A stretch of DNA of 64,000 nucleotides from Sinotaia quadrata (taxonomy: Eukaryota > Mollusca > Gastropoda > Architaenioglossa > Viviparidae): assembly GCA_028829895.1 (NCBI GenBank), contig CM054182.1, forward strand, positions 61,783,379-61,847,378. The letters run 5' to 3'. The position numbers and the translations under genes were made by a program. Of the stretch, positions 1-64,000 are shown in pieces. The notes under the pieces are model-generated. The model ran no database searches. It was not told where the DNA came from and saw only the letters and a program-made list of their open reading frames with translations. Each line of letters opens with the position of its first letter. Positions within the stretch are counted from its first letter, which is position 1.

Positions 1-1600
1 TAGAGTCATCTGGGAGGGGGGGGGTGAATAAAGGTGATCGAAGGATGACGAGCTGTGGGTGGTGGCGGTGGTGGAATAATACATCATAAATAAGTTGTAT
101 GTAATATCACAAGACAATATCATTCCCAGTAAAACTTTCTATATGTACTGAAATAACGTATTTGTAATTAATGTCGTCACTAGGGACGCCGTAGTATTCG
201 AGGAAAAGTATATGAATGCAGCATACTCCACACTCCACTGTTCGGAGAAATACGTGCTTAAGGAAATCTGATAAAGAGTGTTGTAGACTGTAGCTCTGTG
301 TAGGTTAATACAAATATAATGACGTCATTTCATACAAGGAAGAAAATAGCTGTGGCACTTTACTGTGTATGGGGAGAGATAGGACAAGTGTAGGTAAACA
401 CAATGAACAAAACGTGCGTACACACACACAGAAAAAAAAACAACAGCACCAAATGAAGAAACTCTCTCGGTGATTTTTATTTTTGCTTTTAAACTTTTAA
501 ATGTAAGAGTCAGAGAAACAGCACTGTAAACAGTGCTAAATAAGTCCAAATTTGATCAGGTAAGTGCTATTTATAACCCGAATATTAATAGTGATTTTTG
601 TACTGTCGGTAAATCCATAAATCTTGCAATTTATAGTTCCGTTAGTTTCGTGTTAATCAGTTTTCTAAGGAAACGTGGATTTTATGTCTAAGGCAATACC
701 AGGAGTTAGTTTGAAAATAGCAAGCCTGCACTTTTAAATTTTGGAATCTTGTCTCGCAGAGATCAAGTGCTTACACACACATAAAAGCATGTTACAACCA
801 TAAACACGAGCATTCTCTCAAGCACAAGAGGTCACTCGCATACACGCACAACTGCTCACTCAAGCACAACTGCTCATTAACCCGCTTCAATACAAAAGTA
901 TTTCTCATAGTTACGAGTACCCTCATGCACTCTCAACACTCATGCTGAGTACGACACAACAATAGGAGCACACCCCTATTTGCAACTTACTAAACATATC
1001 TTTTCCATTGTTTTACTTTCTAATTGACTGTGCATAACAGACACAGTATTCGTTAAAGACCACGTGACAAACATGCTTTCCGATTGGTTCTGACATCACA
1101 GATTATCCGGGGGTGATAGTGGTGGTGGATTTGTGACTAATTTTGATGACAAAAGACCGGAAGAAACCAGCACACAATCGCGTCAATTATTATCAGGCGA
1201 ATTTTTGTTGCACACAAAAAAGCCAAAGCAAAATGACGTCACACCAGACTATATACGCTTGTGTAACTGTTTTGATAAAAGCCCGGGTGATAATGATAAC
1301 CTTGCCAAGTTATGTTTAGCAACATGTATGTTCATCGCTTTTTCCTGTGCTCGGTGTCACGTTCTCTTTTTCCTTTTACTGATTTCGCAGAAGGAAGCAA
1401 ACACCAAGAGATAGGTTTATGTTCTAAAAAAAAAATAGTGTCAATGGTGTGGAAAATGAAGTTTTGAGTGGGCATTTGCATGGGTGCAATTTCTTCCGGA
1501 CAGTGGCTATCATTCTGAATTTTAAATTTTAAAATATTTTAAGCAGTTAACGCTTATAGCACATTGGACCCACCCCCTCTGAGGAATAAATATTCAGCCC
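1..1600. other. No gene seen, left edge
   Basis: AT-rich with short open frames lacking any family resemblance. Two TGACGTCA octamers (320, 1234) and some CA-rich sequence at about 770-840. Confidence 0.6.
320..327. promoter_or_regulatory. CRE octamer TGACGTCA (1 of 7)
   Basis: Palindromic CREB/ATF-type octamer. Further copies at 1234-1241, 4969-4976, 7581-7588, 8596-8603, 11429-11436 and 17332-17339. No gene is seen near them; function is unknown. Confidence 0.4.
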
Positions 1601-2340
1601 ATCAGTGGCGGAGTAAATTTGTTTATTCCTGTTTCTAAACTTAGTTGTATACAAATTGTCAAAGGGACCCGACCTTGGGCTTATGATAGTAATTTTGTAA
1701 GTGAGTTAGAGTAAGCACTCAAGTTGGGATATGTGGTGGAGTAAATTTGCCTATCACTATTTCTAGACTTAATTGTATATAAATTGTTAAATTGTCGAAG
1801 TGACTCAACCTTGGGGACACCTTATGATAGTATTTTTGTAAGTGTCAGAGTTGGAATAAACACTCGAGTTGATAATAATTAATATGCTAGAAATTGCTAA
1901 TGCAATGCAAACCAGTTCCAACTGGATGAGTAATTTTTATTATCCAATGGTTAAGATTTATGAGAAGGAGATCAGCCAGTGGGCTGAGATCAAAAGTTTA
2001 CATGCTGTAGAGAATTCTATTGTCTAATCACTTAAATTTGGTGTGGCAAGAAGACCGTATCATGAAAGGCAGCTGTTAGCTTAATGGTGAGTTAAGTGAC
2101 TGATTCAGAGAGAAAGAAATATTTTATGCATTTTTGCTATTGATATCTTATACTTGCGTTTAATGTAGAAATGTTTTATGTAAGTAGACTATTATTTTTA
2201 CAAATTGTGAACTAAGATGCTTATATGTAGTATGCTAAACACTTGACATTGTTTCTAGTGAACCCGTTCATAAACTATTATGCTGTATGAGTACTGTTGC
2301 AAGAAACTGTAAGTTGAGATTTGAATGTAAGAAAGAATGG
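1600..2340 (+). mobile_element. Dispersed repeat family 1, copy a (LTR-like)
   Basis: Shares GGCGGAGTAAATTTG, ACCCGACCTTGGGC, GTAAGTGTCAGAGTTGG and AACCAGTTCCAACT with the copy at 29305. The first ~130 bp are present twice (1609-1735 and 1736-1885). The matches continue at lower similarity through TTGCTATTGAT and GTAAGTTGAG. Length and lack of coding fit a solo LTR. Confidence 0.6.
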
Positions 2341-5300
2341 AGTTAAATGGAATAAACTGGAAACTTAGCATTTGTTCCCTGATTATATTTTTACAGGGAA
2401 AAGGCAGCCCTTTCCTTGTTTCATCAGAATCTCCTGGTTTACTGACTATGACCATGGTAGAAGTGAGAGGTGTCTGCTTCAGTAAGCATAAGGAATACAC
2501 TGCACTCTGTTGATAAATGGTAGCAAGGTATACAATCGAGCAATTTCTCTTACAAGAAGGTTACTGGAAATTGCTACAACTGTTGATCTGCTTGAGGGAG
2601 CTATTATGGCATAGTGCCAGCTTAGCCTTGAGAGAATAGAAGTGAATCAATGTTCTACAACGTGACGAGGGAAACGTGTGTTGTGAACAATAACTTTTTA
2701 CTTTGTTACAAAAGCACTTGAAAGATTAGTTGAGTAGTTTAAGTTAGATTCAGTTGCAATGCTAAATGGCGCGAATATCTTATGGGTTTTTTTTTACGCA
2801 ACTGTCACGCATTGCACAGGCACCAATGTGTACCATAAAGTCAAAGGACTCCTTGTCGAACTGTACCTATGCTGTTATTCCATGAAACTCCTTAAAGTGG
2901 GGATTTTTGTAACATTACTGTCAGAAATTAAATTTAGAACTGTTATAAATTCCATTTGCGAAATCAAGGAACATTCCAACGAGGAGTAGGGGGGAAAGTA
3001 AAACAAAACATAACAGCAGTATTTCTATGCCTCGTGTTGACAGCAATCCGTCTTAATTTAGTTTACACTAGATTCTCGCTGTCCGTTTGCTTTTTCTTCC
3101 TTGAATTTCCTCAGGCCACGCAAGACAGACTGTGATGTTAATTTTTTTCTCTTTGTAACCCCAACCCCTTTCGTCGCAGCTTAGTGTATTTCTCTTTTTC
3201 CTACTACTTGTACTAAAGCGACATCTTTATTGACAGCCTTTGTAACTTCCGTGGGTGGGTGGGTGGGTTTCTCATCTGCAACTTCGTTTGGGCTGCCACG
3301 CTTTATCACGAAACAGGAACAGTTTTGTATTTTATCCCGAAACCATAGAAGTTATTTCACATATAACAACACGTCATTATGGAAAAGAACATGTAATCAC
3401 TAAACGGTGTTGGGAGTGTTTTCTTCCGAATTCTTTCGAAGGCTGCCGATCTGTCACGTGACTAGGGTTCAAAGTGCGAATGACTTAACAACGTCCTACA
3501 ATACCTAGGTCAAGGCTGGAAGGACGTGTCTAACTCACTCTAGCCCATGGGATAGCACAATAAAGCGGCTCTCGTGTGCTATAGGCTGCGCGCGCTGAAG
3601 ATCTTTGGGTTGCTGAAAATCGGATGAAGTGTGTTTGGAGTCGCTTACCCATGGCAGTATATTGCACAGGAAATCCTCCCTGAAAATCGTCACATTCTTT
3701 CATTCATGGAACTGTACCTTCTCTCACTGCAGTCTCTTGTTAGATGCCTTGCGCCCATTTGTAGAATCAGCGAAAGAAAGAAACAGTTGTGAATTTCAAA
3801 TTATAAAAAAGAAAAAAGATAAAGTAGTCTCTATGTGTGGACATGGGGTTGGCGGTCTTTTTTTGTATAAATGTGTAATTACAAAGTCGGGTTACTAAAG
3901 ACAACAAATTTAAATATTGCTACAATGTCCATTGATTTTGTTTTCTAGTCAACAAACCAGAGATAAACACTAAATCTGAATCATCTGGGTCATCTGTATT
4001 TTCACAACGTCAGCGTTTTCTTGACCTACATACGCGGTACAGACTTTTTATAATGAAATGTTTGACGTGTCCTACTTAATCCATGACCGATTAGACTTCC
4101 TTGCTTCGCACAAGTGTTGTGCAATATAGCATTGTGCTTTCTGGGAATTTCAACGAGAGAGAAAAGTGGGTGAGAGAGGATATATTACAATAGAATTGAG
4201 GTCACTACTGTTTGTATTCAAGCCAAGCCCTTACTCCACAAAGTACAAAAGCGACACTGCATGTTTGACTCTGATTTATAGGAAACTTGTTGACAACCAT
4301 TGATTCGCGACAAATTTTATTTTATGACATATTTTGTCGTTGTTGTTGCTGCTATTTATCATTCATAATGATTGTCGGGAAAAAACATAAAGCTGACGGG
4401 TTTTTTCCTTAAATGGCTGTTTCCGTCTTATTTTTTTAATTTGTTTTATTTGTTCTTTATTTATCTTTAAATGGAAGACCCCTTAAGAGTTGTCCATACA
4501 GTATATCACAAGAAGTATGGGCTTGTTCAGAAAACGGGCATTTTGTAACAATGGGGGTAGGGGTGGTACACAGATAGTAAGATCACATTTACTCTTTATT
4601 TGTAAACTGTTTGGGGATTTTGTCTTGTTTTGTGACCAACCAATCAGCAGCAATATCTTCATTTCTGTTGAGTGTACGATTTCAGCAACCACAAATTAAA
4701 CCAATCTACCACCATAAACAGTATGTTCCCTATGACTTTGTGCGTCATTTACGAAACACCTTGAAATGTTATTAATTACTGACATTGGGATCCATAAGTG
4801 CAACTGTAAGCAGCAATTTTATAATCATGATGTGTGAAACGTTGTTTTTTGAAAGCTAAGACACTACTGTAGTTGTTAGCTAAAATTCATTTTCATCGCC
4901 AGTCTTTATAACTCAACATCGCCTTTTCTTTCATCGGGTCAGTTACTCAACTAGAACTTGTGTTTCCTTGACGTCACATTATAATAATGTAACGGGGGCT
5001 CATTTTCTCTAAAACATTATGAAGTATGCTCAATTTATTCAATACTGAGAAAACTTTTAATTCTTCCTGCTCATTTATTACACAATTCCACTAAATCCAA
5101 TTTTTTAAAAAGCGTTTGGACTTGTTTATGATTTTACTCGTATATTGTTTGTATTCTTACTATTTGTATTTACTGGAGAGGGAGAGGGGACGCCTTAATG
5201 GGATGTACTTTTAGAAGGCGTTATAGGTTGGGGTGATCCGAAACTTTGAAAAAGGGGTGGGGAGGGAGTAAGGAGTTAGGTGGGTGATAAATTTTATGGG

Positions 5301-5640
5301 CAGCTTCATTAAGTAAAATACTTATTCTCATGAAAGTCACGGCAAACTAGGAAATGTAAACGACAACGGAGAAATCATGTATGACTGGTTACGGTAATCA
5401 CTGACAAAATATTTCCCCAAGACAGAAAAATATAAGCACTTTTGAGAAGGAAATTGATACAGCCGAAGCAAAAACTAAGATTAAAATCCCCACGCAATTC
5501 TAACGATATCTTCCGTATAGTGAGAAAACAATTTCAGATTACATAATAGGTTGAAAATAGTTCAAATAACTCCCAGTGACCATCACTAACTGTTTACTCC
5601 TTCACCACATGATCGGTTATCTGTTTTCTTAAAAGTCCGA
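2340..5640. other. No gene seen
   Basis: Unique-looking AT-rich DNA. Small frames (2759-2989, 3255-3461, 3629-3898) show no motif, no splice-supported continuation and ordinary non-coding composition. Contains one TGACGTCA at 4969. Confidence 0.55.
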
Positions 5641-5669
5641 CATGGCTGTACTTTTTTTATTTAAAAGGT

Positions 5670-5720
5670 CTATCTACCTATCTATCTATCTACATGGCTG
5701 TATTTTTTTTAATTTATAAG

Positions 5721-5791
<71 letters not shown>
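5670..5791. repeat. (CTAT)n microsatellite
   Basis: Two tetranucleotide blocks (5670-5692 and 5721-5791), each preceded by a related ACATGGCTGTA-plus-T-run segment, so the block and its flank were duplicated together. Confidence 0.95.
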
Positions 5792-5899
5792 CGTCTGTCT
5801 GTCTCTCCTTCTATCTATCTAGACAACAAGAACGGGCCTTGCTTCCTAGTCGAGATAATGCGTGATTGAAGTGTTATATAAGAAGATGCGGTATATGTC

Positions 5900-6020
5900 G
5901 ACTGTGCGTAATGCAAGTGTTGTATCCGTAAAGCAAGTGTTGTATCCGTAAAGCAAGTGTTGTATCCGTAATGCAAGTGTATCCGTAATGCAAGTGTTGT
6001 ATCCGTAAAGCAAGTGTCTA
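5900..6020. repeat. 20-bp tandem array
   Basis: About five copies of GCAAGTGTTGTATCCGTAA-type units, one shortened by loss of TTGT. Confidence 0.9.
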
Positions 6021-6094
6021 TCGGCGCAGAGCGCTCTGTGTACAAGAGTGGCCTGTGCGTTCAATGCGTGTGAATGGATACGAGATGTGGTGAG

Positions 6095-6367
6095 TCAAGA
6101 AGACACTAGAAATACATGTTATGGCAAAGAGACACTAGAAATACATGTTATGGCAAAGAGACACAAGAAAATTTGGCAAAGAGACCGAAGGAATATTGGC
6201 AAAAAGACAGAAGAAATACTGGCTAAAAGAGACAATAAATACCGGCAAAGAGACATAAATACTGGCAAAGAGACAATAAATGCTGGCAAAGAAACAATAA
6301 ATACTGGCAAAGAGACAATAAATACTGGCAAAGACAAAATAAATACTGATGATGATGATGATGATGA
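6095..6367. repeat. ~21-29-bp tandem array ending in (GAT)n
   Basis: Units built on GGCAAAGAGACA.TA.AAAT; the left units are 29 bp with ACATGTTAT, the right ones 21 bp with AATACT. It ends in a GAT run at 6346-6367. Confidence 0.9.
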
Positions 6368-7261
6368 TTCTGCTTTCTATGTCCAGCAGGAATTGCTGTA
6401 AAACTTGGCGATGTTTTCAGTTTTTGGTGGGGCCTTCCTCCTTTCGCTGGTATTCAAGGAGGGTGGGGTGGGGTGTTCGTGCGTTGTTTGGTTTGTGTGT
6501 TGTATTTCTATGTTTGCTCGTTGTTACGACTGTCGTCCGTGTGTTTCTGAATGTTGTTGTGGGTTTTGTTTGTTTGTTTGTTTTATATTAATTTTTTTGT
6601 GATTATTATTATTATTTTATACTAACCAACCTTCTTATATATTCATCTAATTGTTTGTTTATCTGCCTGGCTGTCTGTATGTCTGTCTGGTTATATTTAA
6701 CAGCAAAACGTTGTTAAACAAATGGCATTTATTTCCACGTGTATATCCTAGGTGCTTTTACTGTTTTAGTCTCTAGAACTGCTCATTTCATATCCTGTTG
6801 GCATATACTTTTAACCCACGCGTCAGCTGCTATCGCAGTTACAGCGAATGTATCTATTTGTGGAACTAGGCTTCGTGTTAATGCTTTCCTTAATGTCTCA
6901 ATTTCACGAACCTTTTCAAGCCAATTGCTGACAGAAGTATTGAGTCATCAGGACTGTTCATCCACCCACGTGACCATTGTCAGTATTTGAGGACGTCTGA
7001 TTAAGAGACAGAGAGATGGGTTTGTTGTGTTAGAATTCAGAGAAAATTTAGGTCTAGATCTAGAACGGGAAGACTCAAAGATAAGATTTAAAAGAGAACT
7101 GTGAAAGTAAAGTAATTAAAACAATTACAAAGAAATGAACATGCTAAATGGCAACAAACAAACAAAAAAATAAGAGCAGTTTATTTAAGGATCACATTTT
7201 TATTCTGGAAAATGAAATTCAACGGCAAGGAACAATCACCTAAATATTTGTCTGAGTTGTT

Positions 7262-7268
<7 letters not shown>

Positions 7269-7343
<75 letters not shown>

Positions 7344-7347
7344 ACTT
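7269..7347. repeat. (CT)n microsatellite
   Basis: Nearly pure CT run of about 75 bp with one CC break, followed by CT-rich sequence to about 7600. Confidence 0.97.
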
Positions 7348-7659
7348 CTCATTGTTTCTATTAGCTCCATTTCTCTGGTCAACTCTTGTTTTCTGTCATC
7401 TCTTTCACACTCTGTTATCTCATTCATTCTGTCATCTCCCTCTCTCTCGCTTTCATTTCTCTCACTTTATGCCATCCCTTAGTCTCTGTCCTCATCTGTC
7501 TAATTCTTCCTGCCATATCTCTGGTCTCTCTCTCACTCTTGTTGTGTCATCTGATGTACTCTCTGATATCTTTCACACTCTGACGTCAAGCTTATTGTTA
7601 TTGTGGCATGGCCGCCCACCTTCTCATGATTGTATTAAATTCATAAAGATAAAACTATC

Positions 7660-7748
7660 TTATTTCATAATAACATTATTATTAAAATGTTATTATGAAA
7701 TAATAATAATAATTCAAATTGTAATAATAGTTATAAGTATAACTATTA
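7660..7748. repeat. Two adjacent palindromes
   Basis: Perfect 18-bp arms 7660-7677 and 7686-7703 with an 8-nt loop, then perfect 11-bp arms 7725-7735 and 7738-7748 with a 2-nt loop. AT-rich; both could extrude as cruciforms. Confidence 0.9.
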
Positions 7749-8039
7749 CTTTGCACCACTATAAAAGTAGGGATTTTAATCTTGTTCCAAACTCTGATAT
7801 TTTAATTAAACTTAGCCTAGAGTTTTCCAACTCCCCCAGTTATATAATTTCTACTCTACTTTGTGGCCCCTGCAAGTGTACCTAAAATATTAATGTCCGT
7901 TCAGTGTCCCTCCCCTGATGGATGCTTGGACGATATGAAACGTATCACCAGGCTAGGGGAATCTGGGAAACAGATGTCAGAAAGCTTAAATAGGCAAATT
8001 AGAGAAATCCAAACTTAGACTGCCTTTTGGACCCACACT

Positions 8040-8340
8040 GAGTGTTTCCTATACTGATGACTGTCTCCTATAATGAGTGACTGATTTCTCTAGAGATGAC
8101 AGTCTCCTATAGTGATGACTGTCTCCCATAGTGAGTGACTGATTCCTATAGTGATGACTGTCTCCTATAGTGATGTCTGTCTCCTATAGTGAGCGAATCT
8201 AGTGAGCTAATGTCTCCTATAGTGATGACTGTCTCCTATAGTGATGGCTGTCTCCTATAGTGATGACTGTCTCCTATAGTAAGTGGCTGTCTCCTATAGT
8301 GATGGCTGTCTCCTATAGTAAGTGGCTGTCTCCTATAATA
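8040..8340. repeat. ~19-bp degenerate tandem array
   Basis: Units TGTCTCCTATAGTGATGAC with variants (GTAAGTGGC, GAGTGAC) repeated about 14 times. Unit length varies. Confidence 0.9.
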
Positions 8341-8714
8341 TCTTTCCCAGACCAGATAAAATTATGAGTCTGTGGACTTGTGCGAATATCTGGATTTTAT
8401 AATTCAATGATTAATTACCAACAAAGGTAAGTTTTATGGTTTCTCTAGCTAATCATTAAAACTAATATTTTCTTCATTTTGCATCTTATTTATATGCCTT
8501 TCATTTAGTATTCGTAAATATTTGTTAAGATTTCTGAGCGAGAGTGAGTGAGGAAATTTTGTCCAGCATTTCTCTCATTTATTCAATTGTGCAAGTGACG
8601 TCACTTAACCCTATGCTTTTAAGCAATGCATAAAAGGTGTACTATTTTCTCTCCAGTCTGGCATCTTGTGCGAGGGGACATCAGCCAAGAAGGACTTGGG
8701 CATCCCTGTTCAAT

Positions 8715-8872
8715 CGCTATATCTACCCAGTCTATCCATCGCTATATCTACCCAGTCTATCCATCGCTATATCTACCCAGTCTATCCATCGCTATATCTA
8801 CCCAGTCTATCCATCGCTATATCTACCCAGTCTATCCATCGCTATATCTACCCAGTCTATCCATCGCTTGGT
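8715..8872. repeat. 25-bp tandem array
   Basis: Six near-identical copies of CGCTATATCTACCCAGTC plus TATCCAT. The period is not a multiple of three, so the same short peptide appears in all three frames; the open frames here are array artefacts. Confidence 0.96.
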
Positions 8873-9786
8873 CCACATTAAGATGCCAAACCATGCCTTC
8901 CATCACATGAACCAGAGAACAACACACCGACACTTGTAAACAGCTGAGGGGACCGGTTTTCTTCTGGTCATCAAAGTAAAAGATAAATCAGTAAAAGAAA
9001 AGACTCAGAAAGACATTGCTATTGCTATTTCTTATGCATATATAAGACCCTGCACCAAAATCCTTCATTAATAGTACTGACATTCAGCCATATATTATTC
9101 TGATATCCATCTAGATACTTTATCTTGTTATTTTATTTTATTGCCCTTCCTTCATTAAATTTCCTTTCACGTTTTAAATATAGATCCGTTTTCACGTCGT
9201 TCATGTATGTCATAGGAACTGCTTTCACAAAGAGAGTCTGGGGGCTCGAGCTAGTATTATATAAGGGCTATCAACCTCTCCATTTATAGATAGCTCAGTC
9301 CGTGGCTGTCGCTCCCTCGGCCTGACTCAGTTCGCTGTCTGTGTGACCTCTTAGGAAAGTCTCGACATTAGGCCTGAGGTTACCTCTGCTGTATCTTGAG
9401 GAAATCCACATTACGTGTCTCTAGGCCGAACTACAAGGTGTAACACTTAGAATAACAAGAAACGGAACCCTTCAAACGTCCCAGTCGGGCTTACGGCACA
9501 CAACGTTGTACTTAAAGGCCTTGAAAGCTGAGTGTCTGTTGCCGGATGACAAGTGCCGTATCCTGCTATCTGTTTAACAGTTTTGGCTATCCATTTCCAT
9601 ACATGTCACCGCCTCTCCCATCCTCTCTCTATCTCTCTTTTCAGTGGCAGATTGAATTCTTCTCGACGTCAGGTGGAACAAAGCCGAGCCGTAATGGAAG
9701 ACATTTCCGCACTGCTCGAACTCCCTTCTTCTGCTTCCCCCCACCCCCACCCACGAGCTAAATTGATACGTACGAAGCAATCGTAT

Positions 9787-10240
9787 ACTTAAAGCTTGCA
9801 ATAGGAACTTATCCATCTAAAGGTAGAAGTATACAGTTCTTCGTATTTATGGTGAGTAACGGCTTAAAGCTTGCAATAGGAACTTATCAATCTAAAGGTA
9901 GAAGTATACAGTTCTTCGTATTTATGGTGAGTAACGGCTTAAAGTTTGCAATAGGAACTTATCAATCTAAAGGTAGAAGTATACAGTTCTTCGTATTTAT
10001 GGTGAGTAACGGCTTAAAGCTTGCAATAGGAACTTATCAATCTAAAGGCAGAAGTATACAGTTCTTCGTATTTATGGTGAGTAACGGCTTAAAGCTTGCA
10101 ATAGGAACTTATCAATCTAAAGGTAGAAGTATACAGTTCTTCGTATTTATGGTGAGTAACGGCTTAAAGTTTGCAATAGGAACTTATCAATCTAAAGGTA
10201 GAAGTATACAGTTTTTCGTATTTATGGTGAGTAACGGCTT
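9787..10240. repeat. 75-bp tandem array, six copies
   Basis: Near-identical units with few substitutions (GCTTGC/GTTTGC, TTCTTC/TTTTTC). The period is 25 codons and the plus frame stays open, giving MVSNGLKLAIGTYQSKGRS-type repeats. Each unit contains TATGGTGAGTAAC, a consensus-like splice donor. No homology to a known protein is recognised. Confidence 0.95.
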
Positions 10241-10460
10241 TGAAGTAGAATCGGAATACAGTCACGTGGTCAGCCGCTGACATGCTGTTGCTGTCAAAGT
10301 GACTGATTTCTTAGCTCACTGACTGACAGACATAGACCCATGTGCAGAACAAACGTGCGTGTAAAAAAAAAAGTCTGCAAATAAATTGCTTTGCGCAAGA
10401 ATTGCAGTATGTTTAGCGTTATTTTCATTGATGCATGCAACACACATTTTATTGGTTGCA

Positions 10461-10461
<1 letters not shown>

Positions 10462-10529
<68 letters not shown>

Positions 10530-10966
10530 CTTGCATTTCTTTACTAAGTGTTGTGTATTATAGTTTGTCTGCTCGACTTTTGTCTTTCACTAGCTAGCAT
10601 ATTGTTAAATTACCGAAACGTGTATTTGTTTCTCTAGCTAAGTTGTCAGGCAATAAGGGACTTGAGGAAATCATCAATGTTAATAGACGTTTTATATGAC
10701 GCAAATTGCGTAACGAAATATAATAACGTGTGCTTCCGTGTGTACGTACGTGCGTGCGATTATGTATGTTTGTGTGCGAGATAGAGAGAAATTGCAGAGA
10801 GGGAAAAATAACAGTTTGCGAGAAATGACATAACTGCAAGAGAGAGAGAGAAAGAGAGAGAGGACACCCATACACTCACTCACACACACACACATACACA
10901 CACACACACACATACACACACACACAGAGACACACACACACATACACACACACACAGACACACACA

Positions 10967-11000
<34 letters not shown>

Positions 11001-11102
11001 TAACAACACTTAGATTACAGAGAAAAAGAGAGAGGTCATAAAGAGAGAGATGTTAGAGATTTTGCACGTGAGAGAGAGAGAAAGAGAGAGAGAGTGAAAG
11101 AG
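10462..11102. repeat. Opposed GT (10462-10526) and CA (10873-11000) microsatellites with GA tracts
   Basis: A pure GT run, then 350 bp on an interrupted CA run with CATA and CAGA breaks, flanked by GA runs (10839-10862, 11022-11102). Confidence 0.95.
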
Positions 11103-11499
11103 ACTGCACACACAAACACACAAATGGCAGAGAAAGAGAGATGATAGAGATGTTGTGAGGTATATCAGAGAGAGGGCGGGGAAGACGACATAAATAGCTG
11201 AGACAGAGAGAGATGACAAAGTACAATTAAATGACATAAGGTGAGCGGTGACAGAGCAGGATAGATGGCTGTAGCCGGTTTACAAGCGAATAATGTAGGA
11301 GGGAAAAAACGAGAAAAGAATAAAGTGTTATTTTAATTACTTCTTCGCTGCGTGCTGGAAAACTTGACCCACTTTCCAAGTGACATGCATGCACTTTTAT
11401 GAAACAAATATAAAGGACGGACAATGCATGACGTCACAGACGTCTTGCCCTTATACTAAAGTATTTTGATTGATGTGATATTTCTTATGCTGCATGTGT

Positions 11500-11725
11500 A
11501 TCGGGTTAATGAATATCATTGCAGGATTTGTAAGTTGATAATGTGTTTAAGAGAGAAAGTAGTTTAGAGATGAAATATGCCTGAAATTTAGTGCTGCCAT
11601 TGATTTGACTTTAGCAGAAAGGAGCATGCCATATTTTTGTTTTGTAAATTATATCTTCTTCAGACTGCAGTGACTACCAGACTGACCAGATCACATTGAT
11701 TTGTAATTGTTGTTACTGGTAGTTG
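11500..11725 (+). mobile_element. Dispersed repeat family 1, 3' part, copy b
   Basis: GCAGGATTTGTAAGTTGA, TGAAATATGCCTGAAATTTA and GTGCTGC match the 3' part of the copy at 29305-29985. It precedes the Gag-like frame at 12224, which suggests that family 1 is the LTR of that element. Confidence 0.6.
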
Positions 11726-12223
11726 ATTTCTGTGAATTCTGTTATTAATGCTAAAATGACAGAAATTGAAGTTTGAGTTTGGACTCAAGAATTCACCCAC
11801 ATGAAGATTCTAGAACACTCTGCATGATGTGATTTTGATAGCATGTGATGTTCTGGGTGATTCTCCTTGATGTGTTTTGTGGGTGCATAAGGGAAGATTC
11901 TGGAACAGTTGTGTAATGTGCCTAGGCAGTATTATCTCACCCATTCATTTTATAGTCTAGAACTTTTTTCTTGCTTTGTCTATCCTTTTATCTCTTTTGA
12001 TTTATGTCATTAATTGAATATTGCATTCATACACATATTACCATAATTTCTATTATTGATGTGTAGAAATTCCATTGTTTATATTGATTGTGCATTTTAA
12101 GTAACTAGATTTAAAGCTTATCAAGCAACTGATGTGGATATATTTTCGCGAATCAGTCAGATAGATCACCATTATGCTAAGTTGTCACATGACCACAGAA
12201 GTATTATCTTTACAAATTTAAAC

Positions 12224-12541
12224 ATGGAAATTACTATAGAAGAAAGCTTGGTGTGTATAGAAGAGGAGAATGTGGTAGCAGAAGGGATGGACCTCTCTGC
12301 AAATAAAACTTAAAAGTATGTGAAAGACTATGTGAAAAGTGAGAAAAGATTAAAGATTGAAAGAGAGGAAAAGGAAATTAAAGATAAGCATGAAAAAGAG
12401 GAAAGTGAGAAAAGATTAAAGATTGAAAGAGAGGTAGAATTCATCCAGTTAGAAGCCAATGATAAAAGAAACAGACTTCCAAGAACACACCTTTACAGTA
12501 TTTCCGTTACTGTGAGGAAAAATTGCTTTCCTCACATGTAG
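12224..12541 (+). pseudogene. Gag-like fragment of an LTR retrotransposon (decayed)
   Basis: One frame from ATG 12224 runs to TAG 12541 with a single internal TAA (12311-12313). The product is very rich in Glu/Lys/Arg with a repeated SEKRLKIERE segment, a composition seen at the N-terminus of many invertebrate Gypsy-type Gag proteins. It lies about 500 bp downstream of a piece of a dispersed repeat (11500-11725), as a gag would lie downstream of a 5' LTR. No protease, RT or integrase follows. The family is inferred from composition only; a fragment of a host coiled-coil gene is the alternative. Confidence 0.4.
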
Positions 12542-12702
12542 AAGGTCGTGAGTTCATGCCCAACCTTGATCATTGGGGTTTTTTATCAATTGATCTTCAC
12601 TCTGTTTTAGACTCATGAATGCTGAGATTATCGGCAAAAAAATTTAGAAAATTTGGAGAATTAGCATAAATGAATACCCATTATTATTATTATTATTATT
12701 AT
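12515..12702 (+). mobile_element. tRNA-derived SINE fragment
   Basis: CTCACATGTAGAAGGTCGTG then GAGTTCATGCC resembles the anticodon-to-T-arm part of a Met-type tRNA, with a B-box-like GAGTTCATGCC. The piece ends in an (ATT)n tail at 12677-12700, as SINEs often do. The 5' half with the A box is missing or unrecognisable. Confidence 0.45.
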
Positions 12703-13014
12703 GAATCAATCTTTTTCACGACTTCTATTGGCTCTCGGTTTGAACCAAGTACTCGGAATCTTATCAAGATTCTGGAAGATCTATGCTTTTGCAATGGATG
12801 TCGACACTTCTAAGAAGCACTGCTTTTAATATTGGGGCGAGTCTGTGGTTTCCAGATAGTTTATTCATATAGTCTTCCAACAGATGTTATGCTCCTCATG
12901 GTTCTTCGTCTTCTTCTTATTGTTATTATTATTTTATTTAGACTTTGTAAAAAAAAAAAAAAAAAAAAACAACCCTGCCAATAGTGTGAACTTTGCATAA
13001 GCTATTTTAATGCG

Positions 13015-13100
13015 TGCAGGGCGGCGCAATGGACCAAGTATATGTTGACTTTACTAGAGTGTGTAAACCGACACTACAAGTAAAGGGTTCGAACCGGAAG
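13015..13100 (+). mobile_element. tRNA-like sequence with A and B boxes (SINE head or tRNA pseudogene)
   Basis: GGCGCAATGG (13023-13032) fits the Pol III A box and GGTTCGAACC (13086-13095) the B box, 54 bp apart. The part between does not fold into a clear D/anticodon arm, so this is not called a functional tRNA. A poly(A) run (12949-12968) lies just upstream. Confidence 0.5.
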
Positions 13101-13281
13101 TGTTTACGAAATTCAAACCTCCAGTTGTAAGTTCATGATTCCAATAAAGACGGCGGCCTGTTTTCTTGTCCCCCCCCCCTCCCCCGCCCCCTCTCTCTCC
13201 CTGGAAGGGCAATTATTGACTACTGTTATTGAAAATAGAAATTGGGGCAGAATAACGAATGAGTTCCTTGTAAGAGGACTA

Positions 13282-13438
13282 GGGCAGTCTGACATTGCGT
13301 GACGAAAAGAAATGATTCTTAGGCATTTTATAAAGGCAGTCTGACATTGCGTGACGAAAAGAAATGATTCTTAGGCATTGTATAAGGGCAGTCTAACATT
13401 GCGTGACGAAAACAAATGATTCTTAGGCATTGTATAAG
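13282..13438. repeat. 52-bp tandem array, three copies
   Basis: GGCAGTCTGACATTGCGTGA repeats at 13283, 13335 and 13387, with the same TTCTTAGGCATT 3' part. Confidence 0.95.
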
Positions 13439-14089
13439 CACAAAATATCGGATATTCAATGATAGGTAAAACTACAACTTAATGATATAAAAGAGCATTG
13501 AAAAACCTAACTGCAATGAAATAGCAGTGAAATAACTAACTGTAATAAAATAACATCTGTCTATATAACTTTCTATCTAACATATCAATAGTGAGACCGT
13601 AATAATTTGTCACGTCAACTGGGCGGGCGTCTTTCAGTGCAGTCATTTCTGAGTACTTTTTTAAAAAAGGTTATGGCCCTTTATTCTTCGTTCTTTATCA
13701 TTCAAATTATTATGATTTTCAATCTTCTTTTAAAGGCGTGCACTAGTTACCGGGAGGTGGTGGTTGTTGTTGTGGTGGTGGTAGAATTATAATGGTGAAC
13801 AACAACGATAAACTTTCGATTCGTTGCTTAGAAATTGTTAACAATACATTTCTTAGAACGCCTTAGAACGTCCGTCTGTGTGATCTGTCCCAGAATGCTA
13901 CAATGTGAGCGATTGTTTTCCTGTGGAGTTATTCCTGTAGCGCTGGCAGCAATGCGCAGACGGTTCTGCTTGCAGGACAGAATAACACGTGTCCATAGGT
14001 CAAGTGGTTGCCGAAAGCCGACGGGCAATGAGCAGTTTCCTACGTCTATTTCTTGGAAGTCTTAGTTGCGAGCCAACCTGGTCGGTTAA

Positions 14090-14450
14090 AATGAGAGTGT
14101 TTTCTCATCTGTGTGCGTTAGTGCATGTTGGTGTGCGCTTTATGAGTGTGAGTGTTTGTGTGCTTTTATGCGTTTGTGTATATCCTATATGTGTGCATGT
14201 TTGTGGCTTTTATTTGTGTGGTTTCGTGTGTATTGCGCGTTTGTTTTGCTCTGTGTCTGTGTTTGTTCGTGGTTTTGTGTGTTTGTTATTGTGTTTTTAC
14301 GCGTTTGTGTGTGCTTTATGTGCGTGTGTGTTTGTAGCTTTTATGTGTGTGCGTGTTTGTTTATATGTATGGTTTTGTGTGTAATGCATGTTTCTGTTGC
14401 TTTGTGTATTGCGTGTTTGGTAGCTTGTGTGGTTTGTGTGTGTGTGTGTG
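14090..14450. repeat. GT-rich low-complexity tract
   Basis: Irregular TGTGTG / TGCGTTTGTG sequence. Open in all plus frames with Cys/Val-rich translations, which are composition artefacts. Confidence 0.85.
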
Positions 14451-14459
14451 GTCATTTCT

Positions 14460-15780
14460 CTCCTGAAATAAACATTTTCCAGTAATTTCTTTAACAATTG
14501 CATTTCGTTTCAGTTCCTGTTGAGATTTTATGGCTTTATGCGCAGTAATTTAGAACGCAGTGAGAAACCCCAACCACTGTTAATTGAAAAATATTAAAAA
14601 AATAAATATACATACTTTCTAGTTATCTAGTAGGATTCACAAACACTCAGATTTGACTGCAAATAAAAATATATAACTTCATCTTCAGATCCGCATTTTA
14701 AAATCGTCACACTGCAGTTTAAAACCAAACAGCTGTCTTGAACAACAACAATACAAAATGTAAAATGGCGCCATGAAACGGACAAACCCGACATCAATAG
14801 AATGGTTTTGTTTTGCAAGAACTGAATGAATCAGTGATAGATTATGAGCCGAGTGTGTACAGTCGTTGTATATTATGAATATTGTTTTTAATAAAGTATT
14901 TCTAACCCAAAACCAAACCAACAGCCGCGTTTCTATCTGACGCTTTGAAAACTTTCTAGCATTCTGAACTAACACATGCAATGTTCGCAATATTTTGCCT
15001 TAATCACCAATGAAATATGCTTGAATTAGACCATTATTGTAGATGGTAAGGACGGGGGATATGTATGATAATCTTAACTTTTAAATATACTAAGGCTGGT
15101 GTTATTTCCCATGTAGAAAAAGAAATGCTATAATAAAGTTAGGACTATGTCAAAATGCAGGTTTTACAATGAATGTGCTAGCCTTTTTTTCAGACACTGT
15201 AATTTCATGGGACACATGTAATGATTCCTGCTGACACGCATAATGGTTTTACTGTTAGTACACATTTCGATGGGGCTCTAATAAAAAATCTTTGAGAAAT
15301 ATATTACCGAATTTTTTAAACTAAAACACTTGTAGAAAGAAAGAGGTCTCACTAACTTATACAGAATGTAGGCCTATTCTCGAGACTGCAAAAATATTGA
15401 GTATGTTCTAGTACAAGGGCATCTGTCTGCTTGCCGTTGTCACTTGCTCCGAGTTGGAGTTTCTTGTCAAACACAAGGGAGATGACTGATGTCAAAGGGG
15501 TGCTTTTTCTGCATCATGTCACATGGCCAGGCATGCATGTGTATGTGTTTGCCAACGTTGTATAGCTTATTGGCCTGTCCTGATGACAGCAAAGTGGTGT
15601 ACAATCATTGATTTGAACTGGACAAGTGCTGACAGAACTTCAGAAATATTTTCAGTCTTTCACCCAAATTCTTCCTCTATTTCCTTTATGTTACTGATGC
15701 ACATTGATATTTGCTCTCTAATTTCTCTCTTTCTTTCTTTCAGATTTTATTGGTAATAAATGTTAGAGACTGGAAGGTGT
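14460..15780. other. No gene seen
   Basis: Unique AT-rich intergenic sequence. Small frames at 14627-14990 and 15523-15756 have no recognisable motif. Confidence 0.5.
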
Positions 15781-15789
15781 AACTGACAA

Positions 15790-16530
15790 AATATGTCTAT
15801 GATTTTCCTCGCATAAATATAAGTTTTCTGAATATGTTGCTTAAAATAAAATTGTTTTATAGCACTTTTCGGGGGAAGAGGGCAGTATCACTAAGTAAGA
15901 ACCATAATACAGGATGCCAAAGGCATGAAATGTGGGGGAGGGTATATTTTCAAAATTGTCATGGAAATCTGAAGTGTTAGTATGCCAATGTCTATTTTCA
16001 AACTTGATTGAAATTTGGGTTTGAATTGAAATGTGCTTTAAAGTAATATAGACTGTTAACTGCAAAATGTGTCAGAACGAAATGTCTTCATGTACTGGTG
16101 AAATTTCCAACTCTCTAGTGAGAGCATGAAGATCCCATGGTGAAATGTGATCCCACCCACCCACCCCCCTCTCCCATTTGAAAGGTGCCACTGGAGATCC
16201 CATGCATAGTGCACAGAGGTCAGCGATTTATAGTCTGCCTGCCGCACTGTGTATGAGCCATGGCCTGCATGCATGAGCTTACTATCTTTACAGTTTTAGG
16301 ACTAATGGCGAGCTCCCTTATGATTTGATTGATTGATTGTAGGGGGCGCTTCCGGCTTCCGCCGCTTTCGCGCTGAGCTCCCTTATGAGATAGCGTGATG
16401 CTATATATAGCATATCTTGATTCTGTGGCACTAACATACACAACTGTAAAAATCCAATCAAAATCAGTCCAGCGCTTTTAGAGTTAGCCCCAAACAAAGA
16501 GACATAACAATTTTATTATATGTATAGATA
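15790..16530 (+). mobile_element. Dispersed repeat family 2, copy a (non-LTR 3'-end-like)
   Basis: Matches 48250-48480 (GTTAGTATG.CAATGT, TTTATAG.ACTTTT) and 49330-49690 (ACAGAGGTCAG, CATAGTTTTAGG-like, AGCTCCCTT.TGAGATAG). The end, ATCAGTCCAGCGCTTTTAG then CAAACAAAGAGACATAACA, has the look of the 3' tails of many invertebrate RTE-type LINEs and their SINEs. No coding potential is left. It carries a 51-bp nested insertion. Confidence 0.6.
16324..16374 (-). mobile_element. 51-bp nested retroinsertion with target duplication
   Basis: Flanked by a perfect 14-bp direct repeat GAGCTCCCTTATGA (16310-16323 and 16375-16388). On the minus strand the insert is GC-rich and ends in CAATCAATCAATCAAA, a simple-repeat tail of the kind left by CR1- or RTE-like retrotransposition. 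The related repeat at 49510 has only one copy of the site and no insert. Confidence 0.65.
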
Positions 16531-17019
16531 TGTATTGTATTAAGTATTAAAAACCTTTAACTCATATAATATGTATTTATTTCTTTGGCTTATATGTAAG
16601 AGATCTTTAACTGACACAGATTGTATTTATTTTGGGGGTATTATATGTTAGAGACCTTTAATAATACACATTGTATGTGTGTGTATGTGGTGGGCATGTG
16701 TGCACGCATTTATGTACGTGTCTATGGTGGTTGGGGATAGAAACAAGCTGTAAGATCGTGGCATTTATGGAGACAATGATGCAACTTATGTATAAGTTAC
16801 TGTTCTGGTTACAGGGCCACAGTTAAAGAGAGACTTAGTTCTAGCTTGTAACAAACAGAGCTACAGTTAGGAAGAGAATTAGGGCCAAGATTATGGTTAA
16901 TTTTCGACTGGCTCTCAACATTGCACTGGACTTTGAAGATGGTGTGATGTGTATTAATTCTTAAAATGAATTCTGCCACAGGTCCAGCATACAAATAAAT
17001 AACGATAGCTGCAGTGAAA

Positions 17020-17140
17020 GGAAAGTACATGTATAAGCAATCCACGGGAAAGTACATGTGTAAGCAATCCACGGGAAAGTACATGTGTAAGCAATCCACG
17101 GGAAAGTACATGTGTAAGCAATCCACGGGAAAGTACAAAG
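17020..17140. repeat. 27-bp tandem array
   Basis: Four and a half copies of GTACATGTGTAAGCAATCCA plus CGGGAAA. A period of nine codons keeps minus frames open. Confidence 0.95.
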
Positions 17141-17704
17141 ATACTGGTGAAATGTATGTTAAGCATGTATATTCGTTTTAGATTATTATCTACTTTCTAG
17201 AGTAGATTTTATTTTATTTTTCTTTAAATTATGTTATTTATTTTTTTTCTATTTCAGTCTAAAATGCACCCATACATAAAATAAATAAATACAAACTTAA
17301 GAGATCCACTGTGAAGTAATGTTAGAGTGAGTGACGTCACACTCAGGTTTATGCAATGAAGCTATATTTTATCATTTAACTCAGACCGCTTTTGACCTTA
17401 CCGCGGGGCCATGGGTGGCTGTTTCCAAAAAAAATGTAGGTACAAAGTGCTAACAGTTAATTTTCAAACACAGAAATACATGGAAAAATAAACTACCCCG
17501 ATGTTCCCCGAAAAACATCGATTTATGTTTTTAATGGCGCACGGCGAGCGTGTGGGTGGGTGTTTATGTGGTGAGGGGAGGGTTAACTCAATACATTTTA
17601 TGGTATCTGAAATCGTTGCCGATCTTTTGGTATTTATCATTCCGAACAAAACCACAACCCTGCTTTCAAGGAAAGAAGGTGTGTGCGTGCGTGCGTACGT
17701 GTTT

Positions 17705-17708
<4 letters not shown>

Positions 17709-17767
<59 letters not shown>
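17709..17767. repeat. (GT)n microsatellite
   Basis: Pure GT run of about 59 bp after a GTGCGTGCGTACGTGTTTAC lead-in. Confidence 0.97.
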
Positions 17768-17769
<2 letters not shown>

Positions 17770-17889
17770 TACAACAAATTCCCATTTAATACTGAAACAT
17801 TTCATAACAACATATCCATGAATTTAACAGTGTTGTTTTCGAGATTACAAATAGATTCTTGTCAACAGCACATGACTATTTCAGAAGAG

Positions 17890-18165
17890 GAAAAATTAAA
17901 AAAAACACCGCATTATTCTAAAGAAAGTGTAATAGTGACATAGGTGACATAGTAGCTAGACTTGATAAAAAAACAACAACACCGCACTGTTCTAAAGAAA
18001 TGTAATAGTGACATAGTAGCTAGACTTTGTTAAAAAAAAAAAAAAAACAACACCGCACTGTTCTAAAGAAATGTAATAGTGACATAGTAACTAGACTTTG
18101 TTTTAAAAAAAAAAAAAAACCAAGAAAAAAAAAACCACACTGTTCTAAAGAAAGTGTACAGTATC
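17890..18165. repeat. ~65-70-bp array with poly(A) runs
   Basis: Three to four copies of CACCGCACTGTTCTAAAGAA, TGTAATAGTGACATAGTAGC and TAGACTTTGTT, separated by A-runs of different lengths. Confidence 0.9.
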
Positions 18166-19735
18166 TAGCTTTTCTTAAATGACAGGCCAGACGGAGTGGG
18201 TTTGAATTATCATATATTCAGGATACACAAATATTCTAATTTCCAACCAGACTCCCACTACCTTCCAGGTAGCTTGCTCCTTCTTTGTTCGCTGTAATCT
18301 ATATATGAAAATGTTTATGAAAACGGATGGTCTCGCGATGATAATCGAAAATGCCTAGCGCACAACAAACCTGTCAGCCGCAGGTCAGGTGACAAACATA
18401 ACAACAAACCTGTCGCCACGGGCCGCGTGGCAAACATAGCTCTCCCTTACAAGGAGAGAAGTTTGGTCGTCAGCGACATCCGCACCCACTTGTGATCTCG
18501 CACTGACCAATCAGGGATCAGACTAGGTCAACAAAATAACAAATAAACAAACAAAAACAACAACAACACACAAACCAGAAAGAGACAAGAAGAGAGATTC
18601 GCTAATCTGTTTTCTTATCTATTTCAAGAAATCCGATATCACTGCGGTTTAGTTGTCAACCATCAAATGTCAACCTTCAAGAGAAACGTGTTTTTGTTTT
18701 TGTTTTATCAGCTACATTCAGGAATTCTTAGAATTCCAGATACAGTACCCCCGCTGTCAATGATTTTCTAAGCTCGCGTCAACTTAGTCAAGGGCTATTG
18801 CTGAAATGATGACGTAATTAATTCTTGGAATGAAATAATGGATCATCTAGTGTCACGCATGGCCTTGATAAATTTTCAAACTGTAACATGCACCAACGTC
18901 TGCCCACGCAAATCCATCACAGTGAATAGTGATTTCACGCGTTTATCATTAAACACACCTTTGACGGAATAAAATATAAAACCAAAAACAATCAAACACA
19001 ACTGAAAAAGATATGTATTTAAACAAACTACCTATGAACAACCAAATAGGCTTCCAATTATAACTGAGAAGCAAGTAACTTCATATAGTTATAAAACAAA
19101 CAAAACATGCACCAGCTGAATTGACAAATAATGATTAATTCATTACATGTCTCACAACAGTAAAACAAATTTGCTGTGTATTTTTTTATTTTAATTTTAT
19201 TTTATTTGGGGGGGGGAGGTGGGGGGAAGAATTACACAAATTGTATTCAAAATTGAGAGGACCGTAAACATCGACTGAGATTACGTAATTTATCATCCCA
19301 CCACCCCACTTCACAACACACATGTGCACGCACGCGCGCGCGCTCACACACACAGACACACGACTTCTACAATGGGCTGTTTAAGGGCTAATGACCACTA
19401 CACAAAGCATAGAGTGTGAGCTTTAACAAGCAGTCTGTATGGTTTAAAAAGAATATAAAACAAGACCTCTTTTCACCCTCCTCTCCCTGTTATAATTGAC
19501 GAACACAAGGCATTGCACCCCCCCCCCTCTCACCCAATAACAAAGAGTTTAGATTCCACGCCAGATGAAAGACTTGCAAAAGCTCTAAGATGATAGACAT
19601 TTGAAAAAAATAAAAACAACAATGTTTTAAACAAATGAAACTTACAATGGCAATTAATCAGGGTGGGCTGCAGTCTTTCCATAGCACATTACACGTTAGC
19701 ACGCATAATTATGACATTTACAATCACTATAGCCC
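18165..19735. other. No gene seen
   Basis: Intergenic. Short related segments ACAACAAACCTGTC at 18363 and 18400, a G-run near 19210 and an alternating CG/CA stretch (19325-19360) that could adopt Z-DNA. Confidence 0.5.
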
Positions 19736-20770
19736 AAAACACAGTTAAACCTGCTCTTACGATAGATTTTAACGCACACAATTAAATCTACACTGACAAC
19801 ATACCAAAACGCTTCTTGCGACAGGTATTAACGCATGCAATTAAATCTACACTGACAACAGGCCAAAACGCTTACAGTTAAATCTACTCTTGCGATAGGT
19901 ATTAACGCATACAATTAAATCTACACTGACAACATACCAAAACGCTTACAGTTAAATCTACACTGACAACATACCAAAAACGCTTACAGTTAAATCTACT
20001 CTAGCAATAGATAAAATACAATTAAATCTACACTGACAACATACCAAAACGCTTACAGTTAAATCTACTCTAGCAATAGATAAAATACAATTAAATCTAC
20101 ACTGACAACAGACCAAAACGCTTACAGTTAAATCTACTCTAGCAATAGATAAAATACAATTAAATCTACACTGACAACAGACCAAAACGCTTACAGTTAA
20201 ATCTACTCTAGCAATAGATAAAATACAATTAAATCTACACTGACAACATACCAAAACGCTTACAGTTAAATCTACTCTAGCAATAGATAAAATACAATTA
20301 AATCTACACTGACAACAGACCAAAACGCTTACAGTTAAATCTACTCTAGCAATAGATAAAATACAATTAAATCTACACTGACAACAGACCAAAACGCTTA
20401 CAGTTAAATCTACTCTAGCAATAGATAAAATACAATTAAATCTACACTGACAACAGACCAAAACGCTTACAGTTAAATCTACTCTAGCAGTAGATAAAAT
20501 ACAATTAAATCTACACTGACAACAGACCAAAACGCTTACAGTTAAATCTACTCTGAAAACAGGCGCAAAGAAACCTCTTAGAGTTAAAACCGCATTAACA
20601 ACAGGCCAATAAGCATTGCATTAAAACTACATTGAAAAGAAGTCTAACCCTTACAAATGAGTCCATAGTAACAACAGGCCAAAACGCTAACAGTTAAAGC
20701 TACACTAGCAACAGGTCATAAGTGCTTACACTTAAATCTATACTGACAACAGGCCAGAGGTCTTACCATT
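19735..20770. repeat. 69-bp minisatellite, about eight regular copies plus decayed flanks
   Basis: Core (about 19970-20540) repeats with period 69 bp and very few changes. Each unit contains two related ~35-bp halves, both starting TTAAATCTAC. The flanks (19735-19970, 20540-20770) hold looser ~35-65-bp units. A period of 23 codons keeps a 190-codon minus frame open; no protein family is recognised. Confidence 0.95.
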
Positions 20771-20809
20771 AAATCTTCACTACACTAGGTCAGACATCGC
20801 CTGGCAGTG

Positions 20810-21283
20810 AGTTGATTCGTTTAACCCTTTCTAAGTGACCGTGAGATGGTACTGAGTTGATTCGTTTAACCCTTTCTGACTGTGGGGTGGTATTGAGTTG
20901 ATTCGTTTAACCCTTTCTGACTGTGGGGTGGTATTGAGTTGATTCGTTTAACCCTTTCTGACTGTGGATGGTATTGAGTTGATTCGTTTAACCCTTTCTG
21001 ACTGTGGATGGTATTGAGTTGATTCGTTTAACCCTTTCTGACTGTGGGGTGGTATTGAGTTGATTCATTTAACCCTTTCTGACTGTGGGGTGGTATTGAG
21101 TTGATTCGTTTAACCCTTTCTGACTGTGGATGGTATTGAGTTGATTCGTTTAACCCTTTCTGACTGTGGGGTGGTATTGAGTTGATTCGTTTAACCCTTT
21201 CTGACTGTGGATGGTATTGAGTTGATTCGTTTAACCCTTTCTGACTGTGGATGGTATTGAGTTGATTCGTTTAACCCTTTCTA
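20810..21283. repeat. 40/41-bp variant minisatellite
   Basis: About 12 units of TATTGAGTTGATTCGTTTAA plus CCCTTTCTGACTG, with two junction types, TGTGGGGTGG and TGTGGATGG, interspersed along the array. Confidence 0.95.
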
Positions 21284-21289
21284 AACGAT

Positions 21290-24160
21290 CATGGAGATGG
21301 TGATGTTGGTTTCGCATGTAGGAGGGCAGAGTGCTCAAGTCCGCACCCGGTCAAAGTCATTGGTTTCATATTGCAAACGCTTATATCTGTTTACTCACGG
21401 AAATACATCAATAAAATAGTTTTTGATTGCTATTATTTTGCTGGCCGGGAAGTAACTATTTCTGGCATCTTTTAGCTCTAGTATAACTTGTTAACACATT
21501 CGTGCTTCATTGACAGTATTTCACCTCGGTCTACTGGTCTAGGGTCGGTTAGCGTTATTCTCCATACAAGGAATACAAACATACAAAACGTGTTGTCGCC
21601 ACTGACCACGTGATTTCCCTCTTCCTGTCTTCTTGCTCTCCCCACATCCCCGCAAGCGCCCTATCTCTCTTTTCCTCGAAATGTTTCAGATGGTTTAAAC
21701 AACAAAGTGAAAACCAGGATCTGATCCGTGACCGCACATAGGAAACCAGTCATGAAGGACTGGGTGAGTTGATGCTACCAACCCTACCGAGTCTAGGAAA
21801 GGGAGTGTTCGATAAGGATTAGAGATATCCAGAAAACTTGAGTCTTGTTATTCGCACTGTTCCTGTTTACTGCCCCTGTTTAATATGCGTGTGCCTTAAT
21901 CCACGTGTATCCGCTTTGTTCATTCAGTGTCTTCATTTAATGATCTTATATTAAAATAAAATATTCTATACACACACACATACACACACGCATGCACGCA
22001 CCCCCAACACACGTTTGAGAGGGTTAATAAACAGCTCCACCTTTGCGTTCTTTTCTTTCAATAGTCCTCCACTCTTTCATAATCTTCAACTCTCACAACA
22101 GCGGCACACCTAGTGCCAGGCAGCGAAATCGGCTGATCGCTGCAAGTTGCCATCTTCCAAAGATCATCATCACTTTTGCGTTGTTTACGCGAAATCAGTC
22201 TAGGCCGGAAGCACTCTCCGTAAGTGAGCAAGTAAGTTTGCGTTGCCAGACGTTACTTTTTCAGCACATTCCTGAGCCTCCAGTGAGACAGGATGCAACC
22301 TTCAAACTACCGGATCATCGATTTTAAAAGCAATGGAAAAAATGGATCACAATTAACGCCACTCTCAAGTCCTTGTCAAGGCCTGAAGAACAAGAAGATT
22401 TACCCCCCTATATCCACGCCCTTTTCAGGGCCAAGTGAGCAAGAAGAAAATTAAATGAAATTCCACCTTTTGGATTGAGCAATCCAAGTGGTGGCCGGGA
22501 TCCAAGAATATAGTGAAGGGACCCAAGTCTATCCGGAGCTGACCAGGGTCGAGAACGTCCCAAGGCGAGTCACTGCTCAAGCTATTGGAAGCAAATGCAA
22601 CTACCACTACCTGCAAGCTTGTGCAATTTCATCGGGTCATTTTTACTAGTACTGAAGAGATGAGCATTTCCCCCATCGAATGAATAAATAAACAGAGAAA
22701 ACGCATGTGAAGAGATGGGTAAATCTCGTGTCAAAATAAGGTCAGGGAGAGTGCAATATGCGAGGGTATGTTACGCCAATTAGATTTGACGTTTAATAGT
22801 TCACCTACATCCTTCACCAAATTGCATCACAGTTATTTATAGATTATGGGGCGTATGGCCAGAAGTTAGAATTCAGCAGAAGCAAAACACATGATATATT
22901 GGTCGAAATGCTGTTTGTTATTACAGTAGATTTTTCTCTAGTATTTCTCAACCCTGAAACATTCGCATTCCAATCGAATTGTGCGATTTGCCAATACCAG
23001 GACACTGCTAGATCAGTGAACTGGCACCCAATGACCTCCTGTCCAGTGTGTGATTTCCTATGAGCCGGAAATCAGCACCAGTCAGTGCCTGTTCTGTGTG
23101 TGGGATAGATCAATGAACCGGAAACCAGTGGCTGCCAATTCCGTGTATGGGATAGGCATATGTGTGTATACACGACGAACAGACAACATCAGACTTTATA
23201 CTAAAGGGACATAATTAGTATCGCCATTTTTTTTATGGTATTGACTTGACAATCGGATATTAACAGTTGATATCTCTTGAATTACTTCTGCATTCAATTT
23301 TCAAAATTTGAAGATTGGGAGATATGTACATTATAAAAGTAAAACAACAACAGCAGTACACCAATAATGAAATAATTATTATATTTTTCGTGGCACAAAG
23401 GCGCTGTTGTCAGATTGTTTCGAACGTTGAAAGATATGAAGTTAGGCTTCTCTTTGTATCAACAAGTAGACGTCAGATCGAGATCCTGTAGTAAAATATC
23501 TCTCGTACAAGAAATCCCGTACAATTGGTCAGCGACAATAGTGGTACCTCTGACCTATGAAGTCATGTATTACGGTCATCTGGAAGAGTACAATGTTAAC
23601 CACTAATAAATGTATAGAACTCAGCATAATATTAATAAGATAAAATCACAGACCGAAAATCAATGAAAAGTTATGTAGGTTTACAAATATATAAAAATTA
23701 TATTACTGAAAAGCTTTGAAAAAGGAAAAAATGTATTTTAATAAAAACTACAAATACGATCTAAAGGAACCAATGTGTTACGAAATTTGCTAACACTTTT
23801 TTAATCTATATATGGGCGAGGAGGAAGAACCTTAACCCCAGAAACAGTGTCTTTATAAAAAAAAATACACATTTTCAATATTCATCTCTTTTTTTTGTTT
23901 AAGTATTATTGTCCTCATGAAATGTGTCTAGTGGAAAAGTAATTTTTCTTTTTGTTTGTTAGTTTGTTTCGAAGGCTATGACTATTTATAGAATTGTGTT
24001 TAGTTGAAATGTCATAATTTGCTTTTTTTTCCTTTTGTCACATTTTGTTTTGAAGGTTAGGACTATTTATGGAAATGTGTTTAGTGAAAAAGTTATCATT
24101 TGTATTTTTTTTTCGTTCGTCACATTTTGTTTATAAGGTTATGACAACTTTTGTCTGTTG
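21290..24160. other. No gene seen
   Basis: Intergenic. The frames at 22043-22327, 22425-22616 and 23415-23606 have no recognisable domain. A weak B-box-like GGATCAGATCC on the minus strand near 21720 hints at another tRNA-derived piece but is not convincing. Confidence 0.5.
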
Positions 24161-24169
24161 ATCATGGGT

Positions 24170-24540
24170 TGTGACTATTTTATCTCTGTAGACCAATGAT
24201 AGTCACTATTTATCTCTGTAGTTCAAGGATTGTCACTGTTTATCTATTTAGATCAGTTGCTCTATCTGTGTAGATCAGTGGTTCTGACTATTTTTGCAGA
24301 TCAGTAACTATGACTATCTATGTAGAACAGTGGTTGTTTGTGTACATCAGTGGCTGTGACTATATGTGTAGATCAGTGGCTGACATTTGTGTAATCAGTG
24401 GTTGTGACTATCTATGTAGATCAGTGACTGTGACTATCTATGTAGATCAGTGGTTGTGACTATCTATGTAGATCAGTGGCTGTGACTATCTATTAGATCA
24501 GTTGCTGTGACTATCTTATGTAGATCAGTGTCTGGTGATT
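24170..24540. repeat. ~25-30-bp degenerate tandem array
   Basis: Units TGTAGATCAGTGGCTGTGAC plus TATCTA, more than ten copies, ragged at the left end. Confidence 0.9.
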
Positions 24541-25600
24541 ATATAATTGGAATGCAAGGAATGTCCTAGCTGCACACTTGAACCATGCAACAATAGAAAC
24601 TAATTGTTGTCAGGCATTATATGCTACTGCATAACTAGGATTAGAAACTCTTGCATAGCTGACCTACATCTGAATCATAGGCCAGTGCTGACTGACTGTG
24701 TCTAATGAATTTATTGTTATCGAACATGAAAGATTTGACTCCTTTTGTAAGCACAAAATTCTGCAACTCGAGTTTACTAAAATAACTAATCATGCCAGAG
24801 GGCTGACGCTATGTTGTCACTGCTAATACTTTGCATTTCTGGAACTCTCTCAAACATGTTCCACTGATAGTATATATAATACATCTGCGCTCAGAAGATT
24901 TACTATGTACCATTACTATGTCCTGAGTTTACTGGTTTGTTTGGTGAGAAAGACAAGAAGGATGTCTGGAATAGTTATAAGATTATCATGAAACACTAAA
25001 CTCTTGTTAATAGAATGCTCATGTAATTTTACCCTAACTTATTTACTAAGTATTATAAATTCATTTTGTATTTTTCACATCGTCTTGATGATGAAATGAA
25101 TTGTAAGTACAAATTCTATAATGTTTAAGCCTATTAAATTAATGAGGCAATTGTATATCTTTGTTTGACAATATAATTGAATGTAAAGGTAGCTGTTAAT
25201 GTTATGAGAAAGACAGCAATAGAATAGACTTAAGAGACATTGTTAGGAGAGAGCTGACATGTGCATTTGTTTATTCTGCAAACATATTTAATCATAACAA
25301 GTCAGTTGTATATACTTTTGGGGAAAGAATCCCTTCACACTGGTATGGGATGTGTGAGGGCGAACGTTGGAAATGCTGTAATAACTAGCTTAATATTAAC
25401 CAGCAGGATTGTATTTCACTCTGAACGAGTAACACATAGAAAAGGAGAGCAATTAGCATAATTGTTGATTCTAGGGCTTGACAGTCTCCCAGACTGCAAA
25501 AGATGAAGACCAAGTCGATTAGTGGATTACTATATTAAAAACAAGATAATTAATTATTAATTCACTGGGGTGAAGGTTTCACCCAGCCTGTCGCTCTAAT
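24540..25600. other. No gene; possible old LINE tail
   Basis: AT-rich. Around 24825-24895 the plus strand reads LHFWNSLKHVPL, reminiscent of the C-terminal FWNSLP block of some LINE ORF2 proteins, but too short to call. Confidence 0.3.
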
Positions 25601-25602
25601 AG

Positions 25603-25900
25603 ATGTATATTTAATGAACAAGGTTGAGTGGTCATTTTGACATTATGTATATTTACTGAACAAGGTTGAGTGGTCATTTTGACATTATGTATATTTACTG
25701 AACAAGGTTGAGTGGTCATTTTGACATTATGTATATTTACTGAACAAGGTTGAGTGGTCATTTTGACATTATGTATATTTACTGAACAAGGTTGAGTGGT
25801 CATTTTGACATTATGTATATTTACTGAACAAGGTTGAGTGGTCATTTTGACATTATGTATATTTAATGAACAAGGTTGAGTGGTCATATTGACATTAAGC
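25603..25900. repeat. 42-bp tandem array, seven copies
   Basis: Near-identical units GTATATTTACTGAACAAGGT plus TGAGTGGTCATTTTGACATTAT. A period of 14 codons keeps the minus frame open (MTTQPCSVNIHNVK repeats). Confidence 0.96.
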
Positions 25901-26609
25901 TACACGAGAAAACGAACATGATAAGTCCAAGTCCACATTTCTCGATCACAGTATCCGGTTGGAAATAGAGAAGACTGTTTCGAGTTCAAATGTCAAAATT
26001 TGCATATCACGTCCGATGCAAGGACAGTTTCCAGTTAAATCAGGTTTGTTTGGCACATTATTTATTTTATATCCTTAAACAGATGTCATACGATAGTGAG
26101 TATTGTTCATTTATTTTATATCCTTATAAAGATGTAAAGTTGTAGCCCGTTTTAACATTTCCTAAAAGTAGGGCATGCGTTTTAATCTTGAAATAATAAC
26201 TAGGCCCCAAACTCCAACTAAAAAAATAAAATATGGATAAAGTTCATCCAATAACCTAAATCTTTACGGTACAAATGTCTAATGACCTACCCAGATATGT
26301 AGTTCTTCTCGCGGCACTTGATTTAACTTCTTGCTCCAATGAATCCGGGTGGAATAACATGCGATGAACATGCTCTTCATTGCTTGGGTGGCCGGGGTCT
26401 GCTAAGACAAAGAAATCTATTTACGAACAATCCGCTCTTTTAAAGCGTCTGTAGGCCTATATGATCAGTGAAGATTTCTGAAAATGTTCTTTGTTGTACT
26501 GGAGTCGCTTCGTAATAATAATACCACACAGAGTGAACAGCTTTGATGACCGATCAAGTTGTTTTCATAAATTAGACTGTGTTGACATACGTGAAACTTC
26601 AAAGGCAAC

Positions 26610-26850
26610 CAAATTTGATAGATGTATGATGTGAAAGATGTCTGATGTGAATGGTGCCTGGTGTGAAAGATGTCTGATGTGCAAGATGCTAGATTTGAAA
26701 AATGCCGGATGAGAAAGAGGCTTGTTTGAAAAATGCCCCATGATTAAGAGGCTTGAATGTGAAATGCCTAGATGTGAAAGAGGCTTGATTGAAAAAATGC
26801 CTAAATGTGAAAGATGCTTGATTGAAAAATGCCTAGATGTCCTATGTCTG
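26610..26850. repeat. Degenerate GATGTGAAAGATG array
   Basis: Loosely periodic (about 20-34 bp) TGATGTGAAAGATG / TGATTGAAAAATGCC units. Confidence 0.8.
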
Positions 26851-26914
26851 ACGTGAAAGTGACGTCGAAGTGTATAATATACGTTTGCTCGCTTGCTTGA
26901 CATGTAGTTTCAAC

Positions 26915-27060
26915 GATCACAGAACATACAACATTTAACAAAATACAACATATATAAGAAGCACTACATACAACATTTAACAAAATACAACATATATAAG
27001 AAGCACTACACACAACATATGACATAAAATACAACATATATAAGAAGCACTACATTAATA
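26915..27060. repeat. ~42-bp tandem array, three copies
   Basis: Units share ACAACATATATAAGAAGCAC, with ACAACATTTAACAAAAT in the first two. Confidence 0.93.
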
Positions 27061-28210
27061 CTTCAAATAAGTCTCCACAGTTAATTGCTCACCTTCCATT
27101 GACAGTGCTACACACTTTGTTTTAAATGGAGAATATTTAAACCAACCATCGACATTTGCAACGATTCCTGTGTATGATAGCCATGACTGACAGCGTAACA
27201 CTACAATCAAACACTATCTACTACAACGTCATATTTTTCGTTAGTCATTTAGTTTATTTCCTTTTAAACATGACATGCTTCCTGACAGCCACTCCATTCA
27301 AATCCGTCACTGAAGTTTCACTGACAATATAAAAACCAACAACTAGAACAAAACAAAAAGCGATAACAACCCAGGCTGATGAAAAGACTTCTTTCAAGAA
27401 CCAGTCCAGTTTTTCAACGGGCCATCACTAACAATTTCCAACCCGGTCACTAGGGTCAGCTAGAAAATACTGGCTATCTAATATTTTTGTAACAAACTTT
27501 CTACGAAAAACTCGTGATCAAAACTTGAATTGAAAAAAAAAAAAAAGACATACAAACACAAAAATAGCACAACAGAACAAATTACAAACACACGCGCACA
27601 CAACTAAAACTTCACTCGACAAGATTAATTTAAATATCAAAAGTACCACAACAAAAAGGGTGAGAGAAAAATGAAACTTTCTGTCAGGAATTTTAATGTT
27701 CATTCCATGCGTCACATGATTGCATTACTGTCAAAAGTTAACAGTTTTCAAAGAAAGAAATTGATTTATTTCCCCTATTTATCAAACGTGTGAAACAAGC
27801 CTAATGGGTTGGAAGCTAACGGTAGTCAGAATGATATCTTTCTACGCTTAGCGGGAATCTTCAAACTGTGACAAACGATTAAGGCTTGTAACGTGATACA
27901 TGCTGCCGACGTCACAGTGTCGACAAAAGGCTTTTTCTTCGAAAAGGGTGGATGTCTTGCTTGAAACGGCTTTCTGTTAGCAACACAATATGTTTCCTTC
28001 TTGATCGACCGACACCGAGAGTCATCGAACTGTCATTTCTGCTTAAACGTCCCGCTCTGTTCTATAGCTTGTTGGACTTTACAACGAAACAAACCCACAC
28101 TACTTCCCCCCCCCCTCCTCGTGCCACCCGGGCTTCACTCTCATCACATGCACCAAACATAATGTACATTAATATCAACGAATGCACGAATACTTATTTT
28201 CCAGTCTCAT
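27060..28210. other. No gene seen
   Basis: Intergenic sequence downstream of CCDC96. An open frame starting at 27952 runs into the GT tract and is not credible as a gene. Confidence 0.5.
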
Positions 28211-28214
28211 ACGC

Positions 28215-28517
28215 CATCTGTATATATATATATATAGTTGTGTGTGTGTATGTGCGTGTGCGTGTTGTTGTTGTGTGTCTGTGTGTGTGCGTGTTGGTGT
28301 GTGTGTCTGTGTGTGTGTTGTTGTTGTGTGTGTGTGTTTGTGTGTGTGCGTGTTGTTGTGTGTCTGTGTGTGTGTGCGATTGTGTGTGTGCGTATTTAAA
28401 AGTATTTTTAATTTATTGATATACTTTCAACATATCAATGCATTCACATAAAAAGTCACATTCAAGCACAGGCACGCATACACTTGCACGGACACATACA
28501 CCACATACACGCACACA

Positions 28518-28560
<43 letters not shown>
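28215..28560. repeat. Opposed GT (28239-28391) and CA (28509-28558) microsatellites
   Basis: Interrupted GT run with TTGTTG breaks and a short (AT)n lead-in at 28219-28234, then a pure CA run 120 bp on. Lies in or just past the CCDC96 3' UTR. Confidence 0.95.
28412..28417 (-). terminator. Candidate CCDC96 poly(A) signal
   Basis: AATAAA on the minus strand about 400 bp past the CCDC96 stop, between the opposed GT and CA microsatellites. It is the nearest clear hexamer I found; cleavage cannot be confirmed from sequence. Confidence 0.35.
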
Positions 28561-28819
28561 GCGTGCATATCTACTACACAGACACAAACGCAAACGAACA
28601 ATCATATCACACGCATACTCGCCACACGGAAAACCATACCCCAAGTAAGTCTGTATTTGATGCGTAAGCTAAGATCCTATCACTTCATGAGTCTAATCAA
28701 TCTGACATCCCACCACCACCACCCCACCCACAAAATGTATCCAAAAAAGTTCCACGTCCCCAAGACGTGTCTCCGAGTTGTCTTTTCTTTCATTCACAAC
28801 GCCACCGACGACAACAGTC

Positions 28820-29074
28820 CTAACGCTTGACGATGTTACCCACTCGAGCCTGCTCGATCTTGCGCCGCACCTGGTTGCAGTGCAGCGAGAGTTCTGCGTG
28901 CTGCATCTTGAGCTGCTCTAGCTTCACACGCAGGTCGTCCCCCTCATCCTTGCGCTCTTCGTAGTCACGCAGCAATGGTTTGTTCCCCAGCAGGCCGCAG
29001 CTCTGGCGAAGACGGTGGTTATCGATGCGCAACGAGTCCCTGACCTGCTTGGTTCTGGACAGAATGTCTCGTTT
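28820..29074 (-). CDS. CCDC96: CCDC96 coding exon 12 (terminal)
   Basis: Acceptor TCTTTCCAG. Encodes KRDILSRTKQVRDSL to the C-terminus ARVGNIVKR and TAG. Strongly G/C-ending codons, unlike the AT-rich 5' exons. Confidence 0.96.
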   Translation of the reverse strand, partial: KRDILSRTKQVRDSLRIDNHRLRQSCGLLGNKPLLRDYEERKDEGDDLRVKLEQLKMQHAELSLHCNQVRRKIEQARVGNIVKR

Positions 29075-32000
29075 CTGGAAAGACAAGGAAATTGTGGGTC
29101 GGGAGGAATTCATTATACGTTTCAAGACTGGGGGTTGGTAGAATTTTGTTTTCTTAGGAAGTGTCTGAATTATGAGATGTTTACGAGAAAGGGATGGGGG
29201 TATAAGGAGCAAAAAAAGTACATACGGAATTATTAATTTAAACAGACCCTCTCCTCCCCCCCCCGCCCCCATAAATCATCTTTAACCACCCTCACTCCAA
29301 TCACACACTGGCGGAGTAAATTTGCCCACCCATATTTCTAGATTTAATTGTTATATAAATTGGTAAATTGTCAACGTGACCCGACCTTGGGCACTCTTTA
29401 TGATGGTATTTTTTGTAAGTGTCAGAGTTGGAGTAAACAACTCGAGTTTAAAATATGCTAGCGAATTGCTTACGAAATCTAAACCAGTTCCAACTCGATG
29501 AGTAGTTTTTCTGACTAATAGTCTCATCTTGTTCATAACAAAATCATCCAATGGGGATGGACCGGAAGTTTCTTTGTTGAAGAAGTACTCTATTCTATCA
29601 GTTTGAATTTGAACTCGAGTCCGGTCATAAAGGGATTCTTAGCTTATAGTAAGTTCACTGCCTGATAAAGGAAAAATGGACTTAGAATATTCGTATATGT
29701 TTGCTATTGATCTATGAGAGAATCAGAGAATACTTATGTAATTGAAGAACTATTTATTAATTTGACTATAGCGTACATTATACTTGTGAATTTTGATTGA
29801 TGTTATTTGTGTGTGTATCAGATAACGAAACTGTTGCAGGATTTGTAAGTTGAGAATGTCTGTACGAGAGAAATGAGTTTAGAGGTGAAATATGCCTGAA
29901 ATTTAGTGCTGCGTTAATTTGACTTTTGCAGAGCAGAGCAAGCCTTTTTGGTTCACTTCATGCTACAGTGACTACTGTACTCTACTGAATACCTTGGTGT
30001 GTGCATCCAGCTTTGTTGTCAACTTATTAGTGAAATATATTGCTGTAAGTTGATTCAAACTGAGATAAGCATATTCCATGAATCAAAATGTTACACTGAG
30101 GAAAAATATTAAACTAAGACCATAAAGTCACAGCAAAGTAGACATGACAGTCACACTTAAGTAAATGTGTCACACCATACATGATTCCAAATAAGGTAAA
30201 TATTACAGAGAAGAAAAAAACATGAAAGACAAAAAGTTGCATTGAAAATGGAGATACACACTGTTAACTGACATAATCATATTATAGGAGAAAGGACTGT
30301 GAATCGCCCTCAAATAAACACTGGAACAACACTGAAACTGATGTTTGAGTCACACCAAAATAAATACTTGAATCATACTGAGACACTTAGCCACACTGAA
30401 ACAGACACTTGAGTCACATTGAAATAGACACTTGAACCACAATGAAAAAGACACATGAGTCCACCTGAAACAAACACTTGAGTCCACACTGAAACAAACA
30501 CTTGAGTCACAATGAAATAGACACTTAAATCACAATGAAATAGACTCTTGAATCACACTGAAAAAGACATAGCTATAAAAAAAGCTATACTGAAATAGAC
30601 ATTTGAATCACAATGGAATAGACACTTAAGCCATACTGAAAAAGACACTTAAATCACAATGAAATAGGCACATTTATCACATTGATATAGAAACTTGAGT
30701 CTCTGAAGCAGATGCTTGAATAACTGAAATAGACCCTTGAAGCATAAGGAAATAGACTTGAAACAGACATTTAAGTCACACCCTTGAATCACAAATGAAA
30801 CAAACACTTAAGCCACAATGAAACAGACATTTAAGTCAGACTGAAATAACACAAATCACACTGAAATAAACACCTACAAGTCACACTAGAATAAATGCTT
30901 GAGCCATGTCAATGTAAGTACTCAAGCCACACTGAAATCAACACTTGAACCACACTGAAATCAAACACTCATGCCACACTGAAATTAAAAATTTGAGCCA
31001 TATTGACACACAGCAAAACAGACTAGTATAGGCACCTGAGCCACCAATGCCTCAACATCCTGAAGCTTGATTTTTTGAACTTGGTTCTCTCCCTGTACGA
31101 ACTGCAGCTTTTCTTTCAGGTGGGTCAGGACCTGCACAGTGCTGGTTATCTTTTTACGCAGCTTCAGCAGCTCCTAGCAAATCAGAAATTGAAGCATTGA
31201 AAATCAGAACCCTCAAGGCAAACCTTGCTAGCAAAAATAATGAATTGTATCACTGGTCAATAGCCAAATAGCTAAATCACTGGTTGAAACATCACCTAGA
31301 TTTTGGTCACTAGCTACACAGCTAAATTACCAGCTACTATTCAAATATAAGCTAGATTGCTGATCACTAGCTAAACAACTAAATGGTTACTATTCAAACA
31401 TCAGCTAGATTACTGGTCACTAGCTAAACAACTAAATGGTTATTATTCAAACATCAGCTAGATTACTGGAGTGATAAACATCCAATACTGGAGGATACCT
31501 CCCCCACCCCCTTCACATGAGAGAATTTAGTGTGTAATTCTACATGTACCAAACTTTGATACAACATTCTGTTTCCAGGTTTATGTGACAGAATGCCAAT
31601 CATACATGAAGTGGTTGGCTCTGGTTCAGTTCAAGAAGTTCATTGCATAGATTTATCGTCTGCATGTTGATATTTCTTGAAAAACATTTGGTTCCAGCAA
31701 GTGTCAATGTTGTCTCCTGAGATGTTAAAAATCTTTTGTCATGGTTGCAAATAGTCCATAATACTTCCTGTGATTTTGAGGCTTCAATCCTCAGAGGGAT
31801 CATACACATAAATCATGTGTTTCTATTTCTTTGGCTAAGCATCAGCTGTTGGCTTCCATTTAAGAGACATGTTGTACAAAACTTTGAATTTTTAAATATG
31901 ATGTATTAGAATGATAATCAGTATGGTAAGATTCTGGCACTGTGGCAGGTGCACAGGAACTGAGACTCAATGATGGAGCATCAGATTCACACCTTTTCTC

Positions 32001-35000
32001 TCACCATTCCTTCCAATATGTTTTCTTCCCCAAGTGTGTATAACAGAATTCATGTAAGTTAACTGCACTTAAGATGCATCACCACTATAATAATAAGAGT
32101 GTGGTGGTTAAGCTTTTAATTTAACAATAGTGGTAGTATATGCCCTCTATGTTTTATGTTGCAAGAAAAGCACATCCTTCAAATTATCAAATACAACCTT
32201 CTAGTGTCCTAACCTCATTTCTTTCCTCGATCTTCTCATTGTAAGTCTGGTTTTCAATTTTCAATTGTTCAAAGTCAATCAGATGGAGACCCTCAGCCAG
32301 TTCTTCCTGAAATTATTAAAAGCAAACTGAAGATGACAATGTGAAAGAGTCTAAACAAAGAAGAGAAAAGGAGAATAAAACATTCATTGATGTGTTTATA
32401 AGATTACAATACAATGAAGAACAGTGCAGTTATATACTGTGAACAAATTAGCATTTGTTGTAAAAGCTATTTCCTCCATTTTATACCATTTCATTTTATA
32501 TTTAAAAAAACAATTATTTCCTTCCAATGGCTGTGAAAAAGCATATTTCTTAGTAAAAGGAAATCACTCTGTCATTAAGTAGTCCAGAATGTGTATTATT
32601 AAAAATATTATTATGACAGTTCACTTTCTACAACAGTTCACATTTCTCTCTGTGATTCAGAATTTTTTTTTTAAAGTTTGAAAACATAACTATACCATAT
32701 TCAGTCAATTATGATTTAAGTGAAATACAATAGAACATAATTAACAGTTAAAAGAAAAGATCACAGTGCTGAATTATAATAAAATATAACAATATAAGAT
32801 ACTATAATACAGCGCAACCTTAATTCAAATTCGAGACACCATCATAAATGTCTTGATATATTCAAATTTTGATATTACCATTTTCACAAATTTCAAGCAA
32901 CCCAACTTTTGAAGACATTTTATAGATGTCTAAATTATTAGCTTAAAAAATATAGTACCATAAATATAATGTTTATACTTGAAAAAATTAGGATTTTTAC
33001 TGCTTTACAAATATGCAAAATTTAAATATAAGAAACACTTGTCTGTTCCAAATAATGACGTGTACAATGCAGTACTCGACACTTGCAGTAGGCTGCCATC
33101 ATAAAAGGTTTTAGATCTAAGTATATTTTATTATGTTTCAATAGCATTATCTAGACTTCAAGATATTAATAAATCGTATTATAAATGGTGTAGTATCAAT
33201 TATAACAACAAAATAAATAAAAATTTCAATAGACACTAGTTTTTGTTTTTCTCTAGATTAATTGTGTGTTTGTATATGTGTGTGTGTGTATGGATGTATA
33301 TATTGTAGGTAGATATGTTTGTATGTACTTGTGTATGTATGAATGATAATGTACGTACGTATGTATGTGTTGTAAGGGAAGTAACTAATTACAAGAGCTA
33401 ATCAGAAAGAGTTACAGATCTTAGACTTTAACTGTTCTTTTTTTCTTCAATTTGCTTTTCAGTTTCATGTTTTCAAGGTATGTGTGTATGTATGCGTTGT
33501 AAGGGAAGTAACTAAGTAACAAGAGCTAAGCAGAAAGATTTACAGACCTTAGACTTTAACTGTTGTTCTTTTTTCTTCAGTTTGTTTTTCAGTTTGATGT
33601 TTTCAAGGCGAACACTGACTACCTCTGATTCTTTCCTGTTTTCATTGACCAGAAATTGTTCTATGTCCTGAAAAATAGGCAAAAGAGATTTATATTGTTG
33701 AAATGTAATTGTTTTAGACTTGCAACATAGGCAAAAATGATTTATATTGCTAGAATGTAATTGTTCTATATCCTACAAAAGAGATTTACAATTGTAATTG
33801 TTTTAGACCTGCAAAATAGTCAAAAGCGATTTATATTGCTAGACTATAATTGTTGTATGTCCTATAAAATAGGACTTTTCCTAACACCAGGCAATGAAAA
33901 AAAAGGGGGATAATTTATATAAAGAAATGTTGGTTAACCTTCTCTCTGCACTTATTAGCAAGTACAAGTCACAAAGTTTCATAGTGAAATGAAGTATAAG
34001 ATCATTACTGTGTGAGTATATAAGTGATCCTTGCTAGCAGATAAGCAATGAGATTATCTTTTTCCACAAATTTTTAAATGACGTGTGCATTCTGTCACAC
34101 TCATGTAAACAAGTAACCAATGGCTTTTTTTTGCAATCTAATTAAAATCAGCAATAATTTAAACCAAGTATCAGTATCACTATTTTCTCTTGGCACTTTA
34201 AGATCACACTGCACTTCATTAATCTTGTTTTATGGAAAGTGTGTCAGCTAGTACACTCTAAATACTGCTACAGCCTGGACCAGGCTTGACCTCTGATGTT
34301 ACCTGCAAAGGCCAGTCCCCATAACTTTGGCCTTCTGGCTCCACAAATGATAGAAAAACCTTTGCTTTGTAATGCCTTAAAATAAAACCCAGTAGAATAA
34401 CTCTGTGCCCCTGAAAGTTATTATGCATTCTCACTAACAGTCTCTCTCTCTGCCGCCTTACCTTATGACATTTCTCCTTGTTTTGTTTATTAGCAAATTA
34501 ATTTTAATGCAAACATATTTGAGATTCATTATTAAAAATAAGATGTTCTAATCAATCAACCTTTGAACTCGCATCCCTGAAATGTTGCAATGTGTTAATA
34601 CTGTTTAAATTATTGCCAAAAGCAAATTCTAGAGTAAGCACATCAAACTTCACCAGAATTCTAATTTCTCTCACTCCCCACTCCCCTCAAAATTCCTCCC
34701 TGCTCTCTATCCAAACTACTTCACTCCACCCAATCACCCATTTTCAACATGCCTTTGGTGCGATTGGTTTTCCTGAACGTGAGTTGATGGCATTTAAAGC
34801 CACTTGCTTCTTAAATTCCATAAAACGTTTGCGCTCTTCTTCAACTCGTTCTCGCTTCTCCTCACAGCGGGCCTTTAACTCCTCCATTTGCTGTTGATAG
34901 TTTTCTCGCTCAGAAAGATCTTGCTCATGCAATTCATCAAGCTGGGCTGCAACACATAAGTAGACATGCATACAAATAACCTGTTTTAAAATTTAAAAAA

Positions 35001-38000
35001 TTTAAACGAAATTATGTAAGGTAATCAAGAATGAAAAACCTTGTACAAGCACACACACACACACACAAAAACATAAATGCAAACACAAATAAATAAATAA
35101 AAATTTACAATAAACAAAAGCAAAATTTAACAACCAAACTCACAAGAAGAATATACACGGTAAAAATCTTAATATGTGTTCATATAATTATGCTTATAAT
35201 GTGATGATAATAGCATACTAGAATACTGGTTGAAGACAGCCATACCAAAATATCAGCTCTAGATAGCCATACCAAAATATCAGCTCCAGATAGCCATACC
35301 AAAATATCAGCTCCAGATAGCCATACCAAAATATCAGCTCCAGATAGCCATACCAAAATATCAGCTCCAGATAGCCATACCAAAATATCAGCTCCAGATA
35401 GCCATACCAGAATATCAGCTCCAGATAGCCATACCAGAATATCAGCTCCAGATAGCCATACCAAAATATCAGCTCCAGATAGCCATACCAAAAAAGTGGT
35501 TGTAGATAGCCATACCAGAATATCAGCTCTAGAAAGTCATACCAGAAAATCAGCTCCAGATAGCCATACCAGAATATCAGCTCAGACAGTCATACCAGAA
35601 TATCAGCTCTAAATAGCCATACCAGATTATTGGCTGTAGAAAACCTTGAATGTCAGTTTGTTTAGTAACTGTGTTCTAAATGTTACCCATGTATTTTAGG
35701 TATCGCTGTTCCTGATCTGTGATGTTCTTGTCATAATCCTGCCTTTCATCGCTCTTCTTCTTGCGAAAATATTCTGCCAATTTATGTTGCAAATGATAAT
35801 TATGTGTCATCAATGCTTCTCTCTCTGCCATTGCAATCTGAGCACAAAGAAATATTTAAAGTGGATATCATTGAATATACTTTCGCTTGATGAAAAGACA
35901 ATGAATGAAATACAGAAATAAACAATCTAAGAGAGAAATGATGATAATATCATTAAATGCTTTGTTAAACAATGCTCTATGCCAATTATTTTGAGTAAGA
36001 AATACAACAGGTATAGATTTTTCTTTTCTCTATGTCAATTATTTTGAGTAAAAAAATACAATAGGTATAGCCTTTTTCTTTTCTCTATGTCAATTATTTT
36101 GAGTAAAAAAATGCAATAGGTATAGCTTTTTTATTTTCTCCATGTCAATTATTTTGAGTAAAAAAATACAATATGTATAGTGTTTTTCTTTTCAATCTCT
36201 TAAATGTTATCATTTCTTTTTATTTCTCACAATGCATAATGTACTTTTTTTTCAGATTTGTTTCTTTTAATTATAAATGATGTGATGCACAAAATATATT
36301 AACAGTTTTGGAGAAAAGAAATTTTCAGTGCTTTTAAATATAAATTTCAAAACAATAAATAATTTAAGTAAAATTTTTTAAGCACAGAGACAGATTAACT
36401 TAATTTCTCTTTTCAACATTTGCTGACTGCACAAAAAGCACACTTCTATCACAGATGAATATCATCTAACTAGTGAACATACAGAACTTACTGTGCTTCA
36501 GGAAAGTGGCAGATGAGACATATTGAGATATTTCAAGTATACCATATAATATATGAAATAAGATTATGTAGATTAGTGTGTGAAAGGACTTTAATTTAAA
36601 TTAAGACACATGTGAATATATACTAACTTTATTTGTAATTAACTTATTAGTGCTGCTATTTAACTAAATTATAAAGTTAAAAATTAATGTTGCTGGATTG
36701 ACATAAGGGTAAGAATGTGGATGTCTATTAGTGTGTGTAAATATGAGCTGTCAGTGTGAAGATTTACTAATATTATGTCATTGAGAGTGGTTAAATATCC
36801 ACAACACTTATTAATAAAAATATTTCTGTGGATTTATATTTCAAAATTTATTTGAGTGTGAAATTTCTAAATTGTATGTCACCCAGGCTTTCTGAAACAT
36901 TTATGATATTATTGTTAGAGTGACAGTGAATGATACTGTTGAAGAATATTTTAACTAATCAATGAAGCATACAGGATGTTGTTCATAGAACTTCAATTTA
37001 CATGAAACTAACTTGTGCTATTAAGAAATGCTTTCATCAAACCATTGTTGTTTGGAGTAAATTAAACAAAAAACATGAAATATACTCTAATGCCTGAGAT
37101 GTTAAGTAATACTTTTGTCAGACTATTGAAACAAGCATACAGAATGCTGTATGCAAGAATTTAATCAGAACAATAGCACACAGAGATTAAGTTGTGGTAA
37201 TGTTTGATAATATTATCAAAACCAGAGAAACTTATAAGAGAGTATTTACAACTTGTTTAGACAAATAAGTGAAGTAAATCGAATCTGGTTGCATTGTAAA
37301 ATAATTTGATAGAGGAAAGTATACCTGATACTGCTGGATGAGGCTCTCTCTGTCAAACTTCTTATCTTCAGTTGCAACTTCCACAACTGCCTCTGCTGTG
37401 AGCTCCTCTTCAATTACTCGACCTCTCGACAATTCACCTTCAAAATCCATATCTTTTTTAAAGAAAATAAGAAAGTAAGGATATAATAAAAATCTCTGAA
37501 AGATAATTGAAAAGATAATGTTCATGACTACAGTAAAACCCCATTATAATGCAATAATTTTTGTCCAAAAATGGTGATCAACAATAAATGTGGGTTCTTG
37601 TTACAGCAGGATTTGCCATTTCAAAGTCAGACAATTTAAGTATGGTAACAAAATAATAGTGGGTATTTGGCATGAAATTATTTCATTATCCAAATGCAAT
37701 GTGGAGATAGCTTGGGGAGAGAGGAAAAGCAAATCAAAAGATTACAGAGAGTTTGTGCCACATCATGAATTATCATCAAAGGAGGAAAAAATCACTATAA
37801 TGTGGGAATAGCTGGATAAGCAGTTTTTATCAATGTCAACAACAGAATGACATCACTATTGCATGAAATGAGCATTGAAGCGGAAAACACAGCTGTCATT
37901 TCCGCTTCAATGCTCATTTCATGCAATAGTGATGTCATTCTGTTGTTGACATTGAGAAAAACTGAAGATGCTTATTGCTAGCATGCTGTGCAGAAAGGGA

Positions 38001-41000
38001 GCTCACTTAGAGCTACATCTGAATTTGCATTATTGTATGACACATTATTATGGGGTTTTGCTGTAATAGTTAGGGGCATACATTTTTTTAAACACTTGGA
38101 AAGATAATTATAGAAATGATGTTCTGGATCTAAACTGCAAAAATAAAACTACTTGAAAACATAATCATGGAGATGATACTGTATTCCAGTTAAGTATATG
38201 AGTAAAAATAAAACTATGAGAAGATAATTATTGAGTTAATGTTTACAGCTACTATTCAGGGACATAAGTAAAGAATATTTAATTATGGAAATAATGAATA
38301 CAGTTACTAGAGTTATACTAGTAAATTAAGGAATGCTTGAAAAGACGGTTAAAAAGACAATGTTATCAATTGCTAGTTATTAAAGTTATCACTGGTGGAT
38401 TTACTTACAAATGTCTCTCCATTGACTAATATTATTTGCAGGAAAACAGTTCATCTGACACCTTCTCATTTTCTTTCAAATACCAATAAATGACAGCTAA
38501 ATTATTAGACCCAATGTAAAGTGAGAAAACAAGCATTGTATATAATGATTTTTAACATTTGTTTTAAAATTTTAACTGAGGTAGATTTTTCTATAATTAC
38601 AAGAAAAGAATGTGTGTTAGTGTAAAGCAGTTAAAATCTACTCATAATAATTAACTTTGCAATTTTACTGATTTGAAAAGCTCTTTTCAGAGAGATTATT
38701 AATAGAGTATTATTGAACATATATGTGTGCTTTCAGGAGAATAGTTAAACAATGAATTAAATGGTAGGTGTGAGTTTGAATTTCACACAACTCAGGAAAG
38801 TGTGATAAATCTGGAAATAAGTTAGATTCCTACAAATAACCGACTGACACAGACTCATAAAGTCACAGAATGCCTATTATGGTTGATTGTCAGAGCCAGT
38901 GGCTAATCAACTTTATAATGGCTGCATTGGCTGCAGCCAATGTTTATCTATACACCAATTTTACAGTTTGAAAGAAAAGGTTGCTGTTAGAAGTTTCAAT
39001 CTTTTCTCAGTTATTTTCATGATCAGAGAATAAGCATGGAGGGATAGTATGCAAAGAAAAGTGAATATAACAATGGCATTTCCCCACATTTATGACTTCA
39101 GGTGGCAAAAATATTATCTTGTCATGCAGGATTGCCTCTGGATGAAATGTAATTATTTGCCATAAAGAACTGAACAAATATTGAAGTATGCAGTATTTCT
39201 TGTCAGAATCAAATTGAGGTACAGACAATGAAGCAGACATTTACAAGGAATCAAATTCAGAAATTAATAAAGTAAAATGCACTTGCAAAAAATCAAATCA
39301 AATTGAATAACAGACAATGAAACAGACACAAAGAATCAAATCAAATTGAATAACAGACAATGAAACAGACACAAAGAATCAAATCAAATTGAATAACAGA
39401 CAAAGAAACAGACACAAAGAATCAAATCAAATTGAATAACAGACAATGAAACAGACATAAAGAATCAAATCAAATTGAATAACAGACAATGAAACAGACA
39501 CAAAGAATCAAATCAAATTGAATAACAGACAATGAAACAGACACAAAGAATCAAATCTGAACAGATACTTCATAATGAAATAGTCACTTACTGAAAACCA
39601 GACAATTAAATAGACACAAGGAACCAAATTGAAACACTAACAATTAAATAGACACAAGGAACCAAATTGAAACACTAACAATTAAATAGACACAAGGAAC
39701 CAAACTGAAGAATTAGCAATAAAATTGACACAAGGAACCAAACTGAAATATTAACAATGAAATTGCACAAGAAAACAAACTGAAACATTAACAATGAAAT
39801 AGATACAAGGAACCAAATTGAAACACTAACAATGAAATAGACACAAGGAACCAAATTGAAACACTAACAATGAAATAGAAAAAGGAACCAAATTAAGACA
39901 CTAACAATGAAATAGACACTTACAAGGTATAACATGATGTAGGTGTAACATGATGTAGGTATATGCATGACATACAAACAAAAACAAATAAATCCCACTG
40001 CATCTAATGTATCTAAATATATCCCCACTGGCTACAATAACTGAATCTGGAACATGGCATTATAAACAAAAATGTTGAGAATATGTATGTCTATATTACA
40101 CTTAAATACATAATGTCACTGTCATACTATTTTATGAGAAAAGTAAAGTCGATTTATACATTTATTTGACTCTAAAAGAATTAATAAATAATAATCAATA
40201 ATCATAACCATTTACACCTCTAAAATAAGTGTAACAAGTCACATTCTCCAAACAATATTTTAAAGCAAAGTTCCAGTTTATTTATGTGTTTGTAAAAATT
40301 ATAAATACCTGGAAACTCAGGAGTGTCTGGCCTCAAGCTTTTAAGAGAATCAAACAACATTTGTTCTGTGGGTGATGGCTCACGTGAGAGTGTTTCTCCA
40401 ATATGCATGGCACTTGAACTTTCTGGCCGCTCACCATCAGCAAAAGAACCACTCTGTAAGACAAAAGCATAATTGTTTAAGACAAAAATTTATCACTCTG
40501 TAAAACATACAAGTATCACTCCACAAAAACACAACAATATCACTCTGTGACAAATTAAAGTATCACTGAATGACAAAGTGTCACTCAGTAAGATAAAGTG
40601 TCACTCTGTAAGACATACAAGTATCACTCTGCAAAAACACAACTTATCATTCTGTAACAAAGTATCACTGTAAGATAAAGTGTCACTCTGTAAGATAAAG
40701 TGGTGCTCTGTATGATAAAGTGTCACTCTCTAAGACAAAGTTTCATTCTGGAAGATAAAGTGTCACTCTGTAAGATAAAGTTTCATTCTGGAAGATAAAG
40801 TGTTGCTCTGTAAGATAAAGTGTTCCTCTGTATGATAAAGTGTTGCTCTGTAAGATAAAGTTTCATTCTGGAAGATAAAGTGTTGCTCTGTAAGATAAAG
40901 TTTCATTCTGGAAGATAAAGTGTTGCTCTGTAAGATAAAGTTTCATTCTGGAAGATAAAGTGTTGCTCTCTAAGACAAAGTGTTCCTCTGTATGATAAAG

Positions 41001-44000
41001 TGTTGCTCTGTAAGATAAAGTTTCATTCTGAAAGATAAAGTATTAGAAAAACATAAAAGTATCAACTCTGAGAAACTACAGTATCACTCTCTAAGACAAA
41101 AAATATTATTCTGTAAGATACATTCTATAAGACAAAAGAGTCATTCTGCAAGACACAAATAGCTCACTTTATAAGACATAAAAGAATCTCTCTATAAGAC
41201 ACAAAAGTCTTAACTCTGTAAGTAACAAAAGAATCACTCTGTAAAACAAATATATCACTCTATAAGATGCAAAAGAATTGCTATGTAAGACATAAAAGAA
41301 TTACTCTTACAGACACAAAAGAATTGCTATGTAAGACATAAAAGAATTGCTATGTAAGACATAAAAGAATTACTCTTACAGACACAAAAGAATTGCTATG
41401 TAAGACATAAAAGAATTGCTATGTAAGACATAAAAGAATTGCTATGTAAGACATAAAAGAATTACTCTTACAGACACAAAAGAATTGCTATGTAAGACAT
41501 AAAAGAATTGCTATGTAAGACATAACAGAATTGCTATGTAAGACATAAAAGAATTACTCTTACAGACACAAAAGAATTGCTGTGTAAGACATAAAAGAAT
41601 TACTCTTACAGACATAAAAGAATTGCTATGTAAGACATAAAAGAATTACTTTTACAGACATAAAAGAATTGCTATGTAAGACATAAAAGAATTGCTATGT
41701 AAGACATAAAAGAATTACTCTATAAGATGCAAAAGAATTGCTATGTAAGACATAAAAGAATTGCTATGTAAGACATAAAAGAATTACTCTGTAAGACACA
41801 AAAGTAGAAACTAAAGTATCATTCTGTAAGATACAAAATAATCAAACTGTAAGACAAATTATAACTTAAAAGAACCAAACATATCACTCTTTAAGAAAAT
41901 AATGTCACTCTCTTAAATACAAAAGTGTCACTTTGTAAGATATAAAATTGTCGCTCTGAGAGGGAATTTATGTTGATATTACATGCCAGATCCATCCAAT
42001 ACTTACCATGCAAGACCTTAGGAAAACAACATGACAAACTGTTAACTTTGCTCACATCTTTGGTCCAGTATAACATATATATTTCATTTCACAATAGAAA
42101 TTTATCTTTAAAATGGGAGAGTAATAGACAAATTTAGGAATACTCTGTAGGTAGAAGTAAGTAGGGATTGTAATCCCGAGGGAATTGCAGAGGACTTCAA
42201 TTTTCTTTACAAAATTTTAAGCTCTCAGCCATGATCTTGAGTTTATCATAGCATGAATAAGAGCTGTAATGTTTTTTTAAAAAGAGTTTGATATAGTGCA
42301 AGTGAGAATAAAGAAGTGCAATTTCAGTTGTCTGTCAGAACAAAATTAAAGATATTTTTAACTGACATTCATGCAGACCAGAAGCAAACAATCCGATGAA
42401 CCAGGGCTTTCAGTTTTTACATTCTTGATTCTCTTGATACCATTTGATTTCAATCAGTGTTTCAACTCTGTTGCTGATGCCTACGCAAGGAATAGCACAC
42501 TTGGTAACATTTTTGTTTACTTAGTTGTATATTGAGCAATTGATTATAAGTATAATTATACTTGCAGCTGAGCAAGCAAGAGAAAGAGCACAACCTAATT
42601 TGGAGTTAGTCCCCTTTCAAAATAACAACATAATATCCAGCTTGAGTTCCAATAAAAAGATTTCAACCCAAAATCTGAAAATGTTTCATAATGTCTTGTT
42701 GATTTCAAATAAAATAATTTGACCTGACAGCCTCTATGATACTATTACCACTTTGAAAGCGATTCATAATGTCTCATTTGATTTCAAATACAATCAATTT
42801 AACCTACAGACTATAGTGCATTATTTCCACTTTGAAAGTGCTTTATGAATGTTTTGTTTGATTTCAAATAAAATTATTTCAACTCTTAATCTATATGGTA
42901 TTATTTCCACTTTGAAAGTGCTTTGCACTGCCTCTTTTGATTTAAAATAAAATTATTTTAGCTGACAGTATATAAAGCATTATTTTCAACTCAAGTGCTT
43001 TGTAATGAATCTTTTTATTTCAAATAAAGTTATTTTAATCCACAGCCAAATGGTATTACTTCCACTTTGAAAGTGCTTCATAATGACTATTTTGATTGCA
43101 AAAAGAAAAATTTCACCCACAGTCTATAAGGAATTATTTCCAGTTTTGAAAATGCTTTATAATATCTTGTTTGATTGCAAACAAAATTATTTCACCTCAC
43201 AGCCTATATGGGATTATTCTATCTTTGAAAGTGAATTGTAATGTCTAGTTTGATTAAAAACAAAGTTATTTTAATCAATTGATATTTATTAGGTAGCATA
43301 ATAAATGTCAAATTTCACAAAGCGTATTGCAAGTATTGATGAGAGAAAAAAAATCATTATTCTATCCTATTACAGCTGAACTTAACTCACTGAAAGCTGC
43401 TGGTATAACATCCACACACACACATATAGCCACAATAGTTGTTAGAAATGTCATTCATTAACACTACTCATCTTGACTTTTTGCTGTGAGAATATTTTAC
43501 TGCTGAGAGTAACAATCAAAGTATCTCATTTCATCTCCTGTAAGCGGACTGCGGACACTAAAATAACACAGAATTGATGTGTAGCTCTAACAGATGATGT
43601 ATCCAAAACAATCTCTAACCTGTGGAATGGGAGATTCAGATCTTTCCTTTTCCTCTGCAATTTTTTCACTGGATTCTTCTGTTTCTTCTTCTGTTGGCAA
43701 TATTTCATCACCCCTCTCTTCTTCAAGAGGCTTCTCTCCACTCTCTTCTCCAGCTGCTTTTACTTCTTCTTCATCTTCTTTCTTTTCTTCTTTACCAGTT
43801 TCATCTGAAATACAAACCAATCAGCATGCACTTTCAAAGGTCAGGGAGCACACAATTATTATCAATAATATAACTAGCAATATGTATTTTTTAAACTGAG
43901 AAAATGTTCTAATTGAAATGAAAGAGAAACAAACAATTATAAAGCATTTGATTTTGAATGTTCAGCTATGTTTTGTCACTTAACTTCCTTAATTAAAGAC

Positions 44001-47000
44001 CATCTTCATTTCAATTGTTTGAAAGTCTAAATTTAGTTGAATCTCCCTTTTTTCCCATTAGAAAGGGAATAATTAAAGGTCTAATTAAAACCACTTTCAT
44101 TAATTATATATTTTTAAATCAAATTTTTAAAAGCAAAACTTATACTCTTACAAAACAATATATGGCATATGAAACAATATGGACAGTATCTGTACTGCAT
44201 TTATTTGGGAGATACACTTCACAAAATGGAGAAGATGCTACAGTAAGTTAAATAATACAGTGAACACTTGCATAATGTTGGATATACAGTGTATATAACA
44301 AAATTTTGATTAAGTTAGACCTTCTATAAATGCTTGTGTATTCAAATAACATTAGAATCTGTGTATAATGTTAACCTGTTTGCATTAAACTTGGATTGTT
44401 GGACTCTACAAACAAGCTAAAAACCTATCCAGCCAATCAGAAACACTGTTGCAGATTGTTTTGACTTTGTTCACTTTGTGTTTCTCTGGTGATAAGTTCC
44501 TGTAACTCTATTTTTTTTTTTTATGAATTAAAGTACCTTCATTAATTAAATGTTTTCTAAAACAAATGTAAAGGAAAACAGGTCAGAAAAGCAATTTCAC
44601 TAAAACAAAATAGGAAATTATAGAAAAACATAAGAATGGTGTCAATTCAAATGTGAAAATGGCTGAGTATGACTTTTAATGAACCCTCAACAACAGATTT
44701 TTGTAGGTCTGTTGCAATAATTAAATCCATATCTATTGTTCAATCAACAATTATTTCACTGTTTAAATTATTTTTCTATTGTAATACTCATACTTGCTTA
44801 ATGGTGACTACACATAATGTTACTTGTTTCATCTTGAATTATTAATATAATGTGAGAATATACAGTACATTAAATATATAACCTTCAACAACTGATGTCT
44901 CGGGCACTTCATCATCAGGAGCATGAGCCACACCTTCTGATTGGACTTCTGTTTCCCCAGGAGCGTGATCTGTATTCAAACAAATATTTTTTTTTTAAAT
45001 GACAGAAAACAAAAATCATCAATTTTTAATTTTCATATAAATAAATAAAACTTTGAAGCACAAGTAACATATATAGGAAGCCAGAGAATGCACTATGCAT
45101 TTTATTATTATGCATTGTTTAGAAGCACACAGATGGCCAATCATTACTTTAAAATTAGATTTAAATAATCCATAACCAATGCTGAAAGAAATCTCAGTAA
45201 TAAAAGCATTCTTATAAGGATGAAGACACAGTGTATAGAAGGTAATGATTCCAATTAAAATGTGAACACAATATTTAGAAGTTAAAGATCAAGTAAAGAA
45301 GAATCTAGACAACCATGCGAATGAGCTTAATCAGTAGATTAAGGTGTTCTGTGTATAAAATTTAAACTCATCATCCCATAGGATATTGCAATGTGCAACC
45401 AAAAGAATGCATTTCTACAGGATATTTTATGTTGCCAATTTACACAAATTAGCTCGACAATGACAAATAGGCCAAAAAGCCACTTTTTTTACTGAAAGTA
45501 AGACACTTGACAAAAGAAAATTGAGCTCTGTATGAATGTCTCATGTTACTGCAAACCTTGACTGCATATAGAACAAAGAAGCATCCTTGACTTGACTACA
45601 AGCCCAGAGCATTTTAACCACTTTGTATTGTCATTTGGTGATCTCGTGCATGACCAAGAGCTCTTTTTTTATTCCACTTTTAAAACTAAAATAATAGCAT
45701 TTATGACATTTTGTTGGATACTAGAATTTTGCAAGGATATTGATGCTGCTGAAATGTCTCAATTTTATACATACATATGTTGAAGTGGATTCCTATTTAC
45801 TTGGTCACCAATGATTTCTATATTAAAATTGTATACATTTTATTTTGAAACTAATGATTCCTACACAAATGTTCAACAATAAAGAAAGTTAATAAAAACA
45901 AAGATTAGAAGTCAATAATTTTTATGAAAATTATTTCTTGTTGAAGAAAAAGACTTGTCTTGAGAGCCCTCTTCAAAATGCAGTGTGCCTTAGACAGAAA
46001 AGTACCTTCAAGCAAGCAATTTTGATGAATCAAGGAAAAATAAAATCAGCAGTAACTCATGTAATAATTTGATAGTCACAAAGTCACAAAACATGCACAA
46101 AGACATAAAAATATAAGTACATAGCATGCAAAGTTTGTGACTTTGAGATGCCAAATGCTGGTGAGAATATGTCATTATACAAATGATTGATATTGTGTTT
46201 TGTTAATATTCTACATGTATTAGATCAAGTGTTCCACTAAAAAAAAAGTTCCTGATAATGAAGGGTAAATTGTACACTGACTTTTTTTTAAAAGTTAGTT
46301 TGAAAGTGCTATACATTACATTTGTTGTCATGAAATAAATACTGAAAATGTTTTTGAGGTATGTCCCCATCTAAGACATTTAATAGAATGACTATTTACC
46401 TAAAATGACATAAAATAAAATAAAATCTTCTAGGAATGTTGCTGATTTTCTTACAGTAAAAAATAACCAACCAAAGTCCTGAACAACCTTTACCCCTAGT
46501 AGTGCAGTTTCATTGTTTTCAACAAAATGAGAAATATTTTAAAATCATTATAAAATTTCTAAATAGGAATGTGAAATTTAGAGACAGTTGTCTTTATACA
46601 AGTAAAAATTAAACAAATACCAAACGAAACTCAAATAAAAGTCAAATGAGCAAAGACATCAAAATAAGTGATTCACAAAATGTTTCTTTTGCATTCCTGC
46701 AAAGAATATATATGCAACATAGAATTAATTATTAATAAATAAAGGTACACAGCCCTGTGAGTGCATGTGAATTAGAGAGTTAAAACAAAAGAATGCTTTG
46801 TCCATTGCATTACCCAAAGTGATGATATGATAACAGGCTTTATCCTGAGCCTCATATTATCAAAGCATTAAAGTGGTAAATCTGCAATAACTAACTTGGA
46901 CACTCAGTTTTAGACTTCATCTTAATTTTATAGCAGTTATATAACATATAAAAAGTATATGCATATAATAATATAAATAAATATTCAGGAACTGTTAGCA

Positions 47001-49908
47001 TTCCAGAATTTCCCCCCAATTTTTGTCCAAATATCCCAGTATTTTTACTTGATGATTGAGACTATTCAAACTCACAAATACTTTTGAAAATTGGCACTTA
47101 GAAAAGATTTTTTTTCAAATCATCAAATAAAAAATATCTGGTAAAATAATGTTTCACCAGAACAGATAAACAAAATTGTCATTATATGAAAATAACATTG
47201 AAAATTAACAAAATGTGTGCCTCATTCTTCAAACTTTTCCAAAAAGTCCAATTCAAACAACAAACAAAAAAATCTAAGAGGTTTCATTAATGTGAAATAT
47301 TACTCAGACTCAATACTAAAGAAAAAAAAATTGCAAAAGTCAATTTTTGATAAGCTTGCACAAAGACACATACCCACATATCATAAAATTGTAATCTAGC
47401 CAAAAACAATCAAGGTTGCTGGCAAAAGTAGCCTGGCTCATGCTGTCTGTCCTTAATCAAGATCCATACTAAGAAAAGCCTGTGCTACTGGAAGATCAGT
47501 GTAGTTAAGAGGACATATATATTTATATTGAAAATTAGTTTTGAATTTCTGAGTATTTTATTTATTTAGTGTTTTATTATGGAAAAATGTGCAAAAGTTA
47601 TTTAAGGATTTACTAAAGAATAGCACACATATAAATCACTTAGATTCTCACATGTATGCGTTCATAAACATTAATGTATTCATGAGCAAAATTGACTATG
47701 TATGCATATACATGTAAAACTGTGTACAAGCTTATTTTTTATTATAAATGCAAATTAAAAACAATATAATGTGCAAATTCAAACAAATTCATGCAAACCA
47801 GCAACAGCCTCAACATCTGTCACTTCTGCAACAGGAGCCTCATCGCTGGAACTCGTAACTAAAGGTTCAACAGATTTTTGAACATCTTGGCTTTCTGCTT
47901 CAGCCTCTTGAACACTGTGGCTTTCAGCTTCGGCCAACTCTTCACTGTCATGCGGAACAATTTCAACTGTGTCCTGAGAAACAGGATTCTCAGTTATGTC
48001 ACCTTCCCCAGGTGTAAGTTCTTCTGTCCCTTCTCTTTCTACAGTTGACTTTTCTGGTTCAGCACCCTCTGTCACCTCTTCCTGTTAAAACATGTTTTAT
48101 TTTAATATGCTACTAAAGTAAATGAAGACCTGAATAGTATATGCTGTCACAAATAGTTGAAAACATGAACATTATCTTAGCAAAATAACAGAAGACCTGA
48201 ACATTCAAGGATATTCAAATGACTGAATATATGAATTTAATATAATACTAGATATCTGCTTGCAGCTTCGTTTGCATAAATGTCTTTTCCAGAATAAGTT
48301 GCTTATTGTAAAAATATTTTATAGTACTTTTTGAAATTAAGAACCTTAATACAATATGTCCAAAATGTTTTCTTTTACACTAAGTGTCATGAAAATCTTA
48401 AATATTAGTATGTCAATGTTTATTTTAAAGGTAGGTTTAAATTTGGCTTTTAATTTGAAGTGCATATTATATGGTTTTCTTCTTAATCACCCTTGCCAGT
48501 TTCTTTTTGTGTCCAATACCATTGCAACTTTTAAACCATAAGCATAAAGCCTTTGTGCCAAAAGAGCTGGAATATTCGGTGTAGAGAGAAAAACAGCTAT
48601 AAAGATAGAAAGAGACAGAGAAAGAAAGAGAAAGCAAGAGTAAAAGAAAAAAAAAGAAAGAGAACAAGAGAGAAAGGGAGTAAAATGAGAGAAAGAAAGA
48701 AAGTGAAGAAAAAGTGAAAGAAAGAGAAGGGGAGAGCAAGAGAGAAAACAAAGAAAAAGAAAAGAGATGGAGTAAAAAAGAGACATAGAGAAGAAAATGA
48801 GAGGGTGAATGAAAGAAAATGAAAAGATTGAATAAATTAAAAGAGATAGAAAGGAGGAGTGTTTTAGAGAAAGAGTCAAAAAGAAAGTAAAAAGGTAGGG
48901 TATGAGAAGAGGGAGACAGCAAAAAAAAAAAAAAAGAAGACTGAGACACACATTCACAAAGAGAAATCACATAAGGAAAGGACAGAAAGAAGGAAATTAG
49001 AGAGGGAAGGGAGAATGAAAATGTCGACAGAGACATGAGAGAGAAATAAATGAATGAAAGAAAAGACTGGAAGAAATGAAAGATTGAGAATAGAAAAGAG
49101 AGAATGTAATAGTGGGAACAAGAAAGACAGAAAAAGAGGAAATAGGAAACAGTAATATGACAGCATGGCATATAATTGCTAAGTATCCTGAAGCAAGTAA
49201 GCATCCAGAGTGACCTCATAATTTATTTCATTAACATTTTTCCTCACAGGATCTGGAGTAGACTTTTTATCTGTTATGTTCTCTAGATTAAAGTGGTGCC
49301 CACTGAATGCACTGCTATTCCTAGCCCACTATGCTGTGCCCTGTCTCTGTGAATGGCTTTCTATGAGCCAGCCATGTAAGTTGCCTTCACAGAGGTCAGA
49401 GTGATATACAAGCCATTATAAACTATGACTTGCAAGCATGCACTTTATCTCTATTGGTAAGCTCCCATATATACTTGAATATTTTCATAGTTTTAGGGTT
49501 ACTAGTTAGCTCCCTTCTGAGATAGTGGTAAACTATTATATAAACTATCTTGATTCTAGGGGAGTGAGATATACAATAATAAAAAAAAAAGCCTGATCAA
49601 AATCCATACAATATTTCTTTTTTTACTTAGTCCCAACCAAACATTGAGACATCATTTTCATCATTTTATTATGTATATAAATGAAATGACTAGAGATCTA
49701 AACATTATAATTTATATGCTCATATGCTCACTTTAAAATGTTGAAGACCCCAGAAATATGCACTATTTAAGTGTTAGAAAATTGATAGATATAATGCACA
49801 TTTGAAAATAAATAATATTAAAATAAATTTTATTATAAGAGAATACAATGAACACATCTTATGAATCACTACTAAAAACAATAGATAATAAAAATCTCCA
49901 ATTTCTCA

Positions 49909-49992
<84 letters not shown>

Positions 49993-50205
49993 TAATATTA
50001 CATTAGAAATAGAATGGAGACTTTTCTTTACAAAAATAAAAATTATTTAAAAATGAAATTCATAGAAGAAAGTAAACTCAACAAGAAGCTTAAAGCACTT
50101 GTATAATTTTGTTCATGCACAGAGATTACAGAATGAGGTTACCAGAGGCTTTACATATGTTCATATAATAGTGCTCAAAAACACTGAGATTTACTTGTGT
50201 GTGTG

Positions 50206-50249
<44 letters not shown>

Positions 50250-50262
50250 TGTGTGTGTGTGT

Positions 50263-50317
<55 letters not shown>

Positions 50318-50712
50318 GTGTGTATAAGTGTTTGTGTTTGTGTGTTTGTGTATGTGTGGAATTGTATCAGATTCCATTCTAGACAAGAAAAATATTATAT
50401 TTGCTTTCCTAGAAAATATGCCAAAAGTTTAGGTTTGAATTTTAAAGTTTAAAACTGGTTAATAATATAAAAGGATGGAATCCATAGATTGACATAATGC
50501 CATTATCCATGACAACTAAAGTAGCACTTCAGGTTGGTCATCCTAAAATGACATTTTAGAAATCATAGCAGAATGTCTATTCCAAACAGTAACATCTGCA
50601 AGTCATCCCCTTGATGATTCCAGAATGTGTTTTAAACATCCATATAATTCTTGACAATTCATCTGCCTGGGCAAATGTACTCCCCTCACACACAAAAAAA
50701 ATGTATACACAT

Positions 50713-50780
<68 letters not shown>

Positions 50781-51494
50781 CAACTGATATCAGAAATCAT
50801 ACCTTTGAGCAAAAACTAGGAAGCAGTGCTTTTTGATTCGTATTCTCATTAGATAAAAATAACATTATATTATCCCTGTCTGCCCATCAGTTTAACTGCA
50901 CGTCTCTTTCTGTTATTTTGATACTAAACAGTAGGGATTTATAGGCACTAATAAAAAAAAATTGCATCAGACATAACTTATACAAGCTGTAAATATCTCT
51001 AAATAGACAACATCATCCAGAATAAGACATATTCTGCTCTCCTCCCAGTGTTTTAGTTTATCTTGATTGGGAAAACGAATGATAATTATTCAACCTATAG
51101 CAGAGTGTTTGTGAGACAGCATAATCGTAAGTCATTAAGATCGGCATTTAAACTATTTAGTCTTCCTTTCTCTTTTTAGTTATGAATTCATAACCTTCTG
51201 TTAAAAGCTTGAAAGATGCCATCTCTGTCATTTTAAAATAAAGTTTTCTTAAAACTGTCAGACATCAAAGATTACATACCATATATTAGGTTAGTATTTT
51301 GTTTAAAGCTTTTTAAATTTAAAGAGAAACGTTATTTTTATCTAGTAGCATAACTTTAGCTATTATTAAATAACCAGTTTCGCTGTGACTATAATGAACA
51401 AACAAGGACTGAGTGAAAAGGACAAGAAAGATGTTAGATGGAAAGAAACTAACAACACTTCAGAGCAATATTTTCTTACCGCGTTGTCTGCCAT
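28820..51494 (-). CDS. CCDC96: Coiled-coil domain-containing protein 96 (CFAP184), 12 coding exons
   Basis: In studied ciliates and animals CCDC96 pairs with CCDC113 on motile-cilium doublet microtubules, near the nexin-dynein regulatory complex and radial spoke 3. Exons in transcript order: 51494-51480, 48081-47799, 44969-44883, 43804-43620, 40453-40309, 37452-37325, 35837-35687, 34946-34753, 33667-33548, 32306-32214, 31173-31036, 29074-28820. The joined frame is 597 residues (human about 555) with matching phases at every junction. Residues 1-190 are acidic, Glu/Ser/Thr-rich and probably disordered. Residues 270-597 are charged coiled coil; the last 200, including LHLIDFEQLKIEN (about 442-454) and RDILSRTKQVRDSLR (516-530), match the CCDC113/CCDC96 coiled-coil domain (DUF4201). 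All introns are GT-AG except a probable GC-AG intron after exon 8. No signal peptide or membrane segment. Confidence 0.94.
29305..29985 (+). mobile_element. Dispersed repeat family 1, copy c, in CCDC96 intron 11
   Basis: The longest copy: its 5' half matches 1600-2100 and its 3' half (29835-29985) matches 11515-11725. Same orientation as the other two, opposite to CCDC96. It links the two partial copies into one ~680-bp element. Confidence 0.65.
30300..31010. repeat. ~23-bp degenerate array in CCDC96 intron 11
   Basis: Over 25 loose units of CACACTGAAATAGACACTTGA. Heavily mutated, so old. Confidence 0.88.
31036..31173 (-). CDS. CCDC96: CCDC96 coding exon 11
   Basis: Acceptor TTGCTAG, donor GCTCAG|GTGCCT, 46 codons in phase 0 (ELLKLRKKITSTVQVLTHLK and on). 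Codon third positions are clearly richer in G/C than in exons 4-10. Confidence 0.95.
31250..31470. repeat. ~55-60-bp array in CCDC96 intron 10
   Basis: Three to four units with CACTAGCTAAACAACTAAAT and CAAACATCAGCTAGATTACT. Confidence 0.88.
32214..32306 (-). CDS. CCDC96: CCDC96 coding exon 10
   Basis: Acceptor AATTTCAG, donor AATGAG|GTTAGG. Encodes LHLIDFEQLKIENQTYNEKI, the most recognisable segment of the CCDC113/CCDC96 coiled-coil domain. Confidence 0.96.
33355..33477 (-). pseudogene. Partial duplicate of CCDC96 exon 9 with broken donor
   Basis: Near-copy of 33478-33608, covering the 3' half of exon 9 and the start of intron 9. The donor that reads TCTAAG|GTCTGT in the true exon reads TCTAAG|ATCTGT here, and the acceptor half of the exon is absent, so it cannot be spliced as an exon. 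Confidence 0.8.
33548..33667 (-). CDS. CCDC96: CCDC96 coding exon 9
   Basis: Acceptor TATTTTTCAG, donor TCTAAG|GTCTGT, 40 codons in phase 0 (DIEQFLVNENRKESE to KKKEQQLKSK). Its 3' half and following intron are duplicated just downstream at about 33355-33477. Confidence 0.94.
34753..34946 (-). CDS. CCDC96: CCDC96 coding exon 8, probable GC donor
   Basis: Acceptor GTGTTGCAG. Encodes a coiled coil ending SRSGKPIAPK. The junction that keeps the frame into exon 9 (DIEQF) is CCAAAG|GCATGT, a GC donor. The nearest GT, four bases on, would shift the frame. Confidence 0.9.
35225..35635. repeat. 27-bp tandem array in CCDC96 intron 7
   Basis: About 15 units of AAAATATCAGCTCCAGATAG plus CCATACC. Well preserved in the middle, decayed at the right end. 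A period of nine codons keeps a minus frame open. Confidence 0.96.
35687..35837 (-). CDS. CCDC96: CCDC96 coding exon 7
   Basis: Acceptor TGTGCTCAG, donor ATGG|GTAACA. Encodes the start of the conserved coiled coil (LAEYFRKKKSDERQDYDKN). Confidence 0.94.
35975..36190. repeat. 55-bp tandem array in CCDC96 intron 6
   Basis: Four units containing TGTCAATTATTTTGAGTAAA and GGTATAG plus a T-rich run, spaced 53-55 bp apart. Confidence 0.93.
37325..37452 (-). CDS. CCDC96: CCDC96 coding exon 6
   Basis: The acceptor is TTTAAAAAAG|AT, poor next to the AG but with a pyrimidine-rich run just upstream; it is the one that keeps the frame. The donor CAG|GTATAC is good. A MITE ends 78 bp upstream of this exon. 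Confidence 0.85.
37531..38063. mobile_element. 533-bp pogo-like MITE with TA target duplication, in CCDC96 intron 5
   Basis: Ends are CAGTAAAACCCC (left) and GGGGTTTTGCTG (right), inverted repeats with one mismatch, flanked on both sides by TA. The similarity continues inward (CAT.ATAATG and ACAATAAT blocks). Such CAGT-AAACC-type ends with TA duplication are typical of pogo/Tigger-group elements. It has no transposase frame and is non-autonomous. It contains the hairpin at 37821-37964. Confidence 0.75.
37821..37964. repeat. Near-perfect 64-bp inverted repeat, 16-nt loop
   Basis: Arms 37821-37884 and 37901-37964 are complementary at 63 of 64 positions, with loop 37885-37900. It lies inside the MITE and inside a transcribed CCDC96 intron. 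Confidence 0.95.
39285..39560. repeat. 43-bp tandem array in CCDC96 intron 5
   Basis: Six near-identical units of AATCAAATCAAATTGAATAA plus CAGACAATGAAACAGACACAAAG. Confidence 0.96.
39590..39925. repeat. 38-bp tandem array in CCDC96 intron 5
   Basis: About nine units of ACAAGGAACCAAATTGAAAC plus ACTAACAATGAAATAGAC. Its motif GAAA.AGACACAA resembles the 43-bp array next to it, so the two may share an origin. Confidence 0.93.
40309..40453 (-). CDS. CCDC96: CCDC96 coding exon 5
   Basis: Acceptor TCTTACAG, donor CCAG|GTATTT. Encodes SGSFADGERPESSS through LRPDTPEFP, the linker before the coiled coil. Confidence 0.9.
40450..41050. repeat. 20-bp array with 40-bp higher-order unit, CCDC96 intron 4
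   Basis: 20-bp units TAAGATAAAGTGTTGCTCTG and GAAGATAAAGTTTCATTCTG-like alternate, giving a 40-bp higher-order repeat at 40740-41030. Confidence 0.94.
41100..41810. repeat. 23-bp array with higher-order pattern, CCDC96 intron 4
   Basis: About 25 units of AAGACATAAAAGAATTGCTA plus TGT, with ACTCTTACAGACACA variants recurring every three to five units. The motif is related to the neighbouring 20-bp array. Confidence 0.94.
42640..43285. repeat. ~79-bp array, about eight copies, CCDC96 intron 4
   Basis: Units with TTGATTTCAAATAAAATTAT and ATTTCCACTTTGAAAGTGCT, spaced 77-80 bp. CACTTTGAAAGTG in each unit is a 13-bp palindrome. Confidence 0.92.
43620..43804 (-). CDS. CCDC96: CCDC96 coding exon 4
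   Basis: Acceptor GTATTTCAG, donor CCACAG|GTTAGA. Encodes a very Glu/Lys-rich segment (DETGKEEKKEDEEEVK and on) typical of the N-terminal half of CCDC96 proteins. Confidence 0.9.
44883..44969 (-). CDS. CCDC96: CCDC96 coding exon 3
   Basis: Acceptor GAATACAG, donor GAAG|GTTATA; both ends in phase 1. Encodes HAPGETEVQSEG and a second HAPDDEV-like segment in the acidic region. Confidence 0.87.
44975..47790. other. CCDC96 intron 2, nothing further seen
   Basis: AT-rich unique sequence without tandem arrays or recognisable coding blocks; frames of about 60 codons are within chance. Confidence 0.6.
47799..48081 (-). CDS. CCDC96: CCDC96 coding exon 2
   Basis: Acceptor TTTTAACAG. Encodes an acidic stretch (EEVTEGAEPEKS and on) with a repeated SHSVQEAEAESQDVQ-like segment. 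The donor GCTG|GTTTGC is weak but the only one that joins exon 3 in frame. Confidence 0.88.
48250..49690 (+). mobile_element. Dispersed repeat family 2, copy b, split by a purine tract, in CCDC96 intron 1
   Basis: The 5' part (48250-48480) and 3' part (49330-49690) match copy a at 15790-16530. Between them lie a ~560-bp GA-rich tract and unmatched sequence. The two arms keep the same order and orientation as in copy a. Confidence 0.55.
48590..49150. repeat. GA-rich homopurine tract, CCDC96 intron 1
   Basis: About 560 bp of irregular GAAAGAGAAA with few pyrimidines on the plus strand, so the CCDC96 pre-mRNA carries a long polypyrimidine run. The very long open minus frames rich in Ser/Leu/Phe here are artefacts. 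Confidence 0.95.
49910..50778. repeat. CA (49910-49990), GT (50196-50370) and CA (50712-50778) tracts, CCDC96 intron 1
   Basis: Three long dinucleotide runs in alternating orientation within 870 bp. The GT run carries TATG and GTTTGT breaks. Confidence 0.97.
51480..51494 (-). CDS. CCDC96: CCDC96 coding exon 1 (5 codons)
   Basis: ATG GCA GAC AAC GCG followed directly by GTAAGA gives MADNA and a good donor in phase 0, which fits exon 2 (GAA GAG GTG). An in-frame TGA lies 16 codons upstream, so no longer N-terminus in this exon is possible. Inferred from frame and splice signals; an extra exon inside the 3.4-kb intron cannot be excluded without a transcript. Confidence 0.75.
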
Positions 51495-51623
51495 TTTGGT
51501 TGTCAAGGAGTACGAACGGAAGGAAGCAGAGTATCTTTTTCAAGTCAACGCGCGAAATCTAAATTTCAGCGCCGGCATTTGTGAATTATTGAGACAACAT
51601 TTTAGTTGTCAAATAAATCAATA
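51495..51623. promoter_or_regulatory. Divergent TK1/CCDC96 promoter region
   Basis: Only 129 bp lie between the CCDC96 ATG (51494, minus strand) and the TK1 ATG (51624, plus strand), so both transcripts must start in or around this segment unless an upstream non-coding exon exists. It is locally CpG- and GC-richer than the flanking introns and contains an E2F octamer. No TATA box is apparent in either direction. Shared promoter is an inference from spacing. Confidence 0.75.
51550..51557 (-). promoter_or_regulatory. E2F-type site TTTCGCGC
   Basis: The minus strand reads TTTCGCGC, a perfect match to the E2F/DP consensus TTTSSCGC, 67 bp upstream of the TK1 ATG and 56 bp upstream of the CCDC96 ATG. 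TK1 is a classic E2F-regulated G1/S gene in animals, so the site is where one would expect it. Binding itself is inferred. Confidence 0.7.
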
Positions 51624-51710
51624 ATGTCACAGGTAGCTCCACTTCCTGTGTTAAAGCGACTTTCTCAACCACACGATGTGTTTGACTACCAAGAAAGTGG
51701 TCACATCGAG
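51624..51710 (+). CDS. TK1: TK1 coding exon 1
   Basis: Encodes residues 1-29, the poorly conserved N-terminal extension before the P-loop. It ends in phase 0 at GAG|GTAAAT. A TAA stop in another frame overlaps the ATG (TAATG). Confidence 0.9.
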
Positions 51711-54700
51711 GTAAATAAAAAAATGTAATTCTTGTTCACATTATATTGTACTTGTAGTTGTAGGCTTATAACTATTACTATAATTATAAAGTATAAGTGT
51801 GACCCACTTAACTGCATGACGTTCAATTTTTAACCATAATTTGTAATTAATGCACTGTCTCAAGATACAAGCATTATCTTTAATAAATGTTATTTACTGC
51901 AGTAGCTTCTCAAATCTTATTATTTTTTTTAAATAGATAGGTCATTTATGAGCATCAAATGGCTAATATTTAAACAAGTAGGCCTATTATTTCGTTGTAC
52001 TTGTAGGCCTAACCATTATTTAAAATTATTTACCTTTTTTTTTCCAGTTAATCATTGGACCCATGTTTTCTGGCAAGACGTAAGTCATGATTTAATGTGT
52101 AATGTGCCAAATTAATCTCTGTAAGTCACACATTTAAATTCTCTATTAATTTAGTATTACTGTAGTGTTATATAAAATCTAATTGTTTTTTTTTTAAAGT
52201 GCAATTAATGAATTATACTTGTTACTAATGTTAGTTGTATTTAATAGGCTAATTTAAACTATTTAATCAGTGCAGTTTTAACTTAGTAGCCTATACTCGC
52301 TATAGGCCCTACTATATGATGAGGCAAAATGCAAGATTTTTTTTTAAAAGACCTTAATTTTTATAATATAAATTTAATTAATATGTAGTGTCACTGTCAG
52401 TACTAATTCAGTAATTGCATAAATATACTATAGTAATCGAAATATTTTATAACTAAGTATTTTACTAAAATTTTTAGTTAGGCTAGATTTTAAAATATAA
52501 AATTTCAAATTTAATTTCTTGTTAGTAGTATGATTATGAGTATGAGTAGCCCTAATTATTATTCTCTTAATATTTTCTTTGTAAAATACACAGAAATTAT
52601 TGATTAGAATATTTATTTAAATACTTCGAGTTTATTACTTTTGTTTCAGAACGGAACTTATAAGGCGTTTAAAACGATATCGTATTGCACAGTACGCCTG
52701 CTTGATCATTAAATACTCTGGTGATTCACGATATGAATCCGATGGAGTTGCTACCCATGACAGGTAATTATCTTTTGCCATTTCATTTGTTGAATGAAAC
52801 TGGTATAAACTCAAGCCTGCTTGGTTTGTGTATGAATCTTGAAAAATTGCTGAAATTTGCAAACCATGGTTTTCAGGCCTAGTGTAATCTGCATTTGGTA
52901 ATTTTAGTTAATCTGCTCCATCACTTACACTACAGGAGGTATCTGATATATGTATCCTTTTTATGTTTCCCTGCATATATGGGGACAGTCTTTAGGAAAT
53001 CTTTATAAAATCTCTCCACATTTATGACTGTCAATATAAAGTGTCATATCTTTGAACCACAAGTTTTCCAGTATAAAAGATTAAAACAGTTCACATTTCA
53101 TGTTCACCCATCATTTTTCAGTTTCACTGTTTTGTTAACGTACCTACATCACATCTGCCTGCAAACCATCTTGTCATTTATTTTCAACAACCAGAGTACA
53201 ATATTTTAAGGTTTTCTTAGTCAAGCGGTTGTTTTGGAAATTGATTGCTCTAATTGCAGCCATGAAAAAAAGTTAGTGTTTTCTTAGTCAAGCGGTTGTT
53301 TTGGAAATTGATTGCTCTAGTTGCAGCCATGAAAAAAAAGTGAGTGTTTTCTTAGTCAAGTGGTTGTTTTGAAAATTGATAATTTTTTTGATTGCTCTAG
53401 TTGCAGCCATGAAAAAAATTAGGGATTTCTTTGTCAAGCGGTTGTTTTGGAAATTGATTGCTCAAGTTGCAGCCATGAAAAAAGTTAGGGTTTTCTTAAT
53501 CAAGCGGTTGTTTTGGAAATTGATTGCTCTAGTTGCAGCCATGAAAAAAGTTAGTGTATAATACTATAAGTTATTATCTTGATATAAAAGTTTTAGATGT
53601 TATTCATTGCAAGCAAAAAGGTGAGCTGATAATAGGAAGTAATGATTCCTTTAAACTATTTAATTCTTTTACTATAGTAGGTAGTTCCATCCTATTTTTC
53701 AGATTTGATTCAGAGTAAAACAAATGTGTTTACATAATAGTATTAGATGATATAAGGTTGCTTGCGAAATTCTAAGACTTAAGAGAAAACCTTTAGCAGT
53801 TTATGAAATATCATCATTTGAATGTACAAGTTAGTCGCCATCAATTAACAAGGCAAATAAATGCTCATTTTTGATAACATTGTAAAAGTAAAAATCTTGG
53901 TTATGAAATGACAAAGTAAAAATCTTGGTTATGAAATGACAAAGTTAAAATTATAACAGAAGGATATATTTGAATGATAAAATGTAGATATTTTCAGAGA
54001 ATTTATTATATTTTACAAACTGTGTGCAAACATAGCTCTTCATTGCGTAATCACACTTGTAATATAAAGTGCATATTCAAGACCTCATAATTCCAAGAAA
54101 CTCTTGGCTTCTGACTAGTTTTCTGGTAGGAAGCATCTTTGTACCTAAATTTCTGGGACAGCAAATAGTCTTGTGTTGGTAAAGCAGAGTATGATCACAA
54201 CCAATAAACTAGACACATTTGCAGCAAAGATATTTGACTTGAATCTATAGACAATATAAGTTGAAAAGGAACATCTAGATCTTGCATACATGTCAGGAAA
54301 AGTTGGAAGTGCATGGTTCACATGTATAATAAATGATTAATGGTTAGTTCAGATATCACCATCTAGTTCAATGTTTATTCATCTTGTTTCTTAACATACA
54401 AGTTTTTATTGTCATGTGTTTATTAAAAATATGTATTACACAATCTTTTGTGTTCCCATTATTTTTGCTTATTGGTAATTTATAATTTGCCATTTTCTAA
54501 TCAAAGGCAGATTTTGCCAGCCATTTCAACTGATAAGTTGCTTCCAAAACGGCAAACAGCACTGGCATATGATGTCATTGGAATTGATGAGGGACAGTTT
54601 GTAAGTTCTTGTTAACAACTGAAATGCATTTTTATTTTTTTTTAGAACAAATTCTCAAATCTAATGTTAATTGTTTTTCTCTTTCTATTTAGTCACAATC

Positions 54701-57700
54701 TTTGTACCAGTTCTGTTTTTATTTATTATAATACTTTGGTGCAATGTAATTTTTATTTGCTTCAAATTTGTATATGACTGTATTAGAATTATTAATAGCA
54801 AATGTTTATAAAATACTAACTATATTGTAAACCAGTTTAAAAGGGACACAATCTGCAGTAGTTGTGAAAAATAAGTAATTGGTTGAAATGTATTGTAGAG
54901 CAGTTACGGGAAGAGTAATAAGTAGACAAATATTATGAAAACAGTTACATAACAAAGTATTTTTTATGTCATTGTAACATTTTCAATACAACAGTCAACA
55001 AGTGGATTAGAATTTGTGAATGTTACTTACTGAAAACATTACTTATAATACATTAGAAGTAAAAGGTGGGTTATGTAAAGAGCAAATGGTCGACTAGTTG
55101 ATGTTCCTAGTCTTTGACAAACAAGGTGTTTTGGCATGGTTTTAATACTGCTAGTGGGTAGTTTTATCACTTTAAAAGCTGGCCTTAAAATTAGAGAAGT
55201 ATCTTTGTGCAAAACATAAAGTAAATGGAATAGATTAGTTTTGCTTCCACTTTCTTTCAGTTCTCTGATGTTGTAACCTTTGCTGATCAGCTTGCCAACC
55301 TTGGAAAAATTGTCATTGTTGCAGCACTTGATGGCACATTTCAGAAAAAGGTAAGTTGGAAATGTGAACATTCCTGATCAAACAGCAATAAATTAATACC
55401 TGTTTCACCCACTTAAATAGAAGCAAAGAAAGTCCGAATAGTTTGGTTGAGTTGTATGCACATTTTTTTTTTGAGACATGAATGCATGATCAGAATGAAC
55501 AAACTTAAACTCATATATGAAAACAAAACAAAACTGAAGATAATGCATGAAACCAAATGAATCGACATGCAGACTTACAGTATATAACAGATAAATGTAG
55601 TTAGAAATATACAGTTTGAAACAATGACACAGAAGAGATAGCGATGGTCTTGCTGACCAGGGTCTTTAGCAAATTCCAGGTAGATGGGCTCTGATAAGCC
55701 AACAAACACTGACATTTTGACTTGTAGTTTGCTTATTTTTATTTATGAATATTATTTTTCTTTCCATTTTCTGTCTTACACCTATTTCATATTGTAAAAT
55801 AACTTTGACTTTACTGGGTATTAAATTTTGTTTAATTTGTAATTTATAACATCAACTCAATGCATGTTCAATCAAATACAACCAGCTTTTCTCTAAAGGT
55901 TACATACTGATTTTATATTTCACAAAAAAAATATTATTTCCCCTATTCAACTTTATTTGACAAATTTTGTTGATCCATTTCTCTTCTATATAAAGGTACA
56001 TATTCACTTTACATTATGCTGTGGTGTTCAAATATAGTTCAACATGGCATGTTTATTAATTAGGTTACTACAACCTTAGAACAAAGAAGTAAAAGTTTAA
56101 TTTTTCTTATTCACAAATAACCCACCTAGTCTGATATGTTGGCCATAGCAACATTACTCAAACCTGACATAGCCCTACCAGAGAACAGCACTGAATGGCC
56201 CTCACAGCCAATCAGAGCTTTGTTTACAAATCTGTCAACATCCTGTTTTAAACATCACTAAAGTGTCTGCTGTGTTTTTGAAAGCTTTTCATGTAGTTTT
56301 TTTCTTTTTTTTTACATAACGCAAAATGCAGTTGAACCCACTTAGCTTGACCTCTGTTAACTCGCCAACCTTGTTATGTCAACGTTTTTGAAGTGGAACC
56401 ACCAAAGTCCCTCTTTGTCTTAGCATTTTCTCATCGGTTATGTCGATTTTTTTATGTCGCTGAACCCTAATATCTCGAGCACAAAAGAGGGCCAAATTCG
56501 CCACTTAACATCAGTTATCTCGATCCCCGTGACTAATCCGATCGCCAACTTTTGAAAATGTTAGGGTTATCAATGCCACTTCACCATCTCGCTAATGATA
56601 AATGACCATGGCTTGTTAACATCCTGCAGCTTAAACTTAATAAGGGCATTGTTTCCCTCAGTAGCCAATGATGTGCATCTAGTGACTTACTATCAGTTAT
56701 GATCTTTATATGTACAACACAAACTTTTATTTTTAATTTGATCAATCATTGCATAAACTAAACTTTGCCGGCAGAATTTCATCGCACAGATTGCATTTCG
56801 CCGTGTCACTATCCAATCGCTTGGCGTGACTCCACCAGACTATGTCTTGCCCATATTACAACATTATTATTTAATTTATTGATGTTAAAATACTGACAAG
56901 TTTGTTTACTGAAGTCTTATTAACATGCTTCACGCGTGTTGTTAATACAAGCAAAAGGAAGGGTGCGAGCTATGGTGATCCATGTCATCCATAATTAGAT
57001 CTAGGTACAGAAGCTGCTCAGTGCATGAGCCTACCCACGGCCTGTGTCATCAAATAAAGTCTACCCCAAAATGAATCACCTGGGGTGGGGGTGGGGGTTA
57101 TATTTTAATTAGGAGCTTTTATTTTAAAACAAAATATCTGTGGGACTGGGAGTATTTGAGTGGAGTTCATAGGTCACTACACAGAGAGCTCTGTACTTTT
57201 GATTTCTAACAGCAAAGATCATGTGACTGAAGTCATGTGATAGCAACACACATCATTGGAAATGGCAGCCACCTTTGTTTATCTTTATCTTTTGTTTTTG
57301 GTCATGTTATCACGGGTACCCATTAACAATTTTACTACCCTGGTATTAGCATGGCAAGGGGTATCCGGGCACCCATTGACTGATTGAGAGCACTAGTCCC
57401 AACATAGTTGTTTTGCAGGAATAAGTAGCATTTAGTGCACAAATTTGTGGGCTTTTTTTTTTTTTTTTTTTTTTGGGGGGGGGGGAGCAAAGTGTGATAG
57501 TTTAATACAATTAATTATTTATTGATGCAACTTAACTAAAGAAGATGATTTCATTATCTAGCAAGCTTTTGTATTTTATTTAATGTGACAACACCATTTT
57601 TGAAAGAAAAATAATTATACTATTACTAAGTGTTGAATGTGTTTTTGCTAAAAATGGGGCCTTGCAGATAGTTATCGATGTGATAGAAACATTTGCTTGG

Positions 57701-59293
57701 TTTGGATTTCTTTTTGCGCTTGACCACACATGGCTTCTGTATCACTAAGAACAAAAAATAAATGTGTAACAATAAGCTTTCTCCTGATACCACTTTTATT
57801 AGTAGAACTTTAAAACTCAAGCTTTGGTAATAAATTAAATAACTTGGTTCATTTTGAAATTCTTGCCATAAATGCATTTGAATGAATGTTTTCTCACTGA
57901 AAATTGCACTGAAAAGCATACTCATTCCTCTATGAAACTAGTATTTAAAATTTGTAGCTTCAGCTGCAGTTCAGTGCAAAGAGTTTCCATTGGTTAACCA
58001 AAAATCGTCTGCTTCAAATTCTAGTAATGGCTGCTTCGCATGCAAACTTAATGTTGACACTTAGTAATGCTTTCATTAAATTCAGCTTTTGTGTGTAAGG
58101 ATTCATTTAATAATTGCAAGTTAATTTTAGCAGCTATATATGATTGCAAAATCGATTGTCATTGCCATTTCATAACTGAAGATTTTTCATTTTTACAGTA
58201 TATTGAAAATGAGCATTTATTTATCTTGTAAAGTGATGATGATTAACTTTTATATTTAAATGTCGATATTTCATAAACTATTTGAGGTTTTCTGTAGAAT
58301 TTGCATGCAACCTTATATCGTCTAATACTCTTATGTAAACACATTTGTTTTACCCTGAATCAAATTTGTAAATTGGTTGGGAGTCCTGCTAAATGAGAAA
58401 ACACACACATCTATGCATTTAATTATTTTTTTAAAATGCTATTTAATATGAGATTTTTAATTTTTTTTTTTTAAATCCTGATCAACTGTTCATCAGAAAA
58501 GTTTGCGGTTTTTCTAAAGCAATAAATAAAACTGCTATTGTGCAAAATAACAGATGTACAACACTTTAAGAATAGTTTGAAATAAATATTAAACTCCATG
58601 TATATAAGTTTCAATTATTATCATTTCTGAAACAGGGAAATATATTCTTAATAATTTTTTTTGTTTCAGGCCTTTGGTGACATTTTGAATTTAATACCAA
58701 CAGCTGAAAGTGTGACAAAACTGACAGCTGTCTGTACAATTTGTTTCAAACCTGCTGCCTTCACACGCAGAAAGACCCAGGAGAGTGAGGTAATAAGTCA
58801 CTACTTGTGTTACTATAGTCTAGTCATATTTTTTGTTTCGTTCAGCATCTTTTTACTAAACTGAAATCACAAACAACTTTTCATTGCCATTCAGAGCATA
58901 GTTTGTCACACATTTTTATAAGAGTTTCTTTTCCACATCTTATGATTAAATCTAATTTCTGTTCTCTTTTCATTGTGTACTGTGGTGCTCACATCCGAAA
59001 CTGGATGGGTTTTTTTTATAACATTTAGTCTAGTGGTACTGAGCACAGCACAGTTAGGTCACCCTAATACAAAGCCATACAATAACTTTTAACATCTTGC
59101 ACATTTGGAATTACAGGTTGAGGTGATTGGAGGAAATGACAAATATCTCGCAGTATGCAGGGATTGCTTCACTGTTCCTTTGCCCCCTAGCCCAGAGCGT
59201 AAGGTGCTGCAGGAGTTCAACACACCTATCAAGGAGGAGACCATGTTAGAGCGAAGGACTCAGCGACGGTTATTTGGAAAAGTTCTGTCATAG
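51624..59293 (+). CDS. TK1: Thymidine kinase, cytosolic (TK1), 7 coding exons
   Basis: Phosphorylates thymidine to dTMP with ATP in the pyrimidine salvage pathway; the family is cytosolic and S-phase linked. Exons: 51624-51710, 52048-52079, 52650-52763, 54507-54600, 55261-55350, 58670-58789, 59117-59293. All introns are GT-AG and the joined frame is 237 residues with no break (human TK1 is about 234). Visible: P-loop GPMFSGKT at residues 33-40; THDR at 75-78; catalytic-glutamate motif DEGQF at 105-109 (Glu106); AALDGTF at 130-136; structural-zinc cysteine pairs C161/C164 and C193/C196; [10 protein letters not shown] substrate-loop region at 180-189. The start lies in an A-at-minus-3 context and gives an N-terminus of normal length. 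The short C-terminal tail has no KEN box but carries RRLF at 229-232. Divergent from CCDC96, with an E2F site between. Identity is near certain; exon edges were placed by eye. Confidence 0.97.
52048..52079 (+). CDS. TK1: TK1 coding exon 2
   Basis: A 32-nt exon after a strong T-rich acceptor (TTTCCAG). It encodes the [11 protein letters not shown]-loop strand and two bases of the following Thr codon; donor AC|GTAAGT. Confidence 0.94.
52650..52763 (+). CDS. TK1: TK1 coding exon 3
   Basis: Starts after TTGTTTCAG, completes the P-loop Thr40 and runs to the THDR motif; donor AG|GTAATT splits Arg78. Confidence 0.95.
53208..53560. repeat. ~67-bp tandem array in TK1 intron 3
   Basis: Five units with TTTTCTTAGTCAAGCGGTTG, TTTTGGAAATTGATTGCTCT and GCAGCCATGAAAAAA. 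The only sizeable minisatellite in the TK1 introns. Confidence 0.94.
54507..54600 (+). CDS. TK1: TK1 coding exon 4
   Basis: The acceptor is TCAAAG|G, chosen because the CAG three bases later would break the frame. It carries the catalytic DEGQF and ends in phase 0 at TTT|GTAAGT. Confidence 0.93.
55261..55350 (+). CDS. TK1: TK1 coding exon 5
   Basis: Encodes [10 protein letters not shown] through [10 protein letters not shown] between TTTCTTTCAG and AAG|GTAAGT. The residues after DEGQF and the AALDGTF strand are typical of type II thymidine kinases. Confidence 0.96.
55351..58669. other. TK1 intron 5, mostly unique AT-rich
   Basis: Longest TK1 intron. Holds the pogo-like fragment at 56331, a T-run joined to a G-run at 57450-57484, and otherwise no supported feature. 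Confidence 0.6.
56331..56600 (+). mobile_element. Truncated pogo/Tigger-like terminal fragment in TK1 intron 5
   Basis: Begins CAGTTGAACCCACTTAGCTT, followed by several TTAACTCG / TTATCTCGAT / TTATGTCGAT motifs. This resembles the ends of Tigger/pogo elements. No matching inverted end was found downstream, so the copy appears truncated. Confidence 0.4.
58670..58789 (+). CDS. TK1: TK1 coding exon 6
   Basis: Follows a 3.3-kb intron, acceptor TTGTTTCAG. Contains the LTAVC..C zinc pair (C161, C164) and the lasso-loop start AFTRRK; donor GAG|GTAATA. Confidence 0.96.
59117..59293 (+). CDS. TK1: TK1 coding exon 7 (terminal)
   Basis: Acceptor TTACAG. Encodes VEVIGG, the second zinc pair (C193, C196) and a basic 40-residue tail ending at TAG. 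The tail has an RRLF motif near its end. Confidence 0.96.
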   Translation, partial: VEVIGGNDKYLAVCRDCFTVPLPPSPERKVLQEFNTPIKEETMLERRTQRRLFGKVLS

Positions 59294-62200
59294 GCCTAGT
59301 TTTAAATATAATTTATTCAATCAAATTATTCACAAAAGACAAATATTATGTGAAGTAATCACACACTTCTTTTTGAGCTATGATTTTAATAAGCATTTAA
59401 ACAAAAATAGGTAAATGAATGTGAACAACAAAACCGAAATAGAAATTGTTCTAAAAGTCTAGAAACAAACAATTGTCTGTAAAGCATATACCAGCAGAAC
59501 TTAATTTATATTTGTCTAGTGCAAAATATGGGTACATATTTTTTTTTAAAGCTAGAATTAGTGCAACATAATAAAAATAAAGAATGTATGTCAGAAGAAA
59601 TCCTCCCACTGTGCAATAAGAAGCTCTCAAATTTAGTTTTAATGTTTAATTTTATATTTTTATGTAATCTTGGTCCTTTTAACAAATATTTATGTTATTT
59701 CATTTATATTTTGTTTCTATGCAATTATACATTGTGTTATTTTCATGCATAATGTTAGGAAGTCATTGTTGTTTTATTATGTTGTTTATAAGGTTTTTAA
59801 AAATAAATTTTCTCCTTGCTACTGTTCAAAGCTTGTACCATATTTATAAAACAAAACACTCTTTACACTTCTTTCAGTTATTTTAGTTGACTGCAGTTTA
59901 GGTATGAAATGCAAAAGTTCTATAATGCTTCTCAGTGTTATGACTGGGATTGATCAGTTATTTATACCAAAATAGTGCAGTGCATTTTATGGTTTTGGAG
60001 TTTAAAGTATGCTACATAGTGTTTATGACAATATTTACAGTTTACTTCTTTAAAACTTCAGGTGTTTATTCATTTTAAAAACAGATTTGATATATTTTCT
60101 TTTAGTTCAAGTTAAATGGTTAACCCTGAGAAAATACACCAAACCATTTCAATTGCAAAAAATTGCACGTCAGGTTTTCTAATGAATGAAGGTCTTTGTA
60201 GGTACTGATTTATTTTCCCCCCCATAAACCATCAGCTGTAATTAAGAATGACTGGTGAAGATAACAACAATGGGTATTTATTTGCACTATTTCTCCAAAG
60301 AAGTCTAAGTGCTTAAACTGACTGCTAGTTCATCATTCATGAATTATGGAGAGGATGAGGACCGTTCAGGAATGACCCAGTGATCTTGACTGGGCTCAAC
60401 CATACAAACATCCCAAAGCTCGTTATTAAAAAACAAACTAAATCTTTATCAATTGTAAATCTAGCAGTGGGAATAAATTGAAATAGATAGCATGTGTTTA
60501 ATATCTAATCTGTGAGATTGACTTAATTGCCATGACTCACATTTTGGTTTGGTTCTAAATAAAGTTTAAATGCTTTTATTTTAATTCTTTTTTGTTCAAC
60601 AAAATTTAGAATTTCACTTCTCATCATTTTAAAAAAAATAGCTTTGAATATTGTTATAACATATCTTTAAGACGCTGGTATTTTGGGTTATTTTTTTAAA
60701 ATTCTTCTCTTCTATATTAAACATTCACAAATGAAAATGTGTTTTGCAGTAATAATTATTATTTGGCAATTTTTCAGGAATGCATCCTGACATTTTACAA
60801 AGTATTAAAGTAGTTCACACTTCAGGGTATCTGAACATATATTTTAATAAGCTGTCATTCTCTTATTGTCATTTAAAGTTTCACCTGTATCTGCTGGTTA
60901 AAGGGAAATGATACTGTGCTGAAGTGCTGTGGGCTTATGCATGAGAGGAGTAAACTTTCAGGATCAATATTGCCTTTTGTCCCAATTAATGAAATAATAT
61001 TGTTATGTAATCCTTATCTCAGGAAATATTTTCACTGTCATTGCAAGAATGAAAATAGGATATGAATGTATAATTTTTCATTTAGTCTCTTAACCCTTTA
61101 CTTGCCTAAAGTGATTACTGTTGAAAGTAGTAATTGCAGTCATTTGTTAGCAATTCTTTAGATGGTATCTCATTAAGACTTGTTTAGACCAGGTTAGATA
61201 TTTTGTCTCCTTTTCTGTTCTAGATTTTGAGCAAATATTGTTCATTAATATTTTTAAAAATAATTTAAATTGCAATTGTGTCTAAAGTTATAAAAATATA
61301 TTTTATTATTTGGACAGGTTAGGCTCAGGAGAAATGAAGAACTCATAATGTGAAATATGTATATCACTGTTTAATTATTCAACCATAGTGTTAAGATGCC
61401 CTATGAATTTATACAGTCTTGACTTAAATTTTTTTCCTCTTCCTATTAGATTTCTGAAGATCATTGTTTGAAAATGGTCTCTGAAATAAGTATTACCAAA
61501 AATTGCTAAATAAGTACTGAGAAACGATAGGAGAAAGCCTTCTAAATTTATTTAAGACATTCTGTTACATCTTTATATTTCAATATTAATTTTGTTGATG
61601 AACTTATTACATGGTCTCAAAAGTTTTGACAGTTTGTTACAGTCTGGGGAAAAAATGTCTTTTAAAATACATGTTGTGTGAATATAAATGCTATTTTAGA
61701 ATAGCTTTAGGGGATTTAATACCAATTCTGTGTTCATATGCTCAGATTTGAACTGTAATTAATTACATGTACCTCATATATGATTTAGACTTTATAATGC
61801 TATAGTTTGTATACATAATTTCTAAAAATATCTATATGTATTGTATTTATCCATTTGGAAAATAAAATACACTTGAACAATTGCAACATTTTTACTGAGA
61901 GACCAGTATTCTGACTGCAATAATTCAAAACAAACTGACAAGAGTGTTAGAATGATCTCAATGAAATAGATATCTTTTTTAAAAATTTTTTTAGTTCACA
62001 CATTTGGTATATATATCAGGTATGATTTAAATATTTTGTTTATGATTTAAAATGTGTGTAATATTTCTCTAGTAATTTTTAAATGATTTGCTAAGCAGTT
62101 TTTAAAAAATACATACATTCATGCATGTTAGGTTTTAAAAAATGTGATAAAATTATTATGTACCCTTAAAATAACAAAAACTTTATAAAAAAAAAAAAAA

Positions 62201-62718
62201 AGACTTCCCTGGTTCTGTGCACTCTTACACAATACCCATTAAAATAATAAGAAAACAGAAATCAAAGAGAAGAAAACAAACAAACAAAAATCAAAGAAAA
62301 ACGAAATATAGCTGATAGCAAGAAATAATGCAAAGATAGAAAAAATGCCAACTTCTCTTTTAAGAATAAATTAACTAACAGTGGCTTTGCAAGTACATAA
62401 TCTGTAATTAGGTGAACTGTTGTTCTTTCTAGTGCATCAAGTACCTTATTTATATAAAAGATGTTACTTCATGCATACATGCATTTCAAAAACCACAAAA
62501 GTTAAAATATAAAGAAATGTTTATCAACTCTATGGCAATGTACATTACAATGTAACATTTTAATTTTATTTTGAAGTTCTATTGATATACATACATTTAA
62601 ATTCTTTTCCCTAAGATACCTTATCTTTGTGATTGTTATTCCCTACTTAGACCATAAGGACACTAAATGTTGAATGACTTAATAAAAGTAAACTTAAGCT
62701 ATCTGTTAGTGGGCTGAT
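59294..62718. other. TK1 3' region and AT-rich intergenic DNA
   Basis: The 3' UTR must begin here; its end is not determinable. Several AATAAA hexamers and an A-run at about 62189-62203. No coding evidence. Confidence 0.55.
59576..59581 (+). terminator. Candidate TK1 poly(A) signal
   Basis: First clear AATAAA after the TK1 stop (283 bp on). Others follow at 59802 and further downstream, so several 3' ends are possible. Confidence 0.35.
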
Positions 62719-64000
62719 CACTTTAAAGAACTCCCAAATCAACCCCTGCCATCAGTGAGACCAGACATCTCCCCCTTCCCCCTTCAGACTCACAACTCAA
62801 AGTCAACACCAACCCTCCCACGAAAGCAGAAATCCTAAAAGCCTTGAAGATTTTGAAAAATGGGAAAGCAGCCAGCCCAGATGGAATTCCCCCAGAGGCA
62901 CTCAAGGGTGACCTTTCTACCACAGTCAACCTGCTGCTGTCTCTACTGCAGATGGTTTGGAGGGAAGGAAGTGTACCAGCAGACTGGAAAAAAAGGCACC
63001 TGGTAAAATTTCCCAAGAAATGATATCTAGGATCCTGCAAGAACTGGTGCCATGCTACTGTCAGTACCGAGCAAAGTACTGACTCACATTATCCTTGACC
63101 GACTGAAAGATGCAGTGGAAGAAAAACTTAGACCAGAACAAGCGGGCTTCAGGAAAGACAAATCGTGTACAGATCAGATAGCAACACTCCAAATCATCAT
63201 CGAACAATCCTTGAAGTGGCAGTCAACACTACCTTAACTTCATTGACTTTCGTCAAGCGTTTGATAGTGTGGACAGAGAAACCATCTGGCAGCTCCTCCA
63301 CCACTTTGGTATCCCTCAAAGTTTCATCACCCTGTTCTAGCAACTTTATGAAGGCGCCTCATATCAAATTGTCCACAATGGCATATTGACAGAGGACTTT
63401 GAGGTGAGAACAGGATGCATGCTCTCCCCAATTATCTTCCTGTTAGTGGGTGATGCATCAGACAACTAAAACAGGAAAAACCATAATCCAGTGGTCCCTG
63501 ACTCAATTCCTTGGACTTGGACTTTGCGGATGACTTGTGCCTGATGTCCCAGAAATGCCAACATATGCAACAGAAAACTGATAACCGGCCCAAGAAGCAT
63601 CCCAAGACTGGACTGCAGATCAACCTAGAGAAGCCTGAAATCATGACCCTGTTAAAAAAGCAGCAGAAGCCAATCACCCTGGAGACAACGTCTGAAAGAA
63701 TCACCTCTTTCACATACCTGGGCAGCATTGTATCAGCAACAGGTGGTTCTGACGAGGACATCAAAGCCAGAATCGGGAAAGCTAGATATGCCTTTATTAC
63801 CCTGAGATCAGTCTGGAGGTTAACATCCCTATCTGTCCTCAACAAACTACGAATTTTCAACAGCAACGTTAAGTCTGTCCTCTATGGCTCAGAGATCTGG
63901 AGAGTCACCAACGCCCTAACCAACAAACTCCAAGTATTTATCAATGGCTGCCCTCACAACATACTAAAGGTCAGGTGGATAGACAAACTAAAGAACACTG
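62719..64000 (+). pseudogene. Decayed non-LTR (LINE) retrotransposon, reverse-transcriptase region, cut by window edge
   Basis: Plus-strand frames give, in order, a pre-RT block (KNGKAASPDGIPPEALKGD), a thumbprint VPSKVLTHIILDRLKDAVEE...RPEQAGFR (from 63067), a palm motif A block (FIDFRQAFD, about 63237), a FADD catalytic block (about 63524), and a C-terminal block with YLGSIVSATGG and YGSEIWR (to the edge). The blocks lie in different frames, with an in-frame stop at 63021-63023 and further stops and shifts, so no functional protein is encoded. The order is that of LINE ORF2; I lean to an RTE/jockey-like clade but cannot fix it. No endonuclease domain is seen upstream, so the copy is 5'-truncated at about 62719. 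The 3' end lies beyond the window. Confidence 0.88.

Follow-up and report, generated by a model that had tools for sequence, protein, structure and literature searches.

A thymidine kinase gene and the ciliary gene CCDC96 start head to head in Sinotaia quadrata: a candidate shared promoter of a probably old gene pair

Why should the gene of an S-phase enzyme begin beside a gene of differentiated ciliated cells? Thymidine kinase TK1 is an E2F target, and CCDC96 is a motile-cilium protein and normally post-mitotic. In a stretch of 64,000 nucleotides from the gastropod Sinotaia quadrata, hereafter the window, the two genes are adjacent on opposite strands and arranged head to head. The start codons reported in the initial annotation, that of CCDC96 at 51494 on the minus strand and that of TK1 at 51624 on the plus strand, 129 bp apart, were both confirmed in the sequence.

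The assignment of the genes, likewise made in the initial annotation, was supported by gene models and Pfam. The minus-strand model (28820..51494) comprises 12 coding exons in consistent phase and encodes 597 amino acids plus stop. Its first coding exon (51480..51494) reads ATG GCA GAC AAC GCG (MADNA) and is followed by the donor GTAAGA. The model matched the domain CCDC113_CCDC96_CC (PF13870) at 2.7e-45 and the CCDC96 chain 9fqr_Ks of the PDB at 4.2e-84. Among the chains of 8j07 the match to CCDC96 (2.8e-77) was better than that to CCDC113 (1.7e-16), so by sequence similarity the gene is CCDC96/CFAP184 and nearer to CCDC96 than to CCDC113. On the plus strand, the TK1 model (51624..59293; coding exon 1 at 51624..51710) has 7 coding exons in consistent phase and encodes 237 amino acids. 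It matched the Pfam TK domain (PF00265) at 2.4e-65 and PDB entry 2j87 at 2.6e-65; its nearest solved structures are thymidine kinases, including chains named cytosolic, and on these matches we identify the gene as cytosolic thymidine kinase TK1. Both start codons are preceded by an in-frame stop (51542-51540 for CCDC96, 51603-51605 for TK1) with no other in-frame ATG between. The start MAD was shared by 14 of the 20 CCDC96 relatives fetched, out of 120 among the matches listed.

We consider it probable, at roughly 0.7, that TK1 and CCDC96 form an old divergent pair with one compact, CpG-rich promoter of ~130 bp in common. Both transcripts would begin inside the gap between the start codons (51495..51623, no strand assigned). 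E2F would bind an octamer at its centre and drive TK1 at G1/S, and CCDC96 would use the common open core of the promoter, where ciliary factors would act; E2F may, less surely, contribute to CCDC96 too. Breakage of the pair would be selected against because one or both genes would lose their promoter. A control region common to both genes is plausible, with the gap as the candidate. Divergently paired (bidirectional) genes are defined in PMC2670823 and PMC2648788 by starts less than 1,000 bp apart; the 129 bp measured here lie between coding starts and not between transcript starts.

The composition of the gap counts for a shared promoter. It contains 7 CpG, with an observed/expected ratio of 1.61 versus 0.47 in the window, and a single CpG peak (51475-51574) spans both sides. 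This peak speaks against one alternative, namely separate promoters that partly overlap, each with elements located in the first exon or intron of the partner gene; the octamer would then serve TK1 alone, with CCDC96 as a bystander. In its favor there are two minus-strand ATGs in the gap (51600 and 51578) and none on the plus strand; in a longer CCDC96 transcript they would give rise to short upstream ORFs, and therefore the two transcript starts need not coincide. We regard this arrangement as unlikely.

Near the middle of the gap we found the E2F-type octamer TTTCGCGC at 51557–51550 on the minus strand (51550..51557), 55 bp from the CCDC96 start codon and 66 bp from that of TK1. The site consensus TTTSSCGC is represented near both coding starts; the initial annotation had described a perfect E2F octamer there. 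Among 5,000 shuffles of the 129-bp gap, TTTCGCGC occurred in 61, TTTSGCGC in 91 and TTTSSCGC in 146. In the complete window TTTSGCGC had 2 matches against 0.65 expected, and at least 2 were seen in 16 of 100 window shuffles. The octamer therefore exceeds chance modestly, not strikingly, against local composition, and it owes its credibility to TK1 being a known target of E2F. An imperfect palindrome GCGCGAAAT–ATTTCAGCGC flanks the octamer; equally good ones arose in 19 of 300 shuffles and it was dropped as evidence as not significant. The CHR variant CTTGAA at 51544 (minus), which adjoins the octamer, was discounted at an expectation of 0.143 per 161 bp.

The central position of the octamer would also suit a special case of the shared promoter that is not exclusive of it. 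Here the octamer would serve TK1 via S-phase E2Fs and CCDC96 via E2F4/5 complexes in ciliating cells, and one site used in two states would keep the pair together. We rate this dual use as quite unlikely: it concerns a single site in a single species. MCIDAS and GEMC1 are known mainly from vertebrates; a search of the open-licence literature found no paper on them in invertebrates, which carries no weight either way. Human TK1 and CCDC96 presumably lie apart in the genome, yet CCDC96 responds to MCIDAS there, so pairing is not needed for the response. For the dual use it can be said that, in PMC10023806, MCIDAS activates CCDC96 more than GEMC1 does in human AD-293 cells and both proteins interact with E2F4/5-DP1. 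According to PMC12187940, ependymal differentiation proceeds via an alternative cell cycle with E2F4/MCIDAS; this variant runs without DNA replication, and therefore ciliating cells need not need TK1. The multiciliated-cell programme of E2F4/5-DP1 with MCIDAS/GEMC1 resembles the present case in placing E2F at promoters of ciliating cells, with human CCDC96 responsive to MCIDAS, but the findings in PMC10023806 and PMC5245798 come from Xenopus and human cells and not from molluscs, and TK1 is no neighbor there.

Whether the pair is old was assessed by comparing co-location and order of locus tags in other species, the octamer being known from this genome alone. The species examined were those among the 120 matches listed for each protein search, of 1,063, 5,479 and 7,016 matches; the searches with 1,063 and 7,016 matches scored just the candidates with the most words in common. 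Excluding non-animals, arthropods, nematodes, a Branchiostoma hybrid and vertebrates represented by one gene (among them Protopterus), 29 animal species remained. In 20 of them, spanning gastropods, bivalves, echinoderms, a hemichordate, amphioxus and two corals, both genes were on contigs of identical size among the matches listed. Equal contig sizes between different species were found in 0 of 3,554 comparisons. In Haliotis, Patella, Mytilus and Asterias, the two genes were matched within a single species only. Each entry represents a 90% cluster and carries the size of the cluster's longest contig; where a cluster has more than one member, as for Porites, Acropora, Biomphalaria and Clupea among others, that contig may belong to a member other than the one named.

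Contigs shorter than 5 Mb accounted for 8 of the 20 linked species, with 121,680 bp in Porites and 591,630 bp in Lymnaea; outside the molluscs there were three (Porites, Saccoglossus and Acanthaster). Locus tags were consecutive in 3 of the 6 species with serial tags, all of them molluscs: Nucella (ACOMHN_043078/043077), Pomacea (C0Q70_01286/01285) and Potamilus (CHS0354_035120/035121). The other three were not adjacent, and Lottia, whose tags we take to be non-positional, was left out of the six. Close neighborhood across phyla may be reflected in the identical contig sizes, and adjacency is indicated by tags in three molluscs only. From these comparisons the pair probably predates the cnidarian–bilaterian split. 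The proposal of the initial annotation that the pairing may be lineage-specific is ruled out, being contradicted both by the matching contigs from corals to molluscs and by the consecutive tags.

In the remaining 9 of 29 species the genes were not on one contig, some being on small scaffolds. For Bradybaena, Biomphalaria and Clupea they were on different, chromosome-sized contigs. At least one of the two genes was on a small scaffold in Physella, Candidula, both Elysia species and Lingula, and these scaffolds may just end before the partner gene. Nematostella was counted as different, and its two contig sizes look like two assemblies.

Passive linkage, in which an ancestral linkage group holding both genes was rearranged too slowly to part them and each gene has its own promoter, would suffice for the 12 of 20 linked species with contigs above 13 Mb, but we consider it very unlikely in view of the eight short contigs, the three consecutive tag pairs and coding starts 129 bp apart in a 64-kb stretch. 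The recognised content of this stretch was TK1, CCDC96 and pieces of retroelements, with Pfam run on 10 out of 242 further ORFs in the list.

The old divergent pair with a shared promoter belongs to a known type, its partners being unusual; we found no description of a CCDC96–TK1 pairing in the open-licence literature. Neighbors kept across phyla are the likeness to ancient metazoan microsynteny, as reportedly described by Irimia et al. in 2012. Schuettengruber et al. are said to have described in 2003 a bidirectional promoter for mouse Tk/Kf (TK1-AFMID), and the initial annotation had named AFMID as the divergent neighbor of TK1 in human. For mouse, the pairing of TK with kynurenine formamidase is borne out by a row of Table 3 in PMC3121118, which lists TK/KF as a bidirectional promoter with E2F1. 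As in our pair, a thymidine kinase gene is divergent with an unrelated gene; the partner in mouse is kynurenine formamidase and not a ciliary gene, and the linkage to CCDC96 described here is in invertebrates.

The wide spread of the linkage provides a natural experiment: paired and unpaired species can be compared as to whether E2F control of ciliary genes needs or predates the shared promoter. What appeared as an oddity of a single species becomes a testable question on how E2F came to be used in ciliation. A far-reaching version, which we hold to be more doubtful than any reading above, is that one E2F-centered promoter has coupled genes for DNA synthesis and the axoneme since before the cnidarian/bilaterian split, as a fossil from an ancestral programme in which E2F served S phase and ciliation alike, and that the split came in vertebrates, where AFMID became the partner of TK1.

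Several minor observations were made. In a tree of 26 of the TK entries fetched, the TK of the window falls among caenogastropods. Babylonia has one TK copy that shares the contig of CCDC96 and a second that does not, and the tree picks neither as ortholog. In favor of the old pair, a coral-like CCDC96 (P0065) and TK (P0255) are both on contigs of 2,694 bp; if this is one contig, 381 bp are left outside the two coding regions. The match could be chance: one other contig size, 1,724 bp, coincides as well, and it is too short to hold both coding regions (2,037 bp).

Rfam gave no match in the window at the gathering threshold. We found no CCAAT, NRF1, SP1 or TATA match in 51480–51640 and no strict X-box (RFX) in 51000-52200; a loose X-box consensus had 2 exact matches in 51480-51640, and at least 2 occurred in 24 of 500 shuffles. 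The start codon of CCDC96 is overlapped by AAAATGGC (51490..51497, minus), a YY1-like motif; given how often it occurs in the window, 0.025 copies are expected per 161 bp. A direct repeat, with no strand assigned, has its first copy CATTTTGGTTGTCAA at 51492..51506 and its second, CATTTTAGTTGTCAA, at 51598..51612; the copies are identical at 14 of 15 positions, and an equally good pair arose in 0 of 300 shuffles.

TK1 and CCDC96 start head to head: beyond the in-frame stop upstream (51603–51605 for TK1, 51542–51540 for CCDC96) each gene has its ATG as the sole in-frame candidate. This bears out the initial annotation, which had placed the two starts 129 bp apart, a distance that refers to coding starts and not to transcript starts. 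TK1, a cytosolic thymidine kinase, was modeled at 51624–59293 on the plus strand with 7 coding exons (237 aa), and six of six introns are GT–AG. Its protein matches Pfam TK (2.4e-65) and the nearest solved structures are thymidine kinases, with cytosolic ones named among them. The nearest named animals among the matches listed are the caenogastropods Littorina, Babylonia and Batillaria. CCDC96 (CFAP184) extends from 51494 to 28820 on the minus strand in 12 coding exons of consistent phase, encoding 597 aa plus stop. The protein matches Pfam CCDC113_CCDC96_CC (2.7e-45), and in solved axoneme structures it fits the CCDC96 chains (4.2e-84 and 2.8e-77) better than CCDC113 (1.7e-16); its nearest named animals among the matches listed, Babylonia and Nucella, are again caenogastropods, which makes a caenogastropod snail the most likely source of the window. 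The donor sites that follow exon 2 (GTTTGC) and exon 8 (GC) are weak. The tiny exon 1 (MADNA) is credible, since 14 of 20 fetched relatives start with MAD.

The gap between the start codons (51495–51623) contains 7 CpG, with an observed/expected ratio of 1.61 vs 0.47 across the window, and as many CpG are found in 4.3% of the window's 129-bp windows. Two upstream ATGs are present on the CCDC96 strand (minus, 51600 and 51578) and none on the TK1 strand; their placement hints that the CCDC96 transcript may start below 51578. The E2F-type octamer TTTCGCGC is located at 51557–51550 on the minus strand, 55 bp from the CCDC96 ATG and 66 bp from the TK1 ATG. TTTSGCGC occurs twice in the window (0.65 expected), and at least two occurrences were reached in 16 of 100 shuffles. 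When the gap was shuffled 5,000 times with its CpGs preserved, the exact octamer appeared in 61 shuffles, TTTSGCGC in 91 and TTTSSCGC in 146. Judged from sequence, the octamer taken alone would be modest evidence for E2F control; its weight beyond this comes from the fact that TK1 was known beforehand as an E2F target. A palindrome surrounding the octamer was dropped as a signal (equalled in 19 of 300 shuffles, not significant).

Most likely, the gap is a single CpG-rich core promoter active in both directions, which would fire toward TK1 and CCDC96, with TK1 as the target of E2F. The closest precedent is the Tk/Kf pair of mouse, for which PMC3121118 lists E2F1. It is also possible that one E2F site is read in two ways, for TK1 and for CCDC96, because in human cells CCDC96 responds more strongly to MCIDAS than to GEMC1 and both factors act together with E2F4/5–DP1 (PMC10023806), and because the alternative cell cycle that operates in multiciliated cells does not replicate DNA (PMC12187940).

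A 15-bp direct repeat (51492–51506 and 51598–51612, 14/15 identical) has one copy on each side of the octamer, 43 and 40 bp away, the first overlapping the CCDC96 ATG. A direct repeat this good was found in 0 of 300 shuffles. The observed repeat contains GTTGTC, a variant of the RFX half-site. GTTGYC occurs four times within the 161 bp of 51480–51640 (0.136 expected; 0 of 500 shuffles reach four), an excess we regard as a lead and not as a test, since the motif was picked post hoc, two of the four occurrences are the repeat copies and one lies inside CCDC96 exon 1. No strict X-box was detected in 51000–52200; 51480–51640 holds two loose ones, a number reached in 24 of 500 shuffles.

Linkage in other animals was assessed from the length of the contig assigned to each protein match (the longest of its cluster). 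Both genes are on contigs of identical length in 20 of the 29 animal species with both among the matches listed, and 3,554 comparisons between different species gave no equal lengths. The 20 comprise gastropods (Babylonia, Nucella, Pomacea, Gigantopelta, Lottia, Lymnaea, Bulinus), bivalves (Potamilus, Mya, Argopecten, Ylistrum), echinoderms (Acanthaster, Patiria, Antedon, Amphiura, Diadema), the hemichordate Saccoglossus, Branchiostoma lanceolatum and the corals Porites harrisoni and Acropora muricata. Contigs are shorter than 5 Mb in eight of them (five molluscs, Saccoglossus, Acanthaster and Porites, the last with 121,680 bp) and longer than 13 Mb in the remaining 12. Babylonia has a second TK on a different contig from CCDC96. 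Serial locus tags from six species are consecutive in Nucella, Pomacea and Potamilus and non-consecutive in Elysia crispata, Elysia chlorotica and Bradybaena; the pairing in other animals is thus read from co-location and tag numbers. Lengths differ in Physella, Candidula, both Elysia species, Lingula, Nematostella, Clupea, Biomphalaria and Bradybaena, several of which sit on small scaffolds or probably have their two lengths from separate assemblies. The pair seems to be truly broken in Bradybaena and Clupea, and perhaps in Biomphalaria, whose clusters contain several members. Two coral-like sequences, P0065 (CCDC96) and P0255 (TK), are 76–83% identical to those of Porites and Acropora and share a contig size of 2,694 bp, which would leave 381 bp outside coding regions. 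This agreement may be due to chance, because the other coincidence, at 1,724 bp, involves two proteins too large to both fit.

In a tree of 26 TK rows, a long branch (0.8, support 100/100) separates eight rows, namely seven from caenogastropods including the window's TK and one further row, from the remaining 18 animal TKs. KEN is an APC/C degron; beyond residue 150 it is missing from the window's TK1 and present in eight of the 26 rows, in one of them not C-terminally. The TK1 C-terminus (59117–59293) reads FGKVLS vs FGKENA in Batillaria and in another TK row, P0127.

Among the window's other listed ORFs Pfam covered 10 of 242. Retroelement pieces of reverse-transcriptase type are located at 63031–63999 (DUF6451, 4.9e-13; RVT_1, 3.2e-05 and 0.005, both short of Pfam's cut-off). 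Translation yields repeated peptides at 19961–20620, 20869–21270, 25582–25899 and 35180–35612, apparently tandem arrays.
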